A stretch of DNA of 64,000 bases from a virus. Under the pieces are notes generated by a model. It was not told where the DNA came from. It did no database searches and saw only the letters and a program-made list of their open reading frames with translations. The stretch lies in the IMG/VR virus record IMGVR_UViG_3300042869_000672, positions 123,680 to 187,679 of that record; one strand, 5' to 3'. This document shows, one piece after another, positions 1 to 64,000 of the stretch. Made by a program: the position numbers and the translations under genes. Numbering within the stretch: position 1 is the stretch's first letter; the number at the start of each line of letters is the position of its first letter.

Positions 1-2
1 CT

Positions 3-3000
3 TCTACTGCGTCTGCCACAGATGACATTCAGATTTTTGTTGAAAATGAATCACAAACAATTAGACCTTGGGACTTTGGTACAGATGCTATTGAGCGTAT
101 GCGTGTGGCTGCTCCACAGGCCATGTTGGATGCTGACTTTGAATATGGATTGCAACCAACCAAATGGCAAGCAATTGGCCTAATGAGAGGTTATCCATCT
201 CTTTTTGAAATTCCAGGCACAGATTTAACAGTGTCTGCGATGACAACCGATGCATCTGTGAACACAGGAAATTTTGGAAGTTCATTAATCACGGTTACCA
301 CTTCGGGTTCACATGGATTTAGTATTCAACAACCAATTACAGTAAAAGGATTAAATGCTGCTGTGAGTGGTTTTGCAAGAGCAGAAGGCAGTTTCTTGAT
401 CTACAGCGTTCCAAACTCAGTGACATTTACCTATTATGCATCAGCTCGAGTAGGATCATCAGATGGTCAGAGTTTGTTCACTTCGTTTGTTCAAATACGG
501 CAAGCAGGATTTTACACAGGAGCCTCAATAGGCCAGCCCACTTTCAGTGTGTTCAGTAATGGCTCTAACAACAGTATTACCAGCGTGTTTTCAACTCCTT
601 CCGGATCATTCAACATTGCATTTAATGGAACATCACCTACACCAGGATCTCCTATATCCGGCAGTCCAAATATTGCGGCAGCAACATCTGTATCTGGTGT
701 TGTTGGAGCATCTACAGTAACAGCCAATGCGAAATTTACCACCTTGATCACTGATACAGAACTATCACTGGTGGATTTAACTGGAGTTCAACAGGCCATG
801 GCCATTGACAACGGTTCAGGTAGCGCAATTTTTATTAACTCACTTTCTGGCAACTTGTTAAACTTGTCAGGGGCTTGCGGACAGGTCTACATAGGTGCCA
901 ATGCAACCAATACAGCAGTGAGTGGTACCAATATCAACGGTATTGGAACAAACGCACACTTTGATGTCAGCAGAAGTGGTACCAGCTACACAGTGACTGA
1001 TGCTCTTGACAGCTCATCAAACGGAGAAAATTACGCAGTAGGAGATTCTATAATAATTCTAGGATCAGTGCTAGGTGGCACAGATGGGGTCAATGACGTC
1101 ATCATCTCAGTTACTGCGGTTGACAGTGGTGGTGCCATAACTAATTTTAGTTTTGCAGGCACAGCTATATCAGGCGGTGCCACTTATAATAATCAAAATT
1201 CTTCTTCAACAACCAGTATAGCTGGTGGAGGAGCTCAATTATCAGTTGCACGAACAGGTGGCACTGGCGCTTATGCCATAGCTTTATCTGCCGGTGGAGC
1301 AGATTACCTAGCTGGCGACACAGTTACTTGGGCAGGTACACTGTTTGGAGGCACAAGTCCAGCCAATGACATTGTTATCCAAGTTGACGGTGTTACTGCA
1401 GGAGCCATAGTAGATTTCCAGATAGTGGGAACTCCTGTAGGAGCTTCTGGTGATGCATCTTATCCAGGTGAGACAGCTGCCAATATACCAGTATCTGGTA
1501 GCGGCGCAACATTTACAATTATACGCACTGATGGTGTATATTCTATAGTGAGTCCTATAGTTGTGCCCACAGGACTAGGATATGCTATCGGAAACAGAAT
1601 ACTGATTAGTGGAGCCAACCTTGACGGTGCAGCAGGTGTCAATGACTGTACTGTACAGGTAACCAACGTTAACGGCACAGGAGAAATACTCAGTGCTACA
1701 ACTACAGGAACTCCTTTTGCGGGTTCTCCTATTACCATTTACCCAACACTGAGTATCAGTGAAGCTACCACGGGTATCATTGGATCTGGAACAGTGTTGA
1801 ATGTGGGCGCCATTGCCACAGTGCAGGTTGACTTTGCCACAAATCATGGTCTAGTACCAGGCACAACTATTTTGACCAGCATTTCATCACTGCCTGCTCC
1901 TGATTTTACGGCCACAGCAAGAACGCTGCCATCGTCAGGATCTTGGAGCGGAGTTGCATTTGCTGGCAGTACATTTGTGGCCGTGTTACCAGCCACTCAA
2001 ACATCAGCAAGATCTATAGATGGCAGCAGTTGGGCCAGCGGAGGCAATCTGCCGTCGTCAGCCACGTGGACTTCAGTGGCTGCAGGTGTAGTTGCATCCA
2101 CTACCTATTTTGTTGCTGTGGCCAGCGGCGGCACTGCCGCAGCATATTCCACTAATGCAGGAGTTTCTTGGTCAGCGGCCACCTTGCCATCAAGTTCAAC
2201 TTGGTCCTCTGTGACCTACTACGGCGGATTTTTTGTAGCAGTAGCCAGTGGTGGTACTGCTGCCGCCTATTCTATAGATGGTGGTCAAACATGGGCAGCA
2301 GCAACCCTACCGTCCAGTGCCACTTGGACAGACGTAGCAGGTGGACTAATTGGATCTTCAACATATTTTGTTGCTATTTCCAGTGGCGGTACAGCAGCTG
2401 CCTATTCAGTGGACAACGGAGCCAGTTGGCTGGCCACAGGAGCATTACCTGCCAGTACCACTTGGTCATCGATCGCCTACGGCAACAGTAGATTTTTTGC
2501 AGTTGCTACAGGAGGAACCATTGGAGCATTTAGCACCAACGGAAACACATGGACAGCTTCTGTGTTACCTGCATCCGCAAATTGGAACAGTGTGACATTT
2601 GGCGATGACTCGTTTGTTGCAGTTGCCAGCGGCAGCACATCCGCACTGACCAGCTTCACTGGTGAAACTGGCAGTTTTACATCACAAGTAACAACCTCTG
2701 CTGCTACCTGGGAAGAAATTGCATTTGGATCTTACACAGGACTTGGTAAGTTTGCGGTTGTTGGCAACAGTAACAGTGCCATGGACATTGTGTTGACCAG
2801 CGCCAACCACCAAATTGCCACAGGACCACACGTGGTCACTCAAGTTCCCAGTCTAACCAGTATTAGATATCCTGCAAGAACCACAGGAGCAATCAATACC
2901 TCCGTGGCTGGCCTTACTGGATTTGTTTATGCAAGACCGGACAGTTTCTTTACTCATAGACCATTTGATGGTGGAGTGCAACTAGGAACCGGCGGCCCCA

Positions 3001-5690
3001 GTCACGGTGCGCAAGCCATACGTCAGAGCAAGAAATACATTCGTTACCAATCTGGTAAAGGCATGATGTATACCACAGGTGGCCTATTTGCACCTAGTTA
3101 CAATTTATCATCAGCCACTGCGGTTTCTCCTGAAGTAAACAGTTTTATCACATTTACCTGTGATGATACAGATCACGGATTGCAACCTGGAGCTGAAATC
3201 GAAATAATTGGCTGTGTATCATTTGAATACAATGGCGACTATGTGGTAGAAAGTATTGTTGATGCTAGAAGTTTTAGAGTGAGATCCAACGCTTATCTGT
3301 CAACTCTGTCTGCACAGTTGGGCACCGACTGCAAGGTTTTGTTGAAACGCTGGGCAGGCGCCACTGTGCGCATAGGTGCATTTGACGAACAAAATGGTAT
3401 ATTTTATCAATATGATGGTCAAGAAATGGCAGTGGTTAGACGAAGCAGTACTAACCAGCTCAGCGGTACATCCAGCATCACAGTGGACAGTAATCTAGTC
3501 ACCGGCAGCGGCACACGTTTTCAAGATCAGTTGAAAGTGGGGGACAAAATAGTTATAAGAGGTATGAGTCATATCGTATCAGGTATCACCAGCCAAACTT
3601 CTATGACAATGACTCCAGATTGGCGAGGCGCCAATTCAGTCACAGGCGCTAGAATATGTATCACAGAAGAATTGTATATTCCACAAAGTGATTGGAACGT
3701 TGATACTCTTGACGGTAACGGGCCTAGTGGATACACCCTGCTGCCATGGCGCATGCAGATGTTGGGCATGCAGTATACCTGGTATGCTGCCGGATTCATT
3801 GAGTTCATGATGCGTGGAGCAGACGGTAAATTTGTATTCCTACACAGAATTAGAAATTCCAATACCAATACAGAAGCTTATATGCGTACAGCCAACTTGC
3901 CTGTGCGATATGAAGTTGAAAACAGATCAGCAGTGAATAAACTGGCACTGGCTCTTGGCAGTGGAGACAATAGTCTCACACTTACAGATGCCTATAGATT
4001 TCCAAGTACTGGAATCTTGTACATCGGCAACGAATTGATCAGCTACTCTGGAAAATCAGGAAGAACACTCACAGGATTGTCCAGAGCTGCATCATTTACT
4101 GCATTCACTGCAGGACAAAATAGAACTTTCACAGCTGGTGTTACAGCATCACATGCTGCGGGAGCAGGAGTTTCATTGATCAGCTGCACCTGTAGCCCCA
4201 CAATCAGTCACTGGGGATCAGCACTATTAACAGACGGTTTGTTTGATTCTGACAGGGGATATTTGTTTAACTATGCGGTAACCGGATTGTCAGTAACTAC
4301 AACAAGACAAACTGCTTTTATGTTGAGATTGGCTCCGAGCGTGTCAAACGCCATTGTTGGCGACCTCGGTGAACGAGATCTACTAAACAGAGCGCAGTTG
4401 TTGTTGAACGCTATCACATTAACAGCAGACACAGGAAGCGGTGCAATCGTTGTTGAAGGAGTTTTGAATCCTAGAAACTATCCTGCTAGTCCCAGCAATG
4501 TGACTTTCACGGGCTTGTCAAGTGCTGCCGCTGGCGGACAGCCAAGTTTTGCTCAGGTGGCACTGGGAGGATCTATCAACTGGGGTGGTGTACCTAGCTC
4601 AACAACCACTGCCACGGTGCAGGGAGCATTGACCACCACTATCACAGCTAGAGGTTTTGCCACAGTCACACAGACCGTGACTGCTATAGCACTGCCTACC
4701 GGCATAGATATTTCAGGACTTGCAGTCAGCAGTGCTAGAACTGATTTTTATATTTTAAACAGTGCTTACGATTTGATCACAGCAACTCCTTTGAGAGTTG
4801 GTGATGGTGTTTTCCTAACTAGTAGAGTAACCGGCGGACAGACCATTGCCAGTATAACCAGAGCCTATCTAGGCACTGCCTATACAAGAATTGTAATGAC
4901 AGCGGTGGCCAATTCCAGCAGTCCTGTAAATACCAATCAAACCATAACCATAACCAACAGTATTTCTGTTAGCTATTCTAGGGCGTTTTTGGCGGGAAGA
5001 ACAGATTTCTTGATAACAAATACCGATGCAACCACTTCTAATGTGACGGCAGGCGACTCACTGAGTGCTACAACATATGTGATCGGCGGCCAAACTGCAA
5101 GTAGTGTGACTTCATCCTATGCCACAGTGGCTGGTGTAGCTTATACAAGAATCATAATGAACACCGCTGCCAACGCCTCTATTGGTGCTAACACCAACGT
5201 GTCAACCACAGTCACTGCTTCAGGCACCACAGCATCATATTCAGGCACAAACTTTTTGTTCTTTACCAACGCTACCTGGAATTCATCTGGTGCTAGTGTG
5301 AGCACACGAGTGGCCACATCATTTACTCAATTTTCAGCGGGAACATCTGTATCTGCTGTGGCTACACGTAGACTGGGTGCTACCACAGTGGTTAGAGCTT
5401 CGTTCACACAGAACTTGAACACTGCTGTGGCAGCAGCAGCCACAGTGACATTCCAGTTTGGAGATCCGCAGTTTGCGCTGCCAGGTGAACAGGTGTTTTC
5501 ATTCGTGGCAAATCCAGGTAATACCACAAGTTTAGATTTATTAGAATTGAAAGAGTTGACCACAACAGCAATTGGTGGACGAGGTGCGTTCCCCAATGGA
5601 CCAGATGTGCTGGCCATCAATGTCTATAAGGTATCGGGTACAGCAACTCCTGCTTCAATTATTCTGCGTTGGGGTGAAGCTCAGGCATAA
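3..5690 (+). CDS. Giant tail fibre/adhesin-like structural protein, 5' partial
   Basis: The frame is open from the left edge (the first in-frame ATG at 99 sits inside a continuous reading frame), so the N terminus lies upstream; at least 1,895 residues are visible. It is Ser/Thr/Gly/Ala-rich with almost no Cys, typical of phage fibres. Three modules around 1020-1740 share a pattern of Y-x-x-G-D, a GG turn, N-D, I-x-V. Around 1917-2660 six units of about 40 residues carry Asp-box-like motifs (S-x-D-x-G-x-T/S-W), suggesting a six-bladed propeller. Two further related segments lie near 4720-5270. The probable role is receptor binding or a distal tail fibre; the exact T4 counterpart is not recognised. 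The end overlaps the convergent gene at 5659. Confidence 0.8.
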   Translation, partial: STASATDDIQIFVENESQTIRPWDFGTDAIERMRVAAPQAMLDADFEYGLQPTKWQAIGLMRGYPSLFEIPGTDLTVSAMTTDASVNTGNFGSSLITVTTSGSHGFSIQQPITVKGLNAAVSGFARAEGSFLIYSVPNSVTFTYYASARVGSSDGQSLFTSFVQIRQAGFYTGASIGQPTFSVFSNGSNNSITSVFSTPSGSFNIAFNGTSPTPGSPISGSPNIAAATSVSGVVGASTVTANAKFTTLITDTELSLVDLTGVQQAMAIDNGSGSAIFINSLSGNLLNLSGACGQVYIGANATNTAVSGTNINGIGTNAHFDVSRSGTSYTVTDALDSSSNGENYAVGDSIIILGSVLGGTDGVNDVIISVTAVDSGGAITNFSFAGTAISGGATYNNQNSSSTTSIAGGGAQLSVARTGGTGAYAIALSAGGADYLAGDTVTWAGTLFGGTSPANDIVIQVDGVTAGAIVDFQIVGTPVGASGDASYPGETAANIPVSGSGATFTIIRTDGVYSIVSPIVVPTGLGYAIGNRILISGANLDGAAGVNDCTVQVTNVNGTGEILSATTTGTPFAGSPITIYPTLSISEATTGIIGSGTVLNVGAIATVQVDFATNHGLVPGTTILTSISSLPAPDFTATARTLPSSGSWSGVAFAGSTFVAVLPATQTSARSIDGSSWASGGNLPSSATWTSVAAGVVASTTYFVAVASGGTAAAYSTNAGVSWSAATLPSSSTWSSVTYYGGFFVAVASGGTAAAYSIDGGQTWAAATLPSSATWTDVAGGLIGSSTYFVAISSGGTAAAYSVDNGASWLATGALPASTTWSSIAYGNSRFFAVATGGTIGAFSTNGNTWTASVLPASANWNSVTFGDDSFVAVASGSTSALTSFTGETGSFTSQVTTSAATWEEIAFGSYTGLGKFAVVGNSNSAMDIVLTSANHQIATGPHVVTQVPSLTSIRYPARTTGAINTSVAGLTGFVYARPDSFFTHRPFDGGVQLGTGGPSHGAQAIRQSKKYIRYQSGKGMMYTTGGLFAPSYNLSSATAVSPEVNSFITFTCDDTDHGLQPGAEIEIIGCVSFEYNGDYVVESIVDARSFRVRSNAYLSTLSAQLGTDCKVLLKRWAGATVRIGAFDEQNGIFYQYDGQEMAVVRRSSTNQLSGTSSITVDSNLVTGSGTRFQDQLKVGDKIVIRGMSHIVSGITSQTSMTMTPDWRGANSVTGARICITEELYIPQSDWNVDTLDGNGPSGYTLLPWRMQMLGMQYTWYAAGFIEFMMRGADGKFVFLHRIRNSNTNTEAYMRTANLPVRYEVENRSAVNKLALALGSGDNSLTLTDAYRFPSTGILYIGNELISYSGKSGRTLTGLSRAASFTAFTAGQNRTFTAGVTASHAAGAGVSLISCTCSPTISHWGSALLTDGLFDSDRGYLFNYAVTGLSVTTTRQTAFMLRLAPSVSNAIVGDLGERDLLNRAQLLLNAITLTADTGSGAIVVEGVLNPRNYPASPSNVTFTGLSSAAAGGQPSFAQVALGGSINWGGVPSSTTTATVQGALTTTITARGFATVTQTVTAIALPTGIDISGLAVSSARTDFYILNSAYDLITATPLRVGDGVFLTSRVTGGQTIASITRAYLGTAYTRIVMTAVANSSSPVNTNQTITITNSISVSYSRAFLAGRTDFLITNTDATTSNVTAGDSLSATTYVIGGQTASSVTSSYATVAGVAYTRIIMNTAANASIGANTNVSTTVTASGTTASYSGTNFLFFTNATWNSSGASVSTRVATSFTQFSAGTSVSAVATRRLGATTVVRASFTQNLNTAVAAAATVTFQFGDPQFALPGEQVFSFVANPGNTTSLDLLELKELTTTAIGGRGAFPNGPDVLAINVYKVSGTATPASIILRWGEAQA

Positions 5691-5961
5691 TTGGCGTTGA
5701 TCGATAGTTGGCAAGTTTCTGTTCTAACTGAGATTTGATTTTTATCAATTCTTGTCTTAGTTCAGAAACTTCAGAATTTATTTTGCCGTTAATGAACATC
5801 TGTTCATGGCATCGATCAATGTAGATCACTGTGTTCTTGAACTCTGCAAGCAGCTTGTTCAACTCATCTTGTTTTTCAGTATCCGAAATGTCCGTGATCT
5901 TTTTTTGAAAATTAGAATAATCTTCTTTGAAACGTTGACTATTTTGTATTTTTAGCATCAT
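5659..5961 (-). CDS. Small coiled-coil-like hypothetical protein
   Basis: 100 residues rich in Lys, Glu, Gln, Ile and Leu, with heptad-like spacing in the middle (residues 15-85), suggesting a helical or coiled-coil protein. It lies downstream of and overlaps by 23 nt the Nudix-like gene, and its 3' end overlaps the convergent fibre gene by 32 nt. The position at the end of the gp14-gp15 operon suggests a virion or assembly accessory role, but no family is recognised. Two adjacent ATGs (5961 and 5958) are possible starts. Confidence 0.6.
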   Translation of the reverse strand: MMLKIQNSQRFKEDYSNFQKKITDISDTEKQDELNKLLAEFKNTVIYIDRCHEQMFINGKINSEVSELRQELIKIKSQLEQKLANYRSTPIMPELHPNAE

Positions 5962-6331
5962 TTTCTAGTACCAGTATAGTGTCAATTTTAGCTCTAATCA
6001 GCTGATTGTTCAATGTGGTCTTTAATCCACCATGTAGATTCTTAGGAAGACAATCCACGTTTGCCCAACAGATTGTGTCACTTGCATCCGTTAAGAATTC
6101 TAGATCAGTTAGACACACATATGTACCGTATTCAAATCCTCGATCTTCAGAAAGATACAGTTCAATAGGCAGTATCCTACCAACAGCATATCTAGACATC
6201 AGCTGCTCAGCATCTTCCAGCAATGTTGAATTTCTAGGAAATGTAGGCACAGTCCATTTTTGATCTTCAAGAATCAATAGAATTCTGCTAGTGTTTTTGG
6301 CAAGGAAAAGCAGTCCGGCACGTTGTTGCAT
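5939..6331 (-). CDS. Nudix-like domain protein
   Basis: 130 residues. The N terminus (G-L-L-F-L-A-K, then L-I-L-E-D and a W-x-V-P stretch followed by E-D-A-E-Q-L) follows the layout of Nudix hydrolases. The catalytic Nudix box (G-x5-E-x7-R-E-x-x-E-E) is degenerate, so hydrolase activity is doubtful. It follows gp15 with an 8-nt gap and overlaps the next gene. Small Nudix-like proteins occur beside tail genes in T4-like phages. Fold assignment is moderate; function is unknown. Confidence 0.6.
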   Translation of the reverse strand: MQQRAGLLFLAKNTSRILLILEDQKWTVPTFPRNSTLLEDAEQLMSRYAVGRILPIELYLSEDRGFEYGTYVCLTDLEFLTDASDTICWANVDCLPKNLHGGLKTTLNNQLIRAKIDTILVLENDAKNTK

Positions 6332-6338
6332 CTTGTAC

Positions 6339-7979
6339 TTATACAGGATCTAGATCAAACCTCCAGTATCCTGATGCATACTCTCCTTCGAAACTCTTCA
6401 TCCATTGACCATCACTGCCCCAACGATACTGTACCCCAGTTTTTAAATTTTGGAACAGTAGACTGATCTTGTCAAATTTATCATTGTTTTCTGGAATATC
6501 AGTGTTTTCAATCTGAGTAATATTGGCATTGGCCTTGTAGGCAACTCCATCATAGATCACAATCTGATTCACGGTATAGGCTACAAGAGCCGCAGTAGAA
6601 GGGCTAGGAGTAGATACCATCCATTCTGGCATAAGGTTAACCCAAGCTGCACCGCTCCATTCAATGATAGAATTGGCTATAATTACAGGATCGCTACCGT
6701 TGAGATTTTTCCAACCATCCGGACCATCGTAGTTGAATGTGGGATTGAATGGAGGTGTATCGACCTGTGTGCCCACGTTTGAACTGTTGTTAACGTCTTC
6801 TAACACCAAATATCGTGTGCCTGCTACCAATGGTTGGTCCGCAGTTTCTTTGTTGGGACGTTTGGGATTAAACTTGTAGGGATCTACTATGGCATCTATA
6901 GTGGTTCTACCACTGGGGTACACTGAACTCACTACTACTGTATTGGAAGGCTTGTCCTCTAGATTGACCAGCAGTAGAGTGGGGTCAATCTCGTTGACCA
7001 CAAACGTGCCGCCCAGTTCATTACCATCTGCCTGTAAGAAAAATATTTTGCTGATACCATTGATATAACCACCATACAGCGCAATAATGGCATTCCAATC
7101 AATTGGATCACCGGTTTTTGTTGGTGGCTCAAGTCCGTTAGCCAGCAAGGCTTCATTTGGCGCCACGATGGATACATCATAATCATTGGCTTGATTGTTG
7201 TTGCTTTTCAACAGTAAAATTCTAAAATTGGCCTGTGTGTTAGGAGTGCGAACGAGACTGGGTGATCCTGCATAGATCAAATCATCCAACGACAGAATAT
7301 CACCAGTATCACCAAACACATTTGCAACGATATTTCTCACCACGCCCAACTTCTTAACCTTGGTAGGCGGACTGATATAGATAGGCATTTTAAATTCTAT
7401 GCTGCAAATGTCTATGTCACTGTCTGCGCCTTGAGGGATAGTACGTGAACTAAAGTTCAATGTGGCTAGATCGATCACACTTAGACTGGTCCAGTCAATG
7501 TAGTTGTCTGTGGTTTGTATTTCCAAGCTGGGATTGAACAGCACCAAAATCTGTTCCATTAGTTGTAGCTTTTGATCAGTGTTTGAAGTCCATATATCCG
7601 CTTTCATTGACAGTTTGAAAGGAGTAGGCATGAGTCTTTCCACTGTGTACCCTGCTCCTTGATAATTTTTATAGTTAATTTCACCGTCAACACTGTCATA
7701 GGCACGTTCACTGATGTTGAGCTTGCTGACAAAACTAGCATCAGCCAGCCTAGAAGTGTCTAACTCAAGTCCTGAAATATAACAGGCAATTTTTGGCACT
7801 GTGGACATCTTGTTTTCGCTGTTGTCTTTAATTATACTGGCCACTTGTCTAGTAAGATCGCCATACATCACAGGCACATGGCGCAGAGTGTCGTCACCAG
7901 CCTTGTATTTAAATCCTATGAACACACGCATGAACTGTGTGACATATCGTCTTATCTGCCCGTCATAAAAATAGTCCAT
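6339..7979 (-). CDS. 15: Tail sheath stabiliser/completion protein (gp15), enlarged
   Basis: The first 230 residues match T4-like gp15: an N terminus beginning M-D-Y-F-Y, a V-P-V-M-Y-G-D motif, N-S-E-N, D-I-W-T-S-N and a terminal I-S-P-P-x-K-V-K-K. gp15 forms the ring that caps the sheath at the neck and joins the head and tail pathways. T4 gp15 is about 270 residues; this one is 546. The extra C-terminal half is rich in short Trp-containing repeats (such as W-S-G-A-A-W and W-G-S-D-G-Q-W) like those in the gp18 insert. The start overlaps the gp14 stop (TAATG), suggesting translational coupling. Confidence 0.88.
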   Translation of the reverse strand: MDYFYDGQIRRYVTQFMRVFIGFKYKAGDDTLRHVPVMYGDLTRQVASIIKDNSENKMSTVPKIACYISGLELDTSRLADASFVSKLNISERAYDSVDGEINYKNYQGAGYTVERLMPTPFKLSMKADIWTSNTDQKLQLMEQILVLFNPSLEIQTTDNYIDWTSLSVIDLATLNFSSRTIPQGADSDIDICSIEFKMPIYISPPTKVKKLGVVRNIVANVFGDTGDILSLDDLIYAGSPSLVRTPNTQANFRILLLKSNNNQANDYDVSIVAPNEALLANGLEPPTKTGDPIDWNAIIALYGGYINGISKIFFLQADGNELGGTFVVNEIDPTLLLVNLEDKPSNTVVVSSVYPSGRTTIDAIVDPYKFNPKRPNKETADQPLVAGTRYLVLEDVNNSSNVGTQVDTPPFNPTFNYDGPDGWKNLNGSDPVIIANSIIEWSGAAWVNLMPEWMVSTPSPSTAALVAYTVNQIVIYDGVAYKANANITQIENTDIPENNDKFDKISLLFQNLKTGVQYRWGSDGQWMKSFEGEYASGYWRFDLDPV

Positions 7980-9244
7980 TACTCGTCCGCCTTGGGTCTA
8001 AGAGCCTTGCTGAGGCTTTGTTTTTCTTTGATTGTTTTACCGTTCAACACAGCCTCTGCATTGTTATTGATAAAACTGGTTTTGTGTGTGAGTCGCACAT
8101 CCTTGTCAAGGAACACATCATTAGGAGACCCACCCGCTGCCACATCTTCGGCGCCCATGTTGCTCATGGTCATTCTAGTGACATCTTCTACTTTTACCCA
8201 ACGTGTGCCGTTGTATCGAAATAGACGCTTGGGTAAAAAATCGTTGCGTAGACAAAATTGACCGACGCTTGGCTGCAGAGGAAAACTAATGCCAGCTGAA
8301 AATGGAGCGCCGTTGGGAGGTACACCATCTCCGTCGCCAGTTCCTGGGCCATCATATTCCGGACTTTGATATATGGTGCTGGCTGTGTTGCCAACATATA
8401 TTGGATCGTTATTTTGGTCGAACAACGGATTGCCTTCGGCATCGGTGGCCTGTGTTTGGAAACTGGCCAATGACGTGGTCAAAGATGCATCAACTAATTC
8501 TACCTTACCGTCTGAATCTTTCTGAATCATGTAATGGCGAGTCGTATCGTAGCCACTCTTGGGCGCATCAGATTCTGCTTGATTCAGCACTGCCTGAGTG
8601 ATCTGCATTTCCTTTTCATAGGTGCTCATGATATCACGCAGTGATTGATCGCTACCTTCTCCAGCTGCTCCATCTAGAATTTCTTTGAATTCTTGACTGT
8701 CTACCAACGGCTTGCACTTGGCACGATATAAATGCGGGTACCAAGTCACAGAAAATCCTTCGGCTGCTCGGTTAACTTCTTCTACCACAAAGAAACGCTT
8801 CAAGGCAAATTGAAAATCATTCAGCGCATACTCGTCTTTGAGATGCGGAAGTTCTATAACATCGCCGGATATTATTTTTCTACCTAGTTTCTCCACAGTG
8901 TCATTGATATGAAATGTAATAAAAATTGTGTCATTTTGTAGGAATAAACCAAATTGACTGAGGTTGAAATCTATGTCCTGCAGACTATATACCCCTCGCA
9001 ATTGATAAATGTCAGTGTCGTATTTACGATCTCTATTTTCTAAAAATAACAGATCCTGTATGTTACTGACACTGTTGCCTACATAATTAGGTGTAGTATC
9101 TGTGGTTTCTGTACTGCTTCCAGGGCCGATGTACTTGTGAACCAGCACGTCGGTGCCGCCCACTTGAAACATTTCCCAGGCAGTTTTATCAATGAATTTA
9201 TAATCGTTGCCTTTTTCGGGCCGATATAGTGAGAGTCTTGGCAT
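7979..9244 (-). CDS. 14: Neck protein gp14-like, enlarged
   Basis: Paired with gp15 and divergent from gp13, as expected for the T4 neck gene set. The N terminus (M-P-R-L-S-L-Y-R-P-E-K) and the central D-I-D-F-N-L-S and V-E-E-V-N-R-A-A-E-G-F-S stretches fit cyanophage-type gp14. At 421 residues it is much longer than T4 gp14 (256). The extra part contains a module ending L-F-R-Y-N-G-T-R-W-V, similar to repeats in gp18. The ATG at 9244 is preferred over 9250 or 9295: the latter two would place the start at or beyond the late promoter at 9252-9263. gp14 acts with gp13 to close the packaged head. Confidence 0.78.
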   Translation of the reverse strand: MPRLSLYRPEKGNDYKFIDKTAWEMFQVGGTDVLVHKYIGPGSSTETTDTTPNYVGNSVSNIQDLLFLENRDRKYDTDIYQLRGVYSLQDIDFNLSQFGLFLQNDTIFITFHINDTVEKLGRKIISGDVIELPHLKDEYALNDFQFALKRFFVVEEVNRAAEGFSVTWYPHLYRAKCKPLVDSQEFKEILDGAAGEGSDQSLRDIMSTYEKEMQITQAVLNQAESDAPKSGYDTTRHYMIQKDSDGKVELVDASLTTSLASFQTQATDAEGNPLFDQNNDPIYVGNTASTIYQSPEYDGPGTGDGDGVPPNGAPFSAGISFPLQPSVGQFCLRNDFLPKRLFRYNGTRWVKVEDVTRMTMSNMGAEDVAAGGSPNDVFLDKDVRLTHKTSFINNNAEAVLNGKTIKEKQSLSKALRPKADE

Positions 9245-9251
9245 AGTCATA

Positions 9252-9263
9252 TATTTATAAATA
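9252..9263. promoter_or_regulatory. Bidirectional palindromic late promoter
   Basis: TATTTATAAATA is a perfect 12-bp palindrome that places TATAAATA, the T4 late -10 consensus, on both strands. On the plus strand it ends 5 nt before the gp13 ATG. On the minus strand it ends 7 nt before the gp14 ATG at 9244. Confidence 0.8.
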
Positions 9264-9268
9264 ACAGT

Positions 9269-10027
9269 ATGAGCCAAATTGATCAATCCAAACAAGGTGT
9301 TTACGACTACTGCAAAGCTATGCTGGGCGACGGCATGATCGATGTAGAACTAGACCCTATACATTATGAAACTGCCCTAAGTCGCAGTTTGGGCGTTTTC
9401 CGCCAACGTTCAGATAATGCTGTAGAAGAAAGTTATATGTTTTTGACATTACAAGAAAATCAAAATGACTATATTCTACCCAAAGAAGTGCAACAGGTTC
9501 GACAAATCTTTCGCCGGAGCATTGGATCACGCACCGGCAACGGATCAGGCGGTACAGTATTTGAACCGTTTAACTTGGCTTACACAAACACCTATTTGTT
9601 AAGTTCTACTAACATGGGTGGCTTGCTAACCTATGAATTGTTTAGTCAGTATCAAGAACTAGTAGGTAAAATGTTCGGATCGTTTATTAATTTTAATTGG
9701 CATCCACAAAGTCGCAAGTTAACTATTCTACAACGTCCTCGTGGATTTGAAGAAATTATGATTCAGGTGTATAATACCAAACCAGATTTTGCTATCATTG
9801 ACGATACTTATGCAGGACAGTGGATCAAAGATTACACATTAGCTAACTGTAAAATGATGCTAGGTCAGGCACGTGAAAAGTTTGCTCAAATTGCAGGACC
9901 TGGAGGTGGATCAAGCCTTAACGGTGCAGCAATGAAATCAGAAGCCACTGCTGATCTAGAAAGACTAACCAAAGAACTAGAAACTCTAGTATCTGGCGGA
10001 TCTGGGTACACATTTATCATAGGCTAA
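9269..10027 (+). CDS. 13: Neck protein gp13
   Basis: 252 residues (T4 gp13 is 309). The N terminus with a Q-G-V-Y-D-Y-C-K-x-M-L-G-D-G motif followed by V-E-L-D-P-x-H-Y-E-x-A-L matches gp13 of T4-like marine phages, as does the Y-I-L-P-K-E-V-Q-Q-V stretch. gp13 binds the portal vertex after packaging and with gp14 forms the neck. The ATG has no Shine-Dalgarno site and lies 5 nt after a TATAAATA late element, so a leaderless transcript is predicted. Unusually, gp13 and gp14 are divergently transcribed here. Confidence 0.9.
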   Translation: MSQIDQSKQGVYDYCKAMLGDGMIDVELDPIHYETALSRSLGVFRQRSDNAVEESYMFLTLQENQNDYILPKEVQQVRQIFRRSIGSRTGNGSGGTVFEPFNLAYTNTYLLSSTNMGGLLTYELFSQYQELVGKMFGSFINFNWHPQSRKLTILQRPRGFEEIMIQVYNTKPDFAIIDDTYAGQWIKDYTLANCKMMLGQAREKFAQIAGPGGGSSLNGAAMKSEATADLERLTKELETLVSGGSGYTFIIG

Positions 10028-10031
10028 TGTC

Positions 10032-10060
10032 TTGACCTTGTGCTAATTCTATAGTATAAT
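10032..10060 (+). promoter_or_regulatory. Sigma70 promoter for dNMP kinase
   Basis: TTGACC at 10032-10037, a 17-nt spacer and TATAAT at 10055-10060. A TAGGAG ribosome-binding site lies between it and the ATG at 10079. Confidence 0.85.
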
Positions 10061-10078
10061 TGCTTATAGGAGACAATT

Positions 10079-10735
10079 ATGATTATTGGAATTTGCGGGT
10101 TTATCGGTTCAGGCAAGGACACAGTGGCTGACTATCTAGTCAACTTCCACGAATTTAGACGAGAATCATTTGCCAGCACACTTAAAGATGCTGTTGCCGC
10201 AGTGTTCGGGTGGGATCGTACCATGCTAGAAGGTCGTACTAAACAGGCTCGAGAGTGGCGTGAACAAGTAGACCCGTGGTGGGCAGAACGTTTAGATATG
10301 CCAACGCTAACTCCACGCTGGGTATTACAATACTGGGGTACTGAAGTTTGCCGCAAAGCCTTTCATGACGATATCTGGATTGCCTCCCTAGAAAATAAAA
10401 TTCGAAATTCACGAGACCATGTGGTTATTTCAGATTGCCGCTTCCCTAACGAAATACAGGCCATAAAAAATGCAGGCGGCAAGATCTATTGGGTACAACG
10501 TGGTGATCTACCAGAATGGTATGATGATGCTGTGTTGGCTAACAGTGGTAGCAATGTAGGATTAAACAGCATGAAGATGAAAAAAATTCATGCTAGTGAG
10601 TGGGCGTGGATCGGTTGTGAATTTGACGCTGTTCTTGACAACAACGGATCGATAGACGAACTATACAATAGATCAGAAAGCCTAGTAATCGGCGACAAGA
10701 TCTCCCTGCCGCCAGATAATACCGTCCTTGCTTAA
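10079..10735 (+). CDS. 1: Deoxynucleoside monophosphate kinase (T4 gp1-like)
   Basis: 218 residues with an N-terminal P-loop G-F-I-G-S-G-K-D-T (residues 7-15), then the gp1-type core with W-V-L-Q-Y-W-G-T-E and a D-C-R-F-P-N-E motif. The family phosphorylates dNMPs to dNDPs for phage DNA synthesis in the cytoplasm. It has its own sigma70 promoter and a strong ribosome-binding site, so it is expected early, although it sits among late genes. The 3' end overlaps the convergent HNH-like gene by 54 nt. Confidence 0.9.
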   Translation: MIIGICGFIGSGKDTVADYLVNFHEFRRESFASTLKDAVAAVFGWDRTMLEGRTKQAREWREQVDPWWAERLDMPTLTPRWVLQYWGTEVCRKAFHDDIWIASLENKIRNSRDHVVISDCRFPNEIQAIKNAGGKIYWVQRGDLPEWYDDAVLANSGSNVGLNSMKMKKIHASEWAWIGCEFDAVLDNNGSIDELYNRSESLVIGDKISLPPDNTVLA

Positions 10736-11023
10736 TACGCTTACGCAATTAGCGCATACTGTTTTTAGATTGCTGTGACGACAATTGTCTAAATCACCGT
10801 CAACGTGAAATACTCTAAAAACTTCCGGGTGTATTGATTTAAATCCGCACTTGTCGCATTGGTTTTTTATTCTATACCCTGCTCTAAACCAGCGGGGTAT
10901 TCCATGATTAACTCCGTGAGCCATGCAGATTTCGCACAATGATCTATAATAGATCTTGTTGTTCTTTTTATAGTTAACAGCACGGGGTCTTTGCCCGCAT
11001 CTACAAAGCGGTCTCATAAACAT
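10682..11023 (-). CDS. HNH-type endonuclease-like zinc protein
   Basis: 113 residues with paired cysteines at C7/C9, C30/C33, C56/C59 and C90/C93. The C-terminal part (F-H-V-D-G-D at 72-77, N80, S-N-L at 84-86, C-A-N-C at 90-93) follows the beta-beta-alpha layout of HNH nucleases, including the loop asparagine. Free-standing HNH genes are common mobile passengers in T4-like phages. It lies opposite to its neighbours and overlaps the end of the dNMP kinase. An AAAGG ribosome-binding site precedes the ATG. Confidence 0.72.
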   Translation of the reverse strand: MFMRPLCRCGQRPRAVNYKKNNKIYYRSLCEICMAHGVNHGIPRWFRAGYRIKNQCDKCGFKSIHPEVFRVFHVDGDLDNCRHSNLKTVCANCVSVLSKDGIIWRQGDLVADY

Positions 11024-11082
11024 ATTTACACCTTTTCAGCCCCTTTTTCATCTAGTATAACAGGCCAATTTTAGCGGATACC

Positions 11083-11090
11083 GCTAAATA
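11083..11090 (+). promoter_or_regulatory. Late promoter for tail sheath
   Basis: GCTAAATA, with 31 nt to the gp18 ATG. Unlike several other late genes here, the leader contains an AGGAG ribosome-binding site at 11109-11113. Confidence 0.7.
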
Positions 11091-11121
11091 ATATGAGCAA
11101 CTATTACCAGGAGAAAATGGG

Positions 11122-14100
11122 ATGGCACTACAATCACCAGGCGTACAAGTTACGGTAATCGACGAGAGTTTTTATACACCAGCAGAACCTGGTACGACTC
11201 CTCTTATCGTTATAGCTACCGCAGAAAGTAAATCTAATGCAGCAGGCACGGGCACTGCTGCTGGTACCACGCAGGCAAATGCTGGCAAGGTATTTAAAAT
11301 TACCAGCCAACGAGAATTGGTCGACACATATGGTGTGCCGTTCTTTGAAAAGACGGCTTCGTCAAGCCCTATACACGGCAGCGAAAGAAACGAATACGGA
11401 CTATTAGCAGCATACAGCTTTTTAGGCGTCAGTAATTCAGCATTTATTGTACGTGCAGACGTCGACTTAGATGAACTGCAAGGCCAAACTTCTGCTCCTG
11501 GAGCAGAACCAGCTGACGGACAGTGGTGGTTTGATACTAGAGCAACATCATACGGTATTCAAGAATGGAATTCAGCCGCTGCATCGACTACAGGTGGTCA
11601 AAAGTTTGCATTGAAAATTCCTCTAGTACTTACCGATGATGACAGTGCAAAAATAAATTCAGGCACTAATGCTCCAAAAGATTCTGTGGGCGCTGTTGGA
11701 GACTATGCTGTAGTGGCACAGACCATAGGTGACACAGGTGAGGCAGGATTCAGCCTTGCCAAAGAAGCAATTAAAATTTACTACAAACGCAACCAAGCTC
11801 TGCTAGGTGGCGATCATTGGGTCGAAGTTGGTAGCCAAGATTGGGCAGGAAGTCATCCCACAGTGTCGGGCGCCAGCACAGTGACCACAGTCACTCCTAG
11901 CCAAACTTTTTCTATCAACGGCACAACTATTACAACGCCAGGCACCCCTACACTAGCAGGCTTTTTAACTTATTTCAACGGTGGCCTCGGTGGCCTAGTT
12001 ACTGGTGTACGAGCAGTGGCATTGAACAGCCGATTGTATTTGTACACAGACGGAGCCACTGAAACAGATGGTGACTCTGCTCTAGCAAACTCTATCACTA
12101 TTGCCGGTAGTACCGCAGCGGGCTCAGCACTGGCACAGTTAGGTCTTACTACTGGTACATTTTACGGACCAGCAATACAACAGACACCGCACACTAGTGT
12201 ACCAGAGTGGAAGTCAACAAACACTAAACCACGTCCAACAGGTTCTGTGTGGATCAAAACCACTGAACCCAACTTTGGAGCAAGATACATTGTCAAACAA
12301 TGGAATTCAGCTACTAAGACTTGGGTGACCTATTCTGCTCCTGTCTACTCAAGCACACACGCTGCCTTGTATTATCTAGATCGCAGTGGTGGTGGACAAG
12401 GCATTGCAACAGATAATTTATTTGTTCAAAGCAACAGCGATGAAAACAGCAACTATGACACGTCACCAGAAACTGCGTCATTTAGAATTTTCAAAAGAGC
12501 AACCACAGGCAATACCGTGGTAACATCCAATCCTATAATTTCTGGCACATTTAGTGTAGGATCAAACACATTCACATTCAAGGCATCCAGCAAAGGTAAT
12601 TTAACATTGGATACTGCCAGCTCAGTGAGCTTTACTGCTCTAGGCACAGTAGGCGATGCAGAACTAATGGCCACAGCAATAAATGCTGTAGGCAGCACCA
12701 CTGTTGAAGCTTCTGTGACTGCAGACAATGCGGTACAAATCATTCATAAAGAAGGTGGTGACATACGTTTTACAGATGGCACAGGCGCACCAATAAGTGA
12801 TATATTCACTGCCTATAACATCGACACAGGCACTGGTACACAGAATATGTACACACCAGGCTCTGGTGCTGCAGAAACTTTCCTTGCAACAAATTGGATT
12901 CCATTGGCTGCAGAAGATTTTGCTGCATCTGCTACTGCACCTTTGGCCGAACCACAAGACGGACAACTATGGTACACTCCGGTGTTTGATCAAGTAGATA
13001 TCATGGTACACAACGGTGATATCTGGGTTGGATATAAAACAACAACCAGTCCTTACTATGCTGCAAGCGCAGTTGATAAAACTGATCCAGCAGGACCAAT
13101 TGTGGCGGCCAGCGAGCCAACAAAACAAAGCGACGGGACAGATTTGAAAAATGGTGACTTGTGGATCAGCACAGCCGATCTAGAAAACTTCCCAACTATC
13201 TATCGTTATGATGGTCTGGCCCTAGAATGGGTGTTAGTTGACAAGACTGATCAGACCACAGAAGACGGTATCTTGTTTGCAGACGCTAGATACGGATCAA
13301 GTGGCGCTTCAGGTAACACAGCAGCCACTATCGGAGATCTGTTGTTAAGCAACTATGTAGATTTTGACTGTCCAGATCCAGCACTATACCCCAAAGGCAT
13401 GCTGCTGTGGAATTTACGCAGAAGTGGCGGTAATGTCAAAAGATACAGCAATAATTACATTGACACAGCAGCCGATAACGTGCGTTACGAAGCTTTATAC
13501 AACGACAACGGCTCCAGTCCAGTTACCGGCGACAGTCAAAGCGCCTACGCAACCGATCGTTGGGTCACAGCTTCACCAAACAACGAAGACGGGTCAGGCA
13601 GCTTTGGTCGCAAAGCACAGCGCAGTCTGGTTGTGCAAAAACTCAAATCTGCGATTGACACCAGTTCAGAAGCCAGAGATGAAGAACGTAGAAACTTTAA
13701 TTTGATCGCTTGCCCAGGATATCCAGAAGCCTACAGCAATTTGATCAACTTAAACCTAGATAGAGGAGTCACAGCATTTGTGGTAGCTGATACTCCACTA
13801 CGTTTGCCGTCAGATGCAACCAGCCTCACAGCCTGGGGCACCAATGCTAATGGCGCACTAGACAACAATGATACAGGTATTGTTAGCTACGACGAATATT
13901 CAGCTGTGTATTATCCCAATGGATTTACCACTGACCTAAGTGGTGCTAACGCAGTGGTTCCTGCATCACACATGATGTTGAGAACTATCGCTCTCAGCGA
14001 CCAAGTTAGTTATCCATGGTTTGCACCAGCAGGCACACGTCGCGGCGGCATTACCAATGCCACAGCAGTGGGATACATTGATGCAGACACAGGAGAATTC

Positions 14101-14541
14101 CAGTCAGTGGCGTTGAATGAAGGTCAACGCGACACGCTGTATGATCTCAAAGTAAATCCAATTCCATTCTTTGTTGGAGTAGGACTAGTTGCATATGGTC
14201 AAAAGACTCGTGCTAGAAATGCCAGTGCATTGGATCGTATCAATGTATCACGTCTTGTAGTTTATCTACGCAGTCAGCTAAACAAACTTGCTCGTCCGTA
14301 TATCTTTGAACCCAATGACAAGATTACCAGAGATGAAATCAAAGGGGCTGTTGAGAGTCTGTTGATTGAGTTGGTAGGCTTAAGAGCGTTGTATGATTTT
14401 GCCGTGGTCTGCGATGAGTCAAACAACACACCAACAAGAATTGATCGCAATGAGTTGTATGTTGACATAGCGATTGAGCCAGTCAAAGCGATTGAATTTA
14501 TCTATATTCCATTGCGTATCAAGAACACAGGAGAAATTTAA
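11122..14541 (+). CDS. 18: Tail sheath protein gp18, greatly enlarged
   Basis: The N terminus (M-A-L-Q-S-P-G-V-Q-V, then E-x-D-E-S-F-Y-like and T-P-L-I-V-I-A-T-A) and the C terminus (R-L-V-V-Y-L-R-S-Q-L, P-N-D-K-I-T-R-D-E, Y-V-D-I-A-I-E-P) are classic contractile sheath. At 1,139 residues it is far longer than T4 gp18 (659). The middle (roughly residues 120-720) holds at least four modules with P-x-x-G-x-x-W-x-x-T patterns, such as A-D-G-Q-W-W-F, P-T-G-S-V-W-I, Q-D-G-Q-L-W-Y and K-N-G-D-L-W-I, probably surface decorations. The start is set by AGGAG 8 nt upstream. It is followed by gp19 after 2 nt. Confidence 0.93.
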   Translation: MALQSPGVQVTVIDESFYTPAEPGTTPLIVIATAESKSNAAGTGTAAGTTQANAGKVFKITSQRELVDTYGVPFFEKTASSSPIHGSERNEYGLLAAYSFLGVSNSAFIVRADVDLDELQGQTSAPGAEPADGQWWFDTRATSYGIQEWNSAAASTTGGQKFALKIPLVLTDDDSAKINSGTNAPKDSVGAVGDYAVVAQTIGDTGEAGFSLAKEAIKIYYKRNQALLGGDHWVEVGSQDWAGSHPTVSGASTVTTVTPSQTFSINGTTITTPGTPTLAGFLTYFNGGLGGLVTGVRAVALNSRLYLYTDGATETDGDSALANSITIAGSTAAGSALAQLGLTTGTFYGPAIQQTPHTSVPEWKSTNTKPRPTGSVWIKTTEPNFGARYIVKQWNSATKTWVTYSAPVYSSTHAALYYLDRSGGGQGIATDNLFVQSNSDENSNYDTSPETASFRIFKRATTGNTVVTSNPIISGTFSVGSNTFTFKASSKGNLTLDTASSVSFTALGTVGDAELMATAINAVGSTTVEASVTADNAVQIIHKEGGDIRFTDGTGAPISDIFTAYNIDTGTGTQNMYTPGSGAAETFLATNWIPLAAEDFAASATAPLAEPQDGQLWYTPVFDQVDIMVHNGDIWVGYKTTTSPYYAASAVDKTDPAGPIVAASEPTKQSDGTDLKNGDLWISTADLENFPTIYRYDGLALEWVLVDKTDQTTEDGILFADARYGSSGASGNTAATIGDLLLSNYVDFDCPDPALYPKGMLLWNLRRSGGNVKRYSNNYIDTAADNVRYEALYNDNGSSPVTGDSQSAYATDRWVTASPNNEDGSGSFGRKAQRSLVVQKLKSAIDTSSEARDEERRNFNLIACPGYPEAYSNLINLNLDRGVTAFVVADTPLRLPSDATSLTAWGTNANGALDNNDTGIVSYDEYSAVYYPNGFTTDLSGANAVVPASHMMLRTIALSDQVSYPWFAPAGTRRGGITNATAVGYIDADTGEFQSVALNEGQRDTLYDLKVNPIPFFVGVGLVAYGQKTRARNASALDRINVSRLVVYLRSQLNKLARPYIFEPNDKITRDEIKGAVESLLIELVGLRALYDFAVVCDESNNTPTRIDRNELYVDIAIEPVKAIEFIYIPLRIKNTGEI

Positions 14542-14543
14542 AA

Positions 14544-15185
14544 ATGGCACTAACTTCCTTAAATAGAATTTCGGTTCCTACCTCAGGAGCCAACAGCGGC
14601 ACAGCTTTGCTGATGCCAAAACTAAAATATCGCTTTCGGGTGATACTACTAGGATTTGGTGTTGAGGCCAGCACAGAACTAACAAAACAAGTTAGTGATG
14701 TAAGTAGACCAACTGTAACATTTGAAGAAATGACTATTGAAGTCTACAACTCAAAAGTCAAACTGGCTGGTAAACCAAGTTGGGGAGATGTCACATTAAA
14801 TCTACGAGACGATGCCAACGGCCAGGTGCAGAAAATTGTTGGTCAACAGGTACAAAAGCAGTTTGACTTCATGGAACAGGCCAGCGCCCGTTCAGGTATT
14901 GATTACAAATTCCAAATGAACATCGAAATGTTAGATGGTGGCAATGGTAGTTTTGAACCAAACATCCTTGAAAAATGGGAAACGTATGGTTGCTATGTAT
15001 CAGAAGTCAACTATGGTGAAGCCAACTATGGTTCCAATGAACCAATGACAGTGGCTCTTACTATCAAGTATGACAATGCTGTACAGTTCGCAGGTGGCAC
15101 AGGCACAGGCACAGCACGAGGTATCGGTGCAGTTGTAGGCCGAAGTCTTGGCGAGGCTGTAACAGGCCGCGGCAGCTCGAACTAA
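14544..15185 (+). CDS. 19: Tail tube protein gp19
   Basis: 213 residues (T4 gp19 is 163). It has the gp19 pattern of an N-terminal beta hairpin (L-K-Y-R-F-R-V), V-S-R-P-x-x-x-F-E-E, then V-K-L-A-G-K-P-S-W and a late Y-G-E-A-N-Y-G. It polymerises into the inner tube surrounded by gp18. An AGGAG site precedes the ATG; the gene is 2 nt after gp18 and followed by an intrinsic terminator, closing the sheath-tube operon. Confidence 0.92.
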   Translation: MALTSLNRISVPTSGANSGTALLMPKLKYRFRVILLGFGVEASTELTKQVSDVSRPTVTFEEMTIEVYNSKVKLAGKPSWGDVTLNLRDDANGQVQKIVGQQVQKQFDFMEQASARSGIDYKFQMNIEMLDGGNGSFEPNILEKWETYGCYVSEVNYGEANYGSNEPMTVALTIKYDNAVQFAGGTGTGTARGIGAVVGRSLGEAVTGRGSSN

Positions 15186-15200
15186 TATCAACCGCTGATC

Positions 15201-15230
15201 AAAAACCCGGATTAATCCCCGGGTTTTTTT
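15201..15230 (+). terminator. Intrinsic terminator after gp19
   Basis: Stem AAAAACCCGG (15201-15210) pairs with CCGGGTTTTT (15219-15228) around an 8-nt loop and runs into a T-tract. Confidence 0.9.
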
Positions 15231-15233
15231 ACG

Positions 15234-15241
15234 GCTAAATA
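15234..15241 (+). promoter_or_regulatory. Late promoter, 5 nt from ATG
   Basis: GCTAAATA ends at 15241 and the ATG starts at 15247 with no Shine-Dalgarno site between, predicting a leaderless mRNA. Confidence 0.75.
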
Positions 15242-15246
15242 ATTAT

Positions 15247-16350
15247 ATGTCAAATGTATTCACAAGATTTCTCGGCGGTGTAGGAGAAGGGTTACTTACA
15301 CCCAAAGGCGGCCTCGCGGATTTCCGTCATGCCAGCAAACTGTTTGTTGAAAACGGCTACCGGCTTATGCCTCGCACCAAGTTCATGTTTTATGTGCGGT
15401 TTGAGATTGATAAAACAGTATTATCATCACCGGTATTCACTAACACTCATGCAGACGAAATTGGTTATCTTATCAAGAGTACTGATCTGCCTAAATTTAA
15501 ATTTGAAACAGTCACCAAAAATCAATACAATAGAAAACACATAATTTATAAAAATTTTACCTATGAAGGTATCTCAATGAAATTCCATGACGACAGTGCA
15601 GGAGTAATCAATGCATTGTGGGCATTATACATGGGAACCTATGTACAAGATCGATTCAATCCCGAGGCAGCATTTAGCAAGACAAATCTTGCCGCTTCCG
15701 GAACTACATTTCAAGGCTTTAGATACAGTCTCGACAAGCAGGGAAAAACTGTGGACTTTTTTAAGTCTATTACTATATATACTATGAGTCGTCGTAGGTT
15801 TTTAGGATATACATTAATCAATCCTAAAATTACAAGTTGGCAACACGGTGATGCCGGATATAGTGCAAATGAATTTAATGAAACTACAATGAATATAGAA
15901 TATGAGTCTGTAGTCTACAGCTCAGGAAGTGTTGCTAAGAATACTCCCAAAGGATTTGCTAACTTATACTACGATAGTGTGCCAAGTCCATTAACTGTAG
16001 CAGGCGGCGGCGTCGGAAACTTATTAGGCGAAGGCGGTGTACTAGACGGACTCGAAAGTATATTCGGAGATGTCAGTAGCGGAGCTGCATTTGGCAGTGT
16101 AGGAGGATTCCTTGGCACCGCCATTGCCGCAGTGAATACTGCAAAAAATATTGGAAAACTATCCAAGGCAAGCCTGCGAGCAGAAGCCATAGGATTATTA
16201 AGTAGTCCTGCTGCTATTGGAGGTATTATCAATACCGTAGGCGGAACTTTGGGATCAGTGTTTCCAAAAAACAACGGCGGCAACGGTGGTACACAGGCCA
16301 CGCAACGCTCAATCGCCCCACCGCCACAAGACCTAGGACAATTCTTATAA
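15247..16350 (+). CDS. Tail tube-like/baseplate tube initiator structural protein
   Basis: 367 residues. The first 230 resemble tube-fold proteins: R-T-K-F-M-F-Y-V-R-F near residue 48, a strand-rich middle, W-x-L-Y-M-G-T-Y, and a Y-T-L-I-N-P-K-I-T-S-W segment like T4 gp54/gp48 and gp19. The C-terminal 130 residues are Gly/Ala-rich and hydrophobic and end in a Pro-rich tail. It follows gp19 directly, so a role at the tube-baseplate interface is likely; which T4 gene it equals is uncertain. It is followed after 1 nt by the next structural gene. Confidence 0.7.
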   Translation: MSNVFTRFLGGVGEGLLTPKGGLADFRHASKLFVENGYRLMPRTKFMFYVRFEIDKTVLSSPVFTNTHADEIGYLIKSTDLPKFKFETVTKNQYNRKHIIYKNFTYEGISMKFHDDSAGVINALWALYMGTYVQDRFNPEAAFSKTNLAASGTTFQGFRYSLDKQGKTVDFFKSITIYTMSRRRFLGYTLINPKITSWQHGDAGYSANEFNETTMNIEYESVVYSSGSVAKNTPKGFANLYYDSVPSPLTVAGGGVGNLLGEGGVLDGLESIFGDVSSGAAFGSVGGFLGTAIAAVNTAKNIGKLSKASLRAEAIGLLSSPAAIGGIINTVGGTLGSVFPKNNGGNGGTQATQRSIAPPPQDLGQFL

Positions 16351-16351
16351 T

Positions 16352-16717
16352 ATGCCAAGTTTACCAAATTCTCTTCAGCAAGATAGTGCTGCTGGAACAA
16401 AATTATTTTTTGATCGTTACGGCGAACGAACTTTGGAATTTGGAGCCAACGAAGTCGGTGCTGCTATTGCTTTTTTCCAAAGTCGTGGATTTGAAAACGA
16501 AGCGGCTCTTATCACAGCACAGGTTTTATTGAATCAAGCCAAACTCGACGACGTTCCGGTGTTTAAAATCATCGACACTCTCAAGAATTTTAATGGCGTT
16601 CAAATTAGTGCTCTGGTGGCTGAGATTCTAAACAACAATAGAAATGCCACAAGTTCACTGGGTTATCGCACTGACTTAATAGAAAAACAAAATCAAACTA
16701 GAAATATTTTTGCCTAA
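16352..16717 (+). CDS. Conserved small structural protein
   Basis: 121 residues. It resembles a small protein found in the tail gene cluster of marine T4-like phages, with a F-F-Q-S-R-G-F-E-N-E-A-A-L core, V-L-L-N-Q-A-K-x-D-x-V-x-V-F, and a helix with L-V-A-E-I-L-N-N-N-R. It is probably a small tail or baseplate assembly factor. It sits 1 nt after the tube-like gene and its stop overlaps the gp4 start, so it is part of a tightly coupled operon. Confidence 0.68.
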   Translation: MPSLPNSLQQDSAAGTKLFFDRYGERTLEFGANEVGAAIAFFQSRGFENEAALITAQVLLNQAKLDDVPVFKIIDTLKNFNGVQISALVAEILNNNRNATSSLGYRTDLIEKQNQTRNIFA

Positions 16718-17157
16718 TGCCAAAGTTTGCTCAAGGTCGATTTGAAATGAAAAATGTCGACAAATATGTTGGCAAAAAAACACCATTGGCTCGAAGTTCG
16801 TGGGAATTTATTTTTATGAAGATGTTGGACGAACATCCGGGTGTTGAAAAGTGGGCCAGCGAAAGCATACAAATTCCCTACAGAGATCCGTTAACCGGCA
16901 AGTATACAATATATGTTCCTGATTTTTTTATCACTTATGTGGATAAAAATGGGAAAAAACATGCAGAAGTTGTAGAAGTTAAACCAGCTAGTCAAACGTT
17001 TATAGAACAGGTGGGAAAGAGTCAGTACAATCAACAGCAGTATGTTAAAAATATGGCCAAATGGGAAGCTGCCGCAGCCTGGTGCAAACAGCAAGGTGTC
17101 AAGTTCCGCATAGTCAACGAAGGCGATATTTTTCATCAAGGCTCAAAACGCAGATAA
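16717..17157 (+). CDS. 4: Head completion nuclease-like protein gp4
   Basis: 146 residues, matching T4 gp4 (about 150). It has a TnsA/PD-(D/E)xK-like arrangement: E30 in S-S-W-E, D69 in V-P-D-F, then E87-x-K89 in V-V-E-V-K. gp4 joins late in head maturation after packaging and is needed for tail attachment. It overlaps the preceding gene by 1 nt and precedes the small terminase gene by 7 nt. Confidence 0.88.
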   Translation: MPKFAQGRFEMKNVDKYVGKKTPLARSSWEFIFMKMLDEHPGVEKWASESIQIPYRDPLTGKYTIYVPDFFITYVDKNGKKHAEVVEVKPASQTFIEQVGKSQYNQQQYVKNMAKWEAAAAWCKQQGVKFRIVNEGDIFHQGSKRR

Positions 17158-17164
17158 GTAATGT

Positions 17165-17647
17165 ATGACGAAAAAACTTGAAGAACTGTTTAATCTAGAA
17201 GAATCTAAACCTGCAAAGGAAACAGCCCCTGTTGAACCCAAAATAGATCACACAGAAGTTCGCAGTTTAGATGACAGCTATAAAGCGGTGGCTGAGATTA
17301 CTCGCAGTTTACCACAAGTAAAAGAACTAGACGAACTTAATGATCACGAACTAGACAATCTAGCATCAAAAGCTGAACAGGCCTATGACGACCTAATGGA
17401 TTTAGGAATGAATGTAGAAGTTCGTTATAGCAGTCGTATTTTTGAAGTGGCCAGCTCAATGTTAGGCCATGCAATTACAGCTAAGTCTAATAAAATTGAG
17501 AAAAAACTCAAGGCTATTGACATGCAAATGAAGAAATACAAAATTGACAAAGATAACAACGAAGACCCAAATGATGTTATTAACGGGCAAGGATATGTGA
17601 TCACTGACCGCAACGAGCTGATCAAGAAACTGGGCGGAAAAGCATAA
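17165..17647 (+). CDS. 16: Small terminase subunit gp16
   Basis: 160 residues (T4 gp16 is 164). An acidic N-terminal linker is followed by a helical core with L-A-S-K-A-E-Q-A-Y-D-D-L-M-D-L-G and S-S-M-L-G-H-A-I-T-A-K, typical of T4-like small terminase, which forms the ring that recognises DNA and stimulates the large subunit. It lies directly after gp4; its 3' end overlaps the next late promoter. Confidence 0.88.
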   Translation: MTKKLEELFNLEESKPAKETAPVEPKIDHTEVRSLDDSYKAVAEITRSLPQVKELDELNDHELDNLASKAEQAYDDLMDLGMNVEVRYSSRIFEVASSMLGHAITAKSNKIEKKLKAIDMQMKKYKIDKDNNEDPNDVINGQGYVITDRNELIKKLGGKA

Positions 17648-17650
17648 ATA
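17643..17650 (+). promoter_or_regulatory. Late promoter, 5 nt from ATG
   Basis: CATAAATA ends at 17650 and overlaps the gp16 stop codon. The spacer CTACT leads straight to the ATG at 17656. Confidence 0.78.
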
Positions 17651-17655
17651 CTACT

Positions 17656-18216
17656 ATGAAAACTTTCAAAGAATATCTTGCCGAAGGCAAAAAATCATAC
17701 AGCTTTAAAATTAAAGTTGCCGGTGATCTGCCCGAAGATTTCCAATCAAACTTAAAAACGTCCCTAGAAAGATGCAAAGTTATGAAAATGGAAAAACTCA
17801 GCACAACACCAATCCAAGCAGTTCCTATGGATTTTCCAACTATGAAAAACTGTGAAGTTCACGTTTTTGAAGTTGCTTGTGAATATCCTATTACTTCGCC
17901 TGAAATCAGCAGTGATATCAAGAGTATGGGTCTAGACGAAGCTAGTTTTAGAGTAAGAGGAAGCAACGAATCTTCTGAAACTGATCAAGGTGAAATAGAA
18001 ATTTTAAACACTGACGGGCTGTTAACTGACAGTCAGTATAAAGAAGGTACCAATGTCAAGCACAAAGATTTCTTTGGCGATGACTTTAACAAGAGTTTTT
18101 TAAAAGATTTAAGCAAAGTTGCTAAACAACAAAAGAAAGACAACGGTCAGACAGAATATAAACTGCCCAAGGCCAAAATTGATAAGACCGGCGTAAAAAG
18201 CGCCCTAGGGAGTTAA
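17656..18216 (+). CDS. Putative internal virion protein with capsid-targeting N terminus
   Basis: 186 residues of unknown family. The N terminus M-K-T-F-K-E-Y-L-A-E-G closely resembles the T4 capsid-targeting sequence (M-K-T-Y-Q-E-F-I-A-E) that directs internal proteins into the prohead and is removed by the gp21 protease after the Glu. The rest is Lys-rich and soluble. The late promoter with leaderless ATG and the position beside the terminase genes fit a late head protein. The inference is that it is packaged and cleaved after residue 10. Confidence 0.7.
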   Translation: MKTFKEYLAEGKKSYSFKIKVAGDLPEDFQSNLKTSLERCKVMKMEKLSTTPIQAVPMDFPTMKNCEVHVFEVACEYPITSPEISSDIKSMGLDEASFRVRGSNESSETDQGEIEILNTDGLLTDSQYKEGTNVKHKDFFGDDFNKSFLKDLSKVAKQQKKDNGQTEYKLPKAKIDKTGVKSALGS

Positions 18217-18217
18217 T

Positions 18218-19162
18218 ATGAATTTCAATGAATTGATGTCTAAAATGCGCGAGCTGGATGCTCCTGTCGCTCCATTGGGGGCGGTTGAGGCCTGTGGCGA
18301 TCCAATGGGCATGCCCCCGCCGAGTATTCCTAGCAAGCCCGATGAACCTCCCCCAAGCATGAGTTTGAACCTCAATGCACAGGGCATGGACAACATTGCT
18401 GAATTAATGAAGTTGATGACCAAAGTCAATCCAGACATGATCAATCAACCAGCACCAATGAGCATGCCTCCAATGAGTGCCGAACCAAGCATCATGAGTA
18501 TCAAGCCTCCAATGCCAGGCATTGGAGATCTAGGAAATCTAGATTCAGGACCATTAAAAATGTTGCCTGACCTAGACAAAGACGAACCACACAGTGAGCC
18601 TGATGCAGATAATAGAGGCGGTCCTAGTGACATGGATGCAGACAATATGCCTCCAATGGGTGACCTAGATCGTGACGATAAAGGCATTGACTCTATTCAA
18701 AAGTCTATGGGCGACCGAGACGGTGACGGCGATCATGACATGGATGATCATGACATGGAAAAAGACGGCAAAGAAGGCGACAAGAAAGACAAAGAAGAAG
18801 CATTCGGTAATGCACCGGAAGGCGCATCTGGACAAGAATATCATGGCATAGATGCTGCTATTCCAGACGGCGACGACTTGAACAAGCCAAAGAAAAGTTT
18901 TAGCGGTAAACCATATCGTGGCGACAATCCTATGGCTGCCGGCGCTTACGAAAGCAAAGAACAACTACGTGCCAGCATCAAGGAAGAATTACGTAGACGT
19001 TTATCAGAAGCAAAAAGTGAAAAGTTTGATCCACTAAAACATGTTAAGAATCCAACACAGGGTGAGAAGAATGCAGCACCCGATGTTAATCGTGAAAAAT
19101 ATGGCGATCGGGCAGCAATATTAAGATCCGCCGAAAAAGACGGTCGCTTAAAGACTACGTGA
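18218..19162 (+). CDS. Acidic Pro/Met/Asp-rich head-assembly-like protein
   Basis: 314 residues of low complexity: a Pro/Met-rich first half (repeated P-M-x-M-P-P), a strongly acidic Asp-rich centre (D-G-D-G-D-H-D-M-D-D-H-D-M), and a basic helical tail with R-A-S-I-K-E-E-L-R-R-R-L-S-E-A-K. It begins 1 nt after the preceding gene and ends before a terminator. Its composition is similar to scaffolding or prohead core proteins (T4 gp67/gp68/gp22 types), but no family is recognised. The N terminus M-N-F-N-E-L may be another targeting-type leader. Confidence 0.6.
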   Translation: MNFNELMSKMRELDAPVAPLGAVEACGDPMGMPPPSIPSKPDEPPPSMSLNLNAQGMDNIAELMKLMTKVNPDMINQPAPMSMPPMSAEPSIMSIKPPMPGIGDLGNLDSGPLKMLPDLDKDEPHSEPDADNRGGPSDMDADNMPPMGDLDRDDKGIDSIQKSMGDRDGDGDHDMDDHDMEKDGKEGDKKDKEEAFGNAPEGASGQEYHGIDAAIPDGDDLNKPKKSFSGKPYRGDNPMAAGAYESKEQLRASIKEELRRRLSEAKSEKFDPLKHVKNPTQGEKNAAPDVNREKYGDRAAILRSAEKDGRLKTT

Positions 19163-19176
19163 TACAAGTCAAATCC

Positions 19177-19204
19177 AAATAGGCTCTCCGGAGCCTATTT
19201 TTTT
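19177..19204 (+). terminator. Intrinsic terminator before terminase large subunit
   Basis: Ten-bp perfect stem AAATAGGCTC / GAGCCTATTT with a TCCG tetraloop, followed by further T residues. Confidence 0.92.
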
Positions 19205-19205
19205 C

Positions 19206-19213
19206 AGTAAATA
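19206..19213 (+). promoter_or_regulatory. Late promoter, 5 nt from ATG
   Basis: AGTAAATA immediately follows the terminator T-tract and ends 5 nt before the gp17 ATG; the spacer ACAGT is identical to that before gp13. Confidence 0.75.
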
Positions 19214-19218
19214 ACAGT

Positions 19219-20805
19219 ATGGCAAAATCACTAGACGGTAATTTAATTAAGAAAGCTCATGCACCTCAACGATATACTCTTGAGGAAGTCAAGCATCTTG
19301 AAGCATGTATGGATCCTGTCACTGGTCCGCTGTATTTTTGTAAAAACTTTTTAAAGATTCAGCACCCTGTACGTGGATCAATTCCGTTTGCACCTTACGA
19401 ATATCAAGAAAGACTAATAGATGCCTATCACAACAACAAACAGTGTATTGCCATGCTGCCACGACAGATGGGTAAGACCACCTGTGCCACAGGATACTTG
19501 TTATGGTACACAATGTTTGTGCCAGAAGCACAGGTTTTAATTGCTGCTCACAAATACGAAGGTGCGCAGGACATTATGAATCGTTATCGATTCGGTTACG
19601 AAAACCTGCCAGATTTTATTCGTGCAGGTGTGTATAGCTACAATAGAAACACCATTGAGTATGACAACGGAGCTCGTATACAGGCAGTGACAACTACAGA
19701 AAATACAGGTCGTGGTAAATCTCTTTCACTGATCTATTGCGATGAGTTTGCGTTTGTGCAGCCTCCAGAAAAAGCCAAAGAATTCTGGACTGCACTGTCA
19801 CCAACATTATCAACAGGCGGTAAATGTATTATTACATCAACACCAAACAGTGACGAAGATCAGTTTGCGTTAATTTGGACTGAGGCTAACAAGCGATTCG
19901 ATGAGCATGGGAATGAACAGCAATTAGGTATGAATGGATTCCACAGTTTCTTTGCACACTGGGCAGAACATCCAGATCGTGATGAGAAGTGGGCTCAGAC
20001 AGAACGTGCAAAGATTGGTGAAGAGCGTTTCCGTCGTGAATTTGATTGCGAATTCTTGATCTTTGACGAAACGCTAATCAATGCTGTGCGACTGGCAGAA
20101 ATGAAAGGTGTTGACCCTATCATGACCATGGGGCAAACACGTTTTTATAAAGACATTGACCCAAGAGCAACTTATCTAGTTTCCCTAGATCCTTCATTAG
20201 GCACTGGTGGGGACTATGGTGCCATACAGGTGTTTGAAATGCCCAGTATGGAACAGGTAGCAGAATGGCGACATAATCTAACTCCTATTCAAGCACAGGT
20301 TAAACACCTAAGAGAAATTTGCAAGTACATTCAAGACCGAGGACTAGAAAAGGGCGGTATTCCGCAACTTTATTACAGTGTTGAAAACAATACACTAGGC
20401 GAAGCTGCTCTTATTGTTATTAGTAATCTAGGAGAAGAAAACTTCCCAGGATTATTCCTTTCTGAGCCTATGCGTAAGGGTCATGTACGTAAATTTAGAA
20501 AAGGATTTAACACAACACACAAGACAAAAATCACTGCTTGTAGTCAGGTTAAACACATGTTAGAAACACAAAAAATGAAGATTTACTCTAAACCTCTAAT
20601 ATCTGAGCTTAAAACATTTGTGGCACACGGAGTGGGATTTGGCGCTAAAACAGGCGAACACGACGACCTAGTAAGTGCCATGCTGTTAATAATACGTATG
20701 GCTGGAGTATTATCAGATTGGGATCCCAAGATCTACGAAAAGATGACAGAAAAATTAAGCGAAGATCAAATGCCCATGCCGATATTTGTCTCTAGCGGTT
20801 TTTGA
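19219..20805 (+). CDS. 17: Large terminase subunit gp17
   Basis: 528 residues. The ATPase has a Walker A P-R-Q-M-G-K-T-T at 81-88 and a Walker B L-I-Y-C-D-E-F near 172-178. The RNase H-like nuclease has S-L-D-P-S-L-G-T-G-G-D near 322-332 and a late H-D-D-L-V-S-A. It translocates DNA into the prohead and cuts concatemers. T4 gp17 is 610 residues; the shorter length is normal for marine relatives. The start lacks a Shine-Dalgarno site and sits 5 nt after a late element. The 3' end carries the late promoter of the next gene. Confidence 0.96.
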   Translation: MAKSLDGNLIKKAHAPQRYTLEEVKHLEACMDPVTGPLYFCKNFLKIQHPVRGSIPFAPYEYQERLIDAYHNNKQCIAMLPRQMGKTTCATGYLLWYTMFVPEAQVLIAAHKYEGAQDIMNRYRFGYENLPDFIRAGVYSYNRNTIEYDNGARIQAVTTTENTGRGKSLSLIYCDEFAFVQPPEKAKEFWTALSPTLSTGGKCIITSTPNSDEDQFALIWTEANKRFDEHGNEQQLGMNGFHSFFAHWAEHPDRDEKWAQTERAKIGEERFRREFDCEFLIFDETLINAVRLAEMKGVDPIMTMGQTRFYKDIDPRATYLVSLDPSLGTGGDYGAIQVFEMPSMEQVAEWRHNLTPIQAQVKHLREICKYIQDRGLEKGGIPQLYYSVENNTLGEAALIVISNLGEENFPGLFLSEPMRKGHVRKFRKGFNTTHKTKITACSQVKHMLETQKMKIYSKPLISELKTFVAHGVGFGAKTGEHDDLVSAMLLIIRMAGVLSDWDPKIYEKMTEKLSEDQMPMPIFVSSGF

Positions 20806-20811
20806 TAAATA
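20804..20811 (+). promoter_or_regulatory. Late promoter, 5 nt from ATG
   Basis: GATAAATA overlaps the gp17 stop and ends 5 nt before the ATG at 20817. This favours 20817 over an in-frame TTG at 20802. Confidence 0.75.
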
Positions 20812-20816
20812 TAACT

Positions 20817-22784
20817 ATGGACGCAACAAACAATATAGCCACCGATTTATTCTATAAAATTAGAAGCCGCTTCAAAGGCCTAAAACTAGGCGATGGAACC
20901 GGTTCAATTACCATCAATCCCGAAGATGCCCGATTCTTTGACTTTGATTATATGGAAGGCGAAACTGCAATCGGGCATGTTAGTATTAGCCTAGCAGAAC
21001 AAAATTCATTAAAAGTATATTTCTCAACAGGAATTACAGAATCAATGGATGGCGGACAAAAAGATAATTGGTATGGATTTCTAAAAGAATTACGTACATT
21101 TGCAAAACGTAGACTAATGGCGTTCGATACTAGAGACATTGCCAAAGACAATCTAGATCAAAGAGATTATGAATTTCTAAGTCAGCACAATCAGCCTAAA
21201 GATCAAGCAAACACAGTAGTTAAACCTGTTGGAGAAAGCATTATGAGTGAAAGCGCACTATACGGATCAAAGACCGTTAGTTATCAAAAGTTAATGGACA
21301 CACGTCTTATCATCAAACACAATCAAGCAGTAATGGACGATGCAGCACCTGGTGCTAGAAGCCGTAACATTTCTGGACTGTTTGTTGAAAATCAAGACGG
21401 AGAACGTTTTAAATATCCATTTATTCATCTAGCAGGTGCCCGTGCAATGCAACGTCACGTGGCCAACGGTGGCGTGCCATATGACGACATTGGTAAAAGC
21501 ATTGTTAACATGAGTGAAGAAATTGCACAGCTAAAGAGTTTTGGCAATTATGTTGTGCGCAACGATCTAATGAATTCAGATACAAATAATGTTGTAGAAA
21601 GATCAGCAGAACAACTAAACAGATTGCGCGAGCAAATTAAAGCTATGAGCAAGCAAAGCCACTACGAACAATATCGTGAATCATTCCAGGCACAAACACA
21701 AGAAGAAGTTCCACAAGAATTTGTAGAAGAATTTACAGAAAAATTCACAGTTAGAAACTTCAAAGAAGATATTAAAAATGTGTTCCCGGTCTTGTATAGA
21801 CTGATGAAAGAAAGCGACATAGGCTATGACGACATAGTCGCAATGACAACCACAGAACAAGAAACCGTAGAGGATGTTGAGCTCGATGAACACAACGAGT
21901 TCGATCGCTTTGAATCTTGGGTTATGGGGTTAGGCGAAGACTCAGCTATTGCTAGTCAAGATCCACAAGAACAACAGACAGCAAAACAAGAATTACAAGA
22001 GTTGGTTAGTCAGGCATTCCCAACAGGCGTTGATGGTTCAAATGCTATCGAAAGTCTAAAAGGCATCATTGAAGATCCACAATTATTTAAAGCTATCAAA
22101 GAACAAGCACAACAAGATCCAGACTCTGATGTTCGTGGTATGGTAAAAGATTGGCTAGAATCTAATGCTCCAGAAGCAATTGAAGGGTTAGATTTTGGAG
22201 ACTTTGAGGAACAGCCTGCAATGGATGCTGAAGAACAACCACAAGAAGCCAGTGATGGTCCTAACAAAAGCGATGTACCTGCATATCTACGCAAACAAAA
22301 AGGTGGAGATGATTGGAAGGTCAGCACTAAAGACGTAGAAGATGAAAAAACTAAATCTCCAACAAGTTCAGCAGGCTTAGCACGTAGAAAACAAGAACTA
22401 GGAATGGGAGAAGCTGATAGCGAGCCTAGCAAAAAAGATGACGACAATTCTCCTCCTTGGGATACCGACGACGAAGAAAAGTCACAATTTAAAAAGCCCA
22501 ATAATCCAAATCGTACAGGCCAAGACAGTGCTAGAGCATTAGCACAACGAGGCATGCAGTCTAAAATGAATGTACAAGAGTTAGCAGAATTCATCAGTAG
22601 TTTTTATGATAGAAATTCAGGTACATTCCCTAAAGGTCCAGAAGGCGTTGTTATCATGGTAGGCAAAAAGTTTGGTGAACAGGCAGAAATGGTTGCTCGC
22701 AAAATGGTAGAAAGAATGGCTCCACAACAACAAGATCCACAAATTGCAGAATTAGCACGTATTAGAGAATTAGCAGGCTATTAA
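20817..22784 (+). CDS. Large acidic virion-type protein of unknown function
   Basis: 655 residues. The N-terminal 130 residues look like a compact domain (K-I-R-S-R-F-K-G-L, D-A-R-F-F-D-F-D-Y). The middle has S-A-L-Y-G-S-K-T-V-S-Y-Q-K-L and is helical. The second half is Gln/Glu-rich with acidic and Lys-rich low complexity (residues 480-590) and a final helical domain. No enzyme motif is visible. Its leaderless-type late promoter and its place after gp17 argue for a virion or head-assembly role. A terminator-like hairpin follows. Function is unassigned. Confidence 0.75.
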   Translation: MDATNNIATDLFYKIRSRFKGLKLGDGTGSITINPEDARFFDFDYMEGETAIGHVSISLAEQNSLKVYFSTGITESMDGGQKDNWYGFLKELRTFAKRRLMAFDTRDIAKDNLDQRDYEFLSQHNQPKDQANTVVKPVGESIMSESALYGSKTVSYQKLMDTRLIIKHNQAVMDDAAPGARSRNISGLFVENQDGERFKYPFIHLAGARAMQRHVANGGVPYDDIGKSIVNMSEEIAQLKSFGNYVVRNDLMNSDTNNVVERSAEQLNRLREQIKAMSKQSHYEQYRESFQAQTQEEVPQEFVEEFTEKFTVRNFKEDIKNVFPVLYRLMKESDIGYDDIVAMTTTEQETVEDVELDEHNEFDRFESWVMGLGEDSAIASQDPQEQQTAKQELQELVSQAFPTGVDGSNAIESLKGIIEDPQLFKAIKEQAQQDPDSDVRGMVKDWLESNAPEAIEGLDFGDFEEQPAMDAEEQPQEASDGPNKSDVPAYLRKQKGGDDWKVSTKDVEDEKTKSPTSSAGLARRKQELGMGEADSEPSKKDDDNSPPWDTDDEEKSQFKKPNNPNRTGQDSARALAQRGMQSKMNVQELAEFISSFYDRNSGTFPKGPEGVVIMVGKKFGEQAEMVARKMVERMAPQQQDPQIAELARIRELAGY

Positions 22785-22824
22785 GATTGTTCGTAGCAGT
22801 TAGAGTCTAGTTAACTCTATTAGA

Positions 22825-22850
22825 TTGGGCACTTAGGTGTCCTTTCTTTT
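22825..22850 (+). terminator. Probable terminator
   Basis: GGGCAC-TTAG-GTGTCC hairpin followed by TTTCTTTT. The remaining sequence to 22940 is an AT-rich leader holding two TTGTCAA copies and a weak GTAGG/CCTAC hairpin. Confidence 0.7.
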
Positions 22851-22940
22851 GGCGAAATCAGTTGTCAACGTAATTGTCAACTAAGGCGTTATATATATGT
22901 AGGGGTAGAAATTCCTACTTAACCAAAAGGAAACTTTAAA

Positions 22941-23159
22941 ATGAAATCAGCAATCGCAATCCTCGCTACCGTGTTCGCAGTATCAGCATTTGCACAAGCA
23001 CCTGCCAAGAAAGAAGAAGCCAAGCCAGCAGCACCGGCTGCAACAGCAAGTGCTCCAACACCAGCTAAGGCTGAAGTTAAGAAGGAAGAGAAAAAGCCTG
23101 CAAAAAGCGAACCTGCTAAGAAAGAGCCAGCTAAAGCAGACGCAAAAGCCGCTAAGTAA
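22941..23159 (+). CDS. Secreted Lys/Ala/Pro-rich peptide with Sec signal
   Basis: 72 residues. Residues 1-18 (M-K-S-A-I-A-I-L-A-T-V-F-A-V-S-A-F-A) are a textbook Sec signal peptide with an A-F-A cleavage site. The mature part consists almost only of Lys, Ala, Glu, Pro, Ser and Thr, like periplasmic spacer or acid-shock-type proteins of proteobacteria. AAAGGAAA precedes the ATG. Nothing like it is part of the T4 core, so acquisition from a bacterial host is likely. A well-formed frame with no start codon follows directly in another frame. Confidence 0.8.
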   Translation: MKSAIAILATVFAVSAFAQAPAKKEEAKPAAPAATASAPTPAKAEVKKEEKKPAKSEPAKKEPAKADAKAAK

Positions 23160-23334
23160 ACTTGACCTAGAAGATAGCGATCTCATTGTTGATGATGAGA
23201 TCACATTTGGTCGTAATCTAAAGGCTCGCAATTTTGGTCAGTTAGTAGAAGATGACTTATCAGACTATGTGAAGTTTAGATTATGGCTAGCTAGACAAAG
23301 AGCAATGGCAGCATATAGAGAAAAGTGGGCTTGA
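23158..23334 (+). CDS. 58-codon conserved-looking frame without start codon
   Basis: Immediately after the stop at 23157-23159, a different frame encodes an acidic then basic peptide (D-L-I-V-D-D-E-I-T-F-G-R-N-L, then V-K-F-R-L-W-L-A-R-Q-R-A-M-A-A-Y) ending in a terminator hairpin. Its composition looks like a real phage protein, but there is no ATG, GTG or TTG after 23158 until near the end. It may be joined to the upstream gene by a frameshift, use a rare start, or reflect a sequence error. Confidence 0.45.
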   Translation, partial: KLDLEDSDLIVDDEITFGRNLKARNFGQLVEDDLSDYVKFRLWLARQRAMAAYREKWA

Positions 23335-23350
23335 CCCACTTTTTTCTTTT
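23321..23350 (+). terminator. Intrinsic terminator upstream of gp32
   Basis: Stem AAAAGTGGG / CCCACTTTT around a 5-nt loop, continuing into TTTCTTTT. The stop codon of the preceding frame lies in the loop. Confidence 0.85.
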
Positions 23351-23383
23351 GGTAAAATAAATCAAAAAAATAGCAGATAATCA

Positions 23384-23412
23384 TTGACCTTGCTAAATAA
23401 AAAGCGCATAAT
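23384..23412 (+). promoter_or_regulatory. Sigma70 promoter with embedded late element for gp32
   Basis: TTGACC (23384-23389), 17-nt spacer, CATAAT (23407-23412). GCTAAATA (23392-23399) lies inside the spacer, so the gene may be read both early and late. An AAGGAGG site precedes the ATG. Confidence 0.75.
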
Positions 23413-23469
23413 AATACATGTGCATAAGGCATATAAACATTTTAGGCATAACACAAGGAGGCATTTAAA

Positions 23470-24453
23470 ATGGCATCACTCGCAGAAATCCGTGCTAAAC
23501 TTCAAGAAGCACAATCAAAGTCCACAGGACAATCCACAGGCGGTGGAGACAACGCAATTTACCCACATTGGAACATGCAAGAAGGCAAGGAAGCGGTCAT
23601 CCGTTTGCTACCCGATGGCAACTCTGCCAATACATTTTTCTGGGTAGAACGTGCAATGATCAAATTGCCGTTCGCAGGTATCAAAGGTGAAACAGATAGT
23701 CGTCCAGTTCAAGTGCAAGTTCCTTGCGTTGAAATGTACAACGATGGTACAGTTTGCCCAATCCTTTCAGAAGTGCGTGGTTGGTTCAAAGATAAATCAT
23801 TGGAAGAGATGGGTCGTAAGTATTGGAAAAAGCGTTCATACATTTTCCAAGGATTTGTGGTTGAAGATCCTATTAAGGAAGATAAGCAACCTGAGAATCC
23901 AATTCGTAGATTTATCATCGGTCCTCAAATCTATCAAATCATCCGTTCAGCATTGATGGATCCAGAGTTGGAAGAACTGCCAACTGACTACCTCAAGGGC
24001 GTAGACTTCCGTATTGCCAAGACATCTAAAGGTGGCTTTGCTGACTACTCTACATCAAAATGGAGCCGTCGTGAACGTTCTTTAACGGAAGTTGAAGCAG
24101 CAGCCATTGAAGCTCACGGCTTATTTAATTTAAGCGACTTCTTGCCCAAGAAGCCTACCGATGTTGAGCTCAAGGTCATGAAAGAAATGTTTGAAGCGTC
24201 GGTAGACGGTGAAGCATATGACATGGATCGTTGGGGTCAATACTTCAAGCCAGCAGGTATGGGACAGGCCACGGGCGATCCTAATAAAGCTGCCGCACCA
24301 CGTGCCGCAGTGACCGCTCCTGCAGCCGAAGACGCTCCTTTTGATGCTGATGAACCAGCTGTCAAAGCCAGTGCTCCGGCAGCTCAACCAGCTAGCGATG
24401 GTGCTAGTCGTGCGCAAGACATTCTTGCCATGATTCGCAATCGTCAGAAGTAA
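23470..24453 (+). CDS. 32: Single-stranded DNA-binding protein gp32
   Basis: 327 residues (T4 gp32 is 301). An N-terminal helical cooperativity region is followed by an OB-type core with A-V-I-R-L-L-P-D-G, W-x-E-R and Y-I-F-Q-G-F-V-V, and an Ala/Asp-rich flexible tail (residues 270-315) that would recruit replication partners. It coats ssDNA in replication, recombination and repair. The strong AAGGAGG ribosome-binding site and sigma70 promoter fit its usual high early expression. A hairpin at 24465 separates it from the uvsX operon. Confidence 0.93.
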   Translation: MASLAEIRAKLQEAQSKSTGQSTGGGDNAIYPHWNMQEGKEAVIRLLPDGNSANTFFWVERAMIKLPFAGIKGETDSRPVQVQVPCVEMYNDGTVCPILSEVRGWFKDKSLEEMGRKYWKKRSYIFQGFVVEDPIKEDKQPENPIRRFIIGPQIYQIIRSALMDPELEELPTDYLKGVDFRIAKTSKGGFADYSTSKWSRRERSLTEVEAAAIEAHGLFNLSDFLPKKPTDVELKVMKEMFEASVDGEAYDMDRWGQYFKPAGMGQATGDPNKAAAPRAAVTAPAAEDAPFDADEPAVKASAPAAQPASDGASRAQDILAMIRNRQK

Positions 24454-24464
24454 ATTGCTAGTCA

Positions 24465-24495
24465 AGAGTACGAGCGTGAGCTCGTACTCTCTTTC
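24465..24495 (+). terminator. Strong hairpin after gp32
   Basis: Eleven-bp perfect stem AGAGTACGAGC / GCTCGTACTCT with a GTGA tetraloop and a weak downstream T-run. Possible terminator or mRNA 3'-end stabiliser. Confidence 0.75.
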
Positions 24496-24512
24496 ATTTC
24501 AGGAGAATAATA

Positions 24513-24725
24513 ATGGCAAAAATATTAAAAGTAAATGAGAACTTTTCTCTAAGTTATAATAGTCGCGAAGATCAATCTGGCGACACTGTGGCGGATATTG
24601 ATATTAGATTCGATAATCCTAAGGATGATTCTGTTATAATTAAAAGACTAAACACTTGGCTACAAGCAATTGGTCGAGAAGACATTGTTGTAAGCCCAAA
24701 GAAATTACCAAAGGGTGAACTATAA
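24513..24725 (+). CDS. Small conserved protein upstream of uvsX
   Basis: 70 residues. An acidic, beta-rich first half (D-I-D-I-R-F-D-N-P-K-D-D) is followed by a helical part (I-K-R-L-N-T-W-L-Q-A-I). An AGGAG site precedes the ATG and the stop overlaps the uvsX start, so it is translated with uvsX and probably supports recombination or replication. The family is not recognised. Confidence 0.72.
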   Translation: MAKILKVNENFSLSYNSREDQSGDTVADIDIRFDNPKDDSVIIKRLNTWLQAIGREDIVVSPKKLPKGEL

Positions 24726-25804
24726 TGGCAAAAGCATTTGATATCAGTAAATTTAGAAAGTCAATTACCAAGTCTATCGACGGACTGAGTATTGGTTTTA
24801 ATGACCCAACTGACTGGGTTAGCACAAACAACTACGCATTAAACTATTTGATCAGCGGATATTTCGATCGTGGTATTCCGTTAGGTAAGGTAACAGTATT
24901 TGCTGGTGAATCTGGTGCAGGTAAGAGTTTTATCTGTTCAGGTAACCTAGTCAAGAATGCACAAGCACAGGGCATTTATCCTATCTTGATTGATACAGAA
25001 AATGCACTTGACGAAAAGTGGCTACACGCTCTCGGTGTTGACACAAGTCCAGATAAGTTGTTGAAACTTAATATGGCCATGATCGATGATGTGGCAAAGA
25101 CCATTACAGAATTTATTGCAGAATACAAAACAATGGATGAAGCAGATCGACCTAAGATATTGTTCATCATAGATTCATTGGGCATGTTGTTGACTCCTAC
25201 TGATGTTAATCAATTTCAAGCAGGTGATATGAAAGGTGACATGGGTCGCAAGCCTAAGGCGCTAACCGCACTTGTTCGTAACTGTGTCAATATGTTCGGT
25301 AGCTACAATATTGGCATGGTATGTACTAATCACACCTACGCCAGTCAAGACATGTTTGATCCAGATGACAAGATTTCGGGCGGTCAAGGTTTCATCTACG
25401 CCAGCTCTATCGTTGTTGCTATGCGTAAATTAAAATTAAAACTTGATGCAGATGGTAATAAGACTACAACTGTACAAGGTATTCGTGCAGCCTGTAAGAT
25501 TATGAAAACTCGTTATGCAAAACCGTTTGAAAGTGTACAGGTTGAGATTCCTTATGAAACAGGTATGAGTCCATATAGTGGATTGGTCGATCTGTTCGAA
25601 GCAAAAGGCATGCTCAAGAAAGAAGGAAACAGTCTTGTATACACTACCAAAGATGGTGAGATTATCAAGCAGTTCCGCAAGGCCTGGGAACGCAACGAGA
25701 AAGACGGACTAGACATTGCAATGGCTGACATTTCAAAACACGGTGAAATTTCCACTTCTGAGATAACTACTACAGTTGAATCAGACTTGGAGGTCACCGA
25801 ATGA
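24725..25804 (+). CDS. uvsX: UvsX RecA-like recombinase
   Basis: 359 residues (T4 UvsX is 391). Walker A G-E-S-G-A-G-K-S lies near residues 60-67, Walker B near I-L-F-I-I-D-S-L, and the C-terminal E-I-P-Y-E-T-G-M region is typical. It catalyses strand invasion in recombination-dependent replication, working with UvsY and gp32, all encoded within 3 kb. It overlaps the preceding gene by 1 nt and the following acidic gene by 4 nt. Confidence 0.95.
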   Translation: MAKAFDISKFRKSITKSIDGLSIGFNDPTDWVSTNNYALNYLISGYFDRGIPLGKVTVFAGESGAGKSFICSGNLVKNAQAQGIYPILIDTENALDEKWLHALGVDTSPDKLLKLNMAMIDDVAKTITEFIAEYKTMDEADRPKILFIIDSLGMLLTPTDVNQFQAGDMKGDMGRKPKALTALVRNCVNMFGSYNIGMVCTNHTYASQDMFDPDDKISGGQGFIYASSIVVAMRKLKLKLDADGNKTTTVQGIRAACKIMKTRYAKPFESVQVEIPYETGMSPYSGLVDLFEAKGMLKKEGNSLVYTTKDGEIIKQFRKAWERNEKDGLDIAMADISKHGEISTSEITTTVESDLEVTE

Positions 25805-26040
25805 AAGACGACTTGATTGCAGATATCTGGACATTGGTCATTGAGCATATTCCAGAAAAGCATAGAAAAGATCTAGCTGCCGATTTTGTTAACACACTAT
25901 TAGATTACGGTATTAAAGAATCAACACTTGAAAGCCTTCTTGGCGTCGATCCTTACCTAGACACTGCAATAGAATATTCAATCGACGGTGAAGAAATTGT
26001 AGACGAGGAAGAAGAATACTACGACGAAGACGAGGAATAA
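25801..26040 (+). CDS. Small protein with very acidic C terminus
   Basis: 79 residues. The helical N-terminal 55 residues are followed by a tail of almost only Asp, Glu and Tyr (from about residue 62). Its start overlaps the uvsX stop (ATGA) and its stop abuts the uvsY start. It is likely a partner of the recombination machinery; acidic tails often mimic DNA or contact ssDNA-binding proteins. Function is not established. Confidence 0.7.
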   Translation: MKDDLIADIWTLVIEHIPEKHRKDLAADFVNTLLDYGIKESTLESLLGVDPYLDTAIEYSIDGEEIVDEEEEYYDEDEE

Positions 26041-26496
26041 ATGAATTGGTATGACAGGGTTAGCAAAGATATAAGCAACATTCCCGATGCTGTGGCCTAT
26101 TATGAAGCTGAGTTAATCGAAGCAAAACAAGATGTCCGCATAGCGGGAAACATCGAGAAGGCAAGTTCGCAGATGCCCGGCATTGTGGAAGAACGCTTTA
26201 ATCAACTTCAAGAAATTGAAGGTATCCTTGAGTACTTAAACATTGAACTTCGTAGACTTCGCAGTCAACACTTTCGCAAATATCTCGAAAACTACCAACG
26301 TCAACTAAGCTCTAGAGACTGTGAAAAGTTTGTAGAAGGTGAAGCTGACGTGGTAGATTTTGAAAAAATTATCAACGATTTTGCCCTACTTAGAAACAAG
26401 TGGTTGGGCATTATTAAAGCACTCGATCAGAAACAATGGCATCTCAGCAACATTGTTAAATTACGAGTGTCGGGATTAGAAGACGCATCATTATGA
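26041..26496 (+). CDS. uvsY: UvsY recombination mediator
   Basis: 151 residues (T4 UvsY is 137), all-helical and highly charged. Its segments I-P-D-A-V-A-Y-Y-E-A-E-L, M-P-G-I-V-E-E-R-F-N-Q-L-Q-E-I-E and R-R-L-R-S-Q-H-F-R-K-Y fit UvsY of T4-like marine phages. UvsY loads UvsX on gp32-covered ssDNA. Its 4-nt overlap with the following epimerase marks the point where the carbohydrate block is joined to the recombination operon. Confidence 0.85.
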   Translation: MNWYDRVSKDISNIPDAVAYYEAELIEAKQDVRIAGNIEKASSQMPGIVEERFNQLQEIEGILEYLNIELRRLRSQHFRKYLENYQRQLSSRDCEKFVEGEADVVDFEKIINDFALLRNKWLGIIKALDQKQWHLSNIVKLRVSGLEDASL

Positions 26497-27458
26497 ACAT
26501 CTTAGTAACTGGCGGCCAAGGACTTATCGGACACAATGTAGTAAGTAAATTAGAAACACAAGGACATAGTGTTGTAGTTGCCGATACTCAAACTAATTAT
26601 GGAATTATCCCACAGCCAGAACTCGTTTACCTATTATCTGAACGTTCTAAAAAAATAAAATCAAGCGAAGTTTATCTTATAGATATATGCGATCCAATTG
26701 GCATGAATCAGTTATTTTCAAAATATAATTTTGATATTGTAATTCATCTTGCTAGTTTTCCAAGACAAAAAGTAGTTAATGCTAACCCAGCACTTGGCTC
26801 ACGTACTATGAGTGAAGGACTGCTTAATCTATTAGAACTAAGTGTAAAGTATAATGTAAAGAGATTTGTTTACACGAGCTCTAGTATGGTCTACGGTGAT
26901 TTTACAGATTTTGTTAAAGAAGATGCAGTATGCCGTCCGCAAGGACAATACGGCATTATGAAACTTGCAGGTGAGTGGTTAATTAAAGACTACACACGTA
27001 AGTATGGAATAGAACATACAATATTTCGTCCAAGTGCAGTGTATGGCCCGCTTGATGTTGAAGACCGCGTTATTAGCAAATTTTTGTTAACTGCCATGCG
27101 AGGAGGCGTTCTCAAAGTAAACGGCGTTAATGAAACTCTAGACTTTACCTATGTGGACGATGCGGCCGACGGAATTGTAGCAGCTTCTCTTGCAAAAAAT
27201 ACTGCAAATAAAACTTACAACATAACCAAAAGTCATAGTAAGACACTGTTGTCTGCTGCTGAATTAGCAGTTAGCCTAGCAGGTAAAGGCACAGTCGAAG
27301 TCAAGGAAAAGGATGCGGATTTTCCTAGTCGCGGTGCATTAGACATTACCGCAGCACGTCGAGATTTTGGGTTTGATCCTAAAGTTGATATCGACGAAGG
27401 ATTTGAAATATATTATCGCTGGATTAAAAATTCAGAATACTGGAAGAAAAATTTATGA
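26493..27458 (+). CDS. NAD-dependent epimerase/dehydratase (extended SDR)
   Basis: 321 residues. Rossmann motif T-G-G-Q-G-L-I-G at residues 6-13, V-Y-T-S-S-S-M-V-Y-G, then the catalytic Y-G-I-M-K, and substrate motifs R-P-S-A-V-Y-G-P. The family includes UDP-glucose 4-epimerases and GDP-sugar epimerase/reductases. It opens the carbohydrate block and may act on the product of the dehydratases encoded at 30320 and 36956; the substrate cannot be told from sequence. It overlaps uvsY by 4 nt and the next gene by 4 nt. Confidence 0.88.
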   Translation: MNILVTGGQGLIGHNVVSKLETQGHSVVVADTQTNYGIIPQPELVYLLSERSKKIKSSEVYLIDICDPIGMNQLFSKYNFDIVIHLASFPRQKVVNANPALGSRTMSEGLLNLLELSVKYNVKRFVYTSSSMVYGDFTDFVKEDAVCRPQGQYGIMKLAGEWLIKDYTRKYGIEHTIFRPSAVYGPLDVEDRVISKFLLTAMRGGVLKVNGVNETLDFTYVDDAADGIVAASLAKNTANKTYNITKSHSKTLLSAAELAVSLAGKGTVEVKEKDADFPSRGALDITAARRDFGFDPKVDIDEGFEIYYRWIKNSEYWKKNL

Positions 27459-28141
27459 TTCCAAAAATAATACATCATGTTTGGCCAGGTGATGATCCTT
27501 TTAGAGAAAAGTTTCATGCTTGGAGAGAAAGTTGGATGCGACTGCACCCAGACTGGACTTTTTATTTTTGGAGAACTTCTAATCTACCTGAAAATATAAA
27601 TTCTTTGGCAAAACAAATATTGTTAAATCCATCGTATGCAATCACTCCTAAATCCGATGTACTGAGATTTGAAGTATTACGAATATACGGAGGAATTTAT
27701 GTCGACACTGATATGGAATGTCTACGTCCGTTTGACGAATTTTTAAATCTTGATATGTTCACTGGATTTGAAGATGATTATAGAAGAGTATGCCCAAGTT
27801 TAATAGGCTGTGTTTCGGATCACCATCTGTTAACTGAAATGTCTAACGTTAGTGTTTCTAGAGCAATAAAATATGGACCTGAAGTTTCTAACGAAAGACC
27901 TCATGTTATCACTAGCGTAAAACCTTTTACAAAAATAATGCAAAAATACTTTAATGACGAGGATTTTGCACAAAGAAAAGTTGAAGACGAAAAAGTTAAA
28001 ATATTTTCTAAAGATTATTTTTACCCTGTATATTTTAACGAAAAGCATCGCCTTACCGAAGAAGCTCCAAATTCTTATGCCAAGCACCATTGGACAGGCA
28101 ACGATCCCGATGGATGGACAAAAAATCCTAAGTTTCTGTAG
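27455..28141 (+). CDS. GT32-type glycosyltransferase
   Basis: 228 residues. It has the OCH1/GT32 layout: I-P-K-I-I-H-H-V-W near the start, H-P-D-W near residue 33, a K-S-D-V-L-R-F-E-V-L helix and the DxD motif in G-G-I-Y-V-D-T-D-M. Such enzymes transfer a hexose to surface glycans. It overlaps the preceding epimerase by 4 nt and its 3' end overlaps the convergent gene by 14 nt. Base composition here is more AT-rich than in the core genes. Confidence 0.85.
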   Translation: MIPKIIHHVWPGDDPFREKFHAWRESWMRLHPDWTFYFWRTSNLPENINSLAKQILLNPSYAITPKSDVLRFEVLRIYGGIYVDTDMECLRPFDEFLNLDMFTGFEDDYRRVCPSLIGCVSDHHLLTEMSNVSVSRAIKYGPEVSNERPHVITSVKPFTKIMQKYFNDEDFAQRKVEDEKVKIFSKDYFYPVYFNEKHRLTEEAPNSYAKHHWTGNDPDGWTKNPKFL

Positions 28142-28907
28142 TCCAGTATGGAAATTTAAAAATTACATCGGATACTGGCTTAGGATATTTGTAATCCACA
28201 TATTGTGTTTCGCATTTGTGATTAATAGCTAATTTAGTATCTTGTTTTTTAAGTGCATCGAGTACTTCGTTCGGATCTCGATACTGCGATTCTATACAAC
28301 TTTCAACTTTACTTTTTATTCGATTGTCGTTGCCAATCCATGTCCAGTGCCAGCCTACTATATCGGGATGTCTAACACAATGACTTCTATTTTTTTTCTT
28401 GTATTGATCACCCTTGTATAATTCTTGAGGAGTGTTGAACATGCATTTTTTAGCAACAACTGGTCCACTCCATGTCCTGTATAATTTTTGATCAAATTTA
28501 AAGATGAACATATCTAACGTGCAATTTACTGGTTTATTTTCTTTTTCTAATAAATCTAAAATAGACTGTATCTTTTCAGGGTCTAATATTTCATCTAGAT
28601 CTGAGTGAATTACAGTATCGTTTGCATCACATAGGTCAATTCCAGATTGCAAAGATGCTCTACTAAAATTTTCGCATTTCCAATCTTTGTAATCGGCCGG
28701 AATATCTAAATTTATTAACTGTATTTTGTTATTGTATTTTTGTTGATATTCGTCTATTCTAGCAGCCAAGTGGTACGGTTTTTCTTTCCCGCTCCATGTC
28801 CGATTGCCTTCTAAAATAATCCACTTATCTACATAGTTGTTTGAAATGTCTAATCTGATATCTAACATTTCAAACTCGTCGTTAAACATAAAAGTATCAA
28901 TAATCAT
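28128..28907 (-). CDS. GT17-like glycosyltransferase
   Basis: 259 residues. The N terminus (D-T-F-M-F-N-D-E-F-E-M-L-D-I-R-L) and the following L-E-G-N-R-T-W-S-G-K-E-K-P match the beta-1,4-N-acetylglucosaminyltransferase GT17 family, with S-D-L-D-E-I as the likely nucleotide-sugar and metal site. It is part of a two-gene minus-strand unit with the methyltransferase 2 nt upstream, transcribed from a late element at 29552. Confidence 0.82.
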   Translation of the reverse strand: MIIDTFMFNDEFEMLDIRLDISNNYVDKWIILEGNRTWSGKEKPYHLAARIDEYQQKYNNKIQLINLDIPADYKDWKCENFSRASLQSGIDLCDANDTVIHSDLDEILDPEKIQSILDLLEKENKPVNCTLDMFIFKFDQKLYRTWSGPVVAKKCMFNTPQELYKGDQYKKKNRSHCVRHPDIVGWHWTWIGNDNRIKSKVESCIESQYRDPNEVLDALKKQDTKLAINHKCETQYVDYKYPKPVSDVIFKFPYWTTET

Positions 28908-28909
28908 TT

Positions 28910-29545
28910 TTAAAATTTATAAATTACTTGATGAGCATCATAAATGGGGAATTTATTTTTTTTCTCTAAATATTCTATGATAAGTCTTCCTTTGCCAGTC
29001 CGTCTTTTAGAATCTTCAAAGGTTGAATTATCGTCAATAGCAACAATAGCACCTGGCTTTAAAAATCTTTCTATTTCTAAAAACTCATTGAGATGATGGG
29101 TGGCGCTACCCAAGTCGTTGTTCCATTTAACGTTCATACTATCTAGATAGAATAAATCAACCAAATTTAAATCTGGTTGATCCCTGAGCCACATAACACT
29201 GTCTGCACAATAAGATTGATGATATTTTTTATCTATGTATTGATTGGCTGATTCTACAGCTTCTAAATCAATATCAACCGACCTAACAAATCCACCGTGA
29301 AATTTTACAAAATCTGCAAAAATAAAGCCACTGTTCCCATCCTTCCAATTATTTGGTTTTCTTGTTGATCCAGTTTCTATAATTAAGAAATTATTAGGTT
29401 TTATCGAAAGAAGTTCTTTAAAAACAATCTCAAATCCGTTGCCTCGGTGATACAATCCTGGCGTTAGTCCTCGTTTAGAAAAGCTAACATTTACGTCTAA
29501 ATGAGGTTTAAAAATATTTTGATAATGCGAGATCCATGTGTTCAT
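28910..29545 (-). CDS. SAM-dependent methyltransferase-like protein
   Basis: 211 residues. Rossmann features: an I-I-E-T-G-S motif near residue 55, an acidic strand end V-R-S-V-D-I-D near 90, and L-F-Y-L-D-S-M followed by P-G-A-I-V-A-I-D-D, typical of class I methyltransferases of the sugar or FkbM-like type. It probably methylates a glycan or sugar precursor. Its ATG lies 6 nt after a late element and lacks a Shine-Dalgarno site. Confidence 0.75.
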   Translation of the reverse strand: MNTWISHYQNIFKPHLDVNVSFSKRGLTPGLYHRGNGFEIVFKELLSIKPNNFLIIETGSTRKPNNWKDGNSGFIFADFVKFHGGFVRSVDIDLEAVESANQYIDKKYHQSYCADSVMWLRDQPDLNLVDLFYLDSMNVKWNNDLGSATHHLNEFLEIERFLKPGAIVAIDDNSTFEDSKRRTGKGRLIIEYLEKKNKFPIYDAHQVIYKF

Positions 29546-29551
29546 ATAGAA

Positions 29552-29559
29552 TATTTAGC
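29552..29559 (-). promoter_or_regulatory. Late promoter, 6 nt from ATG
   Basis: GCTAAATA on the minus strand; its partner on the plus strand is 15 bp away, forming a divergent pair inside the sugar block. Confidence 0.65.
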
Positions 29560-29574
29560 ATCATTAACTGCTCT

Positions 29575-29582
29575 GATAAATA
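29575..29582 (+). promoter_or_regulatory. Late promoter, 6 nt from ATG
   Basis: GATAAATA, then TTCGAT, then the ATG at 29589; no ribosome-binding site. Confidence 0.68.
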
Positions 29583-29588
29583 TTCGAT

Positions 29589-30317
29589 ATGAATAAAACG
29601 ATTTTAATTTCTTCTATCTTCAGAAATTCTGAAAAAAAGTTAAACCGATATCATGAGCAATTAAAAACTTTAGTTTTAGGATTTCCTGATATTAAATTCC
29701 TGCTCTCTATTTACGAAAACGATTCGTCAGACCATACTAAAGATATTTTACATTCTTTAGACTGGTCGTTTGTTTCTGAAAAATCTATAATAACAGAAAA
29801 TATAGGAACTGACTTTTACGGGTCAGTAGTTGACGAGCAACGGGTAAAAAATTTAGCAAGCGCAAGAAATAAAACACTCGATGTTGGAGATTTTTTAAAT
29901 AAATCCAATTATGTTCTTTCAATAGAATCTGACATACAGTACGATTTAGAATGTGCTCAACGAATTATAAATTTTGAATCTGACTACGGAATTGAAGCCG
30001 ATATTGTATCAGCTGTTAGTTGCAAACCTAGTAAATATGACAGAAAACGGTTATATGACCTTTGGGGGACTCGAAGAACTCCAGATGAAGAGTGGGGTAG
30101 TATTGATAACGGTACAGATTATAAAGAATATTATGCTACCTACAACTGTTTTTGTTTTTACAAATCAGAACCAATAAAAAAGGGAGCAAAATTTGGATGG
30201 TATAACAATCGATTAAAAAAGTTTGATTGTGATACAATGGTCATTTGTGAAAATTTTAGAGACATCGGCCATAACAAAATTTATATAAATCACCTTGCCA
30301 ATTGCTGGCATATTTAA
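29589..30317 (+). CDS. CAP59/GT69-like glycosyltransferase
   Basis: 242 residues. A-S-A-R-N-K near residue 95, V-L-S-I-E-S-D as the metal-binding strand near 118, and a late N-H-L-A-N-C-W-H are typical of the CAP59-type alpha-mannosyltransferase-like family. It likely extends a surface polysaccharide. It heads a plus-strand run of co-oriented genes continuing through 36151, with gaps or overlaps of only a few nt. Confidence 0.75.
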   Translation: MNKTILISSIFRNSEKKLNRYHEQLKTLVLGFPDIKFLLSIYENDSSDHTKDILHSLDWSFVSEKSIITENIGTDFYGSVVDEQRVKNLASARNKTLDVGDFLNKSNYVLSIESDIQYDLECAQRIINFESDYGIEADIVSAVSCKPSKYDRKRLYDLWGTRRTPDEEWGSIDNGTDYKEYYATYNCFCFYKSEPIKKGAKFGWYNNRLKKFDCDTMVICENFRDIGHNKIYINHLANCWHI

Positions 30318-30319
30318 CT

Positions 30320-31492
30320 ATGAAAAAATACACCTGGCCCTTAATGAAAGACACAATAACATTTTTAGATAAACTAAAAATGATAAATTTTATTCTTAGA
30401 TCAAATAAATTTACAAACGGTAATCAAGTCAAACAATTTGAAAAAGAATGGAGTGAATGGTTGAATGTAGACCACAGTCTTTTTGTATCGTCTGGTAGTA
30501 CTGCCAATTTATTACTACTGTCTGCTGTAAAAGAAAAGTTCGGATTAAAAGATCAAGACAAAATTGTTGTGCCTGCCTGCACTTGGGTCACAAACATATC
30601 CCCAGTTATACAATGCGGACTACAACCTATTTTTTGTGATATTAATTTTGAAAACTACAGTTTTGATCTTGACCACCTTAAAAAAATCTCGTTAGAGCAT
30701 CCAGATATAAAAGGAATATTTGTAACTCACTTGTTGGGGTTTGATGCAAACATAGAAAAAATTAAAGAAATAATTCCCAGTGCGTTGATCTTAGAAGATG
30801 TATGCGAATCACACGGTGTTACAGATAGCATTGGGAATAAAAGAGGATCTTCTTCTTTAGGAGCTACATTTAGTTTTTATTTCGGACATCATATGACAAC
30901 CATAGAAGGCGGCATGGTGTCTACGACTAACGAAGAGCTGCATGAACTAATGAGGCTGAAAAGAAGTCACGGATTAGCTAGAGAAGGTTCTCCTGCGTAT
31001 TTTGAAAAATATAAAAAAGAATATCCAGATTTGCCTCCAAGTTTTCTTTTTTTAACAGAGGGCTACAATTTTAGAAATCATGAAATTCCAGCAGTATTAG
31101 GGCAAAGTCAACTAAAACGACTAACCAATATGGTAGATATTCGAAAAAACAACTTTATAAAATATTTTAATATAATAAAGAATTACGAAGATAAGTTTTA
31201 CCTTCCGGAATTTAATGATACAAATAGTAGTTTTGCATTCCCGTTTGTGTCCAAATCTAAAAACACACACCTGCATCTTATTGAGGCTTTCACGAAATTC
31301 AATATCGAACATCGTCCAATAGTTAGCGGAAATTTACTCGCCCATCCATTTTTAAAAGAATATAAGTTAGAGCCCGGGAGTAAAAATAATGTTAATCTTT
31401 TACACAATAATGGAGTGTATATTGGCAATAATCATTTTGTAAATCAACAAGATTTCGATGTATTAACTATAATTTTAGAGAGTATAAAATGA
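30320..31492 (+). CDS. ColD/RfbH-like PLP sugar 3-dehydratase
   Basis: 390 residues of the DegT/DnrJ/EryC1/StrS fold with G-S-T-A-N near 59-63, P-A-C-T-W near 85-89 and the PLP-binding Asp in I-L-E-D-V-C-E-S-H. The usual catalytic lysine is replaced: the motif reads S-F-Y-F-G-H190-H191-M-T-T. This His-for-Lys change is the signature of ColD and RfbH, which remove the C3 hydroxyl rather than transaminate. ColD acts on GDP-4-keto-6-deoxymannose, the product of the GMD encoded at 36956. The ATG at 30320 is preferred over an in-frame TTG at 30302 inside the previous gene. Confidence 0.88.
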   Translation: MKKYTWPLMKDTITFLDKLKMINFILRSNKFTNGNQVKQFEKEWSEWLNVDHSLFVSSGSTANLLLLSAVKEKFGLKDQDKIVVPACTWVTNISPVIQCGLQPIFCDINFENYSFDLDHLKKISLEHPDIKGIFVTHLLGFDANIEKIKEIIPSALILEDVCESHGVTDSIGNKRGSSSLGATFSFYFGHHMTTIEGGMVSTTNEELHELMRLKRSHGLAREGSPAYFEKYKKEYPDLPPSFLFLTEGYNFRNHEIPAVLGQSQLKRLTNMVDIRKNNFIKYFNIIKNYEDKFYLPEFNDTNSSFAFPFVSKSKNTHLHLIEAFTKFNIEHRPIVSGNLLAHPFLKEYKLEPGSKNNVNLLHNNGVYIGNNHFVNQQDFDVLTIILESIK

Positions 31493-32256
31493 AAACAATA
31501 GTAATTGCAACAGGTGGTTTTGACCCTATTCATTCAGGTCATATTAACTATATCAAAGAGGCTAAAAAATTAGGCGATGTTTTAATCATAGGAGCAAACT
31601 CCGATGCCTGGTTGCGCCGCAAGAAAGGGCAAGAGTTTATGCCATGGGACGAACGTGCTAGTATTCTAAGTGCTATCAAAGATGTAGATCGTGTTATTAA
31701 CTTTGACGACGCAGACGGTAGTGCAAAAGACGCTATTAGAAAAGTAAGATCAATATACCCCAACGATAAAATTGTATTCGCCAACGGCGGTGATCGTACT
31801 AAAACTAATATTCCTGAAATGGATGTACTAGACGAAATGTTGCATTTAGAATTTGTTTTTGGTGTAGGCGGTGAACACAAAATGAATTCCAGTTCGTGGA
31901 TATTACAAGAATGGAAAGCGCCTAAGACTGAACGACAGTGGGGCTACTATCGTGTACTGCATGAAGTTCCTGGAATGAAAGTTAAAGAGCTCACTGTGGA
32001 GCCCGGAAAGAGCCTAAGTATGCAACGCCACCAACTACGTGCTGAGTATTGGATGGTTAGTGAAGGCCAGTGTATAGTTAACAGCATGATGCCTAACGGG
32101 TATCGATTGCTACCTGCAGAATTAATTAAGCACCAAGAATATAAAATTCCGGTTGCCGAGTGGCATCAATTAACAAACCCTTATGATGTACCTTGCAAGA
32201 TTGTCGAAATACAATACGGGCAAAGCTGTATTGAAGAGGACATTGAAAGAGTATGA
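31489..32256 (+). CDS. Cytidylyltransferase-cupin fusion
   Basis: 255 residues. The N-terminal 130 residues are a cytidylyltransferase-like nucleotidyltransferase: G-G-F-D-P-I-H-S-G-H holds the HxGH motif. The C-terminal 115 residues are a cupin of the mannose-6-phosphate isomerase type II kind (S-L-S-M-Q-R-H, A-E-Y-W-M-V, E-W-H-Q-L-T-N). Fusing activation and isomerisation domains suggests a compact sugar or polyol nucleotide synthesis step. It overlaps both neighbours by 4 nt. Confidence 0.87.
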   Translation: MKTIVIATGGFDPIHSGHINYIKEAKKLGDVLIIGANSDAWLRRKKGQEFMPWDERASILSAIKDVDRVINFDDADGSAKDAIRKVRSIYPNDKIVFANGGDRTKTNIPEMDVLDEMLHLEFVFGVGGEHKMNSSSWILQEWKAPKTERQWGYYRVLHEVPGMKVKELTVEPGKSLSMQRHQLRAEYWMVSEGQCIVNSMMPNGYRLLPAELIKHQEYKIPVAEWHQLTNPYDVPCKIVEIQYGQSCIEEDIERV

Positions 32257-33056
32257 ACAATTGGATCTTTCTCAGCAAGGGCGGCGAAGACGAATATATC
32301 AATTCCTTTGCTATAGGCAGTGGCGGTAGAGTAATCAATTCTGATGATTTTAATTATGACGACAGTGAAGATCCAATTGTTTTACGCGGAATCCTAAAAC
32401 ATAAAATAATGAAACGCTGTTGGTTTGAAGGCAGAGATTTTTATTTTATGGACACCGGATACATGGGCAATCAACGAGGTCCGTTGAATCCCATGGGCTG
32501 GAAGTTTTGGCACCGTATTGTAAAAAATGATCTGCAACATGATCAAGTAATTCACCGACCGCCTGATAGATTCAAGAAGCTGGCCATTCCAGTACATCGC
32601 TGGAAAAAAGGCGGTAGAAAAATACTTATTGCCAAACCTGATGAAAAACCCATGAAGTTCTACAATCTAGAACTAGAGCAATGGTTAGAAGAAACCATTG
32701 CAACTATTAAGCAATATACTGATCGTCCTATTGAAGTTAGAGAACGTGTAAAAAGTCGCACTGATAGAATGATCACTAACTCACTCAAAGAAGCTCTAGA
32801 CGAAGATGTTCATGCGCTAGTGACATTTAACAGCAACGCTGCCACTGAAGCAGTGTTGTATGGATATCCTGCTTTCACTCTATGCTCAACACACGCAGCT
32901 AAATCTGTAACTGAACAAGATCTCAGCAAGATTGAAACACCATATTATCCCGATCTACAACAAGTTGAAGCGTGGGCACATCATTTGGCCTACTGTCAAT
33001 TTCATGTCAGTGAACTTAAAGACGGCTCAGCCTGGAGAATGTTAAATGAACAATGA
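32253..33056 (+). CDS. Capsule-polysaccharide-like transferase, paralogue 1
   Basis: 267 residues. The C-terminal half contains the F-N-S-N-A-A-T-E-A-V-L-Y-G-Y-P pattern shared with the proteins at 34506 (N-H-N-S-S-P-T-V-G-A-A-I-E-G-F-P) and 38453 (N-H-N-S-G-P-A-V-Q-A-A-I-S-G-I-P). This N-x-N-S plus alternating small residues plus G-x-P layout resembles KpsC/KpsS-type capsule transferases. It overlaps the following gene by 11 nt. Confidence 0.7.
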   Translation: MNNWIFLSKGGEDEYINSFAIGSGGRVINSDDFNYDDSEDPIVLRGILKHKIMKRCWFEGRDFYFMDTGYMGNQRGPLNPMGWKFWHRIVKNDLQHDQVIHRPPDRFKKLAIPVHRWKKGGRKILIAKPDEKPMKFYNLELEQWLEETIATIKQYTDRPIEVRERVKSRTDRMITNSLKEALDEDVHALVTFNSNAATEAVLYGYPAFTLCSTHAAKSVTEQDLSKIETPYYPDLQQVEAWAHHLAYCQFHVSELKDGSAWRMLNEQ

Positions 33057-34509
33057 TTTTTTACCCGTATACATCGGTTATGACAGCAGAGAAGACATAG
33101 CGTATCGAGTCTGTGAATATTCCATATATAAAAATTCTTCTACGGCCGAGGTTAAATCTCTTAATCAGTCTAAACTTCGTAGAGATGGTTTATATTCTAG
33201 AGATGTTGATCAATTGGGATCAACAGAATTTACTTTTACAAGATTTCTTGTTCCAACACTGACTAATTTCCAAGGATGGGCCTTGTTTTGCGACTGTGAT
33301 TTTGTATGGGACGGTGATATTCAAGAAGTTTTTAAACAGGCAGATCCAAAATTTGCTGTGATGGTTGTCAAGCACGATCATGTGCCAACCAATACAACAA
33401 AAATGGACGGAAAAACACAGACACAATATCCTCGAAAAAATTGGAGTTCGATGATACTTTGGAACTGCGAGCATCCCAGCAACCAGCGGTTGACCATAGA
33501 TGATGTCAACACCAAAGATGGTGCTTATCTACATAGATTTCAATGGTTGCAAGATAATGAAATTGGAGAACTGCAAACAAAATTTAATTTTCTAGTAGGA
33601 TGGAACAAGGAATCTGCTACCGGAAAACCGTTGGCCTATCACTGGACCGAAGGTGGTCCTTGGTTTGAAAATTATAGAACCTGCGAATATGCTGATGTTT
33701 GGTGGAAGTATCTTATAGACTACGCCAATGAAATAGGCAGAAATAATACGCAGGTATATGCACCTATTACCTGGGTGACTAGTCTATCTAGAGAGTATTA
33801 TAATTATGCAGCCAATTTAACACTACCGTCGTGGGATAAATTGCCCGGAGATGTAGTTTTTGTTTGGGATGACAAGCCGGTGGATCTAGGTTTTGGCAAA
33901 GTCTATAATTTTTGGAAAGATGTAGCAAGTCCAGAAGACCCCTGGATAAAAGAAGGTATGGGCGGTAGCAAAGCTGATAGATTCTGGAAGAAGAGTCGTA
34001 CACAAGTATGGGCTGCTAGAAAATTTCGAGGGCTGGTGGTGTGGATAGATGCTGATATAATGGTAGAAAAAGAGTTGTCACGAGCCAAGGCCATGGAAAT
34101 TTTACATCCAGGCAACAATATCTGGGCAACACTAGACACTGGGTCAGATTGGCCGCACAAAGACGATTGCCCCATAGACACCGGTATAGTGGCATTTGAT
34201 ACAAAGAATCCAGAATTTAATAATTTTATTAGAGACTATTCTATGACCTGGTACAACGGCGATATTTTTAAATTGCCGCAGCCATACGATCATCATGCAG
34301 CAAATTATGTGAGACGAAAATGGCCCATGTCAACATATTGTCCACACTACAACAATTGGTTAACTATTCCTCAAGGCCATATCAGTAGATTTGCCATGGA
34401 AAACAGCAGACTGAAAGATTATTTTACACACTATCTTGGTATAGATAGAAAAGAACTGTTAAACAACAACAGTACCAAGAAAGAAAAGAAAGATAAAGGC
34501 ACCAAGTGA
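33046..34509 (+). CDS. Two-domain glycosyltransferase
   Basis: 487 residues in two GT-A-like halves. The first (residues 5-235) has Y-I-G-Y-D-S-R-E and the DxD motif in L-F-C-D-C-D-F. The second (about 265-475) has W-I-D-A-D-I-M and C-P-I-D-T-G-I-V-A-F. The second half resembles the single-domain enzymes at 35438 and 36135. A tandem enzyme could add two sugars in sequence. It ends with a Lys/Asn-rich tail. Confidence 0.78.
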   Translation: MNNDFLPVYIGYDSREDIAYRVCEYSIYKNSSTAEVKSLNQSKLRRDGLYSRDVDQLGSTEFTFTRFLVPTLTNFQGWALFCDCDFVWDGDIQEVFKQADPKFAVMVVKHDHVPTNTTKMDGKTQTQYPRKNWSSMILWNCEHPSNQRLTIDDVNTKDGAYLHRFQWLQDNEIGELQTKFNFLVGWNKESATGKPLAYHWTEGGPWFENYRTCEYADVWWKYLIDYANEIGRNNTQVYAPITWVTSLSREYYNYAANLTLPSWDKLPGDVVFVWDDKPVDLGFGKVYNFWKDVASPEDPWIKEGMGGSKADRFWKKSRTQVWAARKFRGLVVWIDADIMVEKELSRAKAMEILHPGNNIWATLDTGSDWPHKDDCPIDTGIVAFDTKNPEFNNFIRDYSMTWYNGDIFKLPQPYDHHAANYVRRKWPMSTYCPHYNNWLTIPQGHISRFAMENSRLKDYFTHYLGIDRKELLNNNSTKKEKKDKGTK

Positions 34510-35441
34510 AATTTGTTTCCTATCTGGCCTGTTTACCGCCTAACAATAAAAATGTAGAGAAAGGCGAGATCCTTGATCGATACGCTATGGGAGTAGCCTA
34601 CATGGGTGATCAAGTTATAGCCCATACTCAACGAACATTAGTAGACGCAGACGTGGCCATGATGATAGGTTGGGTACATGAAAATTCCAAAGAAAGTTCT
34701 CATTTGGATTTTCGCAAGCAGATTATCGATTATCAAAGAGCCAAAGGCAAACGAGTGTTGCTTGCAGACAGCAATTTATTTCTTTATAAAAACACAGCCA
34801 ACCCATTGCACTACTTGAGATACAGCTATGATGGAATATTTCCCAATACTGGTAATTACTGTGACAAAGAAATTGATCCTGCCCGCTGGAAAAAATTATC
34901 TACAGATCTAGGTATCAATCTTAGAGATTATAGATCAAACGGCAATCATATTCTATTATGCCTTCAAAGAAATGGCGGGTGGAGCATGGGTGGCTACGAT
35001 GTTATTGACTGGACAGCAAAAACAATCAAAGAACTACGCAAACATTCTACGAGAGACATCGTTATTCGTGCGCATCCAGGAGACAAAGGAGCCAAGGGAT
35101 ATCTAAGTCCCAACAACCTCATTAAAAAAATAGGCATGTTGAAAGGAGTGAGATTATCCAGAGATGGACACTCGTTGGAACATGATTTAAAAAATTGTTG
35201 GGCAGTGGTCAATCATAATTCCAGTCCTACTGTGGGTGCTGCCATTGAAGGGTTTCCTATTTTTGTTACAGACCCTACAAGAAGTCAATGCGCAGAAATT
35301 GCCAACACTGATCTAGCCCAAATCGAAAATCCCAACCTTCCGGACAGACAAACTTGGGCAGAAAGACTGGCCATGTTTCATTGGAACTTTGCCGAAATTG
35401 AAAGCGGCGAGTGTTGGGCACATATGAGAAAATACGTATGA
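34506..35441 (+). CDS. Capsule-polysaccharide-like transferase, paralogue 2
   Basis: 311 residues with I-R-A-H-P-G-D-K near 190 and the N-H-N-S-S-P signature near 238, as in its paralogues at 32253 and 38453. The His-Pro motif and conserved Glu/Gly-Pro region resemble KpsS-type capsule transferases. It is coupled by 4-nt overlaps to both neighbours. Confidence 0.72.
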   Translation: MKFVSYLACLPPNNKNVEKGEILDRYAMGVAYMGDQVIAHTQRTLVDADVAMMIGWVHENSKESSHLDFRKQIIDYQRAKGKRVLLADSNLFLYKNTANPLHYLRYSYDGIFPNTGNYCDKEIDPARWKKLSTDLGINLRDYRSNGNHILLCLQRNGGWSMGGYDVIDWTAKTIKELRKHSTRDIVIRAHPGDKGAKGYLSPNNLIKKIGMLKGVRLSRDGHSLEHDLKNCWAVVNHNSSPTVGAAIEGFPIFVTDPTRSQCAEIANTDLAQIENPNLPDRQTWAERLAMFHWNFAEIESGECWAHMRKYV

Positions 35442-36151
35442 ACATAGAAATTATAACAAGTTTTAATCAAAGGTATTATGATCTTATAGGTAAAGATTGT
35501 GTTGAAACATGGCTCAAATACTGGCCAAAAGAATTGACATTGACATGTTATGTAGAAGAATTTTATTTGCCGGAACATCCTAGATTGAAACAGATATCGT
35601 TTGACGATTTTAAATCTGAGTATTATGAATTTCAGACCACTGCTGAGAAACAGGTTAAAAAGTTTGCAAAAAAAGCATTTAGTTTTATCCATGCTATGGA
35701 AAACTCAACAGCAGATAGAATTGTTTGGGTAGATGCTGATGTGTTATCAGTGAAAGAGTTGCCAATGGATTTATTATTGGAAGTACTACCCAATGAGGTA
35801 CTTAGCACTCATATGGGAGTGACATACTTTGCGGCTAAAGATGGAAGTCCCGGTAGGTGGTTCGTTCCAGAGACTGGATTCTTTGCAGTTAATACTCGTC
35901 ATCCGCAGTTTAAAGAATTTGCCAGTGAATACAAAAGACATTACGTAGAACGCGACAACACCATGTTGAGAAGATTTTATGACAACGATGTCTATGGATA
36001 TGTTTTTGAGAAATTAAAAGCCCCGGGAAATGATCTTTGCAAAGATTTCACCAAGGGCTATAAGACACCGTTGCGTCATACTGTGCTTGGACCTTACATT
36101 GAACACTACAAGGCCAAACATTCTAAACACGAATTTAGCCTGGAGAACTGA
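35438..36151 (+). CDS. Glycosyltransferase (GT-A-like)
   Basis: 237 residues starting at the ATG that overlaps the previous stop (ATGA); the longer ORF start at 35411 would lie within the upstream gene. It has I-V-W-V-D-A-D-V-L, the DxD motif, near residue 100 and P-E-T-G-F-F-A-V-N-T-R near 145, matching the second half of the protein at 33046. The 3' end overlaps the convergent gene at 36135 by 17 nt. Confidence 0.75.
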   Translation: MNIEIITSFNQRYYDLIGKDCVETWLKYWPKELTLTCYVEEFYLPEHPRLKQISFDDFKSEYYEFQTTAEKQVKKFAKKAFSFIHAMENSTADRIVWVDADVLSVKELPMDLLLEVLPNEVLSTHMGVTYFAAKDGSPGRWFVPETGFFAVNTRHPQFKEFASEYKRHYVERDNTMLRRFYDNDVYGYVFEKLKAPGNDLCKDFTKGYKTPLRHTVLGPYIEHYKAKHSKHEFSLEN

Positions 36152-36959
36152 TCCAGTATTTTTCGTGGCGATTTACAATTAAATCACTCTTTGCGCTCTT
36201 ACCGTAGTCTTTGCGTTTGCCCTTAAGGTGATCAAGGTATGCACCCCATGCACTATTGATTAAAGGATGGCCTTCACCTTTGAATAAACCTGCACTCCAG
36301 TCATACCATTGCCATTCTGGATGACGTTGTTTGACTTCTTTCCTAACAATGTCAAAAACCCAACAGTCGTTCCACTCACTCATGGTAAACAGTCTGCCAG
36401 TGTCGTAGGCTTTTTGAAATTCAACAAGAAACTCTTGAGTGTTTTTGTCCTGCAAGTTCATGGAATACAAGCCGCATTCTGTAAACTTTTTCTCTCTACC
36501 TAAAAACCCTAGACCAATGTTAGAAGCAGCCATTTTATCTATAAAGTGATGGGGAACAGGTGTATGACACACCATATCAGCATCCATCCAAAATAGTACA
36601 TCGGCATCACAGTTTGCGGCAGCGTGGCACACTGAATAAATTTTATGGCTAAACCGGATAGCGTCCCAGCGGAATCCCACTCCAGGTGCTTTGCCTTTTC
36701 GATCAACAGGTCCAGTGGCTACAAGACCATTGGCCCTGGGGTCATTTTTCCACTTTTCTTTAAATGCTACTAGTGCAGGCACAGTGGCATGTAAATCTCT
36801 AACCACTAGATTAGGGGCAGACTCGGTTATTTCACAGTCTTCTGGGTAGACATACAATGTAATATCTGATGGCCATGTTTTTAAAAATGTTTCAATCATT
36901 TTTCGGCCATATTTTTCATAACCAGCCTTGTGAAATGTAGTGACTACTGCTTTTTTCAT
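36135..36959 (-). CDS. Glycosyltransferase (GT-A-like), minus-strand copy
   Basis: 274 residues. L-F-W-M-D-A-D-M-V carries the DxD, followed by E-C-G-L-Y-S-M-N. N-terminal T-T-F-H-K-A-G-Y-E-K-Y-G and T-F-L-K-T-W-P-S-D-I-T-L parallel the start of the gene at 35438, so the two are paralogues placed tail to tail. It starts within the gmd stop (ATGA), suggesting coupled translation of the pair. Confidence 0.78.
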   Translation of the reverse strand: MKKAVVTTFHKAGYEKYGRKMIETFLKTWPSDITLYVYPEDCEITESAPNLVVRDLHATVPALVAFKEKWKNDPRANGLVATGPVDRKGKAPGVGFRWDAIRFSHKIYSVCHAAANCDADVLFWMDADMVCHTPVPHHFIDKMAASNIGLGFLGREKKFTECGLYSMNLQDKNTQEFLVEFQKAYDTGRLFTMSEWNDCWVFDIVRKEVKQRHPEWQWYDWSAGLFKGEGHPLINSAWGAYLDHLKGKRKDYGKSAKSDLIVNRHEKYWISSPG

Positions 36960-37969
36960 CTTGTTTGTAATGTCCAATCTGCACCTTGGTTGCCACCATA
37001 TCGTTTAATGTCGGCGTCGACCATCATTTTAACAAGAGCGTCAAAATCAGTCTTACGCTGCCAACCTAGCACTGATTCTGCCTTGGTAGGATTACCACAT
37101 AGGCTGTGTAATTCAGCAGGACGTACAAATGCTGGATTAGTTTCAATATAATTTTGCCAATTGTCAATGCCAGCATACTTAAATGCACGTTCTAACAAAT
37201 CGCCAATGGTATATTGCACACCTGTGGCGATCACATAGTCGCCTGGCTCGGGCTGTTGCAACATCAACCACATGGCTTCCACAAAATCTCCGGCAAACCC
37301 CCAATCACGTTTGGCATCTAAATTTCCTAAGACAATTTTATCTTGAAGGCCAAGTTTAATACGAGCAACACCGTCTGTGATTTTACGTGTGACAAATTCT
37401 TTGCCTCTAATAGGACTTTCATGATTAAACAAAATACCGTTTGATGCATGTAGGCTATAACTTTCACGGAAGTTTACAGTCATCCAGTATGCATACAACT
37501 TAGCAACACCGTAAGGACTACGTGGCCAAAACGGAGTTTTTTCGTCTTGTTTTCCACCTGAAATTTCAATACTGTTGCCAAACATTTCACTAGTACTAGC
37601 TTGGTAATATTTGGTATCTGGACTATGTTGTTTGACAGCGTTAAGAATATTTAAAACTCCAACAGCATTGACCTCAGTGGTCATTTTATTAAGATCCCAA
37701 CTGGCTCCGACAAAACTTTGAGCAGCAAGGTTATAAAATTCGTTTGGTCTTAAACTCTTTACCAAATGATTCATACAACCGTCGTCTGTAATATCACCGG
37801 TAATTAACTCAATGTCGTTTTCAATTCCTAAGAATTTGATATTATCCAAATTTGGATTTGAATATCGTTTGACCAGTCCGTAGACCTTGTAGTCTTTTTC
37901 TAAAAGTAGTTTGGCAAGGTAAGGACCATCTTGTCCTGTCATGCCTGTGACAAATGCAATTTTTTTCAT
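36956..37969 (-). CDS. gmd: GDP-mannose 4,6-dehydratase
   Basis: 337 residues. T-G-M-T-G-Q-D-G at 9-16, N-L-A-A-Q-S-F-V-G-A-S-W, S-T-S-E-M-F-G, S-P-Y-G-V-A-K and F-N-H-E-S-P-x-R-G are diagnostic GMD motifs. It converts GDP-mannose to GDP-4-keto-6-deoxy-mannose, the branch point to fucose, rhamnose, perosamine and colitose. With the ColD-like enzyme at 30320 this points to a 3,6-dideoxy sugar. A late element at 37997 and an AGGA site precede the start. Confidence 0.95.
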   Translation of the reverse strand: MKKIAFVTGMTGQDGPYLAKLLLEKDYKVYGLVKRYSNPNLDNIKFLGIENDIELITGDITDDGCMNHLVKSLRPNEFYNLAAQSFVGASWDLNKMTTEVNAVGVLNILNAVKQHSPDTKYYQASTSEMFGNSIEISGGKQDEKTPFWPRSPYGVAKLYAYWMTVNFRESYSLHASNGILFNHESPIRGKEFVTRKITDGVARIKLGLQDKIVLGNLDAKRDWGFAGDFVEAMWLMLQQPEPGDYVIATGVQYTIGDLLERAFKYAGIDNWQNYIETNPAFVRPAELHSLCGNPTKAESVLGWQRKTDFDALVKMMVDADIKRYGGNQGADWTLQTR

Positions 37970-37996
37970 ATTTTTCCTAGTTTCGATAAGGTGAAT

Positions 37997-38004
37997 TATT
38001 TATG
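37997..38004 (-). promoter_or_regulatory. Late promoter for gmd operon
   Basis: CATAAATA on the minus strand with a 27-nt leader that includes TAGGAAA before the gmd ATG. Confidence 0.6.
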
Positions 38005-38023
38005 AGATATTTTCAATGCTAGG

Positions 38024-38416
38024 TTATTTCTTCCACACGTAGTAATTTTTAGCAACTTCTCTAATAGCGTAGTGATCTGATTTCAATAATTTTTGACATT
38101 CTTTAGATATCAGTTCAGGTCCTTCAATTATGATCGTGGGCTGTGTTCGGCGCCATATCTGCTGAAGTTCAGGTATAAATTCTTCATGTACAAAATCAAT
38201 AATTATTAAATCCACATCAGACACCAAATGGATATTATCGAAATTTTCTCTGTATACCACATTTCTTTTTTGAATACGTGGTAGTGTGCCATTGACCACA
38301 AATACCGTGTCAAAGGTTTCTAACAGATCCTCTAGATTACCCAACGCCGTGCCTACAGCCAGCACATTTCGTGCTTTACGGTGAGCCTTCTTCATTCGTT
38401 TTGAAAATTTTGTCAT
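38024..38416 (-). CDS. Short Rossmann-like protein
   Basis: 130 residues with a very basic N terminus, then V-L-A-V-G-T-A-L-G-N and V-D-L-I-I-I-D-F, resembling the central strands of a SAM-binding methyltransferase but too short for a full catalytic domain. It sits between gmd and another transferase inside the sugar block. It could be a degraded or minimal methyltransferase-like protein. Confidence 0.6.
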   Translation of the reverse strand: MTKFSKRMKKAHRKARNVLAVGTALGNLEDLLETFDTVFVVNGTLPRIQKRNVVYRENFDNIHLVSDVDLIIIDFVHEEFIPELQQIWRRTQPTIIIEGPELISKECQKLLKSDHYAIREVAKNYYVWKK

Positions 38417-38424
38417 AGATATTG

Positions 38425-38446
38425 ATTAAATACACATATATTTATT
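38425..38446. promoter_or_regulatory. Divergent late promoter pair
   Basis: ATTAAATA (38425-38432) faces the plus-strand gene at 38453. AATAAATA on the minus strand (38439-38446) faces the gene starting at 38416. Both leaders are about 20 nt. Confidence 0.55.
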
Positions 38447-38452
38447 TGACTG

Positions 38453-39292
38453 ATGAGATTCAAAATTCATAAAACCCACGGAGCTCTTAACAGTGCTCCA
38501 ATATTTGCAGCCTTGGAACAAGGTATCAAAAATACCGGTTTTTCGGTGGTAGATTCGGGTCAAGACGTGGATGTGATTTGGTCAGTGTTATGGCATGGTC
38601 GCATGCAGGCCAATCAACTCATCTACAATCAATGCCGAGCAAAAAGAAAACCAGTGATGATCATTGAGGTGGGCAATCTCATCCGAGGCACCACTTGGCG
38701 TATCAGTTTAGACCACATCCATGGCCTGGGAATTTTTGGAAATAGTGAAAATCTTGATCAAGCACGACCAAAAATTCTAGGCGTGGATTTGAAACCCGTT
38801 GACGATAATAGAAATAATAAAATTTTAATTGCTTGTCAACATGAGCGTAGTCTTCAGTGGGAAGGGCAATCATCCATGGCGGAATGGGTGAAACAAAAAG
38901 TGGCAGAAATTAGAAAATTCACTGATAAATCTGTGGTAGTGAGACCGCATCCGCGATCGCCGGTAAGTTTGAATATTCAAGGAGTCACAGTTGAGCAGCC
39001 AAAAAAAATTCCAAATAGCTATGATTCATTTGATATCAATTACAAATATCACTGCGTGATAAATCACAACAGCGGTCCTGCTGTGCAAGCGGCGATCAGT
39101 GGAATTCCTGTGATCTGCGACCACACAAGTTTGGCATTTGACGTCAGCGATGTCATTGAAAATATCAATAGGCCAATCTTGCCAGACAGAACACAATGGT
39201 TTGTGAAACTGTGTCATACCGAATGGACAGTGCAAGAAATATCCACAGGGATTCCAATACAACGCCTTGTTGCCGCATTAAAAAATTATTGA
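38453..39292 (+). CDS. Capsule-polysaccharide-like transferase, paralogue 3
   Basis: 279 residues with V-V-R-P-H-P-R-S-P near 165 and N-H-N-S-G-P near 203, then D-H-T and L-P-D-R-T-Q-W, paralleling the proteins at 32253 and 34506. It is likely a KpsS-like transferase. It ends the carbohydrate block; the next gene has its own sigma70 promoter. Confidence 0.72.
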   Translation: MRFKIHKTHGALNSAPIFAALEQGIKNTGFSVVDSGQDVDVIWSVLWHGRMQANQLIYNQCRAKRKPVMIIEVGNLIRGTTWRISLDHIHGLGIFGNSENLDQARPKILGVDLKPVDDNRNNKILIACQHERSLQWEGQSSMAEWVKQKVAEIRKFTDKSVVVRPHPRSPVSLNIQGVTVEQPKKIPNSYDSFDINYKYHCVINHNSGPAVQAAISGIPVICDHTSLAFDVSDVIENINRPILPDRTQWFVKLCHTEWTVQEISTGIPIQRLVAALKNY

Positions 39293-39299
39293 AAAATCA

Positions 39300-39328
39300 T
39301 TGACTTTTGTTAAGAAATACAGTATAGT
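39300..39328 (+). promoter_or_regulatory. Sigma70 promoter, -10 box 6 nt from ATG
   Basis: TTGACT, 17-nt spacer, TATAGT, then six bases to the ATG at 39335, so the expected start of transcription is the A of the ATG. Confidence 0.78.
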
Positions 39329-39334
39329 ATTAGT

Positions 39335-40531
39335 ATGACAAAATTTTCTTGTGTAGAAGATCTATTAGTTGAATTTTATAATCAGACACTGTTTGATATA
39401 ACAATCTTGCAAGATCAAGATCGTGCTGCCATACATGGATTCTATAATACACTAGATCTCGGTAATCAATTAACTGCTAATCAAGGTGGTTTTTTACTGA
39501 AAATTCTGTCCAAGTACAAAACGTTTGCCAACAGTCTCGGCATAGATTATGGCACGTTGATAGACACACCTATATGGAAAACCACCTTTAGAAAATTAGA
39601 TCTTACTAGAAAAATATTTGTAGAACAGTCCGAAGAGGGTGAGATCACAGTGTGTTTAAAATTTCCATATGCATTGAAAGAAGCCTTCGAAAAAGAATTT
39701 CATACTGAAAATACACCATACAGTTCCAACACCTGGGACAGTGATAGAAAACTGCGTGTGCTAAATGTTTACAAATATAATATCATACAGCTTGAAGAAT
39801 TTTGCAGAAAGCATGACTTTGAACTTGATGACACTTTTCTCACGTTGGTTGACACAGTGGCAGAGATTTGGGATCAACAGGATCAAATTATCCCCTGTGC
39901 ATATATCACAGCTGGTGAATTAGTGCTGTGTAATGCCACTGAAGATGCAGAACTATTTTATCAAAAACACAAACAGGATGATATAGACCAAAATATATTC
40001 TTGGCCAAAAGCATGGGGTATCCTACTCGATTTGATCGACCAATAGAGACCAAACTTGAGGTTATCTGTTCATCTAAATCAAGATTTTTTTGGATGAAAT
40101 CTAATAGAGATTTCTTTGACCTTTACAAGCAGGTCGATGGGATTGTCTGTGTGTTAATTGATCGCAATACTCAAGACAGCATTGATTGGTTGCAAAAATT
40201 TGTCGAGTCTGCTGATATTGCCGGTATACCAAGATCAGATATCAGGGTGTGTTTTCGAGACCCCACTGAAAAGAAATCTCAGCTAAATGCATGGATCAAA
40301 GACAACAATCTTGGTGGTAAAGTTCAAGAAGGTAAAATACTTATATTCTTTCATAAACCCCCTAAGTGGTTGTTTAAAGACAACATTGATGTTAAAATAG
40401 TTGTAACAAATAGCTACACACCAATCAACGAACCCACTTCATCTGTGTGGTTAGATACTCATCCTTGTGTGTGTTATTTGAGTGACATAAAACCAACTCC
40501 TACAAGGAAACAGAAAATTGTCAGTTTGTAA
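39335..40531 (+). CDS. Uncharacterised protein coupled to uvsW
   Basis: 398 residues with no recognised family. The N-terminal 90 residues contain Q-L-T-A-N-Q-G-G-F-L-L-K-I-L-x-K-Y; the middle has V-C-L-K-F-P-Y; the C-terminal half has alternating hydrophobic strands (I-V-C-V-L-I-D-R-N, I-L-I-F-F-H-K-P-P, K-I-V-V-T-N-S) suggesting a Rossmann-like or inactive helicase-like domain. It overlaps the uvsW start by 14 nt. A partner of UvsW in replication or repair is inferred from context only. Confidence 0.75.
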   Translation: MTKFSCVEDLLVEFYNQTLFDITILQDQDRAAIHGFYNTLDLGNQLTANQGGFLLKILSKYKTFANSLGIDYGTLIDTPIWKTTFRKLDLTRKIFVEQSEEGEITVCLKFPYALKEAFEKEFHTENTPYSSNTWDSDRKLRVLNVYKYNIIQLEEFCRKHDFELDDTFLTLVDTVAEIWDQQDQIIPCAYITAGELVLCNATEDAELFYQKHKQDDIDQNIFLAKSMGYPTRFDRPIETKLEVICSSKSRFFWMKSNRDFFDLYKQVDGIVCVLIDRNTQDSIDWLQKFVESADIAGIPRSDIRVCFRDPTEKKSQLNAWIKDNNLGGKVQEGKILIFFHKPPKWLFKDNIDVKIVVTNSYTPINEPTSSVWLDTHPCVCYLSDIKPTPTRKQKIVSL

Positions 40532-41972
40532 ACTAGTGATTCGAGATGAAGTTAATATCAAGTTGGAAGGACTCAGTGTTGAAACACGGCGTAAAATTGT
40601 TAACAAATTGAAATTTGATCTACCATATGCCCGACACATGCCATCATACAAACTGGGTCGATGGGATGGTACAAAAACCTATTTTAGCATCGGTGGTACT
40701 GGTTATCTTGCACACCTTGATGTTATATTGCCCATCGTAGAAGAAGCTGGATATGAAATAGATATTGAAGATCAACGACATCACACCAAGATAGAATTTG
40801 CTCCTATAACAGAAAACTACTGGGCAGACAAGGGCAAGACATGGCCCAAGGGGCATCCTGAAGCAGGAACTCCTATTGTACTTCGTGATTATCAATACGA
40901 CGTTGTTAACAAGTTTTTAGAAAACTCACAATCATTACAGGAGGTAGCTACAGGTGCAGGCAAAACAATTACTACAGCGACATTGTCGCATCTTTGTGAG
41001 GCGTATGGGCGTACGATGGTTATTGTTCCGAACAAATCTCTTGTTGTACAAACTGAAGAAGACTACAAAAACCTTGGACTAGATGTGGGTGTATACTTCG
41101 GCGACAGAAAAGAATTAGGTAAGACGCACACTATCTGCACCTGGCAAAGTCTTAATGTACTCGATAAGAAAAGTTACGATGACGAAGTGTTATCGTTAGC
41201 TGAATTTACTGCTGGAGTATCTGCAATTATTATCGATGAAGTTCATCAGGCCAAGGCAGAAGTGTTAACGAAATTGTTGACACAGAACTTTAGCAACTGT
41301 GCTATACGATGGGGACTCACGGGAACTATTCCCAAAGAAGCATGGGAATTTCAAGGCATCCTTGCCAGCATCGGACCAGTTATCAATCAGGTATCGGCAC
41401 ATGACCTACAGGAGAAGGGCGTTCTAGCACAATTACAAATTAACATTTTGCAAACCAACGAAGTACAGGAATTTAGAAGTTTTGCAGACGAATATGCATT
41501 TTTGGTCACCGACGATTCTAGAATTACTTGGATGGCAAATAAAATACAATCACTAGCTTTAACAGGAAATACTCTAGTGTTAATCAACAGAATTGACACT
41601 GGGAATAAATTGATTGAGCGCATACCGGAAGCTGTATTCGTTAGTGGTGGAATGAAGCTAGGCGATAGGAAAGAAGAATATGACGAGATTAAAACAAGTG
41701 ATGGTAAGATTATTGTGGCGACTTATGGTGTGGCCGCTGTGGGTATTAATATCCCTAGGATTTTTAATTTGGTTCTTGTGGAGCCCGGAAAGAGCTTTGT
41801 CCGAGTTATACAAAGTATTGGGCGAGGCATTAGAAAAGCGCAAGACAAAGACCACGTTGAAATCTGGGACATAACTTCACAGTGCAAATATTCCAAACGA
41901 CATCTCACTGAACGAAAGAAATTTTACAAAGAGGCCAAGTACCCCTTTACAATTACCAAGGTATCCATATGA
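40518..41972 (+). CDS. uvsW: UvsW superfamily 2 helicase
   Basis: 484 residues (T4 UvsW is 587). Walker A A-T-G-A-G-K-T, motif II I-I-D-E-V-H, motif III G-L-T-G-T and motif VI Q-S-I-G-R-G-I-R-K are all visible. UvsW branch-migrates and unwinds recombination intermediates and R-loops, switching origin replication to recombination replication. The frame has no ATG near its start; TTG at 40518 (after AAGGAAA) or GTG at 40536 is likely used. It overlaps its neighbours on both sides. Confidence 0.93.
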   Translation: MSVCKLVIRDEVNIKLEGLSVETRRKIVNKLKFDLPYARHMPSYKLGRWDGTKTYFSIGGTGYLAHLDVILPIVEEAGYEIDIEDQRHHTKIEFAPITENYWADKGKTWPKGHPEAGTPIVLRDYQYDVVNKFLENSQSLQEVATGAGKTITTATLSHLCEAYGRTMVIVPNKSLVVQTEEDYKNLGLDVGVYFGDRKELGKTHTICTWQSLNVLDKKSYDDEVLSLAEFTAGVSAIIIDEVHQAKAEVLTKLLTQNFSNCAIRWGLTGTIPKEAWEFQGILASIGPVINQVSAHDLQEKGVLAQLQINILQTNEVQEFRSFADEYAFLVTDDSRITWMANKIQSLALTGNTLVLINRIDTGNKLIERIPEAVFVSGGMKLGDRKEEYDEIKTSDGKIIVATYGVAAVGINIPRIFNLVLVEPGKSFVRVIQSIGRGIRKAQDKDHVEIWDITSQCKYSKRHLTERKKFYKEAKYPFTITKVSI

Positions 41973-42475
41973 AAATTTTAACCCTAAACAATAGATCTTT
42001 TGATCTAAACGAATTGCCAGATGAGGTAGACGAAGACACTAGATTTTCAGTATTAGATAATTCCAATCCTAACGAACCAGATTTCTTTTTTATGCCGTTG
42101 ATATTTTTGGAATCATTTAACTCGCCTGCTATATTATTAAGTGTGGGAGGTTATGAAGTACAAATGCCACTAGACTGGTGCATGATCGTTGGAGATCGAG
42201 ATTGTGGACTAGACCCTGAAGTTTTGCCCCTGACCAGCCTAAATGAACGTGGATTTGATGCATTTATTTTTAATCCCATAAATGGATTTAAATGTGAGTA
42301 TATGCCCATTGAAATAGTAAATATCTATCAAGACGTGAGATGGTACTTTCCTAAAATGAAAAACGGACAATTACTCACTGTGCCATTGCATGATGGTCCT
42401 AGTCCGCCATGTGCATATTTTGTTAAAGAAATCAGTAGACAGAGCGAAATTTTACAATTAGATAAGGTTATTTAA
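41969..42475 (+). CDS. Conserved T4-like protein downstream of uvsW
   Basis: 168 residues with F-F-F-M-P-L-I-F-L-E-S-F, V-Q-M-P-L-D-W and L-P-L-T-S-L-N-E-R-G-F-D-A-F-I-F-N-P, a pattern I associate with conserved uncharacterised proteins of marine T4-like phages. It starts within the uvsW stop (ATGA). It may be a regulatory or replication accessory protein; no catalytic motif is seen. Confidence 0.72.
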   Translation: MKILTLNNRSFDLNELPDEVDEDTRFSVLDNSNPNEPDFFFMPLIFLESFNSPAILLSVGGYEVQMPLDWCMIVGDRDCGLDPEVLPLTSLNERGFDAFIFNPINGFKCEYMPIEIVNIYQDVRWYFPKMKNGQLLTVPLHDGPSPPCAYFVKEISRQSEILQLDKVI

Positions 42476-42476
42476 A

Positions 42477-42833
42477 ATGAAAGCAGGAAAAGTTTGGGGA
42501 CAGACAGAATTATTAGAAGCCAATGGTGTATTGGAATTTCACCGCATTGAAGCCAAAAAAGGCGGCACATGTTCCAAGCATAAACATCAATACAAATGGA
42601 ATGGCTTCTTTGTAGAAAAAGGTGAAATGATCATTCGTGTTTGGAAAAACAACTATGATCTAGTTGATGAAACACTTTTACGAGCCGGAGAGTATACAAA
42701 GGTAGCACCCGGAGAATATCATCAATTTGAAGCAGTAGCTGATTGTGTTGCTTTTGAATTATATTGGGCAGAGTTTGATCACGATGATATAGAGCGTGAA
42801 ACTGTAGGGTACGCAAAAAATGGGAAATCTTAA
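42477..42833 (+). CDS. Cupin-fold protein
   Basis: 118 residues forming a single cupin barrel: C-S-K-H-K-H-Q-Y-K-W supplies the first metal-binding motif, then F-F-V-E-K-G-E-M-I, and P-G-E-Y-H-Q-F the second. It resembles the cupin half of the fusion at 31489. It could be a sugar isomerase or epimerase-like protein. It overlaps the next gene by 14 nt. Confidence 0.8.
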   Translation: MKAGKVWGQTELLEANGVLEFHRIEAKKGGTCSKHKHQYKWNGFFVEKGEMIIRVWKNNYDLVDETLLRAGEYTKVAPGEYHQFEAVADCVAFELYWAEFDHDDIERETVGYAKNGKS

Positions 42834-43107
42834 ACCAGGTGCTACCTATACATACGAACACAAAGATAGCGTTGTATATGCCTCAGAAGCAGGCGACTCG
42901 AATAAACAAGTACAAGGGTGGATGTATAATAAAGATAATCCAAACTTTGATCCGCGCACGAGTGATGGAAGACCGTTGCACGATCACATGATGGAAGATC
43001 AACTTTGGGGTAAAATTCGGCGGGCTGCCCGGACAAATCCCACTTTACAAGAAGCAATAGAACGTGTTATAATAATATATCACCTAAGCAAAGACAATGG
43101 CAAATAA
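42820..43107 (+). CDS. Small conserved protein upstream of gp33-like gene
   Basis: 95 residues. Aromatic and charged N terminus (G-A-T-Y-T-Y-E-H-K-D), then G-R-P-L-H-D-H-M-M-E-D-Q-L-W and a helical C terminus. Overlaps both neighbours. A TTTACA-N18-TATAAT promoter for the next gene lies in its last codons. Function unknown. Confidence 0.68.
   Translation: MGNLKPGATYTYEHKDSVVYASEAGDSNKQVQGWMYNKDNPNFDPRTSDGRPLHDHMMEDQLWGKIRRAARTNPTLQEAIERVIIIYHLSKDNGK
43044..43073 (+). promoter_or_regulatory. Sigma70-like promoter for gp33-like gene
   Basis: TTTACA (43044-43049), 18-nt spacer, TATAAT (43068-43073), inside the upstream coding region and 23 nt before the ATG at 43097. Confidence 0.55.
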
Positions 43108-43573
43108 ACACATAGACCTCTTTAAAGAAATAATTCCAGCAGTTGATCTTGGAATGAAAGACTTATGGGATGCCGCCACTGATGATGGAAGGAAAGAGAT
43201 CAAAGGAGATTTCTGGAATCTTAATAGATATATCAGCAGTGTTAAAAGCAGTGATCGGTCGCTTCAAGAGCATTTTGTTTTGACCGTAAATGAATACTAC
43301 AATAAAAATTGGAATAATATTCAAAAACATCCCAAACTGGTTTGGCAGTCGTTGTGTGCCTGTAGTAGAGGCACAGGTCAAACCTATTTTCATGAATGGA
43401 TTCCTCTTAAAAAACAAAAAAATAAAAAAGTAGATTTTCTAGCAGAGCTGTTTCCGAACATGAAAATGACAGATGTTGAAACTCTAGCAGCAATAACTAC
43501 AGACAAAGAAATAAAAGAATATGCTAAGGACCTTGGTTGGGATAAGAAGCAAATTGCAGACATTAAATTATAA
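43097..43573 (+). CDS. 33: Late transcription coactivator gp33-like
   Basis: 158 residues resembling the cyanophage gp33 family: D-L-F-x-E-I-I-P-A-V-D, an N-R-Y-I-S-S-V stretch, V-N-E-Y-Y-N-K-N-W, H-P-K-L-V-W, then F-H-E-W-I and a C-terminal L-F-P-N-M-K-x-x-D-V-E. gp33 bridges RNA polymerase with the sliding clamp for late promoter use, which fits the many late elements in this window. Assignment is by pattern recall and needs a profile search. Confidence 0.62.
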   Translation: MANKHIDLFKEIIPAVDLGMKDLWDAATDDGRKEIKGDFWNLNRYISSVKSSDRSLQEHFVLTVNEYYNKNWNNIQKHPKLVWQSLCACSRGTGQTYFHEWIPLKKQKNKKVDFLAELFPNMKMTDVETLAAITTDKEIKEYAKDLGWDKKQIADIKL

Positions 43574-44240
43574 GTGCGAATACTGCGGCAAAGAATTTGT
43601 CAAAGAAAAAACTTTGGCTGTGCATGTCTGTGAACAGAAACGTAGACACATGAGCAAGAATGAAAGACATGTTCAGGCAGGCCTGTTAACATTCCAACGA
43701 TTTTATGAACTGGCACAGCGAGGTTCTAGTCCCAAGACCTTTGATGATTTTGCAGGTAGTTCATTCTACAATGCCATGGTAAAGTTTGGTAGTTTTCTTG
43801 TAAACACTGCTCCTATCTATCCAGAGAGATTTATTGACTTTGTGGTCAAGAGTGGAGTAAAACTAGATCATTGGTGCAGAGATGAACTTTATGATACCTA
43901 TATCAGTGAGCTGATAAAAATAGAACCAGCAGACGGTGCAATACAGAGAACCATCAAAACCATGATGGAATGGAGTGATGCTAACTCAGCCCCCTGGGAA
44001 CACTACTTTCAATACGTTAATCTCAACCGCGCTACGCACGATATCAAGGAAGGATTGATTAGTCCGTGGATGGTGTTAAATAGCAAGTCGGGGAAGGAAA
44101 TGTTAAAGCGTATGAATGATGAGCAACTAGATATAGTTGGTCCAATTATTGATCCTAACTATTGGTCCAGACGTTTTAAATCTTTACCCGCAGATGTAGA
44201 GTTAGTTAAAGACGTCATCAAGGAGGCGAAAATATTATGA
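43521..44240 (+). CDS. Zinc-finger protein, possibly helicase-loader-like
   Basis: 239 residues. A C2HC-type finger sits near the N terminus (C-E-Y-C-G-K-E-F, then H-V-C), followed by a helical domain with F-Q-R-F-Y-E-L, Y-N-A-M-V-K-F-G and W-S-D-A-N-S-A-P-W. It is common in marine T4-like phages beside gp33 and replication genes. The start is uncertain: ATG at 43521 lies inside the previous gene; TTG at 43554 would still retain the finger. Confidence 0.65.
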   Translation: MLRTLVGIRSKLQTLNYKCEYCGKEFVKEKTLAVHVCEQKRRHMSKNERHVQAGLLTFQRFYELAQRGSSPKTFDDFAGSSFYNAMVKFGSFLVNTAPIYPERFIDFVVKSGVKLDHWCRDELYDTYISELIKIEPADGAIQRTIKTMMEWSDANSAPWEHYFQYVNLNRATHDIKEGLISPWMVLNSKSGKEMLKRMNDEQLDIVGPIIDPNYWSRRFKSLPADVELVKDVIKEAKIL

Positions 44241-44485
44241 TTTATAAGAAAAGAAAAGAAGAAGCAAGCGCACCACCTGTAGAAGACGAAGAAGTAGAGT
44301 TAGCACACAACGAAGAACATATATCTAGAGACGATATAGACATTGAGATAGTGATTGCGGAAGATTCCGACGATGTATTTGTAAAATTTACGGGGTTCAA
44401 TGATCGCGAAGATTCTGAAGAGTATGCACAGTTTCTAGCAGATACATTGCCTTTGCTATTGTTTGAAACCACGAGATTGAACTAA
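44237..44485 (+). CDS. Small acidic protein
   Basis: 82 residues with a basic start (K-K-R-K-E-E), then an acidic stretch and a beta-like segment I-V-I-A-E-D-S-D-D-V-F-V-K-F. The start overlaps the previous stop and the stop overlaps the DnaE-like ATG, so it is co-translated with that gene. No family recognised. Confidence 0.65.
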   Translation: MIYKKRKEEASAPPVEDEEVELAHNEEHISRDDIDIEIVIAEDSDDVFVKFTGFNDREDSEEYAQFLADTLPLLLFETTRLN

Positions 44486-45063
44486 TGCCGGATATTGACA
44501 TAGACTTTGTAGACCGCGATCAAGCATTAAAATTGTTTGAACACATCCCTGCCAGTAGACTAGACAATCAACGATTGGTCAAGCATAACACAGGTGTATA
44601 TCTACACGCTGTTCCTGTAGATGCAGTTAGTGGTCTATGTCAACTTCCCTATGAACAGGCAGAAGAAGAAAAGTATTTTAAAATAGATTTTCTCAATGTT
44701 GGAATTTATAAAGGTGTTCGTGATGAAGAACATCTAGTTTATCTAATGAATCAGGAGCCACTATGGGACTTACTTCAACAAGACGAATTTGTAAATCTGT
44801 TATTTCATTTGAACGGGCATGGAGATATAATCCGGAAGACCCTACCGACTTCCGTGGAACAATTATCTGCCGTCCTAGCTATGATCCGCCCAGCCAAACG
44901 TTATCTGATTGGGAAGCCTTGGACGACGATCATGACGGAAGTATGGACCAAGCCAGAGACTGGTGATTACTACTTTAAGAAGAGTCATGCCACTGCCTAT
45001 GCTGTTGCTATCGTTGTACAGATGAATTTAATCTGTGAACAGATTAGTTATGGATTCCAATGA
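44485..45063 (+). CDS. Miniature DnaE-like (DNA polymerase III alpha) protein
   Basis: 192 residues. M-P-D-I-D-I-D-F at 1-8 matches the catalytic P-D-x-D-x-D-F motif of bacterial polymerase III alpha; K-I-D-F-L at 66-70 matches the third catalytic Asp region (F-D-F-L); I-R-P-A-K at 134-138 resembles the R-P-G-P region; K-K-S-H-A-T-A-Y at 165-172 matches the K-S-H-A-A-A-Y fingers motif. A full DnaE has about 1,160 residues, so this is a stripped core. Whether it polymerises is unknown, since T4-like phages carry their own gp43. It is translationally coupled on both sides. Confidence 0.75.
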   Translation: MPDIDIDFVDRDQALKLFEHIPASRLDNQRLVKHNTGVYLHAVPVDAVSGLCQLPYEQAEEEKYFKIDFLNVGIYKGVRDEEHLVYLMNQEPLWDLLQQDEFVNLLFHLNGHGDIIRKTLPTSVEQLSAVLAMIRPAKRYLIGKPWTTIMTEVWTKPETGDYYFKKSHATAYAVAIVVQMNLICEQISYGFQ

Positions 45064-45620
45064 ACTTTGATGCCTTTAGCAGTGCTCAGATACAGAGCAA
45101 GATTTGGCTCGTGGATCGATTAGAGCGTACACTTGAAGAACATAGACCTATTGAGGACGGTTATCGTATATGGATTTTAGCGGGATGGTATGCCTTGGCT
45201 AATTTTTTAATCCGTACTAGAAATAAAATACCTGTGCTGGAGGTCCGTAGCTTTGACCAAGATCCCGCATGTGAACCTATAGCAGAGGCCATCAACAATC
45301 TATGGGTCTATCGAGCTTGGGAATTCAAGGCACATACCGTTGACATCAATCTGTTGGAATATAAACCAAGACCAGATGTGATTATAAATTCCAGTGTTGA
45401 GCACATGACTTCGAGTCAATGGTACGCAAATATCCCAGCGGGCACAGTGGTATGTCTACAGGCCAGCGATATGCTAGATGAGGATCATGTTAATTCTATG
45501 TCCAGTATCAAGGACCTAATGCTAAAGTACCCCATGAGCGAACAGCTCTACGATGGCATTAAAAGATTTGAATTTGAAGACAAGGCCTTTAATCGAGTAA
45601 TGATTATTGGCATCAAGTAG
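45060..45620 (+). CDS. Rossmann/methyltransferase-like protein
   Basis: 186 residues. I-W-I-L-A-G-W-Y-A is a degenerate glycine-rich strand, V-L-E-V-R-S-F-D-Q-D-P looks like the acidic strand 2 of SAM enzymes, and P-D-V-I-I-N-S-S-V-E-H-M sits at the strand 4 position. It overlaps the DnaE-like gene by 4 nt, suggesting joint function. Substrate unknown. Confidence 0.65.
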   Translation: MNFDAFSSAQIQSKIWLVDRLERTLEEHRPIEDGYRIWILAGWYALANFLIRTRNKIPVLEVRSFDQDPACEPIAEAINNLWVYRAWEFKAHTVDINLLEYKPRPDVIINSSVEHMTSSQWYANIPAGTVVCLQASDMLDEDHVNSMSSIKDLMLKYPMSEQLYDGIKRFEFEDKAFNRVMIIGIK

Positions 45621-45984
45621 CCCGTCTAACCAATGTGATTGATTTGCGCTTGATACGTTTTACAATGATATTATTAAGGCTGGTACAGGGACCAAATAAC
45701 ACCTTGACATCTTTGGTTGAAAAGTTTTTGATGGTGTATCGGAAAGCATAAATTTCTTTAAGTAAAAATATATTAATAGGAATCTGTCTATTTGATTCCC
45801 ACCACCAAACTTCTCCTAGTTCTAAGAATTTTGCTTTTTCTTCTTCAGTTTTGATGTGTGCATAGTCATACATGCTGGTGATAGCAGAATCTTGGTTGAT
45901 TATGATACCCACATATTCCTGATCAACGTGGGTTACAACACTGATAAAAGGAAAGTTTTCTTGTAAGTTATGTGTGATTCTCAT
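45613..45984 (-). CDS. Conserved hypothetical protein
   Basis: 123 residues. V-V-T-H-V-D-Q-E-Y-V-G-I-I-I-N-Q-D, an acidic helix with E-E-E-K-A-K-F-L-E-L-G, then E-V-W-W-W-E-S and a basic C terminus. It is a single minus-strand gene between two plus-strand runs, overlapping the preceding gene tail by 8 nt. The pattern looks like a small phage-specific protein; function unknown. Confidence 0.65.
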   Translation of the reverse strand: MRITHNLQENFPFISVVTHVDQEYVGIIINQDSAITSMYDYAHIKTEEEKAKFLELGEVWWWESNRQIPINIFLLKEIYAFRYTIKNFSTKDVKVLFGPCTSLNNIIVKRIKRKSITLVRRAT

Positions 45985-45985
45985 A

Positions 45986-45993
45986 GATAAATA
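45986..45993 (+). promoter_or_regulatory. Late promoter for baseplate-like gene
   Basis: GATAAATA with a 20-nt leader that contains AAAGG before the ATG at 46014. Confidence 0.62.
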
Positions 45994-46013
45994 GTGTAAA
46001 GGTCCGCTAGTGT

Positions 46014-46826
46014 ATGCAACTTATTTCAGTTTATTTATATCCAAACAAGATAGACGTATTTACAAATACGTTAGCCGCCTGGCAAACAGAGAGGTATCGT
46101 AGAGTGTATAATCGCAACTTAAAAATCCATCGAGGTGTCGATAACAGAATAGACCTGCAGGTGCGTAATTCTGACCAGAAGGCCCAAGACATAACAGGAT
46201 CATATCTAGTTTTCAATCTAGTGAATAGAGAATCTAAAGAACTCATACTGCAAAAGGATTGTGTAATTCAGAGTGCGTCGAGCGGCAAGGCATATGTTAT
46301 TTTATACAATTCGGAATTGAGAGACATCGAACCTGGCTTTTATCAATACTCTGTAAACACCGAGACACGAACGCTTGATGGTGATGCACATGTGACCACG
46401 GCTAAAAACTCCTTGTATATAGATAGTCAGTATGGCGCATTTAGCCCCATAGAAATCACTGGGGATGTATTCGGAGAACCAGTTGATAGTCTAGTAATAA
46501 AAGAATTTAAAAATTATCAACCTTACGACCCCGGCACATCATTATACTATATCAGTGGTATTATTGATGCACAACCCCAGTACGGTACTCCGCAGAGTCT
46601 GCATACATTCCAAATCAACATGTCCAATTACATTGGCGATATCATCATTCAGGGCAGTCAAAGTGCAGGCGGAAATCCTGAACGCTGGGTTGATCTAGAA
46701 ACTATAAGTGCCATGCAGGATCCTGTTCTTTATCAAAACATCACTGGCAAATTCAATTGGTTTAGAATCAAATATATTCCGGATTTATCAAACACAGGAA
46801 AAGTTGACAGCGTACTATATAGATAG
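46014..46826 (+). CDS. Baseplate/tail structural protein
   Basis: 270 residues, beta-rich, with V-Y-N-R-N-L-K-I-H-R-G-V-D-N and a L-V-F-N-L-V-N segment resembling the N-terminal domain of upper baseplate or fibre-attachment proteins of cyanophages, and a C-terminal beta-sandwich-like half ending with W-F-R-I-K-Y. Late promoter upstream. It stands apart from the tail cluster, next to primase. Specific T4 counterpart not identified. Confidence 0.65.
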   Translation: MQLISVYLYPNKIDVFTNTLAAWQTERYRRVYNRNLKIHRGVDNRIDLQVRNSDQKAQDITGSYLVFNLVNRESKELILQKDCVIQSASSGKAYVILYNSELRDIEPGFYQYSVNTETRTLDGDAHVTTAKNSLYIDSQYGAFSPIEITGDVFGEPVDSLVIKEFKNYQPYDPGTSLYYISGIIDAQPQYGTPQSLHTFQINMSNYIGDIIIQGSQSAGGNPERWVDLETISAMQDPVLYQNITGKFNWFRIKYIPDLSNTGKVDSVLYR

Positions 46827-46832
46827 TATACT
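46804..46832 (+). promoter_or_regulatory. Sigma70 promoter of primase, -10 box 6 nt from ATG
   Basis: TTGACA, 17-nt spacer, TATACT, then six bases to the ATG at 46839. Most of it lies in the last codons of the upstream gene. Confidence 0.8.
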
Positions 46833-46838
46833 GTATGT

Positions 46839-47861
46839 ATGACTCTTGTTCTTGATAAGTTTAGAACTCTCCTTCCTTCAAAATTAAAGACCAGTCCCAG
46901 CGGCTGGATTAGTTTCAATGCTCCTTGCTGTCAGCATAGAGGTCATGCACACGACACTAGAAAGCGTGGCGGTATTATTATTACAGACAGTGTTGTCTAT
47001 AATTGTTTCAATTGCAAATATTCTACAGGTTGGAAACCCGGCTCCCCAATCACTGCTAAATTTAAAAGTCTTTGTCAATGGTTAGGCGCCAATGACGACG
47101 ATATCAAGCAGTTGATATTTGAAGCGATGAAAACCGAATCTACAGAATATCAACCAGAAGCATTTGTAGAAAAACCCACATTCACAGAAAAGCCCTTGCC
47201 CGAAGGTGCATTACCTTTAATTGAATGGTTGGATTCTCAATTGACTGATGTTCAAGAACAACAGTTGATCAAGGCGGTAGAATATGTGGTAGGTAGAGGC
47301 TACGATCCGTTGAGCGATCACTTCTTCTGGAGTCCAGAAGCAGGCTATGCAGATCGTGTCATCATTGCTTTCAAATATCTTGGAAAAATTGTAGGCAACA
47401 CAGCACGTAAAGTCACAGACGGAAAGCCCAAGTATTTGTCCGATCAACATCCATTCTTTGTGTTCAACGTTGACGAACAATGTGAGGCACATAGATATCT
47501 GTTTGTGGTAGAAGGCCCATTTGACGCTATCAGCGTCGGCGGGGTGGCCTTGCTCACTAATGAAATCTCCGACCAACAGGCTCGGATAATTAACAGTATA
47601 GGCAAAGAAGTGATTGTGATCCCAGATCAAGATAAAGCAGGCACGTTTCTAATAGATCAAGCTAAAGAACTAGGTTGGTCAATTGCATTTCCAACTTGGG
47701 ATGACTCTGTGAAAGATTGTGCAGACGCTGTGAAAAAATATGGCAAACTATTTGTTGTTGTTGATGCTATAAAAACAGCAACGGCAAATCCTGCAAAGAT
47801 TGAAATTGAAAAAAGAAAGATGCTAAACAAGATAGCAGTATTGGAGAATCAAAATGATTAA
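46839..47861 (+). CDS. 61: DNA primase gp61
   Basis: 340 residues (T4 gp61 is 342). N-terminal zinc site uses C30, C31, H33, H36 or H38 and C56/C59; the TOPRIM core has V-V-E-G-P-F-D-A-I and V-I-P-D-Q-D-K-A-G. It makes RNA primers for lagging-strand synthesis with the gp41 helicase encoded at 49531. No Shine-Dalgarno site: a leaderless transcript is predicted from the promoter spacing. Confidence 0.93.
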   Translation: MTLVLDKFRTLLPSKLKTSPSGWISFNAPCCQHRGHAHDTRKRGGIIITDSVVYNCFNCKYSTGWKPGSPITAKFKSLCQWLGANDDDIKQLIFEAMKTESTEYQPEAFVEKPTFTEKPLPEGALPLIEWLDSQLTDVQEQQLIKAVEYVVGRGYDPLSDHFFWSPEAGYADRVIIAFKYLGKIVGNTARKVTDGKPKYLSDQHPFFVFNVDEQCEAHRYLFVVEGPFDAISVGGVALLTNEISDQQARIINSIGKEVIVIPDQDKAGTFLIDQAKELGWSIAFPTWDDSVKDCADAVKKYGKLFVVVDAIKTATANPAKIEIEKRKMLNKIAVLENQND

Positions 47862-47970
47862 AAAAATATTAGATTTTATTTTATATCCGTGGCACAAGTA
47901 TCAAGAACGCAAGGCATGGAAAAAACGTTTAGAAGAATTGCGTAAACGTGATCCATTTATCTACAAATGA
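47854..47970 (+). CDS. 38-residue basic peptide
   Basis: Encodes a short peptide with a hydrophobic start (I-K-K-I-L-D-F-I-L-Y-P-W-H-K) and a basic helix (R-K-A-W-K-K-R-L-E-E-L-R-K-R) ending D-P-F-I-Y-K. It overlaps the primase end by 8 nt and the next start by 4 nt (ATGA). Marine T4-like phages carry similar peptides after the primase gene. Perhaps a membrane- or DNA-associated helix. Confidence 0.7.
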   Translation: MIKKILDFILYPWHKYQERKAWKKRLEELRKRDPFIYK

Positions 47971-48908
47971 TCATGTGGGGGGTAAATGCCCTTAATCATG
48001 GAAGTAGTCTTGCTGTATTCAAGGACGGCAGTCTGTGGTCCAATCAAGTGGGTTCTTCGGATGAATTAGACAGCAAAATAATTACCGATGCCCTGCATCT
48101 TGGAGCACCAGATCGTATCTTTTGGTACGAACGACCCTGGATAAAGAAAGCAAGACAGGCATACGCAGGACAGTGGCATCGTGCCTTAGATATGAAGGTA
48201 CTTCCACGTAGATATATGAAAGCGCAACATTATGCTCCGATCACTTATACACCGCATCATGGTAGTCATGCAGCCGCAGGCTACTATACCAGTCCTTTTA
48301 ATCATTGTGCTATTGTGGTACTCGACGCCATAGGTGAATTTGAATGTGCTACCATATGGGAAGGCCTACACGGAGAAATGCGCAAAGTGTGGAGCAGAAG
48401 TTATCCTAATAGTCTAGGGCTATTCTATAGCGCATTTACTAACTTGTTAGGAATGACTCCAATACAAGACGAATATCTATTGCAACAAATGGCTAAGAAG
48501 GGCGACCCACATCGTTATAAACATGATGTTCACAAATACATGAGCGGACTATTAATCTCTGGTAAGAACATGCACAAGGGCATCCTCGATTGGCCGCATG
48601 ACATTGGAAATGAACAAGACCGTTACGATATTGCTGCCGCAGTTCAACGAGTGTTTGAAGATCAAATCCGTATGGTTATGCTAGAAGCTAAGAAATTAGT
48701 CAACACTGACTGTCTAGTTTATATGGGCGGTTGTGCTATGAATTCAGATGCTAATAAACGATTTGTGGAACCTGCATTTAAGTACAGGTGGAGTTTACCT
48801 AATCCAGGAGATCCATCTAGTTCTATCGGAGCAGTCTTGTATCACACTAAACAACGAGAGTGGAAATACAACTTTGGTGTTGCAAAGCACCTAGCAATTA
48901 GTGTATAA
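47967..48908 (+). CDS. Carbamoyltransferase (NodU/CmcH-like), N-terminal half
   Basis: 313 residues with H-G-S-S-L-A-V-F, H-H-G-S-H-A-A-A-G-Y-Y and V-V-L-D-A-I-G-E-F, the metal and nucleotide sites of the Kae1-like domain of O-carbamoyltransferases, and a late G-G-C-A-M-N-S. Full enzymes have about 550-600 residues with a second domain, which is absent. Carbamoyl-adenylate chemistry in sugar or nucleotide modification is possible. It sits between primase and helicase. Confidence 0.82.
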   Translation: MIMWGVNALNHGSSLAVFKDGSLWSNQVGSSDELDSKIITDALHLGAPDRIFWYERPWIKKARQAYAGQWHRALDMKVLPRRYMKAQHYAPITYTPHHGSHAAAGYYTSPFNHCAIVVLDAIGEFECATIWEGLHGEMRKVWSRSYPNSLGLFYSAFTNLLGMTPIQDEYLLQQMAKKGDPHRYKHDVHKYMSGLLISGKNMHKGILDWPHDIGNEQDRYDIAAAVQRVFEDQIRMVMLEAKKLVNTDCLVYMGGCAMNSDANKRFVEPAFKYRWSLPNPGDPSSSIGAVLYHTKQREWKYNFGVAKHLAISV

Positions 48909-48916
48909 TAAAATAT

Positions 48917-49534
48917 ATGTTTTATTATAATAAGAAATATCAAACAGGTGATCAATGGCTAATTGATACAGAATATACCAAGTATCAAGACCTATTGCCA
49001 CTGGTTGAATCAAATCCCAATACTGAATACAGCAACGAAACTGTGGCGTTTAATGCTAGACAGTACCCATTGTGGAGTGATCCTGTGGTTGCACAGACAG
49101 TGAGACACAAACAATTTCTTGATAACTATGTTCAACACCCCGCTTGGGAAGAAGCAACACATGGTATATTCGAATGGACCAAGCGACGATTAAAAAGAAA
49201 TAAAATTGACCTAAATTTTGTGCCAACTATTTCATGGAGCATGGAATATGCCGCAGGCGGCTGGCAAAGCATGCATACACACGACAACGATTGTGTTACA
49301 CAGATATTCTATTTAGATGGAGAAATAAACCAAGACCCAAATGTTAGTGCAAAAGAAAATGCATGGGGGTCTATGTATGCTTTTTTAACTAAAGGCGATA
49401 AACCATTATACAAATCATTTAGCAGTTGGGCAGGCCGTTGCATAATACTTCGTGGCGATATTTTCCACGGTGTTTATCCTATAAAAACATTGCCACGCAG
49501 AACAATTATTATGGATTATAAAGTGATACGATGA
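48917..49534 (+). CDS. 2OG-Fe(II) oxygenase-like protein
   Basis: 205 residues. The region around residues 119-125 (M-H-T-H-D-N-D) and the later I-F-H-G-V-Y-P with R-R-T-I-I-M-D-Y fit the HxD...H...R iron and 2-oxoglutarate layout of the putative oxygenase family common in T4-like phages. The substrate is unknown. A weak -10 TATAAT at 48904 lies just upstream, and it overlaps gp41 by 4 nt. Confidence 0.75.
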   Translation: MFYYNKKYQTGDQWLIDTEYTKYQDLLPLVESNPNTEYSNETVAFNARQYPLWSDPVVAQTVRHKQFLDNYVQHPAWEEATHGIFEWTKRRLKRNKIDLNFVPTISWSMEYAAGGWQSMHTHDNDCVTQIFYLDGEINQDPNVSAKENAWGSMYAFLTKGDKPLYKSFSSWAGRCIILRGDIFHGVYPIKTLPRRTIIMDYKVIR

Positions 49535-50967
49535 TAAAGACCTACGACTACGAAGTACAAAAATTATATCTTGAACTCATGCTGGCAGATGCCGAAGTAT
49601 TTGTGCGCTGCCAAGGTATATTTGATCATTCATTGTTTGACCGAAAACTACAGGATGCAGCAGAATTTATTCATGAATATGCCAAGGGCTATAATGTACT
49701 GCCAGACTATGAAATGGTCAATGCATCGTGCCGCACTGATATGAAACGTCCAGAAGATCTTAAAGAAGGTCACATGGACTGGTTCATGGATGAGTTTGAG
49801 AAGTTTACTCAACACAAGGCTCTTGAACGTGCAATTATACAATCAGCTGATCTATTAGAAAAACATGACTATGGTGCAGTGGAAGTATTAATTAAAGAAG
49901 CTGTACAGATTGGACTTGCCCGAGATATGGGCACAGACTACTTTGCTGATCCTCGTGGCCGATTGATGGGCATCAAAGACAAGAATGGACAGGTGAGCAC
50001 AGGTTGGCCCTGTATGGATCGTAAGTTATTTGGTGGATTTAATCGTGGTGAACTAAACATCTTTGCCGGTGGATCCGGCGCAGGTAAAAGTTTGTTCTTG
50101 GCTAACTTGGGTGTGAACTGGGCATTGATGGGTCTTAATGTGGTCTATCTAACTCTTGAACTTTCAGAAGCACTGGTCAGTATGCGTATTGATGCAATGA
50201 TAACAGGAACATCAACTAAAGACATTTTTAAAGATCTAGATGATGTTGAAATGAAAGTTAAAATGATCGGCAAGAAGTCGGGCATGCTACAGATAAAATA
50301 CATGCCCTCAGGCAAGACTGCCAACGACATTCGTGCATACCTGAAAGAATATGAAATTAAAGTAGGCAAAAAAGTAGACGTACTGTTAGTTGACTACTTA
50401 GACTTGTTAATGCCTGTAAGTAAAAAGATCAGCCCGGCTGACTTATTCATCAAAGACAAGTATGTGTCAGAAGAACTTCGTAATCTAGCAGTGGAGAAGA
50501 ACTGTGTGTTCGTTACTGCGGCACAGTTAAATCGTGGTGCTGTAGAAGAAGTTGAATTTGATCACAGTCACATCTCGGGTGGTTTGAGCAAGATTCAAAC
50601 GGCAGATAATGTGTTTGGTATCTTTACCAGTCGAGCTATGCGTGAACGTGGTCGCTATCAATTGCAGTTGATGAAGACACGGTCAAGTAGTGGGGTAGGC
50701 ATGAAGATTGATCTAGAGTTCAATCTAGAAAGTTTAAGAATCAGTGACCTACCCGAGGACGAACAAGAAAATAACGGTGCAACAAGCAGAGGTAGTTCTA
50801 GTATAATTGAGTCAATCAAGGCTCGTAGTACTATTCAAGGACGCATCGATGAAGATGGTGTTATACAAGATCCAACTCAAGGTGTTGGTCTAGGCAAGGT
50901 TCGTGCCAATGTTGAATCAAGTAAGATGCGTGAGATTTTAAACAAGCAGTTTGGCGATGAAGACTAA
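49531..50967 (+). CDS. 41: Replicative DnaB-like helicase gp41
   Basis: 478 residues (T4 gp41 is 475). N-terminal helical domain, then the RecA-like core with Walker A G-G-S-G-A-G-K-S, L-T-L-E-L-S-E and L-L-V-D-Y-L-D, and an H4-like segment with T-A-A-Q-L-N-R. It unwinds DNA at the fork with gp61. It overlaps both neighbours. Confidence 0.95.
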   Translation: MIKTYDYEVQKLYLELMLADAEVFVRCQGIFDHSLFDRKLQDAAEFIHEYAKGYNVLPDYEMVNASCRTDMKRPEDLKEGHMDWFMDEFEKFTQHKALERAIIQSADLLEKHDYGAVEVLIKEAVQIGLARDMGTDYFADPRGRLMGIKDKNGQVSTGWPCMDRKLFGGFNRGELNIFAGGSGAGKSLFLANLGVNWALMGLNVVYLTLELSEALVSMRIDAMITGTSTKDIFKDLDDVEMKVKMIGKKSGMLQIKYMPSGKTANDIRAYLKEYEIKVGKKVDVLLVDYLDLLMPVSKKISPADLFIKDKYVSEELRNLAVEKNCVFVTAAQLNRGAVEEVEFDHSHISGGLSKIQTADNVFGIFTSRAMRERGRYQLQLMKTRSSSGVGMKIDLEFNLESLRISDLPEDEQENNGATSRGSSSIIESIKARSTIQGRIDEDGVIQDPTQGVGLGKVRANVESSKMREILNKQFGDED

Positions 50968-51193
50968 AAAAGTAGAGTTGTATAAATGGTTAGATAGCGA
51001 GGGCGAAAACATTGAAATTGATTGGCCCAAAGTGCATAAAACGCTAGGATTAGATCATACCAATTGGTTGTTAACGCAACCTGAAGATCAATGTCAAATA
51101 GTATTAGAAAAAAACGACATGTATTGTCGTTTAGTAGCAGAATTCTACAACGATCATGTACTAACACATTATCATTTAATGTGGGCTAAATAG
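50957..51193 (+). CDS. Small conserved protein after gp41
   Basis: 78 residues from the ATG inside the gp41 end (an in-frame TTG lies 6 nt earlier). Trp-rich (Y-K-W-L-D, I-D-W-P, N-W-L-L, H-L-M-W) and acidic. It is co-translated with gp41 and is likely a replication accessory or conserved unknown. Confidence 0.68.
   Translation: MKTKKVELYKWLDSEGENIEIDWPKVHKTLGLDHTNWLLTQPEDQCQIVLEKNDMYCRLVAEFYNDHVLTHYHLMWAK
51185..51192 (+). promoter_or_regulatory. Late promoter, 4 nt from ATG
   Basis: GCTAAATA overlaps the stop of the preceding gene; GTAG then ATG at 51197, without a ribosome-binding site. Confidence 0.65.
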
Positions 51194-51196
51194 TAG

Positions 51197-51907
51197 ATGC
51201 GTCTAAGAGAATTACACGAACGATCAGATATAATCACAGTTAATCGCCGTCTCAATCCCAAGATATGGAACGGTGATGCACTCGACCCAGCGGTGGCACA
51301 AAAACTCAAAGAAATTGCCGATGCATTTCAAGAGTTTATCGGCATTGATCTTGATGTAGTAGATTATACAATTACAGGATCAAATGCCAACTATACCTGG
51401 ACCGAGCATTCAGACCTAGATCTGCATCTTATTGTTCAAGGTGAAGTAGATGATGCTGCTAGAGAACTATTCAATGCCAAAAAGGCACTCTGGGGCGAAC
51501 AACACAATATCACCATCAAAGGTCTTCCTGTTGAATGTTATGTTCAGGGCAAAGAAGAAGAACACCACAGTACCGGAGTGTATAGCATAGCTGACAATCA
51601 ATGGCTGGTCGAACCAAAGAAAATAAAACCAGAAGTAGATGACAGTGCTGTGGAAGCTAAAAAAGATTCAGTCATCCACGACATTGAAACTGCTCTATTA
51701 AGTAAAGATCTCAACCGCTTGAGACTAGTAAAAGAAAAGATCACTAAAATGCGTCAGGCAGGACTGGAACGTGCGGGCGAGTGGTCAGTAGAAAACCTAG
51801 TTTTCAAAATACTTCGAAACCTAGGTCTTATTGATGAAATTACAGATAAAATTCGCGAACTAGAAGATCAAGAGCTGAGTCTAGAACAGGCCCAGTCTTT
51901 AGATTAA
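51197..51907 (+). CDS. Nucleotidyltransferase-like protein with targeting-like N terminus
   Basis: 236 residues. The pol-beta-type signature is complete: G61-S62 in T-I-T-G-S-N, then D73-x-D75 in S-D-L-D-L-H-L. The C-terminal 80 residues are helical (K-D-L-N-R-L-R-L-V-K-E-K-I). The N terminus M-R-L-R-E-L-H-E resembles short capsid-targeting leaders of T4-like internal proteins. With a late promoter this suggests a virion-packaged enzyme that could modify a nucleotide, RNA or protein on entry. Substrate unknown. Confidence 0.75.
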   Translation: MRLRELHERSDIITVNRRLNPKIWNGDALDPAVAQKLKEIADAFQEFIGIDLDVVDYTITGSNANYTWTEHSDLDLHLIVQGEVDDAARELFNAKKALWGEQHNITIKGLPVECYVQGKEEEHHSTGVYSIADNQWLVEPKKIKPEVDDSAVEAKKDSVIHDIETALLSKDLNRLRLVKEKITKMRQAGLERAGEWSVENLVFKILRNLGLIDEITDKIRELEDQELSLEQAQSLD

Positions 51908-52038
51908 TCGATCTTATAACAGTCGTAGACATCCCAAGCGTATATAGAGTAAACTGAAAATCTCACAGCTTGCTCTAGTGTTGAGAATGTTTTAGATCTC
52001 AACTGCCCTGTGGCCAAATAGTATTTGAGTCGCCACAT
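51904..52038 (-). CDS. 44-residue small protein
   Basis: M-W-R-L-K-Y-Y-L at the start, T-F-S-T-L-E-Q-A-V in the middle and W-D-V-Y-D-C-Y-K-I-D at the end. The start overlaps the stop of the BAX-inhibitor gene (TAATG), so it is translationally coupled to it; its stop overlaps the convergent gene end. It is aromatic-rich and likely real. Confidence 0.65.
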   Translation of the reverse strand: MWRLKYYLATGQLRSKTFSTLEQAVRFSVYSIYAWDVYDCYKID

Positions 52039-52733
52039 TAATCTTTCTTAATGCCAAACAACTGTAGTAGGTTGATAAACAGATTGATAAAGTCCATGTA
52101 GAGAGTTAATGCGCCCATAACTTCTTCACGACCTGTATCGCCATCTACTGAAACCATTTCACGAATCTTCTGTGTGTCGTAGGCAGTTAGACCCAGAAAC
52201 ACAATGATAGCAATAGCTGAGATCACCATCTGCATCACTGTTGAACCAATAAAGATATTGATTATACTTGCAATGATGATAGCAATCAATCCCACAAACA
52301 TGAACTTGCCCATGCTGTCAAGACTCTGTTTGGTAAAGTAGCCATAACCACTCATTACAGCAAACAGTATACCTGCTGACATAAATGCCGATACAATTGA
52401 TCCCATGGTGAACACCGCAAAGATTGTGGCAAAGCTCAAACCCATTAGAGCCGCAAACGCATATAAAAATAGTTGTAGTTGCCCTTTATTAAAATGCTGG
52501 GCAGCAAAAGCAAATGCCAGGATGACTACCAAGGGTGAAAAAATCACAATCCATTTCATTGCACCCGTAAAAAAGAACTGCAACAATTCTGGGCTAGAGC
52601 CCACAAAGTAACTCACAATCATGCTTACAATAACAGCAAGACTCATATGTCCGTAGACACGGCCCATTGCTGAGTTTACTTCTTCTGCTGAGCGGTAGTC
52701 TGTGATACCACCTGTATAATTTGTTCCAAACAT
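52038..52733 (-). CDS. BAX inhibitor-1 family (YetJ/YccA-like) membrane protein
   Basis: 231 residues with about seven hydrophobic segments and the family C-terminal pattern L-T-A-Y-D-T-Q-K-I-R-E-M. Bacterial members are calcium-leak channels or modulators of the FtsH protease. AGGAGG precedes the ATG and a TTGACA-N17-TATACT promoter lies upstream. T4 itself lacks this gene, so it is a host-derived accessory gene that may act on membrane integrity or protease control during infection. Confidence 0.9.
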   Translation of the reverse strand: MFGTNYTGGITDYRSAEEVNSAMGRVYGHMSLAVIVSMIVSYFVGSSPELLQFFFTGAMKWIVIFSPLVVILAFAFAAQHFNKGQLQLFLYAFAALMGLSFATIFAVFTMGSIVSAFMSAGILFAVMSGYGYFTKQSLDSMGKFMFVGLIAIIIASIINIFIGSTVMQMVISAIAIIVFLGLTAYDTQKIREMVSVDGDTGREEVMGALTLYMDFINLFINLLQLFGIKKD

Positions 52734-52756
52734 AAAAATCCTCCTAGGTATAGTAC

Positions 52757-52785
52757 AGTATACACTATTATTATTTATTTGTCAA
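52757..52785 (-). promoter_or_regulatory. Sigma70 promoter with embedded late element
   Basis: TTGACA, 17-nt spacer, TATACT on the minus strand. The spacer contains AATAAATA, so early and late reading are both possible. Confidence 0.75.
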
Positions 52786-53650
52786 CCTGTCCTGTGTATA
52801 TCTTGCGACGTTTTGCCCAAGGTAATACGGGCCTGTATCTGTCACGATGTTCTAGATTTGATCGTACAGTGGCCACGTCTAATTCTTTGAAAATAAAGTC
52901 ATCGTCTTTAAGCGCATTGTTTTTGATCAAGCCTTTGACAAATCCTTCTGTAAGGTCTAGCTGAGTGTCTGTGAGAAGACTGTGAACCAATTTATCCGCT
53001 AGAATTTTGTGATTGCTTAGGCACATGTGATTGTATCTGCCATCGAGTCCGTACCAAAATTTAGCATCAAGATCTGCCGTGATATCTTCAAATTCCCATT
53101 GTTGCACATCATCCATCAGTACGCCCTTGGCCCAATTGATTTCCTGCCAGGTTTCAGCTTGATCCACATCCTGCCCAAAGCATTTCATTATTATAGGTCT
53201 GTTGAGTTTTTTCTTTAGAGTCTGATAGGCAAGATAGCCCATGCGATTGTTGATGTGTATGAGATCTAATCTAACTCGTTGAATATAACGTATGTAATAC
53301 TCAATGGCTTTGGCTTCATCCTTGGTGACAAAACTGTCCAAATCAATGATGTTGCTGTTGGTCATTTCGGGTAGTCTATCTAGGAACCAAAATCTACTGG
53401 GATGCGTTAGAGCTATGACAATGTAGTCATTTTCTGTAATTCTATGTTCTAACAAATGCTGCAGAACGTCCCAACAGTAGTCTTGAGCACAGCCCATGAT
53501 GCTGAGATTTTCTAAAACAACATCATGCCCCAATTGTTGTTTAAGTCCACGAGCCACCTGTTGTGGCCAAGTCACTGTGGTGTCTTCGGGTTTGGGCGGT
53601 ACAGAAAAACTGTCACCGATCACATATAGTGTAGAGTATTTGTTGGTCAT
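52775..53650 (-). CDS. SGNH-hydrolase-like protein, copy 1
   Basis: 291 residues with I-G-D-S-F-S at residues 11-16 (block I nucleophile) and a late Y-N-H-M-C-L-S-N-H that could supply the catalytic His. Between them is I-A-L-T-H-P-S-R-F-W. It shares the same layout with the gene at 53698. SGNH proteins are esterases or acetyl-hydrolases acting on glycans; such an enzyme could modify surface sugar. Confidence 0.75.
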   Translation of the reverse strand: MTNKYSTLYVIGDSFSVPPKPEDTTVTWPQQVARGLKQQLGHDVVLENLSIMGCAQDYCWDVLQHLLEHRITENDYIVIALTHPSRFWFLDRLPEMTNSNIIDLDSFVTKDEAKAIEYYIRYIQRVRLDLIHINNRMGYLAYQTLKKKLNRPIIMKCFGQDVDQAETWQEINWAKGVLMDDVQQWEFEDITADLDAKFWYGLDGRYNHMCLSNHKILADKLVHSLLTDTQLDLTEGFVKGLIKNNALKDDDFIFKELDVATVRSNLEHRDRYRPVLPWAKRRKIYTGQVDK

Positions 53651-53697
53651 ACAGTAGTTAGCTGCAGGGCATGGTCAGTGACAAAAAACTTGAAACT

Positions 53698-54528
53698 TCA
53701 CCAACTGGGTCGTTTCATTATTTTTGACATAGTCCACGCAGGCCTAGCATGCATGTCCGTGATGCGATATTGATTGAATTCTCTCGCACAAAAATCTGTA
53801 TCTCGCCAACTGTCTTTGAGAATAAGTCCTTGAACGAATCCGTCAGCAAGATCCACTGTTAGACCTTGTTGGAAAAAATCCACAATTTTTTTGGCCAGTA
53901 TGCCATGATTGCTCAAGGTGATGTGATTGTATCTACAGTCCACGCCTCTAAAATATTGATCACTTTGAGTGCCTGGTTCCGCAAACTCTTGCGTTTGGAT
54001 ATCAAACAAGGTGCCCGTGGCCCAGGCTATTTCTTGGTGGTGTTGAGCTTCACTGACGTCTATGTCAAAGCAGCGCAATATCAAAGGCTTGGGCAAGCCC
54101 AGTCTAGTGATGTAACTGGTGAGCCAACCCAATCTCATCATCATGTGCAGAGTATCCAATTGTGGTCGTTGAATGTGCTGCATGAATCCTTCTATGGCCT
54201 TGTTTTTTTCCTTGGAAACATACTGATCCATACCTATGATGTGCATGTTACTGAGATTGGGTTCATCTTGCACAAACCAATATCTGTTGGGATGTGTTAG
54301 ACATATGACGATTCGATCTTCAGCTGTGATTTGATTCACAGAATGAAATCCTGCTCTCAACTGTTGAAAGCACCAATCTTGACTGACTCCATGCTGACTC
54401 AGGGGCATTAATTTGAGTCCTAGGTCAGCAGCCACCTGTCGCGGCCATGTGATGGTGGCGTCTGTTGATTCCATGGGTTCAACAGAGAAGCTGTCGCCTA
54501 TCATGATTAGTCTCGGAGTTGTGGTCAT
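53698..54528 (-). CDS. SGNH-hydrolase-like protein, copy 2
   Basis: 276 residues. I-G-D-S-F-S at 11-16, C-L-T-H-P-N-R-Y-W-F, and Y-N-H-I-T-L-S-N-H near the C terminus mirror the neighbouring copy, as does a G-F-V-Q-G-L-I near the end. The two clearly arose by duplication and have diverged. No Shine-Dalgarno site is evident for either gene. Confidence 0.75.
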   Translation of the reverse strand: MTTTPRLIMIGDSFSVEPMESTDATITWPRQVAADLGLKLMPLSQHGVSQDWCFQQLRAGFHSVNQITAEDRIVICLTHPNRYWFVQDEPNLSNMHIIGMDQYVSKEKNKAIEGFMQHIQRPQLDTLHMMMRLGWLTSYITRLGLPKPLILRCFDIDVSEAQHHQEIAWATGTLFDIQTQEFAEPGTQSDQYFRGVDCRYNHITLSNHGILAKKIVDFFQQGLTVDLADGFVQGLILKDSWRDTDFCAREFNQYRITDMHARPAWTMSKIMKRPSW

Positions 54529-54568
54529 TTGTTATAATTATCTTCTTGATAATATTCACTGAATTTTC

Positions 54569-54597
54569 TTGACAAAGGTTAAATAGCAGTATATAAT
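54569..54597 (+). promoter_or_regulatory. Perfect sigma70 promoter
   Basis: TTGACA, 17-nt spacer, TATAAT, all matching consensus; GTTAAATA lies in the spacer. It drives the acetyltransferase at 54621. Confidence 0.9.
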
Positions 54598-54620
54598 TAA
54601 ACATAACTTAGTGGACCATC

Positions 54621-55055
54621 ATGCTAGAAAGAATCACCACACTCACAGACGAATTGATACGACTGCTCAAGGACGATCCTGTTCGACCTGAGATCCCTGC
54701 AGACTTTAGAGTGGACAAGAACTCCAGAGTTTATGTGTTGAAGAGTGAAACAGGTGAGCCCATGGCTGTGACCTGTGTGAAGTTTCTAGCAGAAATTCCA
54801 CAAAGTGTAGACGATCTTGCCAATGTGGCTGTGAATACTTCTACTGCGGTCTTCTATACCATTTGGAGTTATGCAGCCGGTGCGGGTCGCAGTCTTATAG
54901 AAGCGGCTCAAGAGGATATCAAGACTCACGAACCCCAAGTTAAAACCTTTGTAACACTGAGCCCAAAAACAGAAATGGCTCGCAAGTTTCATCACAAAAA
55001 CGGGGCCACTACCTATAGAGAAAATCAAGACTCAATTAACTATCAGTATCACTGA
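54621..55055 (+). CDS. GNAT-like acetyltransferase
   Basis: 144 residues. The segment F-Y-T-I-W-S-Y-A-A-G-A-G-R-S-L-I matches motif A of GNAT enzymes, with the G-x-G acetyl-CoA loop, followed by V-T-L-S-P-K-T-E-M-A-R-K-F-H. It has its own perfect promoter between two minus-strand units. The substrate could be a host protein or a small molecule. Confidence 0.75.
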   Translation: MLERITTLTDELIRLLKDDPVRPEIPADFRVDKNSRVYVLKSETGEPMAVTCVKFLAEIPQSVDDLANVAVNTSTAVFYTIWSYAAGAGRSLIEAAQEDIKTHEPQVKTFVTLSPKTEMARKFHHKNGATTYRENQDSINYQYH

Positions 55056-55681
55056 TCGTTAAAATTACCACACAATGTATCAACTAGGTGTTTTTCTTTT
55101 AGTTTATCAACAGTTGAATAATAGTGGTCGGATGTAATTGGCCCTTTGGTTATCAAGGGATTCAGTTCATAATAGCCCATTGACAAAACATATCTAGATT
55201 CAGTTCCGTAATTAATACTGTTATGTGGTATTTGTGTGTTTAACAGATAAAATTGATTGGGTTCGTAGGTGAGTCTAGTATAGGGGAAATAGACGTAGTC
55301 TCGAGGCATAAGCGAATCCTTCTTGTGCTCATGTGCAAACATAACCAAATACTGATCATCTTGTGTCAACATTAAATTAAATGCAGTAGCACGGTAAACA
55401 TCTCTATGCCAATTATAGATGTATCCGGGTTCTATTAACAGTATTCTTGGGTATAAATTAAACTCTTGTATTAGTTCTAGAATTGGTTCGTTCTCGAAAT
55501 AATTCTGCGGAACTTTATGCTGTTTGAACGTGGCTGATATCGCAACATCGTGGGTGACCCTGCCTTCTTTGCCTTGATTTTTAGTAACATCAACATGCCC
55601 GTAATCAAAAGTTTTACAGTCTTCAAATAAAGGATTAGACGGCGAAAGCCCTAGTGATAATTTTGTGAAACACTCATTCAT
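55049..55681 (-). CDS. 2OG-Fe(II) oxygenase-like protein A
   Basis: 210 residues from the ATG placed 5 nt after a late element; a longer frame to 55873 would overlap the next upstream gene. W-H-R-D-V-Y-R gives the HxD-type motif and P-H-N-S-I-N-Y-G with E-S-R-Y-V-L-S-M the distal His and Arg. It resembles the product of 55989. The substrate is unknown. Confidence 0.7.
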   Translation of the reverse strand: MNECFTKLSLGLSPSNPLFEDCKTFDYGHVDVTKNQGKEGRVTHDVAISATFKQHKVPQNYFENEPILELIQEFNLYPRILLIEPGYIYNWHRDVYRATAFNLMLTQDDQYLVMFAHEHKKDSLMPRDYVYFPYTRLTYEPNQFYLLNTQIPHNSINYGTESRYVLSMGYYELNPLITKGPITSDHYYSTVDKLKEKHLVDTLCGNFNDQ

Positions 55682-55686
55682 GCTGC

Positions 55687-55694
55687 TATTTATT
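55687..55694 (-). promoter_or_regulatory. Late promoter, 5 nt from ATG
   Basis: AATAAATA on the minus strand, spacer GCAGC, then the ATG at 55681. Confidence 0.72.
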
Positions 55695-55736
55695 TTTTCA
55701 TTTTGATCAATAGCAGCAAACGTGATTAGAACATTA

Positions 55737-55943
55737 TCACTGACTACCGGGTTTAAAGCCCACTGTGTAGACAGCAACCACAGGTTCCCAATTTTCACGA
55801 TCCTTGGCCGTTTGGCTTTCAGCAAACTGCTGTGCCACAAGATTGGCTCTGCTGAGATCGGTGATGTGTTCACCAGCGAGAAATTGACGCTGTAGTCTAA
55901 TACCTGTGCGGCTGTTTCGGGCCATGATCTTGTATGCTTGCAT
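55737..55943 (-). CDS. Small conserved phage protein
   Basis: 68 residues: K-I-M-A-R-N-S-R-T-G, A-N-L-V-A-Q-Q-F-A-E-S-Q and a C-terminal W-E-P-V-V-A-V-Y-T-V-G. The leader contains an AGGAG site and a GATAAATA late element at 55962-55969. Its frame shows protein-like composition. Function unknown. Confidence 0.7.
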   Translation of the reverse strand: MQAYKIMARNSRTGIRLQRQFLAGEHITDLSRANLVAQQFAESQTAKDRENWEPVVAVYTVGFKPGSQ

Positions 55944-55961
55944 TGTGTGCTCCTGGTCGAG

Positions 55962-55969
55962 TATTTATC
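55962..55969 (-). promoter_or_regulatory. Late promoter
   Basis: GATAAATA on the minus strand; the leader to the ATG at 55943 includes AGGAG. Confidence 0.6.
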
Positions 55970-55988
55970 AACCTAGACACATCATTAC

Positions 55989-56564
55989 CTATTTGGATTC
56001 TTTAACTGTGTAGTTAATGGTTAACACATATCTGCTTTCGTGTGCAACGGGTGTGGTTGATGAGTGAAAATGCCTGCCGGGAAAGTCCATCCATAGATTG
56101 GCCGTGGGTTTTTGTCTGTGCCATTCTGTGTACATTTCCCTTTTAGGCTGTTCCTTGCGCTGATCAAATATGACAGTGTCACCATCACTGGTCGCAGGAT
56201 AGAATATGCCTGTGCGATGATTCAGTACAGGATGATCTATATGCGGTGTGTGTTCCACACTCCAGGGTGTGCGTGTGCATAGTCCCAGGCGCACTCTTAG
56301 TACTGAATCCAATTGTTGATCTTGATGATCCAGAGCAGCCAATAGTATGAGCAGACTGGGATCCCATAATGGACTGATATTTTGACTGTCCTTGTAGATC
56401 AAATGACTAAACGATCCCTGATACTGGGGATCCGCCCCACTGATATCATCAGGGTTAGCAGTAAAGGGCAGATAGAACCAATCTATAGCAGGATCAGTGA
56501 GGCGTTGGCAGACATAGCTGAATTGGTTGGGTTTGAGTAGATCTTGTATGAGTGTGATAGACAT
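55989..56564 (-). CDS. 2OG-Fe(II) oxygenase-like protein B
   Basis: 191 residues from M-S-I-T-L; a longer start at 56579 is possible. P-H-I-D-H-P provides HxD, then G-D-T-V-I-F-D and H-F-H-S-S-T-T-P with E-S-R-Y-V-L-T-I-N-Y supply the distal His and Arg. The end of the domain closely matches the protein at 55049. Confidence 0.73.
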   Translation of the reverse strand: MSITLIQDLLKPNQFSYVCQRLTDPAIDWFYLPFTANPDDISGADPQYQGSFSHLIYKDSQNISPLWDPSLLILLAALDHQDQQLDSVLRVRLGLCTRTPWSVEHTPHIDHPVLNHRTGIFYPATSDGDTVIFDQRKEQPKREMYTEWHRQKPTANLWMDFPGRHFHSSTTPVAHESRYVLTINYTVKESK

Positions 56565-56592
56565 GTGAGTATATATCACATGTCAATGATCA

Positions 56593-56607
56593 CCACTCAC
56601 AGAGTGG
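56593..56607 (-). other. Hairpin between small genes
   Basis: CCACTC-ACA-GAGTGG, 6-bp stem, just past the stop of the gene at 56614 in its transcription direction. No T-tract. Confidence 0.45.
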
Positions 56608-56613
56608 CAGCGA

Positions 56614-56787
56614 TTAGGCCTGTCCTGCAGTGGGATCTAGTGAAGGCAGTGGGGGCTCAACGGGTGGCACATCTTTGGGACTCTGTAGATCCCAATAGGC
56701 CATGTGTGCTTTACGTTCAGTAGTTTCGGCTAATTTTTTAGCAGTTTCTGTGGCTGCGATTGCTTCGGGTGTCATTGGTCTTGCCAT
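56614..56787 (-). CDS. Small Ala/Pro-rich protein
   Basis: 57 residues from the ATG 7 nt after GGAG. Helical first half (I-A-A-T-E-T-A-K-K-L-A-E-T-T-E-R-K) then a Pro-rich tail (V-P-P-V-E-P-P-L-P). Late element GCTAAATA at 56814-56821 upstream. Unknown. Confidence 0.6.
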   Translation of the reverse strand: MARPMTPEAIAATETAKKLAETTERKAHMAYWDLQSPKDVPPVEPPLPSLDPTAGQA

Positions 56788-56813
56788 GAAGTTCTCCAAA
56801 TTGGTTAATGATG

Positions 56814-56821
56814 TATTTAGC
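56814..56821 (-). promoter_or_regulatory. Late promoter
   Basis: GCTAAATA on the minus strand, 26 nt before the ATG at 56787. Confidence 0.58.
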
Positions 56822-56841
56822 TGTGAGATTTCAGTTGTTGA

Positions 56842-56899
56842 TGGCGCAGCCTAGCGCAAAATTTTTTGCTGCGAAGCAGTAGCGCAGATTTTTTGCGAT
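56842..56899. repeat. Imperfect repeat of GCGCA-T6-GCG units
   Basis: Two units of the form TAGCGCA then A/T-rich with TTTTTTGC, separated by CTGCGAAGCAG, which can fold on itself. It may act as a terminator between the small genes; the direction is unclear. Confidence 0.4.
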
Positions 56900-56908
56900 C
56901 AAGAGTGT

Positions 56909-57043
56909 CTAGTCATCCTCATCATCGTAGTCCTCATCATCTTCTTCATCATCCTCATCGTAGTCGTCATAATCATCATCCTCATCGTAGTCGTCATAAT
57001 CATCATCCTCATCATCGTCATAGAAGTGTGGAACTGTGCTCAT
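56909..57043 (-). CDS. 44-residue Asp/Glu/Tyr-only acidic peptide
   Basis: After M-S-T-V-P-H-F-Y the whole protein is Asp, Glu and Tyr, including two copies of E-D-D-D-Y-D-D-Y-D encoded by a 27-nt tandem repeat. AGGGAG precedes the ATG. Such composition suggests a DNA mimic or a polyanionic inhibitor of a DNA- or RNA-binding protein. Inference from composition only. Confidence 0.65.
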   Translation of the reverse strand: MSTVPHFYDDDEDDDYDDYDEDDDYDDYDEDDEEDDEDYDDEDD

Positions 57044-57115
57044 GATAATCTCCCTGTGATCATGTATATAGCTGAAAAAAGGCTAGACACCACGAAAAAA
57101 TACGTGCGCAGTTTT

Positions 57116-57325
57116 TTAAAGCCCGGTGACTGGATCTAGAGTGGGATCTACTAGAGGACAGTGATCACTGAAACGTAGCACAAACTCTGTGTATGCAGGC
57201 GTGTGAGTGTCTAGCCAAAAGCGAGTGCGATTGAGGTGTACTTCATGATCAAGCGCATGACACTGAATAAATTCAAAAACAGTCTTTAGAATGGGACTGG
57301 AGTTTAGAACATAGTATTGCTGCAT
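57116..57325 (-). CDS. Small hypothetical protein
   Basis: 69 residues from ATG (or 75 from GTG at 57343). It contains F-E-F-I-Q-C-H-A-L-D-H-E-V-H and T-R-F-W-L-D-T-H. It follows the gene at 57330 directly, forming a two-gene unit. Unknown. Confidence 0.5.
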   Translation of the reverse strand: MQQYYVLNSSPILKTVFEFIQCHALDHEVHLNRTRFWLDTHTPAYTEFVLRFSDHCPLVDPTLDPVTGL

Positions 57326-57329
57326 GTGA

Positions 57330-57599
57330 TTATATAGCGCCACGCAATATGCTCATGGTTATTTCTTGATCCGCTATACGAAGGACATTGTAGCACTCCC
57401 GCCGGATCTGCTTTTGACTGGGCTTGCTTCTACGACCACCCGCAGAGCTATTAAGTGGCTGTAGCTGTAGAAAATTACTGTTGGGATAGAGTTTAATGAC
57501 TCGGGCCAGAATGAGTCTATTGTGTTCAGTGACTAGACAGTGATCTCCGGGTGCGAGAGTGTGGCCCGCAATGTCTCTGTGTTGTAAGGTATAGTTCAT
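57330..57599 (-). CDS. Small SH3-like hypothetical protein
   Basis: 89 residues. L-A-P-G-D-H-C-L-V and L-I-L-A-R-V-I-K-L-Y read like small beta-barrel strands, followed by a basic segment G-G-R-R-S-K-P-S-Q-K. It may bind nucleic acid. No ribosome-binding site is evident. The segment 57600-57771 upstream holds only a hairpin at 57710. Confidence 0.55.
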   Translation of the reverse strand: MNYTLQHRDIAGHTLAPGDHCLVTEHNRLILARVIKLYPNSNFLQLQPLNSSAGGRRSKPSQKQIRRECYNVLRIADQEITMSILRGAI

Positions 57600-57709
57600 A
57601 GTAGGTATTGTGGTTAGTGTAGAAAAAGGTTACAAGATGGGAAAAAATTGGTCGCGTAAAAAATTAGGGTGGAGTACTTATCGTTTCATGGTGGTGATTT
57701 GCTACCCCT

Positions 57710-57731
57710 AGTGTTGTATATACGCAACACT
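57710..57731. other. Hairpin in non-coding gap
   Basis: AGTGTTG / CAACACT, 7-bp stem with 8-nt loop. No T-tract; possibly an RNA processing or regulatory element. Confidence 0.45.
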
Positions 57732-57771
57732 GTGCATGTATACCCCGACCCCCCACCATGACCCCTCCACC

Positions 57772-58005
57772 TCAGCACCGCCTGGTCATGCCTGGGTTCA
57801 TCTCATCGGGTCTCAGGTGACTGCCGCACCGTCTGATGGCAGCGTCATCCCAATTGGGTATCTGTTCGAACAACATGCGGCCCTGTGGCGGGTCATGTGG
57901 CGCTGTGCCCGCAGGGCGCAACAGCTTTGCCCTGTCCTGCACAGCACAGCCCGCAGTACTAGCGGCTGCTAACACGAGCAATAAGGTCAAGAGTATCCTG
58001 CTCAT
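57772..58005 (-). CDS. Small lipoprotein, possible outer spanin
   Basis: 77 residues. A signal peptide (S-R-I-L-L-T-L-L-L-V-L-A-A-A-S) ends in the lipobox T-A-G-C at Cys20. The mature part contains Q-I-P-N-W-D-D and two further cysteines. Size and lipidation are like Rz1-type outer spanins, but no holin, endolysin or inner spanin is seen here. It overlaps the gene at 57959 by 47 nt. Confidence 0.62.
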   Translation of the reverse strand: MSRILLTLLLVLAAASTAGCAVQDRAKLLRPAGTAPHDPPQGRMLFEQIPNWDDAAIRRCGSHLRPDEMNPGMTRRC

Positions 58006-58192
58006 AGAGATCCAGTCTGTTATCTTGTTCTAGGCTTTCCTGCACAGCGATAGTGACTAGGCTAGCACAGTCCTGGCCATCACGTTTGGGCAGGCTCTTG
58101 ATGAATGCTTCAACTGCGGGCATTGAATCCATAGCCCACATCACATCCATAAGCACCTTCTGCTTGTGAGTAAGTCCTTGTATAGTAATCAT
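57959..58192 (-). CDS. Small helical protein
   Basis: 77 residues: Q-K-V-L-M-D-V-M-W-A-M-D-S-M-P-A-V-E-A-F and a helical C terminus. It starts in the stop of the membrane protein at 58189 (ATGA). Unknown. Confidence 0.6.
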   Translation of the reverse strand: MITIQGLTHKQKVLMDVMWAMDSMPAVEAFIKSLPKRDGQDCASLVTIAVQESLEQDNRLDLYEQDTLDLIARVSSR

Positions 58193-58380
58193 TCTGATGC
58201 TGCCTCGTTGGCATATGATGCACCCAGGGCCATAAAGCCTATGCCTACCAGTGCAAACAGGCCTAGGTATGCGCCATCGCCTGACAGTAGATCTGGGCTG
58301 GTTTCAATGCCGCCCACAACTCCTAACAGTAGCACAATACCTGCGTACAGGAAAGATAAAGCCTTTTGTCTAGTAGTCAT
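58189..58380 (-). CDS. Small membrane protein
   Basis: 63 residues with two hydrophobic segments (A-G-I-V-L-L-L-G-V-V-G-G and L-G-L-F-A-L-V-G-I-G-F-M-A-L-G). AAAGGA precedes the ATG and a perfect sigma70 promoter lies at 58407-58435. It shares an operon with the helical protein and the lipoprotein, so a lysis or superinfection role is possible but unproven. Confidence 0.65.
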   Translation of the reverse strand: MTTRQKALSFLYAGIVLLLGVVGGIETSPDLLSGDGAYLGLFALVGIGFMALGASYANEAASE

Positions 58381-58406
58381 TTAGTGTCCTTTGTGTGTAT
58401 GTAGTA

Positions 58407-58435
58407 ATTATACGGCAGTTTGGCTAATGTGTCAA
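58407..58435 (-). promoter_or_regulatory. Perfect sigma70 early promoter
   Basis: TTGACA-N17-TATAAT, minus strand, preceded by GG; TAGCCAAA in the spacer. Confidence 0.92.
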
Positions 58436-58438
58436 CCA

Positions 58439-58756
58439 TTATTTGGCAATACGCACGATCAAGCCCTGTGGCGTAGCTGCCACATTGTAGCCATTGCTTT
58501 CGAATAACTCAACGACCTCTTTAGCCATACGATCTCTAGCTCTAGCACCTTCTGCTTTGACTGCTATGAACTTCTTGCGATAGTTGATGTAGAGACTTTT
58601 GTAGCTGAACGCTGAATCAAGTAGGTCTCTTACTGAGAGAGCCTTGCGGATCTGATCTTGTGAATAGGTGCTCTTGTTGTTTGAGTTTTGACGCTGTGCA
58701 TCCATTGCGGCTGCAAATGCAAACCCGCCTGCGTCTTTAGTATCTAGTTCTTTCAT
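58439..58756 (-). CDS. Small hypothetical early protein
   Basis: 105 residues from the ATG after CAGGAG. A flexible N terminus with D-A-G-G-F-A-F-A-A-A-M-D-A-Q-R, then a winged-helix-like C terminus (E-L-F-E-S-N-G-Y-N-V-A). Own promoter at 58786. Possible DNA- or RNA-binding early protein; no family recognised. Confidence 0.68.
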   Translation of the reverse strand: MKELDTKDAGGFAFAAAMDAQRQNSNNKSTYSQDQIRKALSVRDLLDSAFSYKSLYINYRKKFIAVKAEGARARDRMAKEVVELFESNGYNVAATPQGLIVRIAK

Positions 58757-58785
58757 TACTCGCTCCTGTTTGTGTGTATGTGTCA

Positions 58786-58814
58786 ATTATACTGCCAAAA
58801 AGCCTCGGTGTCAA
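58786..58814 (-). promoter_or_regulatory. Perfect sigma70 early promoter
   Basis: TTGACA-N17-TATAAT on the minus strand. Confidence 0.92.
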
Positions 58815-58876
58815 CCTACGAAGTGCCCAGGCGTGTTGCAGGGTCTAGTGGTAGGCTGACACTTTGGCAACCCCTA

Positions 58877-59425
58877 TTAAGCCGCTTGTCTAGCCATATG
58901 GATCATTTCAACGCGGCCCATGTATGCGGTATTTACAACGCAGGGCTGAGTCTTAGAAGCAATCAGTGTACCTGAATTCTCTGTAAGATGAATCTCTGTT
59001 ACACGGCAGGTGAAAGGATACAGTTTTTTGGTCTCGCGATAGTCTTCAGCGGCCATCTCTTTCTCACGTGGCAAATATTCATACACACGCAGTTTGACCT
59101 TGCGCTCTTGTCCGTTAGGAAAGGCACTGGCAAATCCAGGGCCACGAGCACGTCTACGCACTGGATCTTTTGCGCCATCATTCTGTTCAAGTACCAAACG
59201 ATTAAACGCATCGTGATCTGGAATGCCAGCTTCAACCATCGCAGCCTTGTCTTCTAGCATCTTGATGTAGTTGAGGAATCGTTTGGCTTTGACTTTGCCA
59301 CCTGCGCCGTTGACATTATAGGTCTTGCCATCAATTAACCATTCAGCCACAAAGGTCTTATATGGACGGGCATCGCGAAACAGTTCTTTAGCTTTGGCCA
59401 ATGTCATAATAGGATGTGTTTTCAT
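58877..59425 (-). CDS. Hypothetical early protein
   Basis: 182 residues. Basic regions R-R-R-A-R-G-P-G and K-A-K-R-F-L-N-Y-I-K, a beta-rich C terminus with Y-P-F-T-C-R-V-T-E-I-H-L. A weak AAGAG precedes the ATG; promoter at 59458. It may be a nucleic-acid-binding host-takeover protein. No recognised family. Confidence 0.65.
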   Translation of the reverse strand: MKTHPIMTLAKAKELFRDARPYKTFVAEWLIDGKTYNVNGAGGKVKAKRFLNYIKMLEDKAAMVEAGIPDHDAFNRLVLEQNDGAKDPVRRRARGPGFASAFPNGQERKVKLRVYEYLPREKEMAAEDYRETKKLYPFTCRVTEIHLTENSGTLIASKTQPCVVNTAYMGRVEMIHMARQAA

Positions 59426-59457
59426 CTTGCTCTTTCTGTGTGTTTGTGTATGTGTTA

Positions 59458-59486
59458 ATTATAACAGGGTTTTGGCACCCTGTCAA
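59458..59486 (-). promoter_or_regulatory. Perfect sigma70 early promoter with inverted repeat
   Basis: TTGACA-N17-TATAAT. ACAGGGT (59464-59470) and ACCCTGT (59477-59483) form a 7-bp inverted repeat across the spacer. Confidence 0.9.
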
Positions 59487-59491
59487 CCAAA

Positions 59492-59875
59492 TTAGATCCA
59501 GCTGTCTACCATCATAACGGGCTTCTTCAAGACCCGTTTAACAAAGTCCTCGGGCTCGTCGTCAGCACGTACTAACATAAAGCCCATGCTCTCTACCAGG
59601 TCTACCTCGCAGATCTGGAGGTCCACACCTGCCTTCTCAAATGCAATGTTCATCTTGGTCAGGGCATACTTAACGCCTGCTTCAAATGTCTGGTATTCGC
59701 CGTCATGGACTTCATCGTAGTCAAACTCTTTAAGCATGACCTCTGCGTACTCTTCACCGTCTGCTACGATGAAAGGGCGGATCTTCTTCCAGGCCCGTTG
59801 ATCGGTACAGTCAAAGTGGTCACAGGCTTCGTTGAGGTCAAACGAGGCAAATGCGTCATAATTTACTTTAGTCAT
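59492..59875 (-). CDS. Acidic hypothetical early protein
   Basis: 127 residues from the ATG after AGGAG. Acidic, with F-D-L-N-E-A-C-D-H-F-D-C, G-E-E-Y-A-E-V-M-L-K-E-F-D-Y and E-P-E-D-F-V-K-R. Single early gene with its own promoter. A protein-binding inhibitor is one possibility; unknown. Confidence 0.65.
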   Translation of the reverse strand: MTKVNYDAFASFDLNEACDHFDCTDQRAWKKIRPFIVADGEEYAEVMLKEFDYDEVHDGEYQTFEAGVKYALTKMNIAFEKAGVDLQICEVDLVESMGFMLVRADDEPEDFVKRVLKKPVMMVDSWI

Positions 59876-59909
59876 TGGGTTCGCTCCTAATGTTTGTTTG
59901 TATGTGTCT

Positions 59910-59938
59910 ATTATACAACTAATTTGGCTAGTTGTCAA
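59910..59938 (-). promoter_or_regulatory. Perfect sigma70 early promoter with inverted repeat
   Basis: TTGACA-N17-TATAAT. ACAACTA (59915-59921) and TAGTTGT (59929-59935) form a 7-bp inverted repeat. Confidence 0.9.
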
Positions 59939-59947
59939 CCTAGTTAT

Positions 59948-64000: not shown

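Follow-up and report, generated by a model that had tools for sequence, protein, structure and literature searches.

The window analyzed here is a 64,000-nucleotide stretch of DNA from an environmental, T4-related bacteriophage and spans positions 123680–187679 of a 187,679-base virus record. Within it, the open reading frame that we call ORF X (17656..18216, plus strand) encodes a protein of 186 aa with the N-terminus MKTFKEYLAEGKKSYSFKIKVAG; the start M-K-T-F-K-E-Y-L-A-E-G reported in the earlier note can be read directly from this frame. We found no second copy of ORF X across the whole record. The genes around it occur in the order tail tube, second tube, a 121-aa ORF, gp4-like, gp16-like, ORF X, a 314-aa ORF, and gp17. 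Using profile searches, we matched the gp4-like head-closure protein (16717..17157, plus strand, 146 aa) to phrog_218 (head closure, E=3e-37), the small-terminase-like (gp16-like) upstream neighbor (17165..17647, plus strand, 160 aa) to phrog_445 (terminase small subunit, E=2e-4), and the large terminase (gp17-like; 19219..20805, plus strand, 528 aa) to phrog_36964 (E=4e-116). The downstream neighbor, Y (18218..19162, plus strand, 314 aa), is acidic, rich in proline and methionine, and syntenic in most relatives; the profile search returned no family match for it. This protein and another acidic low-complexity protein, at contig positions 9450–10436, have similar N-termini, MNFNELMSKMRELDAP and MDFKSLLNKLDSMEAP, which may represent another type of head-targeting sequence. 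Farther along the window, positions 26493–41972 hold a block of ORFs that, judged by eye, resemble sugar epimerase, dehydratase, cytidylyltransferase, and glycosyltransferase genes.

Just 5' of the ORF X start codon lies a T4-type late-promoter-like octamer, CATAAATA (17643..17650, plus strand), which overlaps the stop codon of the upstream gene. ATAAATA is kept before ORF X in 62 of 86 relatives. Of the 34 copies of ATAAATA, 28 lie ≤60 nt upstream of a same-strand ORF start, compared with 8 of 34 for the reverse complement. The NATAAATA late-promoter motif is known in cyanophages (PMC2984593), and late-promoter-like octamers of this type precede many genes throughout the window and across the contig. 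Several of them are only 4–7 nt before the ATG, a spacing at which a T4-type start site would yield a nearly leaderless mRNA.

The first ten residues of the ORF X product, MKTFKEYLAE (17656..17685, plus strand), form a capsid-targeting-type propeptide with a predicted cleavage after Glu10, between 17685 and 17686. Compared with the T4 sequence MKTYQEFIAE, they are in the same register, with 6 of 10 residues identical and with Y4F, F7Y, and I8L as conservative differences. We used BLOSUM62 to score residues 2–10 against MKTYQEFIAE; ORF X scored 33, and the second-best score among the 197 N-termini in the record was 10. Among the 58,096 internal 10-mers from all predicted proteins of the phage, none reached 33 (maximum, 32), and the ORF X score was reached by none of 200,000 column-shuffled N-termini. 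The profile of phrog_2667 (internal head protein) matches ORF X residues 1–37 (E = 4e-4) and also matches 29 of 44 ORF X homologues; the ORF X match vanishes once residues 1–10 are deleted. A coincidental resemblance, in which a small structural domain simply starts with an amphipathic helix of the ordinary kind, would fit the observation that hydrophobic-x-E (hhxE-type) N-termini are generally not enriched in the genome (11 of 197, or 5.6%, vs 4.5% internally); the case for a tag therefore rests on this specific tag. Nevertheless, we regard coincidence as very improbable given the outlying score and, as described below, the site-specific conservation, the identity of the motif with the putative capsid maturation site, and the occurrence of the tag on many unrelated proteins against a near-empty permuted control.

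Our first set of homologues was gathered with MKTFKEYL as one of the search words, so tag conservation within that set was discounted. The repeat alignment begins at residue 15 and thus leaves out residues 1–14; the upstream DNA was then read in 79 of the 80 loci of the repeat set, as one locus is cut. Met1, Lys2, Tyr7, and Glu10 are each present in 79/79 relatives; residue 8 is Leu or Ile in 79/79, and residue 4 is Phe or Leu in 79/79. Residue 9 varies among Ala, Thr, Ser, and Val, and position 11 holds Ser, Asn, or Gly. In T4 IPIII, residues 4 and 7 carry targeting, whereas residues 8 and 10 carry processing, and gp21 cleaves after L/I-x-E (PMC9026906). ORF X has the targeting positions, as F4 and Y7, and a gp21-type site, LAE, at residues 8–10. 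The fixed and free positions of the tag thus coincide with the determinants in T4 IPIII and, at the level of sequence, are those that a gp21 substrate should show, namely L/I-x-E followed by a small residue. Tags of this kind are already known, and a review has proposed the tag as a general means of protein loading (PMC9026906). The assignment of a T4-type capsid-targeting tag made in the earlier note is borne out by the score, the phrog_2667 match, and the conservation of Tyr7 and Glu10.

The same record encodes a gp21-type protease (Peptidase_S77, PF03420; contig 91138–91578, 84 bits) and a Gp23 capsid protein (PF07068, 320 bits). Based on motif and position, the boundary of the capsid propeptide in this phage would be TRKYLAE/SATAGAT (the slash marks the putative cleavage site, here and below), and the corresponding putative boundaries are TKRFLVE/NASAGAT in Pseudomonas phage PA5oct, PLME/NATAGAT in Atu_ph07, and PLME/TATAGAT in Phosso. 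Separate from its main capsid gene, Phosso (PV764938.1, 182280–182546) also has a 228-aa open frame with another Gp23-like match, which is partial. The EYLAE/G of ORF X nearly repeats the phage's own putative capsid site, KYLAE/S. Cleavage of the tag after Glu10 is likely on these grounds. Still, Phe4 and Tyr7 are present but Glu10 has been lost in the PA5oct homologue (MKSFRDYYDAS) and the Phosso homologue (MKNFYEYLSSV), even though the capsid sites of both phages retain their Glu. The cleavage claimed in the earlier note is thus backed by the L/I-x-E site, the S77 protease, and the matching capsid site, but these two homologues lack Glu10 and it remains a prediction. An Asp10 variant of T4 IPIII is targeted, yet uncut there (PMC9026906); by T4 rules, the PA5oct and Phosso homologues would likewise be targeted and uncut at residue 10. 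Of the two functions, targeting may be the more widespread, with cleavage specific to lineages such as the clade of ORF X.

The same two homologues bear on a further alternative, namely, that ORF X encodes a neck, portal, or packaging-machine protein that acts alongside gp4, gp16, and gp17, with its N-terminal helix serving as an uncleaved assembly contact. The PA5oct and Phosso sequences, with F4 and Y7 and without the cleavage Glu, would suit such a contact, as would the fixed slot between the gp4/gp16-like genes and the gp17 gene. On the other hand, the invariance of Glu10 and of Leu/Ile8 within the clade while residue 9 varies is hard to explain without a protease, and an internal-head-protein profile matches via the tag; we therefore consider an uncleaved packaging-machine component quite improbable, albeit less so than coincidence.

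The predicted mature protein comprises residues 11–186 (17686..18213, plus strand), as deduced from the putative capsid maturation site of this phage together with the L/I-x-E rule. The phrog_14802 profile (virion structural protein) matches ORF X residues 1–168 with E=2.5e-7, and the match persists without the tag (E=1e-5); all 44 of the 44 ORF X homologues scanned match phrog_14802. Based on this profile match, we describe ORF X (17656..18216, plus strand) as a candidate internal/virion head protein. One homologue, PA5oct EST35_0202, is annotated as "structural protein," with a note of ESI-MS/MS. The virion evidence thus comes from a distant homologue only, with 30% identity over 61% of ORF X and an annotation from ESI-MS/MS. 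The PA5oct virion annotation comes from a protein that is expected to be uncut at residue 10, and the term "virion protein" does not prove an interior location. Because the virion-annotated PA5oct homologue has no Glu10, cleavage is not required for presence in the virion. Packaging of the ORF X product into the head, as the earlier note proposed, is well supported as a prediction from sequence by the tag, the protease, the capsid site, and the virion-annotated homologue.

AlphaFold2 modeled ORF X with a mean pLDDT of 67.5 and a pTM of 0.47. The model has a short helix at residues 4–10 (low confidence; pLDDT of 56 for residues 1–10), a domain at residues 15–102, a disordered linker, and a C-terminal helix; pLDDT is about 71–89 over residues 11–100 and 80–89 for most of the domain. 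Based on the AlphaFold2 secondary structure, the domain is ferredoxin-like, with a beta-alpha-beta-beta-alpha-beta order (17698..17961, plus strand), and conservation and the model together mark a C-terminal helical segment at residues 136–162 (18061..18141, plus strand). Fold searches returned a generic ferredoxin-like/ribosomal protein S6 resemblance (E about 1e-3 or weaker, modest TM), and we set aside any function drawn from it, as the resemblance is not specific. Among the matches in the viral structure library, a weak one to the internal protein Ip7 from Escherichia phage MX01 (rank 14, E=3.8e-3, TM 0.25–0.40) was likewise not relied on; the others were uncharacterized homologues. ORF X had no sequence relative in the PDB and no Pfam match, and profile searches found no convincing enzymatic, nuclease, or defense family match.

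The synteny of ORF X is kept in ~150 environmental loci, where the gene occupies a fixed slot between the small and large terminase genes, and the recognizable members of the neighborhood are in the same order in PA5oct. In its rate of divergence, ORF X is close to the tail tube proteins and the 121-aa ORF; gp4 and gp17 change more slowly, and the 314-aa neighbor changes faster in most bins. These data can be weighed against a role as an ejected host-takeover or counter-defense protein, one that is packaged, cleaved, injected with the DNA, and active on a host target early, like T4 IPI or Alt. In T4, tags of this class are carried by internal proteins, and two of these, Alt and IPI, have roles in the host (PMC9026906); related tags in other environmental phages are found on S-AdoMet-lyase-like, acetyltransferase, nuclease-like, and nucleotidyltransferase proteins. 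However, the single head/terminase-module slot in ~150 loci and PA5oct, the rate of divergence, and the lack of a family match noted above argue against an ejected effector, which we regard as unlikely, although it is the least unlikely of the alternatives. Because of the fixed slot and the divergence rate, a role in head assembly or a general internal role is favored over a fast-changing, host-directed one. The earlier note had the protein ejected with the DNA and acting in the first seconds of infection; the conservation and synteny of ORF X do not favor this.

We scanned viral contigs for the pattern M-K-T-[F/Y]-x-[E/Q]-F-[aliphatic]-x-E, which excludes the Tyr7 of the ORF X clade. This T4-like tag occurred in at least 86 ORFs at at least 80 loci, with 84 of those listed being ≥50 aa long. 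Among the matches listed, the tagged ORFs start a median of 6.5 codons past the previous in-frame stop, and nearly all are true gene starts; Ala or Ser follows the tag Glu in 58 of 86, and the mature parts fall into at least 51 unrelated groups. A control pattern made by permuting the same codons was found at 3 places, none of them a convincing gene or gene start. For 67 tagged proteins from the matches listed, family matches included the S-AdoMet lyase family (7), DUF6321 (3), cytidylyltransferase (2), GNAT acetyltransferase (1), and HNH (1), and others were to families of internal head or virion proteins. Two of the tagged proteins listed belong to phrog_14802 and have Phe at residue 7, as in T4 (loci L206 and L249). 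An S77 protease was found in 8 of 20 tag-bearing records, which are mostly partial, and in 5 of the 7 of those over 100 kb (raw count). Proteins of the S-AdoMet-lyase family (PF23780) with the T4-like tag occur at L208 (235–756), at L226 (1441–2151), and at similar loci, with membership confirmed for L208 and L226; a tagged protein of this family suggests an anti-restriction-type enzyme packaged in the head.

Since a similar tag occurs on at least 51 groups of unrelated mature parts, it may work apart from the domain that it precedes. We put at about even the chance that environmental T4-related phages widely use the tag as an exchangeable cargo signal on unrelated proteins, enzymes included; the head would then carry a diverse payload, with ORF X as one conserved passenger. 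In the literature searched, we found no description of this breadth across unrelated proteins, and one may exist.

Weaker tag-like N-termini occur elsewhere in the same phage, at positions 5394–6575, 8057–8395, 8392–8949 (locus L082), and 81775–82683 (locus L086, 5775–6683) of contig G000. They include a cytidylyltransferase (MKLLELFE/QSGKTAAVAFGR), a basic protein (MKAKEFIIE/RKK), a DUF6321 protein (MKLYEILTE/GVAG), and a further protein (MKISELLVE/SQQ). The cytidylyltransferase and DUF6321 families are also found among the tagged environmental proteins. We treat these weaker tags as suggestions only, because hydrophobic-x-E N-termini are not enriched in the genome.

Compared with T4 IPI, IPII, and IPIII, ORF X has a ten-residue tag in the same register, with aromatic residues at positions 4 and 7, an aliphatic residue at position 8, and Glu10, and its phage likewise encodes a gp21 S77 protease. 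The mature part, however, is unrelated to theirs by sequence, as phrog_2667 matches through the tag only. Descent from the IPI/IPII/IPIII family was rejected, given the loss of this match without residues 1–10 and the lack of a PDB sequence match. A further difference from T4 is that ORF X is conserved and syntenic within the head/terminase module; to our knowledge, no gene stands at its position in T4. PA5oct EST35_0202 (phrog_14802) shares both the domain and the gene neighborhood of ORF X, whereas the PA5oct and Phosso members of this family differ in having F4 and Y7 without the cleavage Glu. Agrobacterium phage Atu_ph07 gp113 and Sinorhizobium phage Phosso ORF 408, both uncharacterized, have a homologous domain encoded upstream of the large terminase gene; they differ from ORF X in their 22–25% identity and in having ribonucleotide reductase genes nearby. 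The annotation of gp113 uses a downstream start and thus omits the tag MKTLQDYLTE; the upstream frame reads MKTLQDYLTESKK. At positions 10001–10087 of the Atu_ph07 locus (L091; NC_042013.1), the annotated gene leaves out the upstream in-frame MKTLQDYLTESKKCYTYHVKF, and the gp113 start looks misannotated.

Taken together, the product of ORF X is probably a conserved head protein whose tag takes it into the prohead core and is then removed by a gp21-type protease that cuts after Glu10, with 176 residues staying in or on the head; we hold this reading with good confidence. Its observed basis is the tag, the site-specific conservation, the protease gene, the capsid motif, the synteny, and the virion annotation of a homologue. 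The late-promoter-like octamer ahead of ORF X and the low pLDDT of residues 1–10 relative to the domain also speak for it. In the mechanism that we propose, the N-terminal capsid-targeting peptide (residues 1–10) would bring the product into the prohead core, where the Phe4/Tyr7 face of the short helix may dock on a core or scaffold protein. The phage's gp21-type S77 protease would then cut after Glu10 during head maturation, leaving the 176-residue product inside, or attached to, the mature head. The mature domain would most likely act in head morphogenesis or have some generic function inside the head; a role as a host-specific effector is less likely.

With this reading, an unnamed conserved head protein of a large group of environmental phages gains a testable route of assembly, and the T4 targeting system is connected with a published virion protein, PA5oct EST35_0202. 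Should other phages read the tag in the same manner, N-terminal sequence alone would list the likely protein cargo of T4-related heads, and that cargo would include possible counter-restriction enzymes delivered with the genome.
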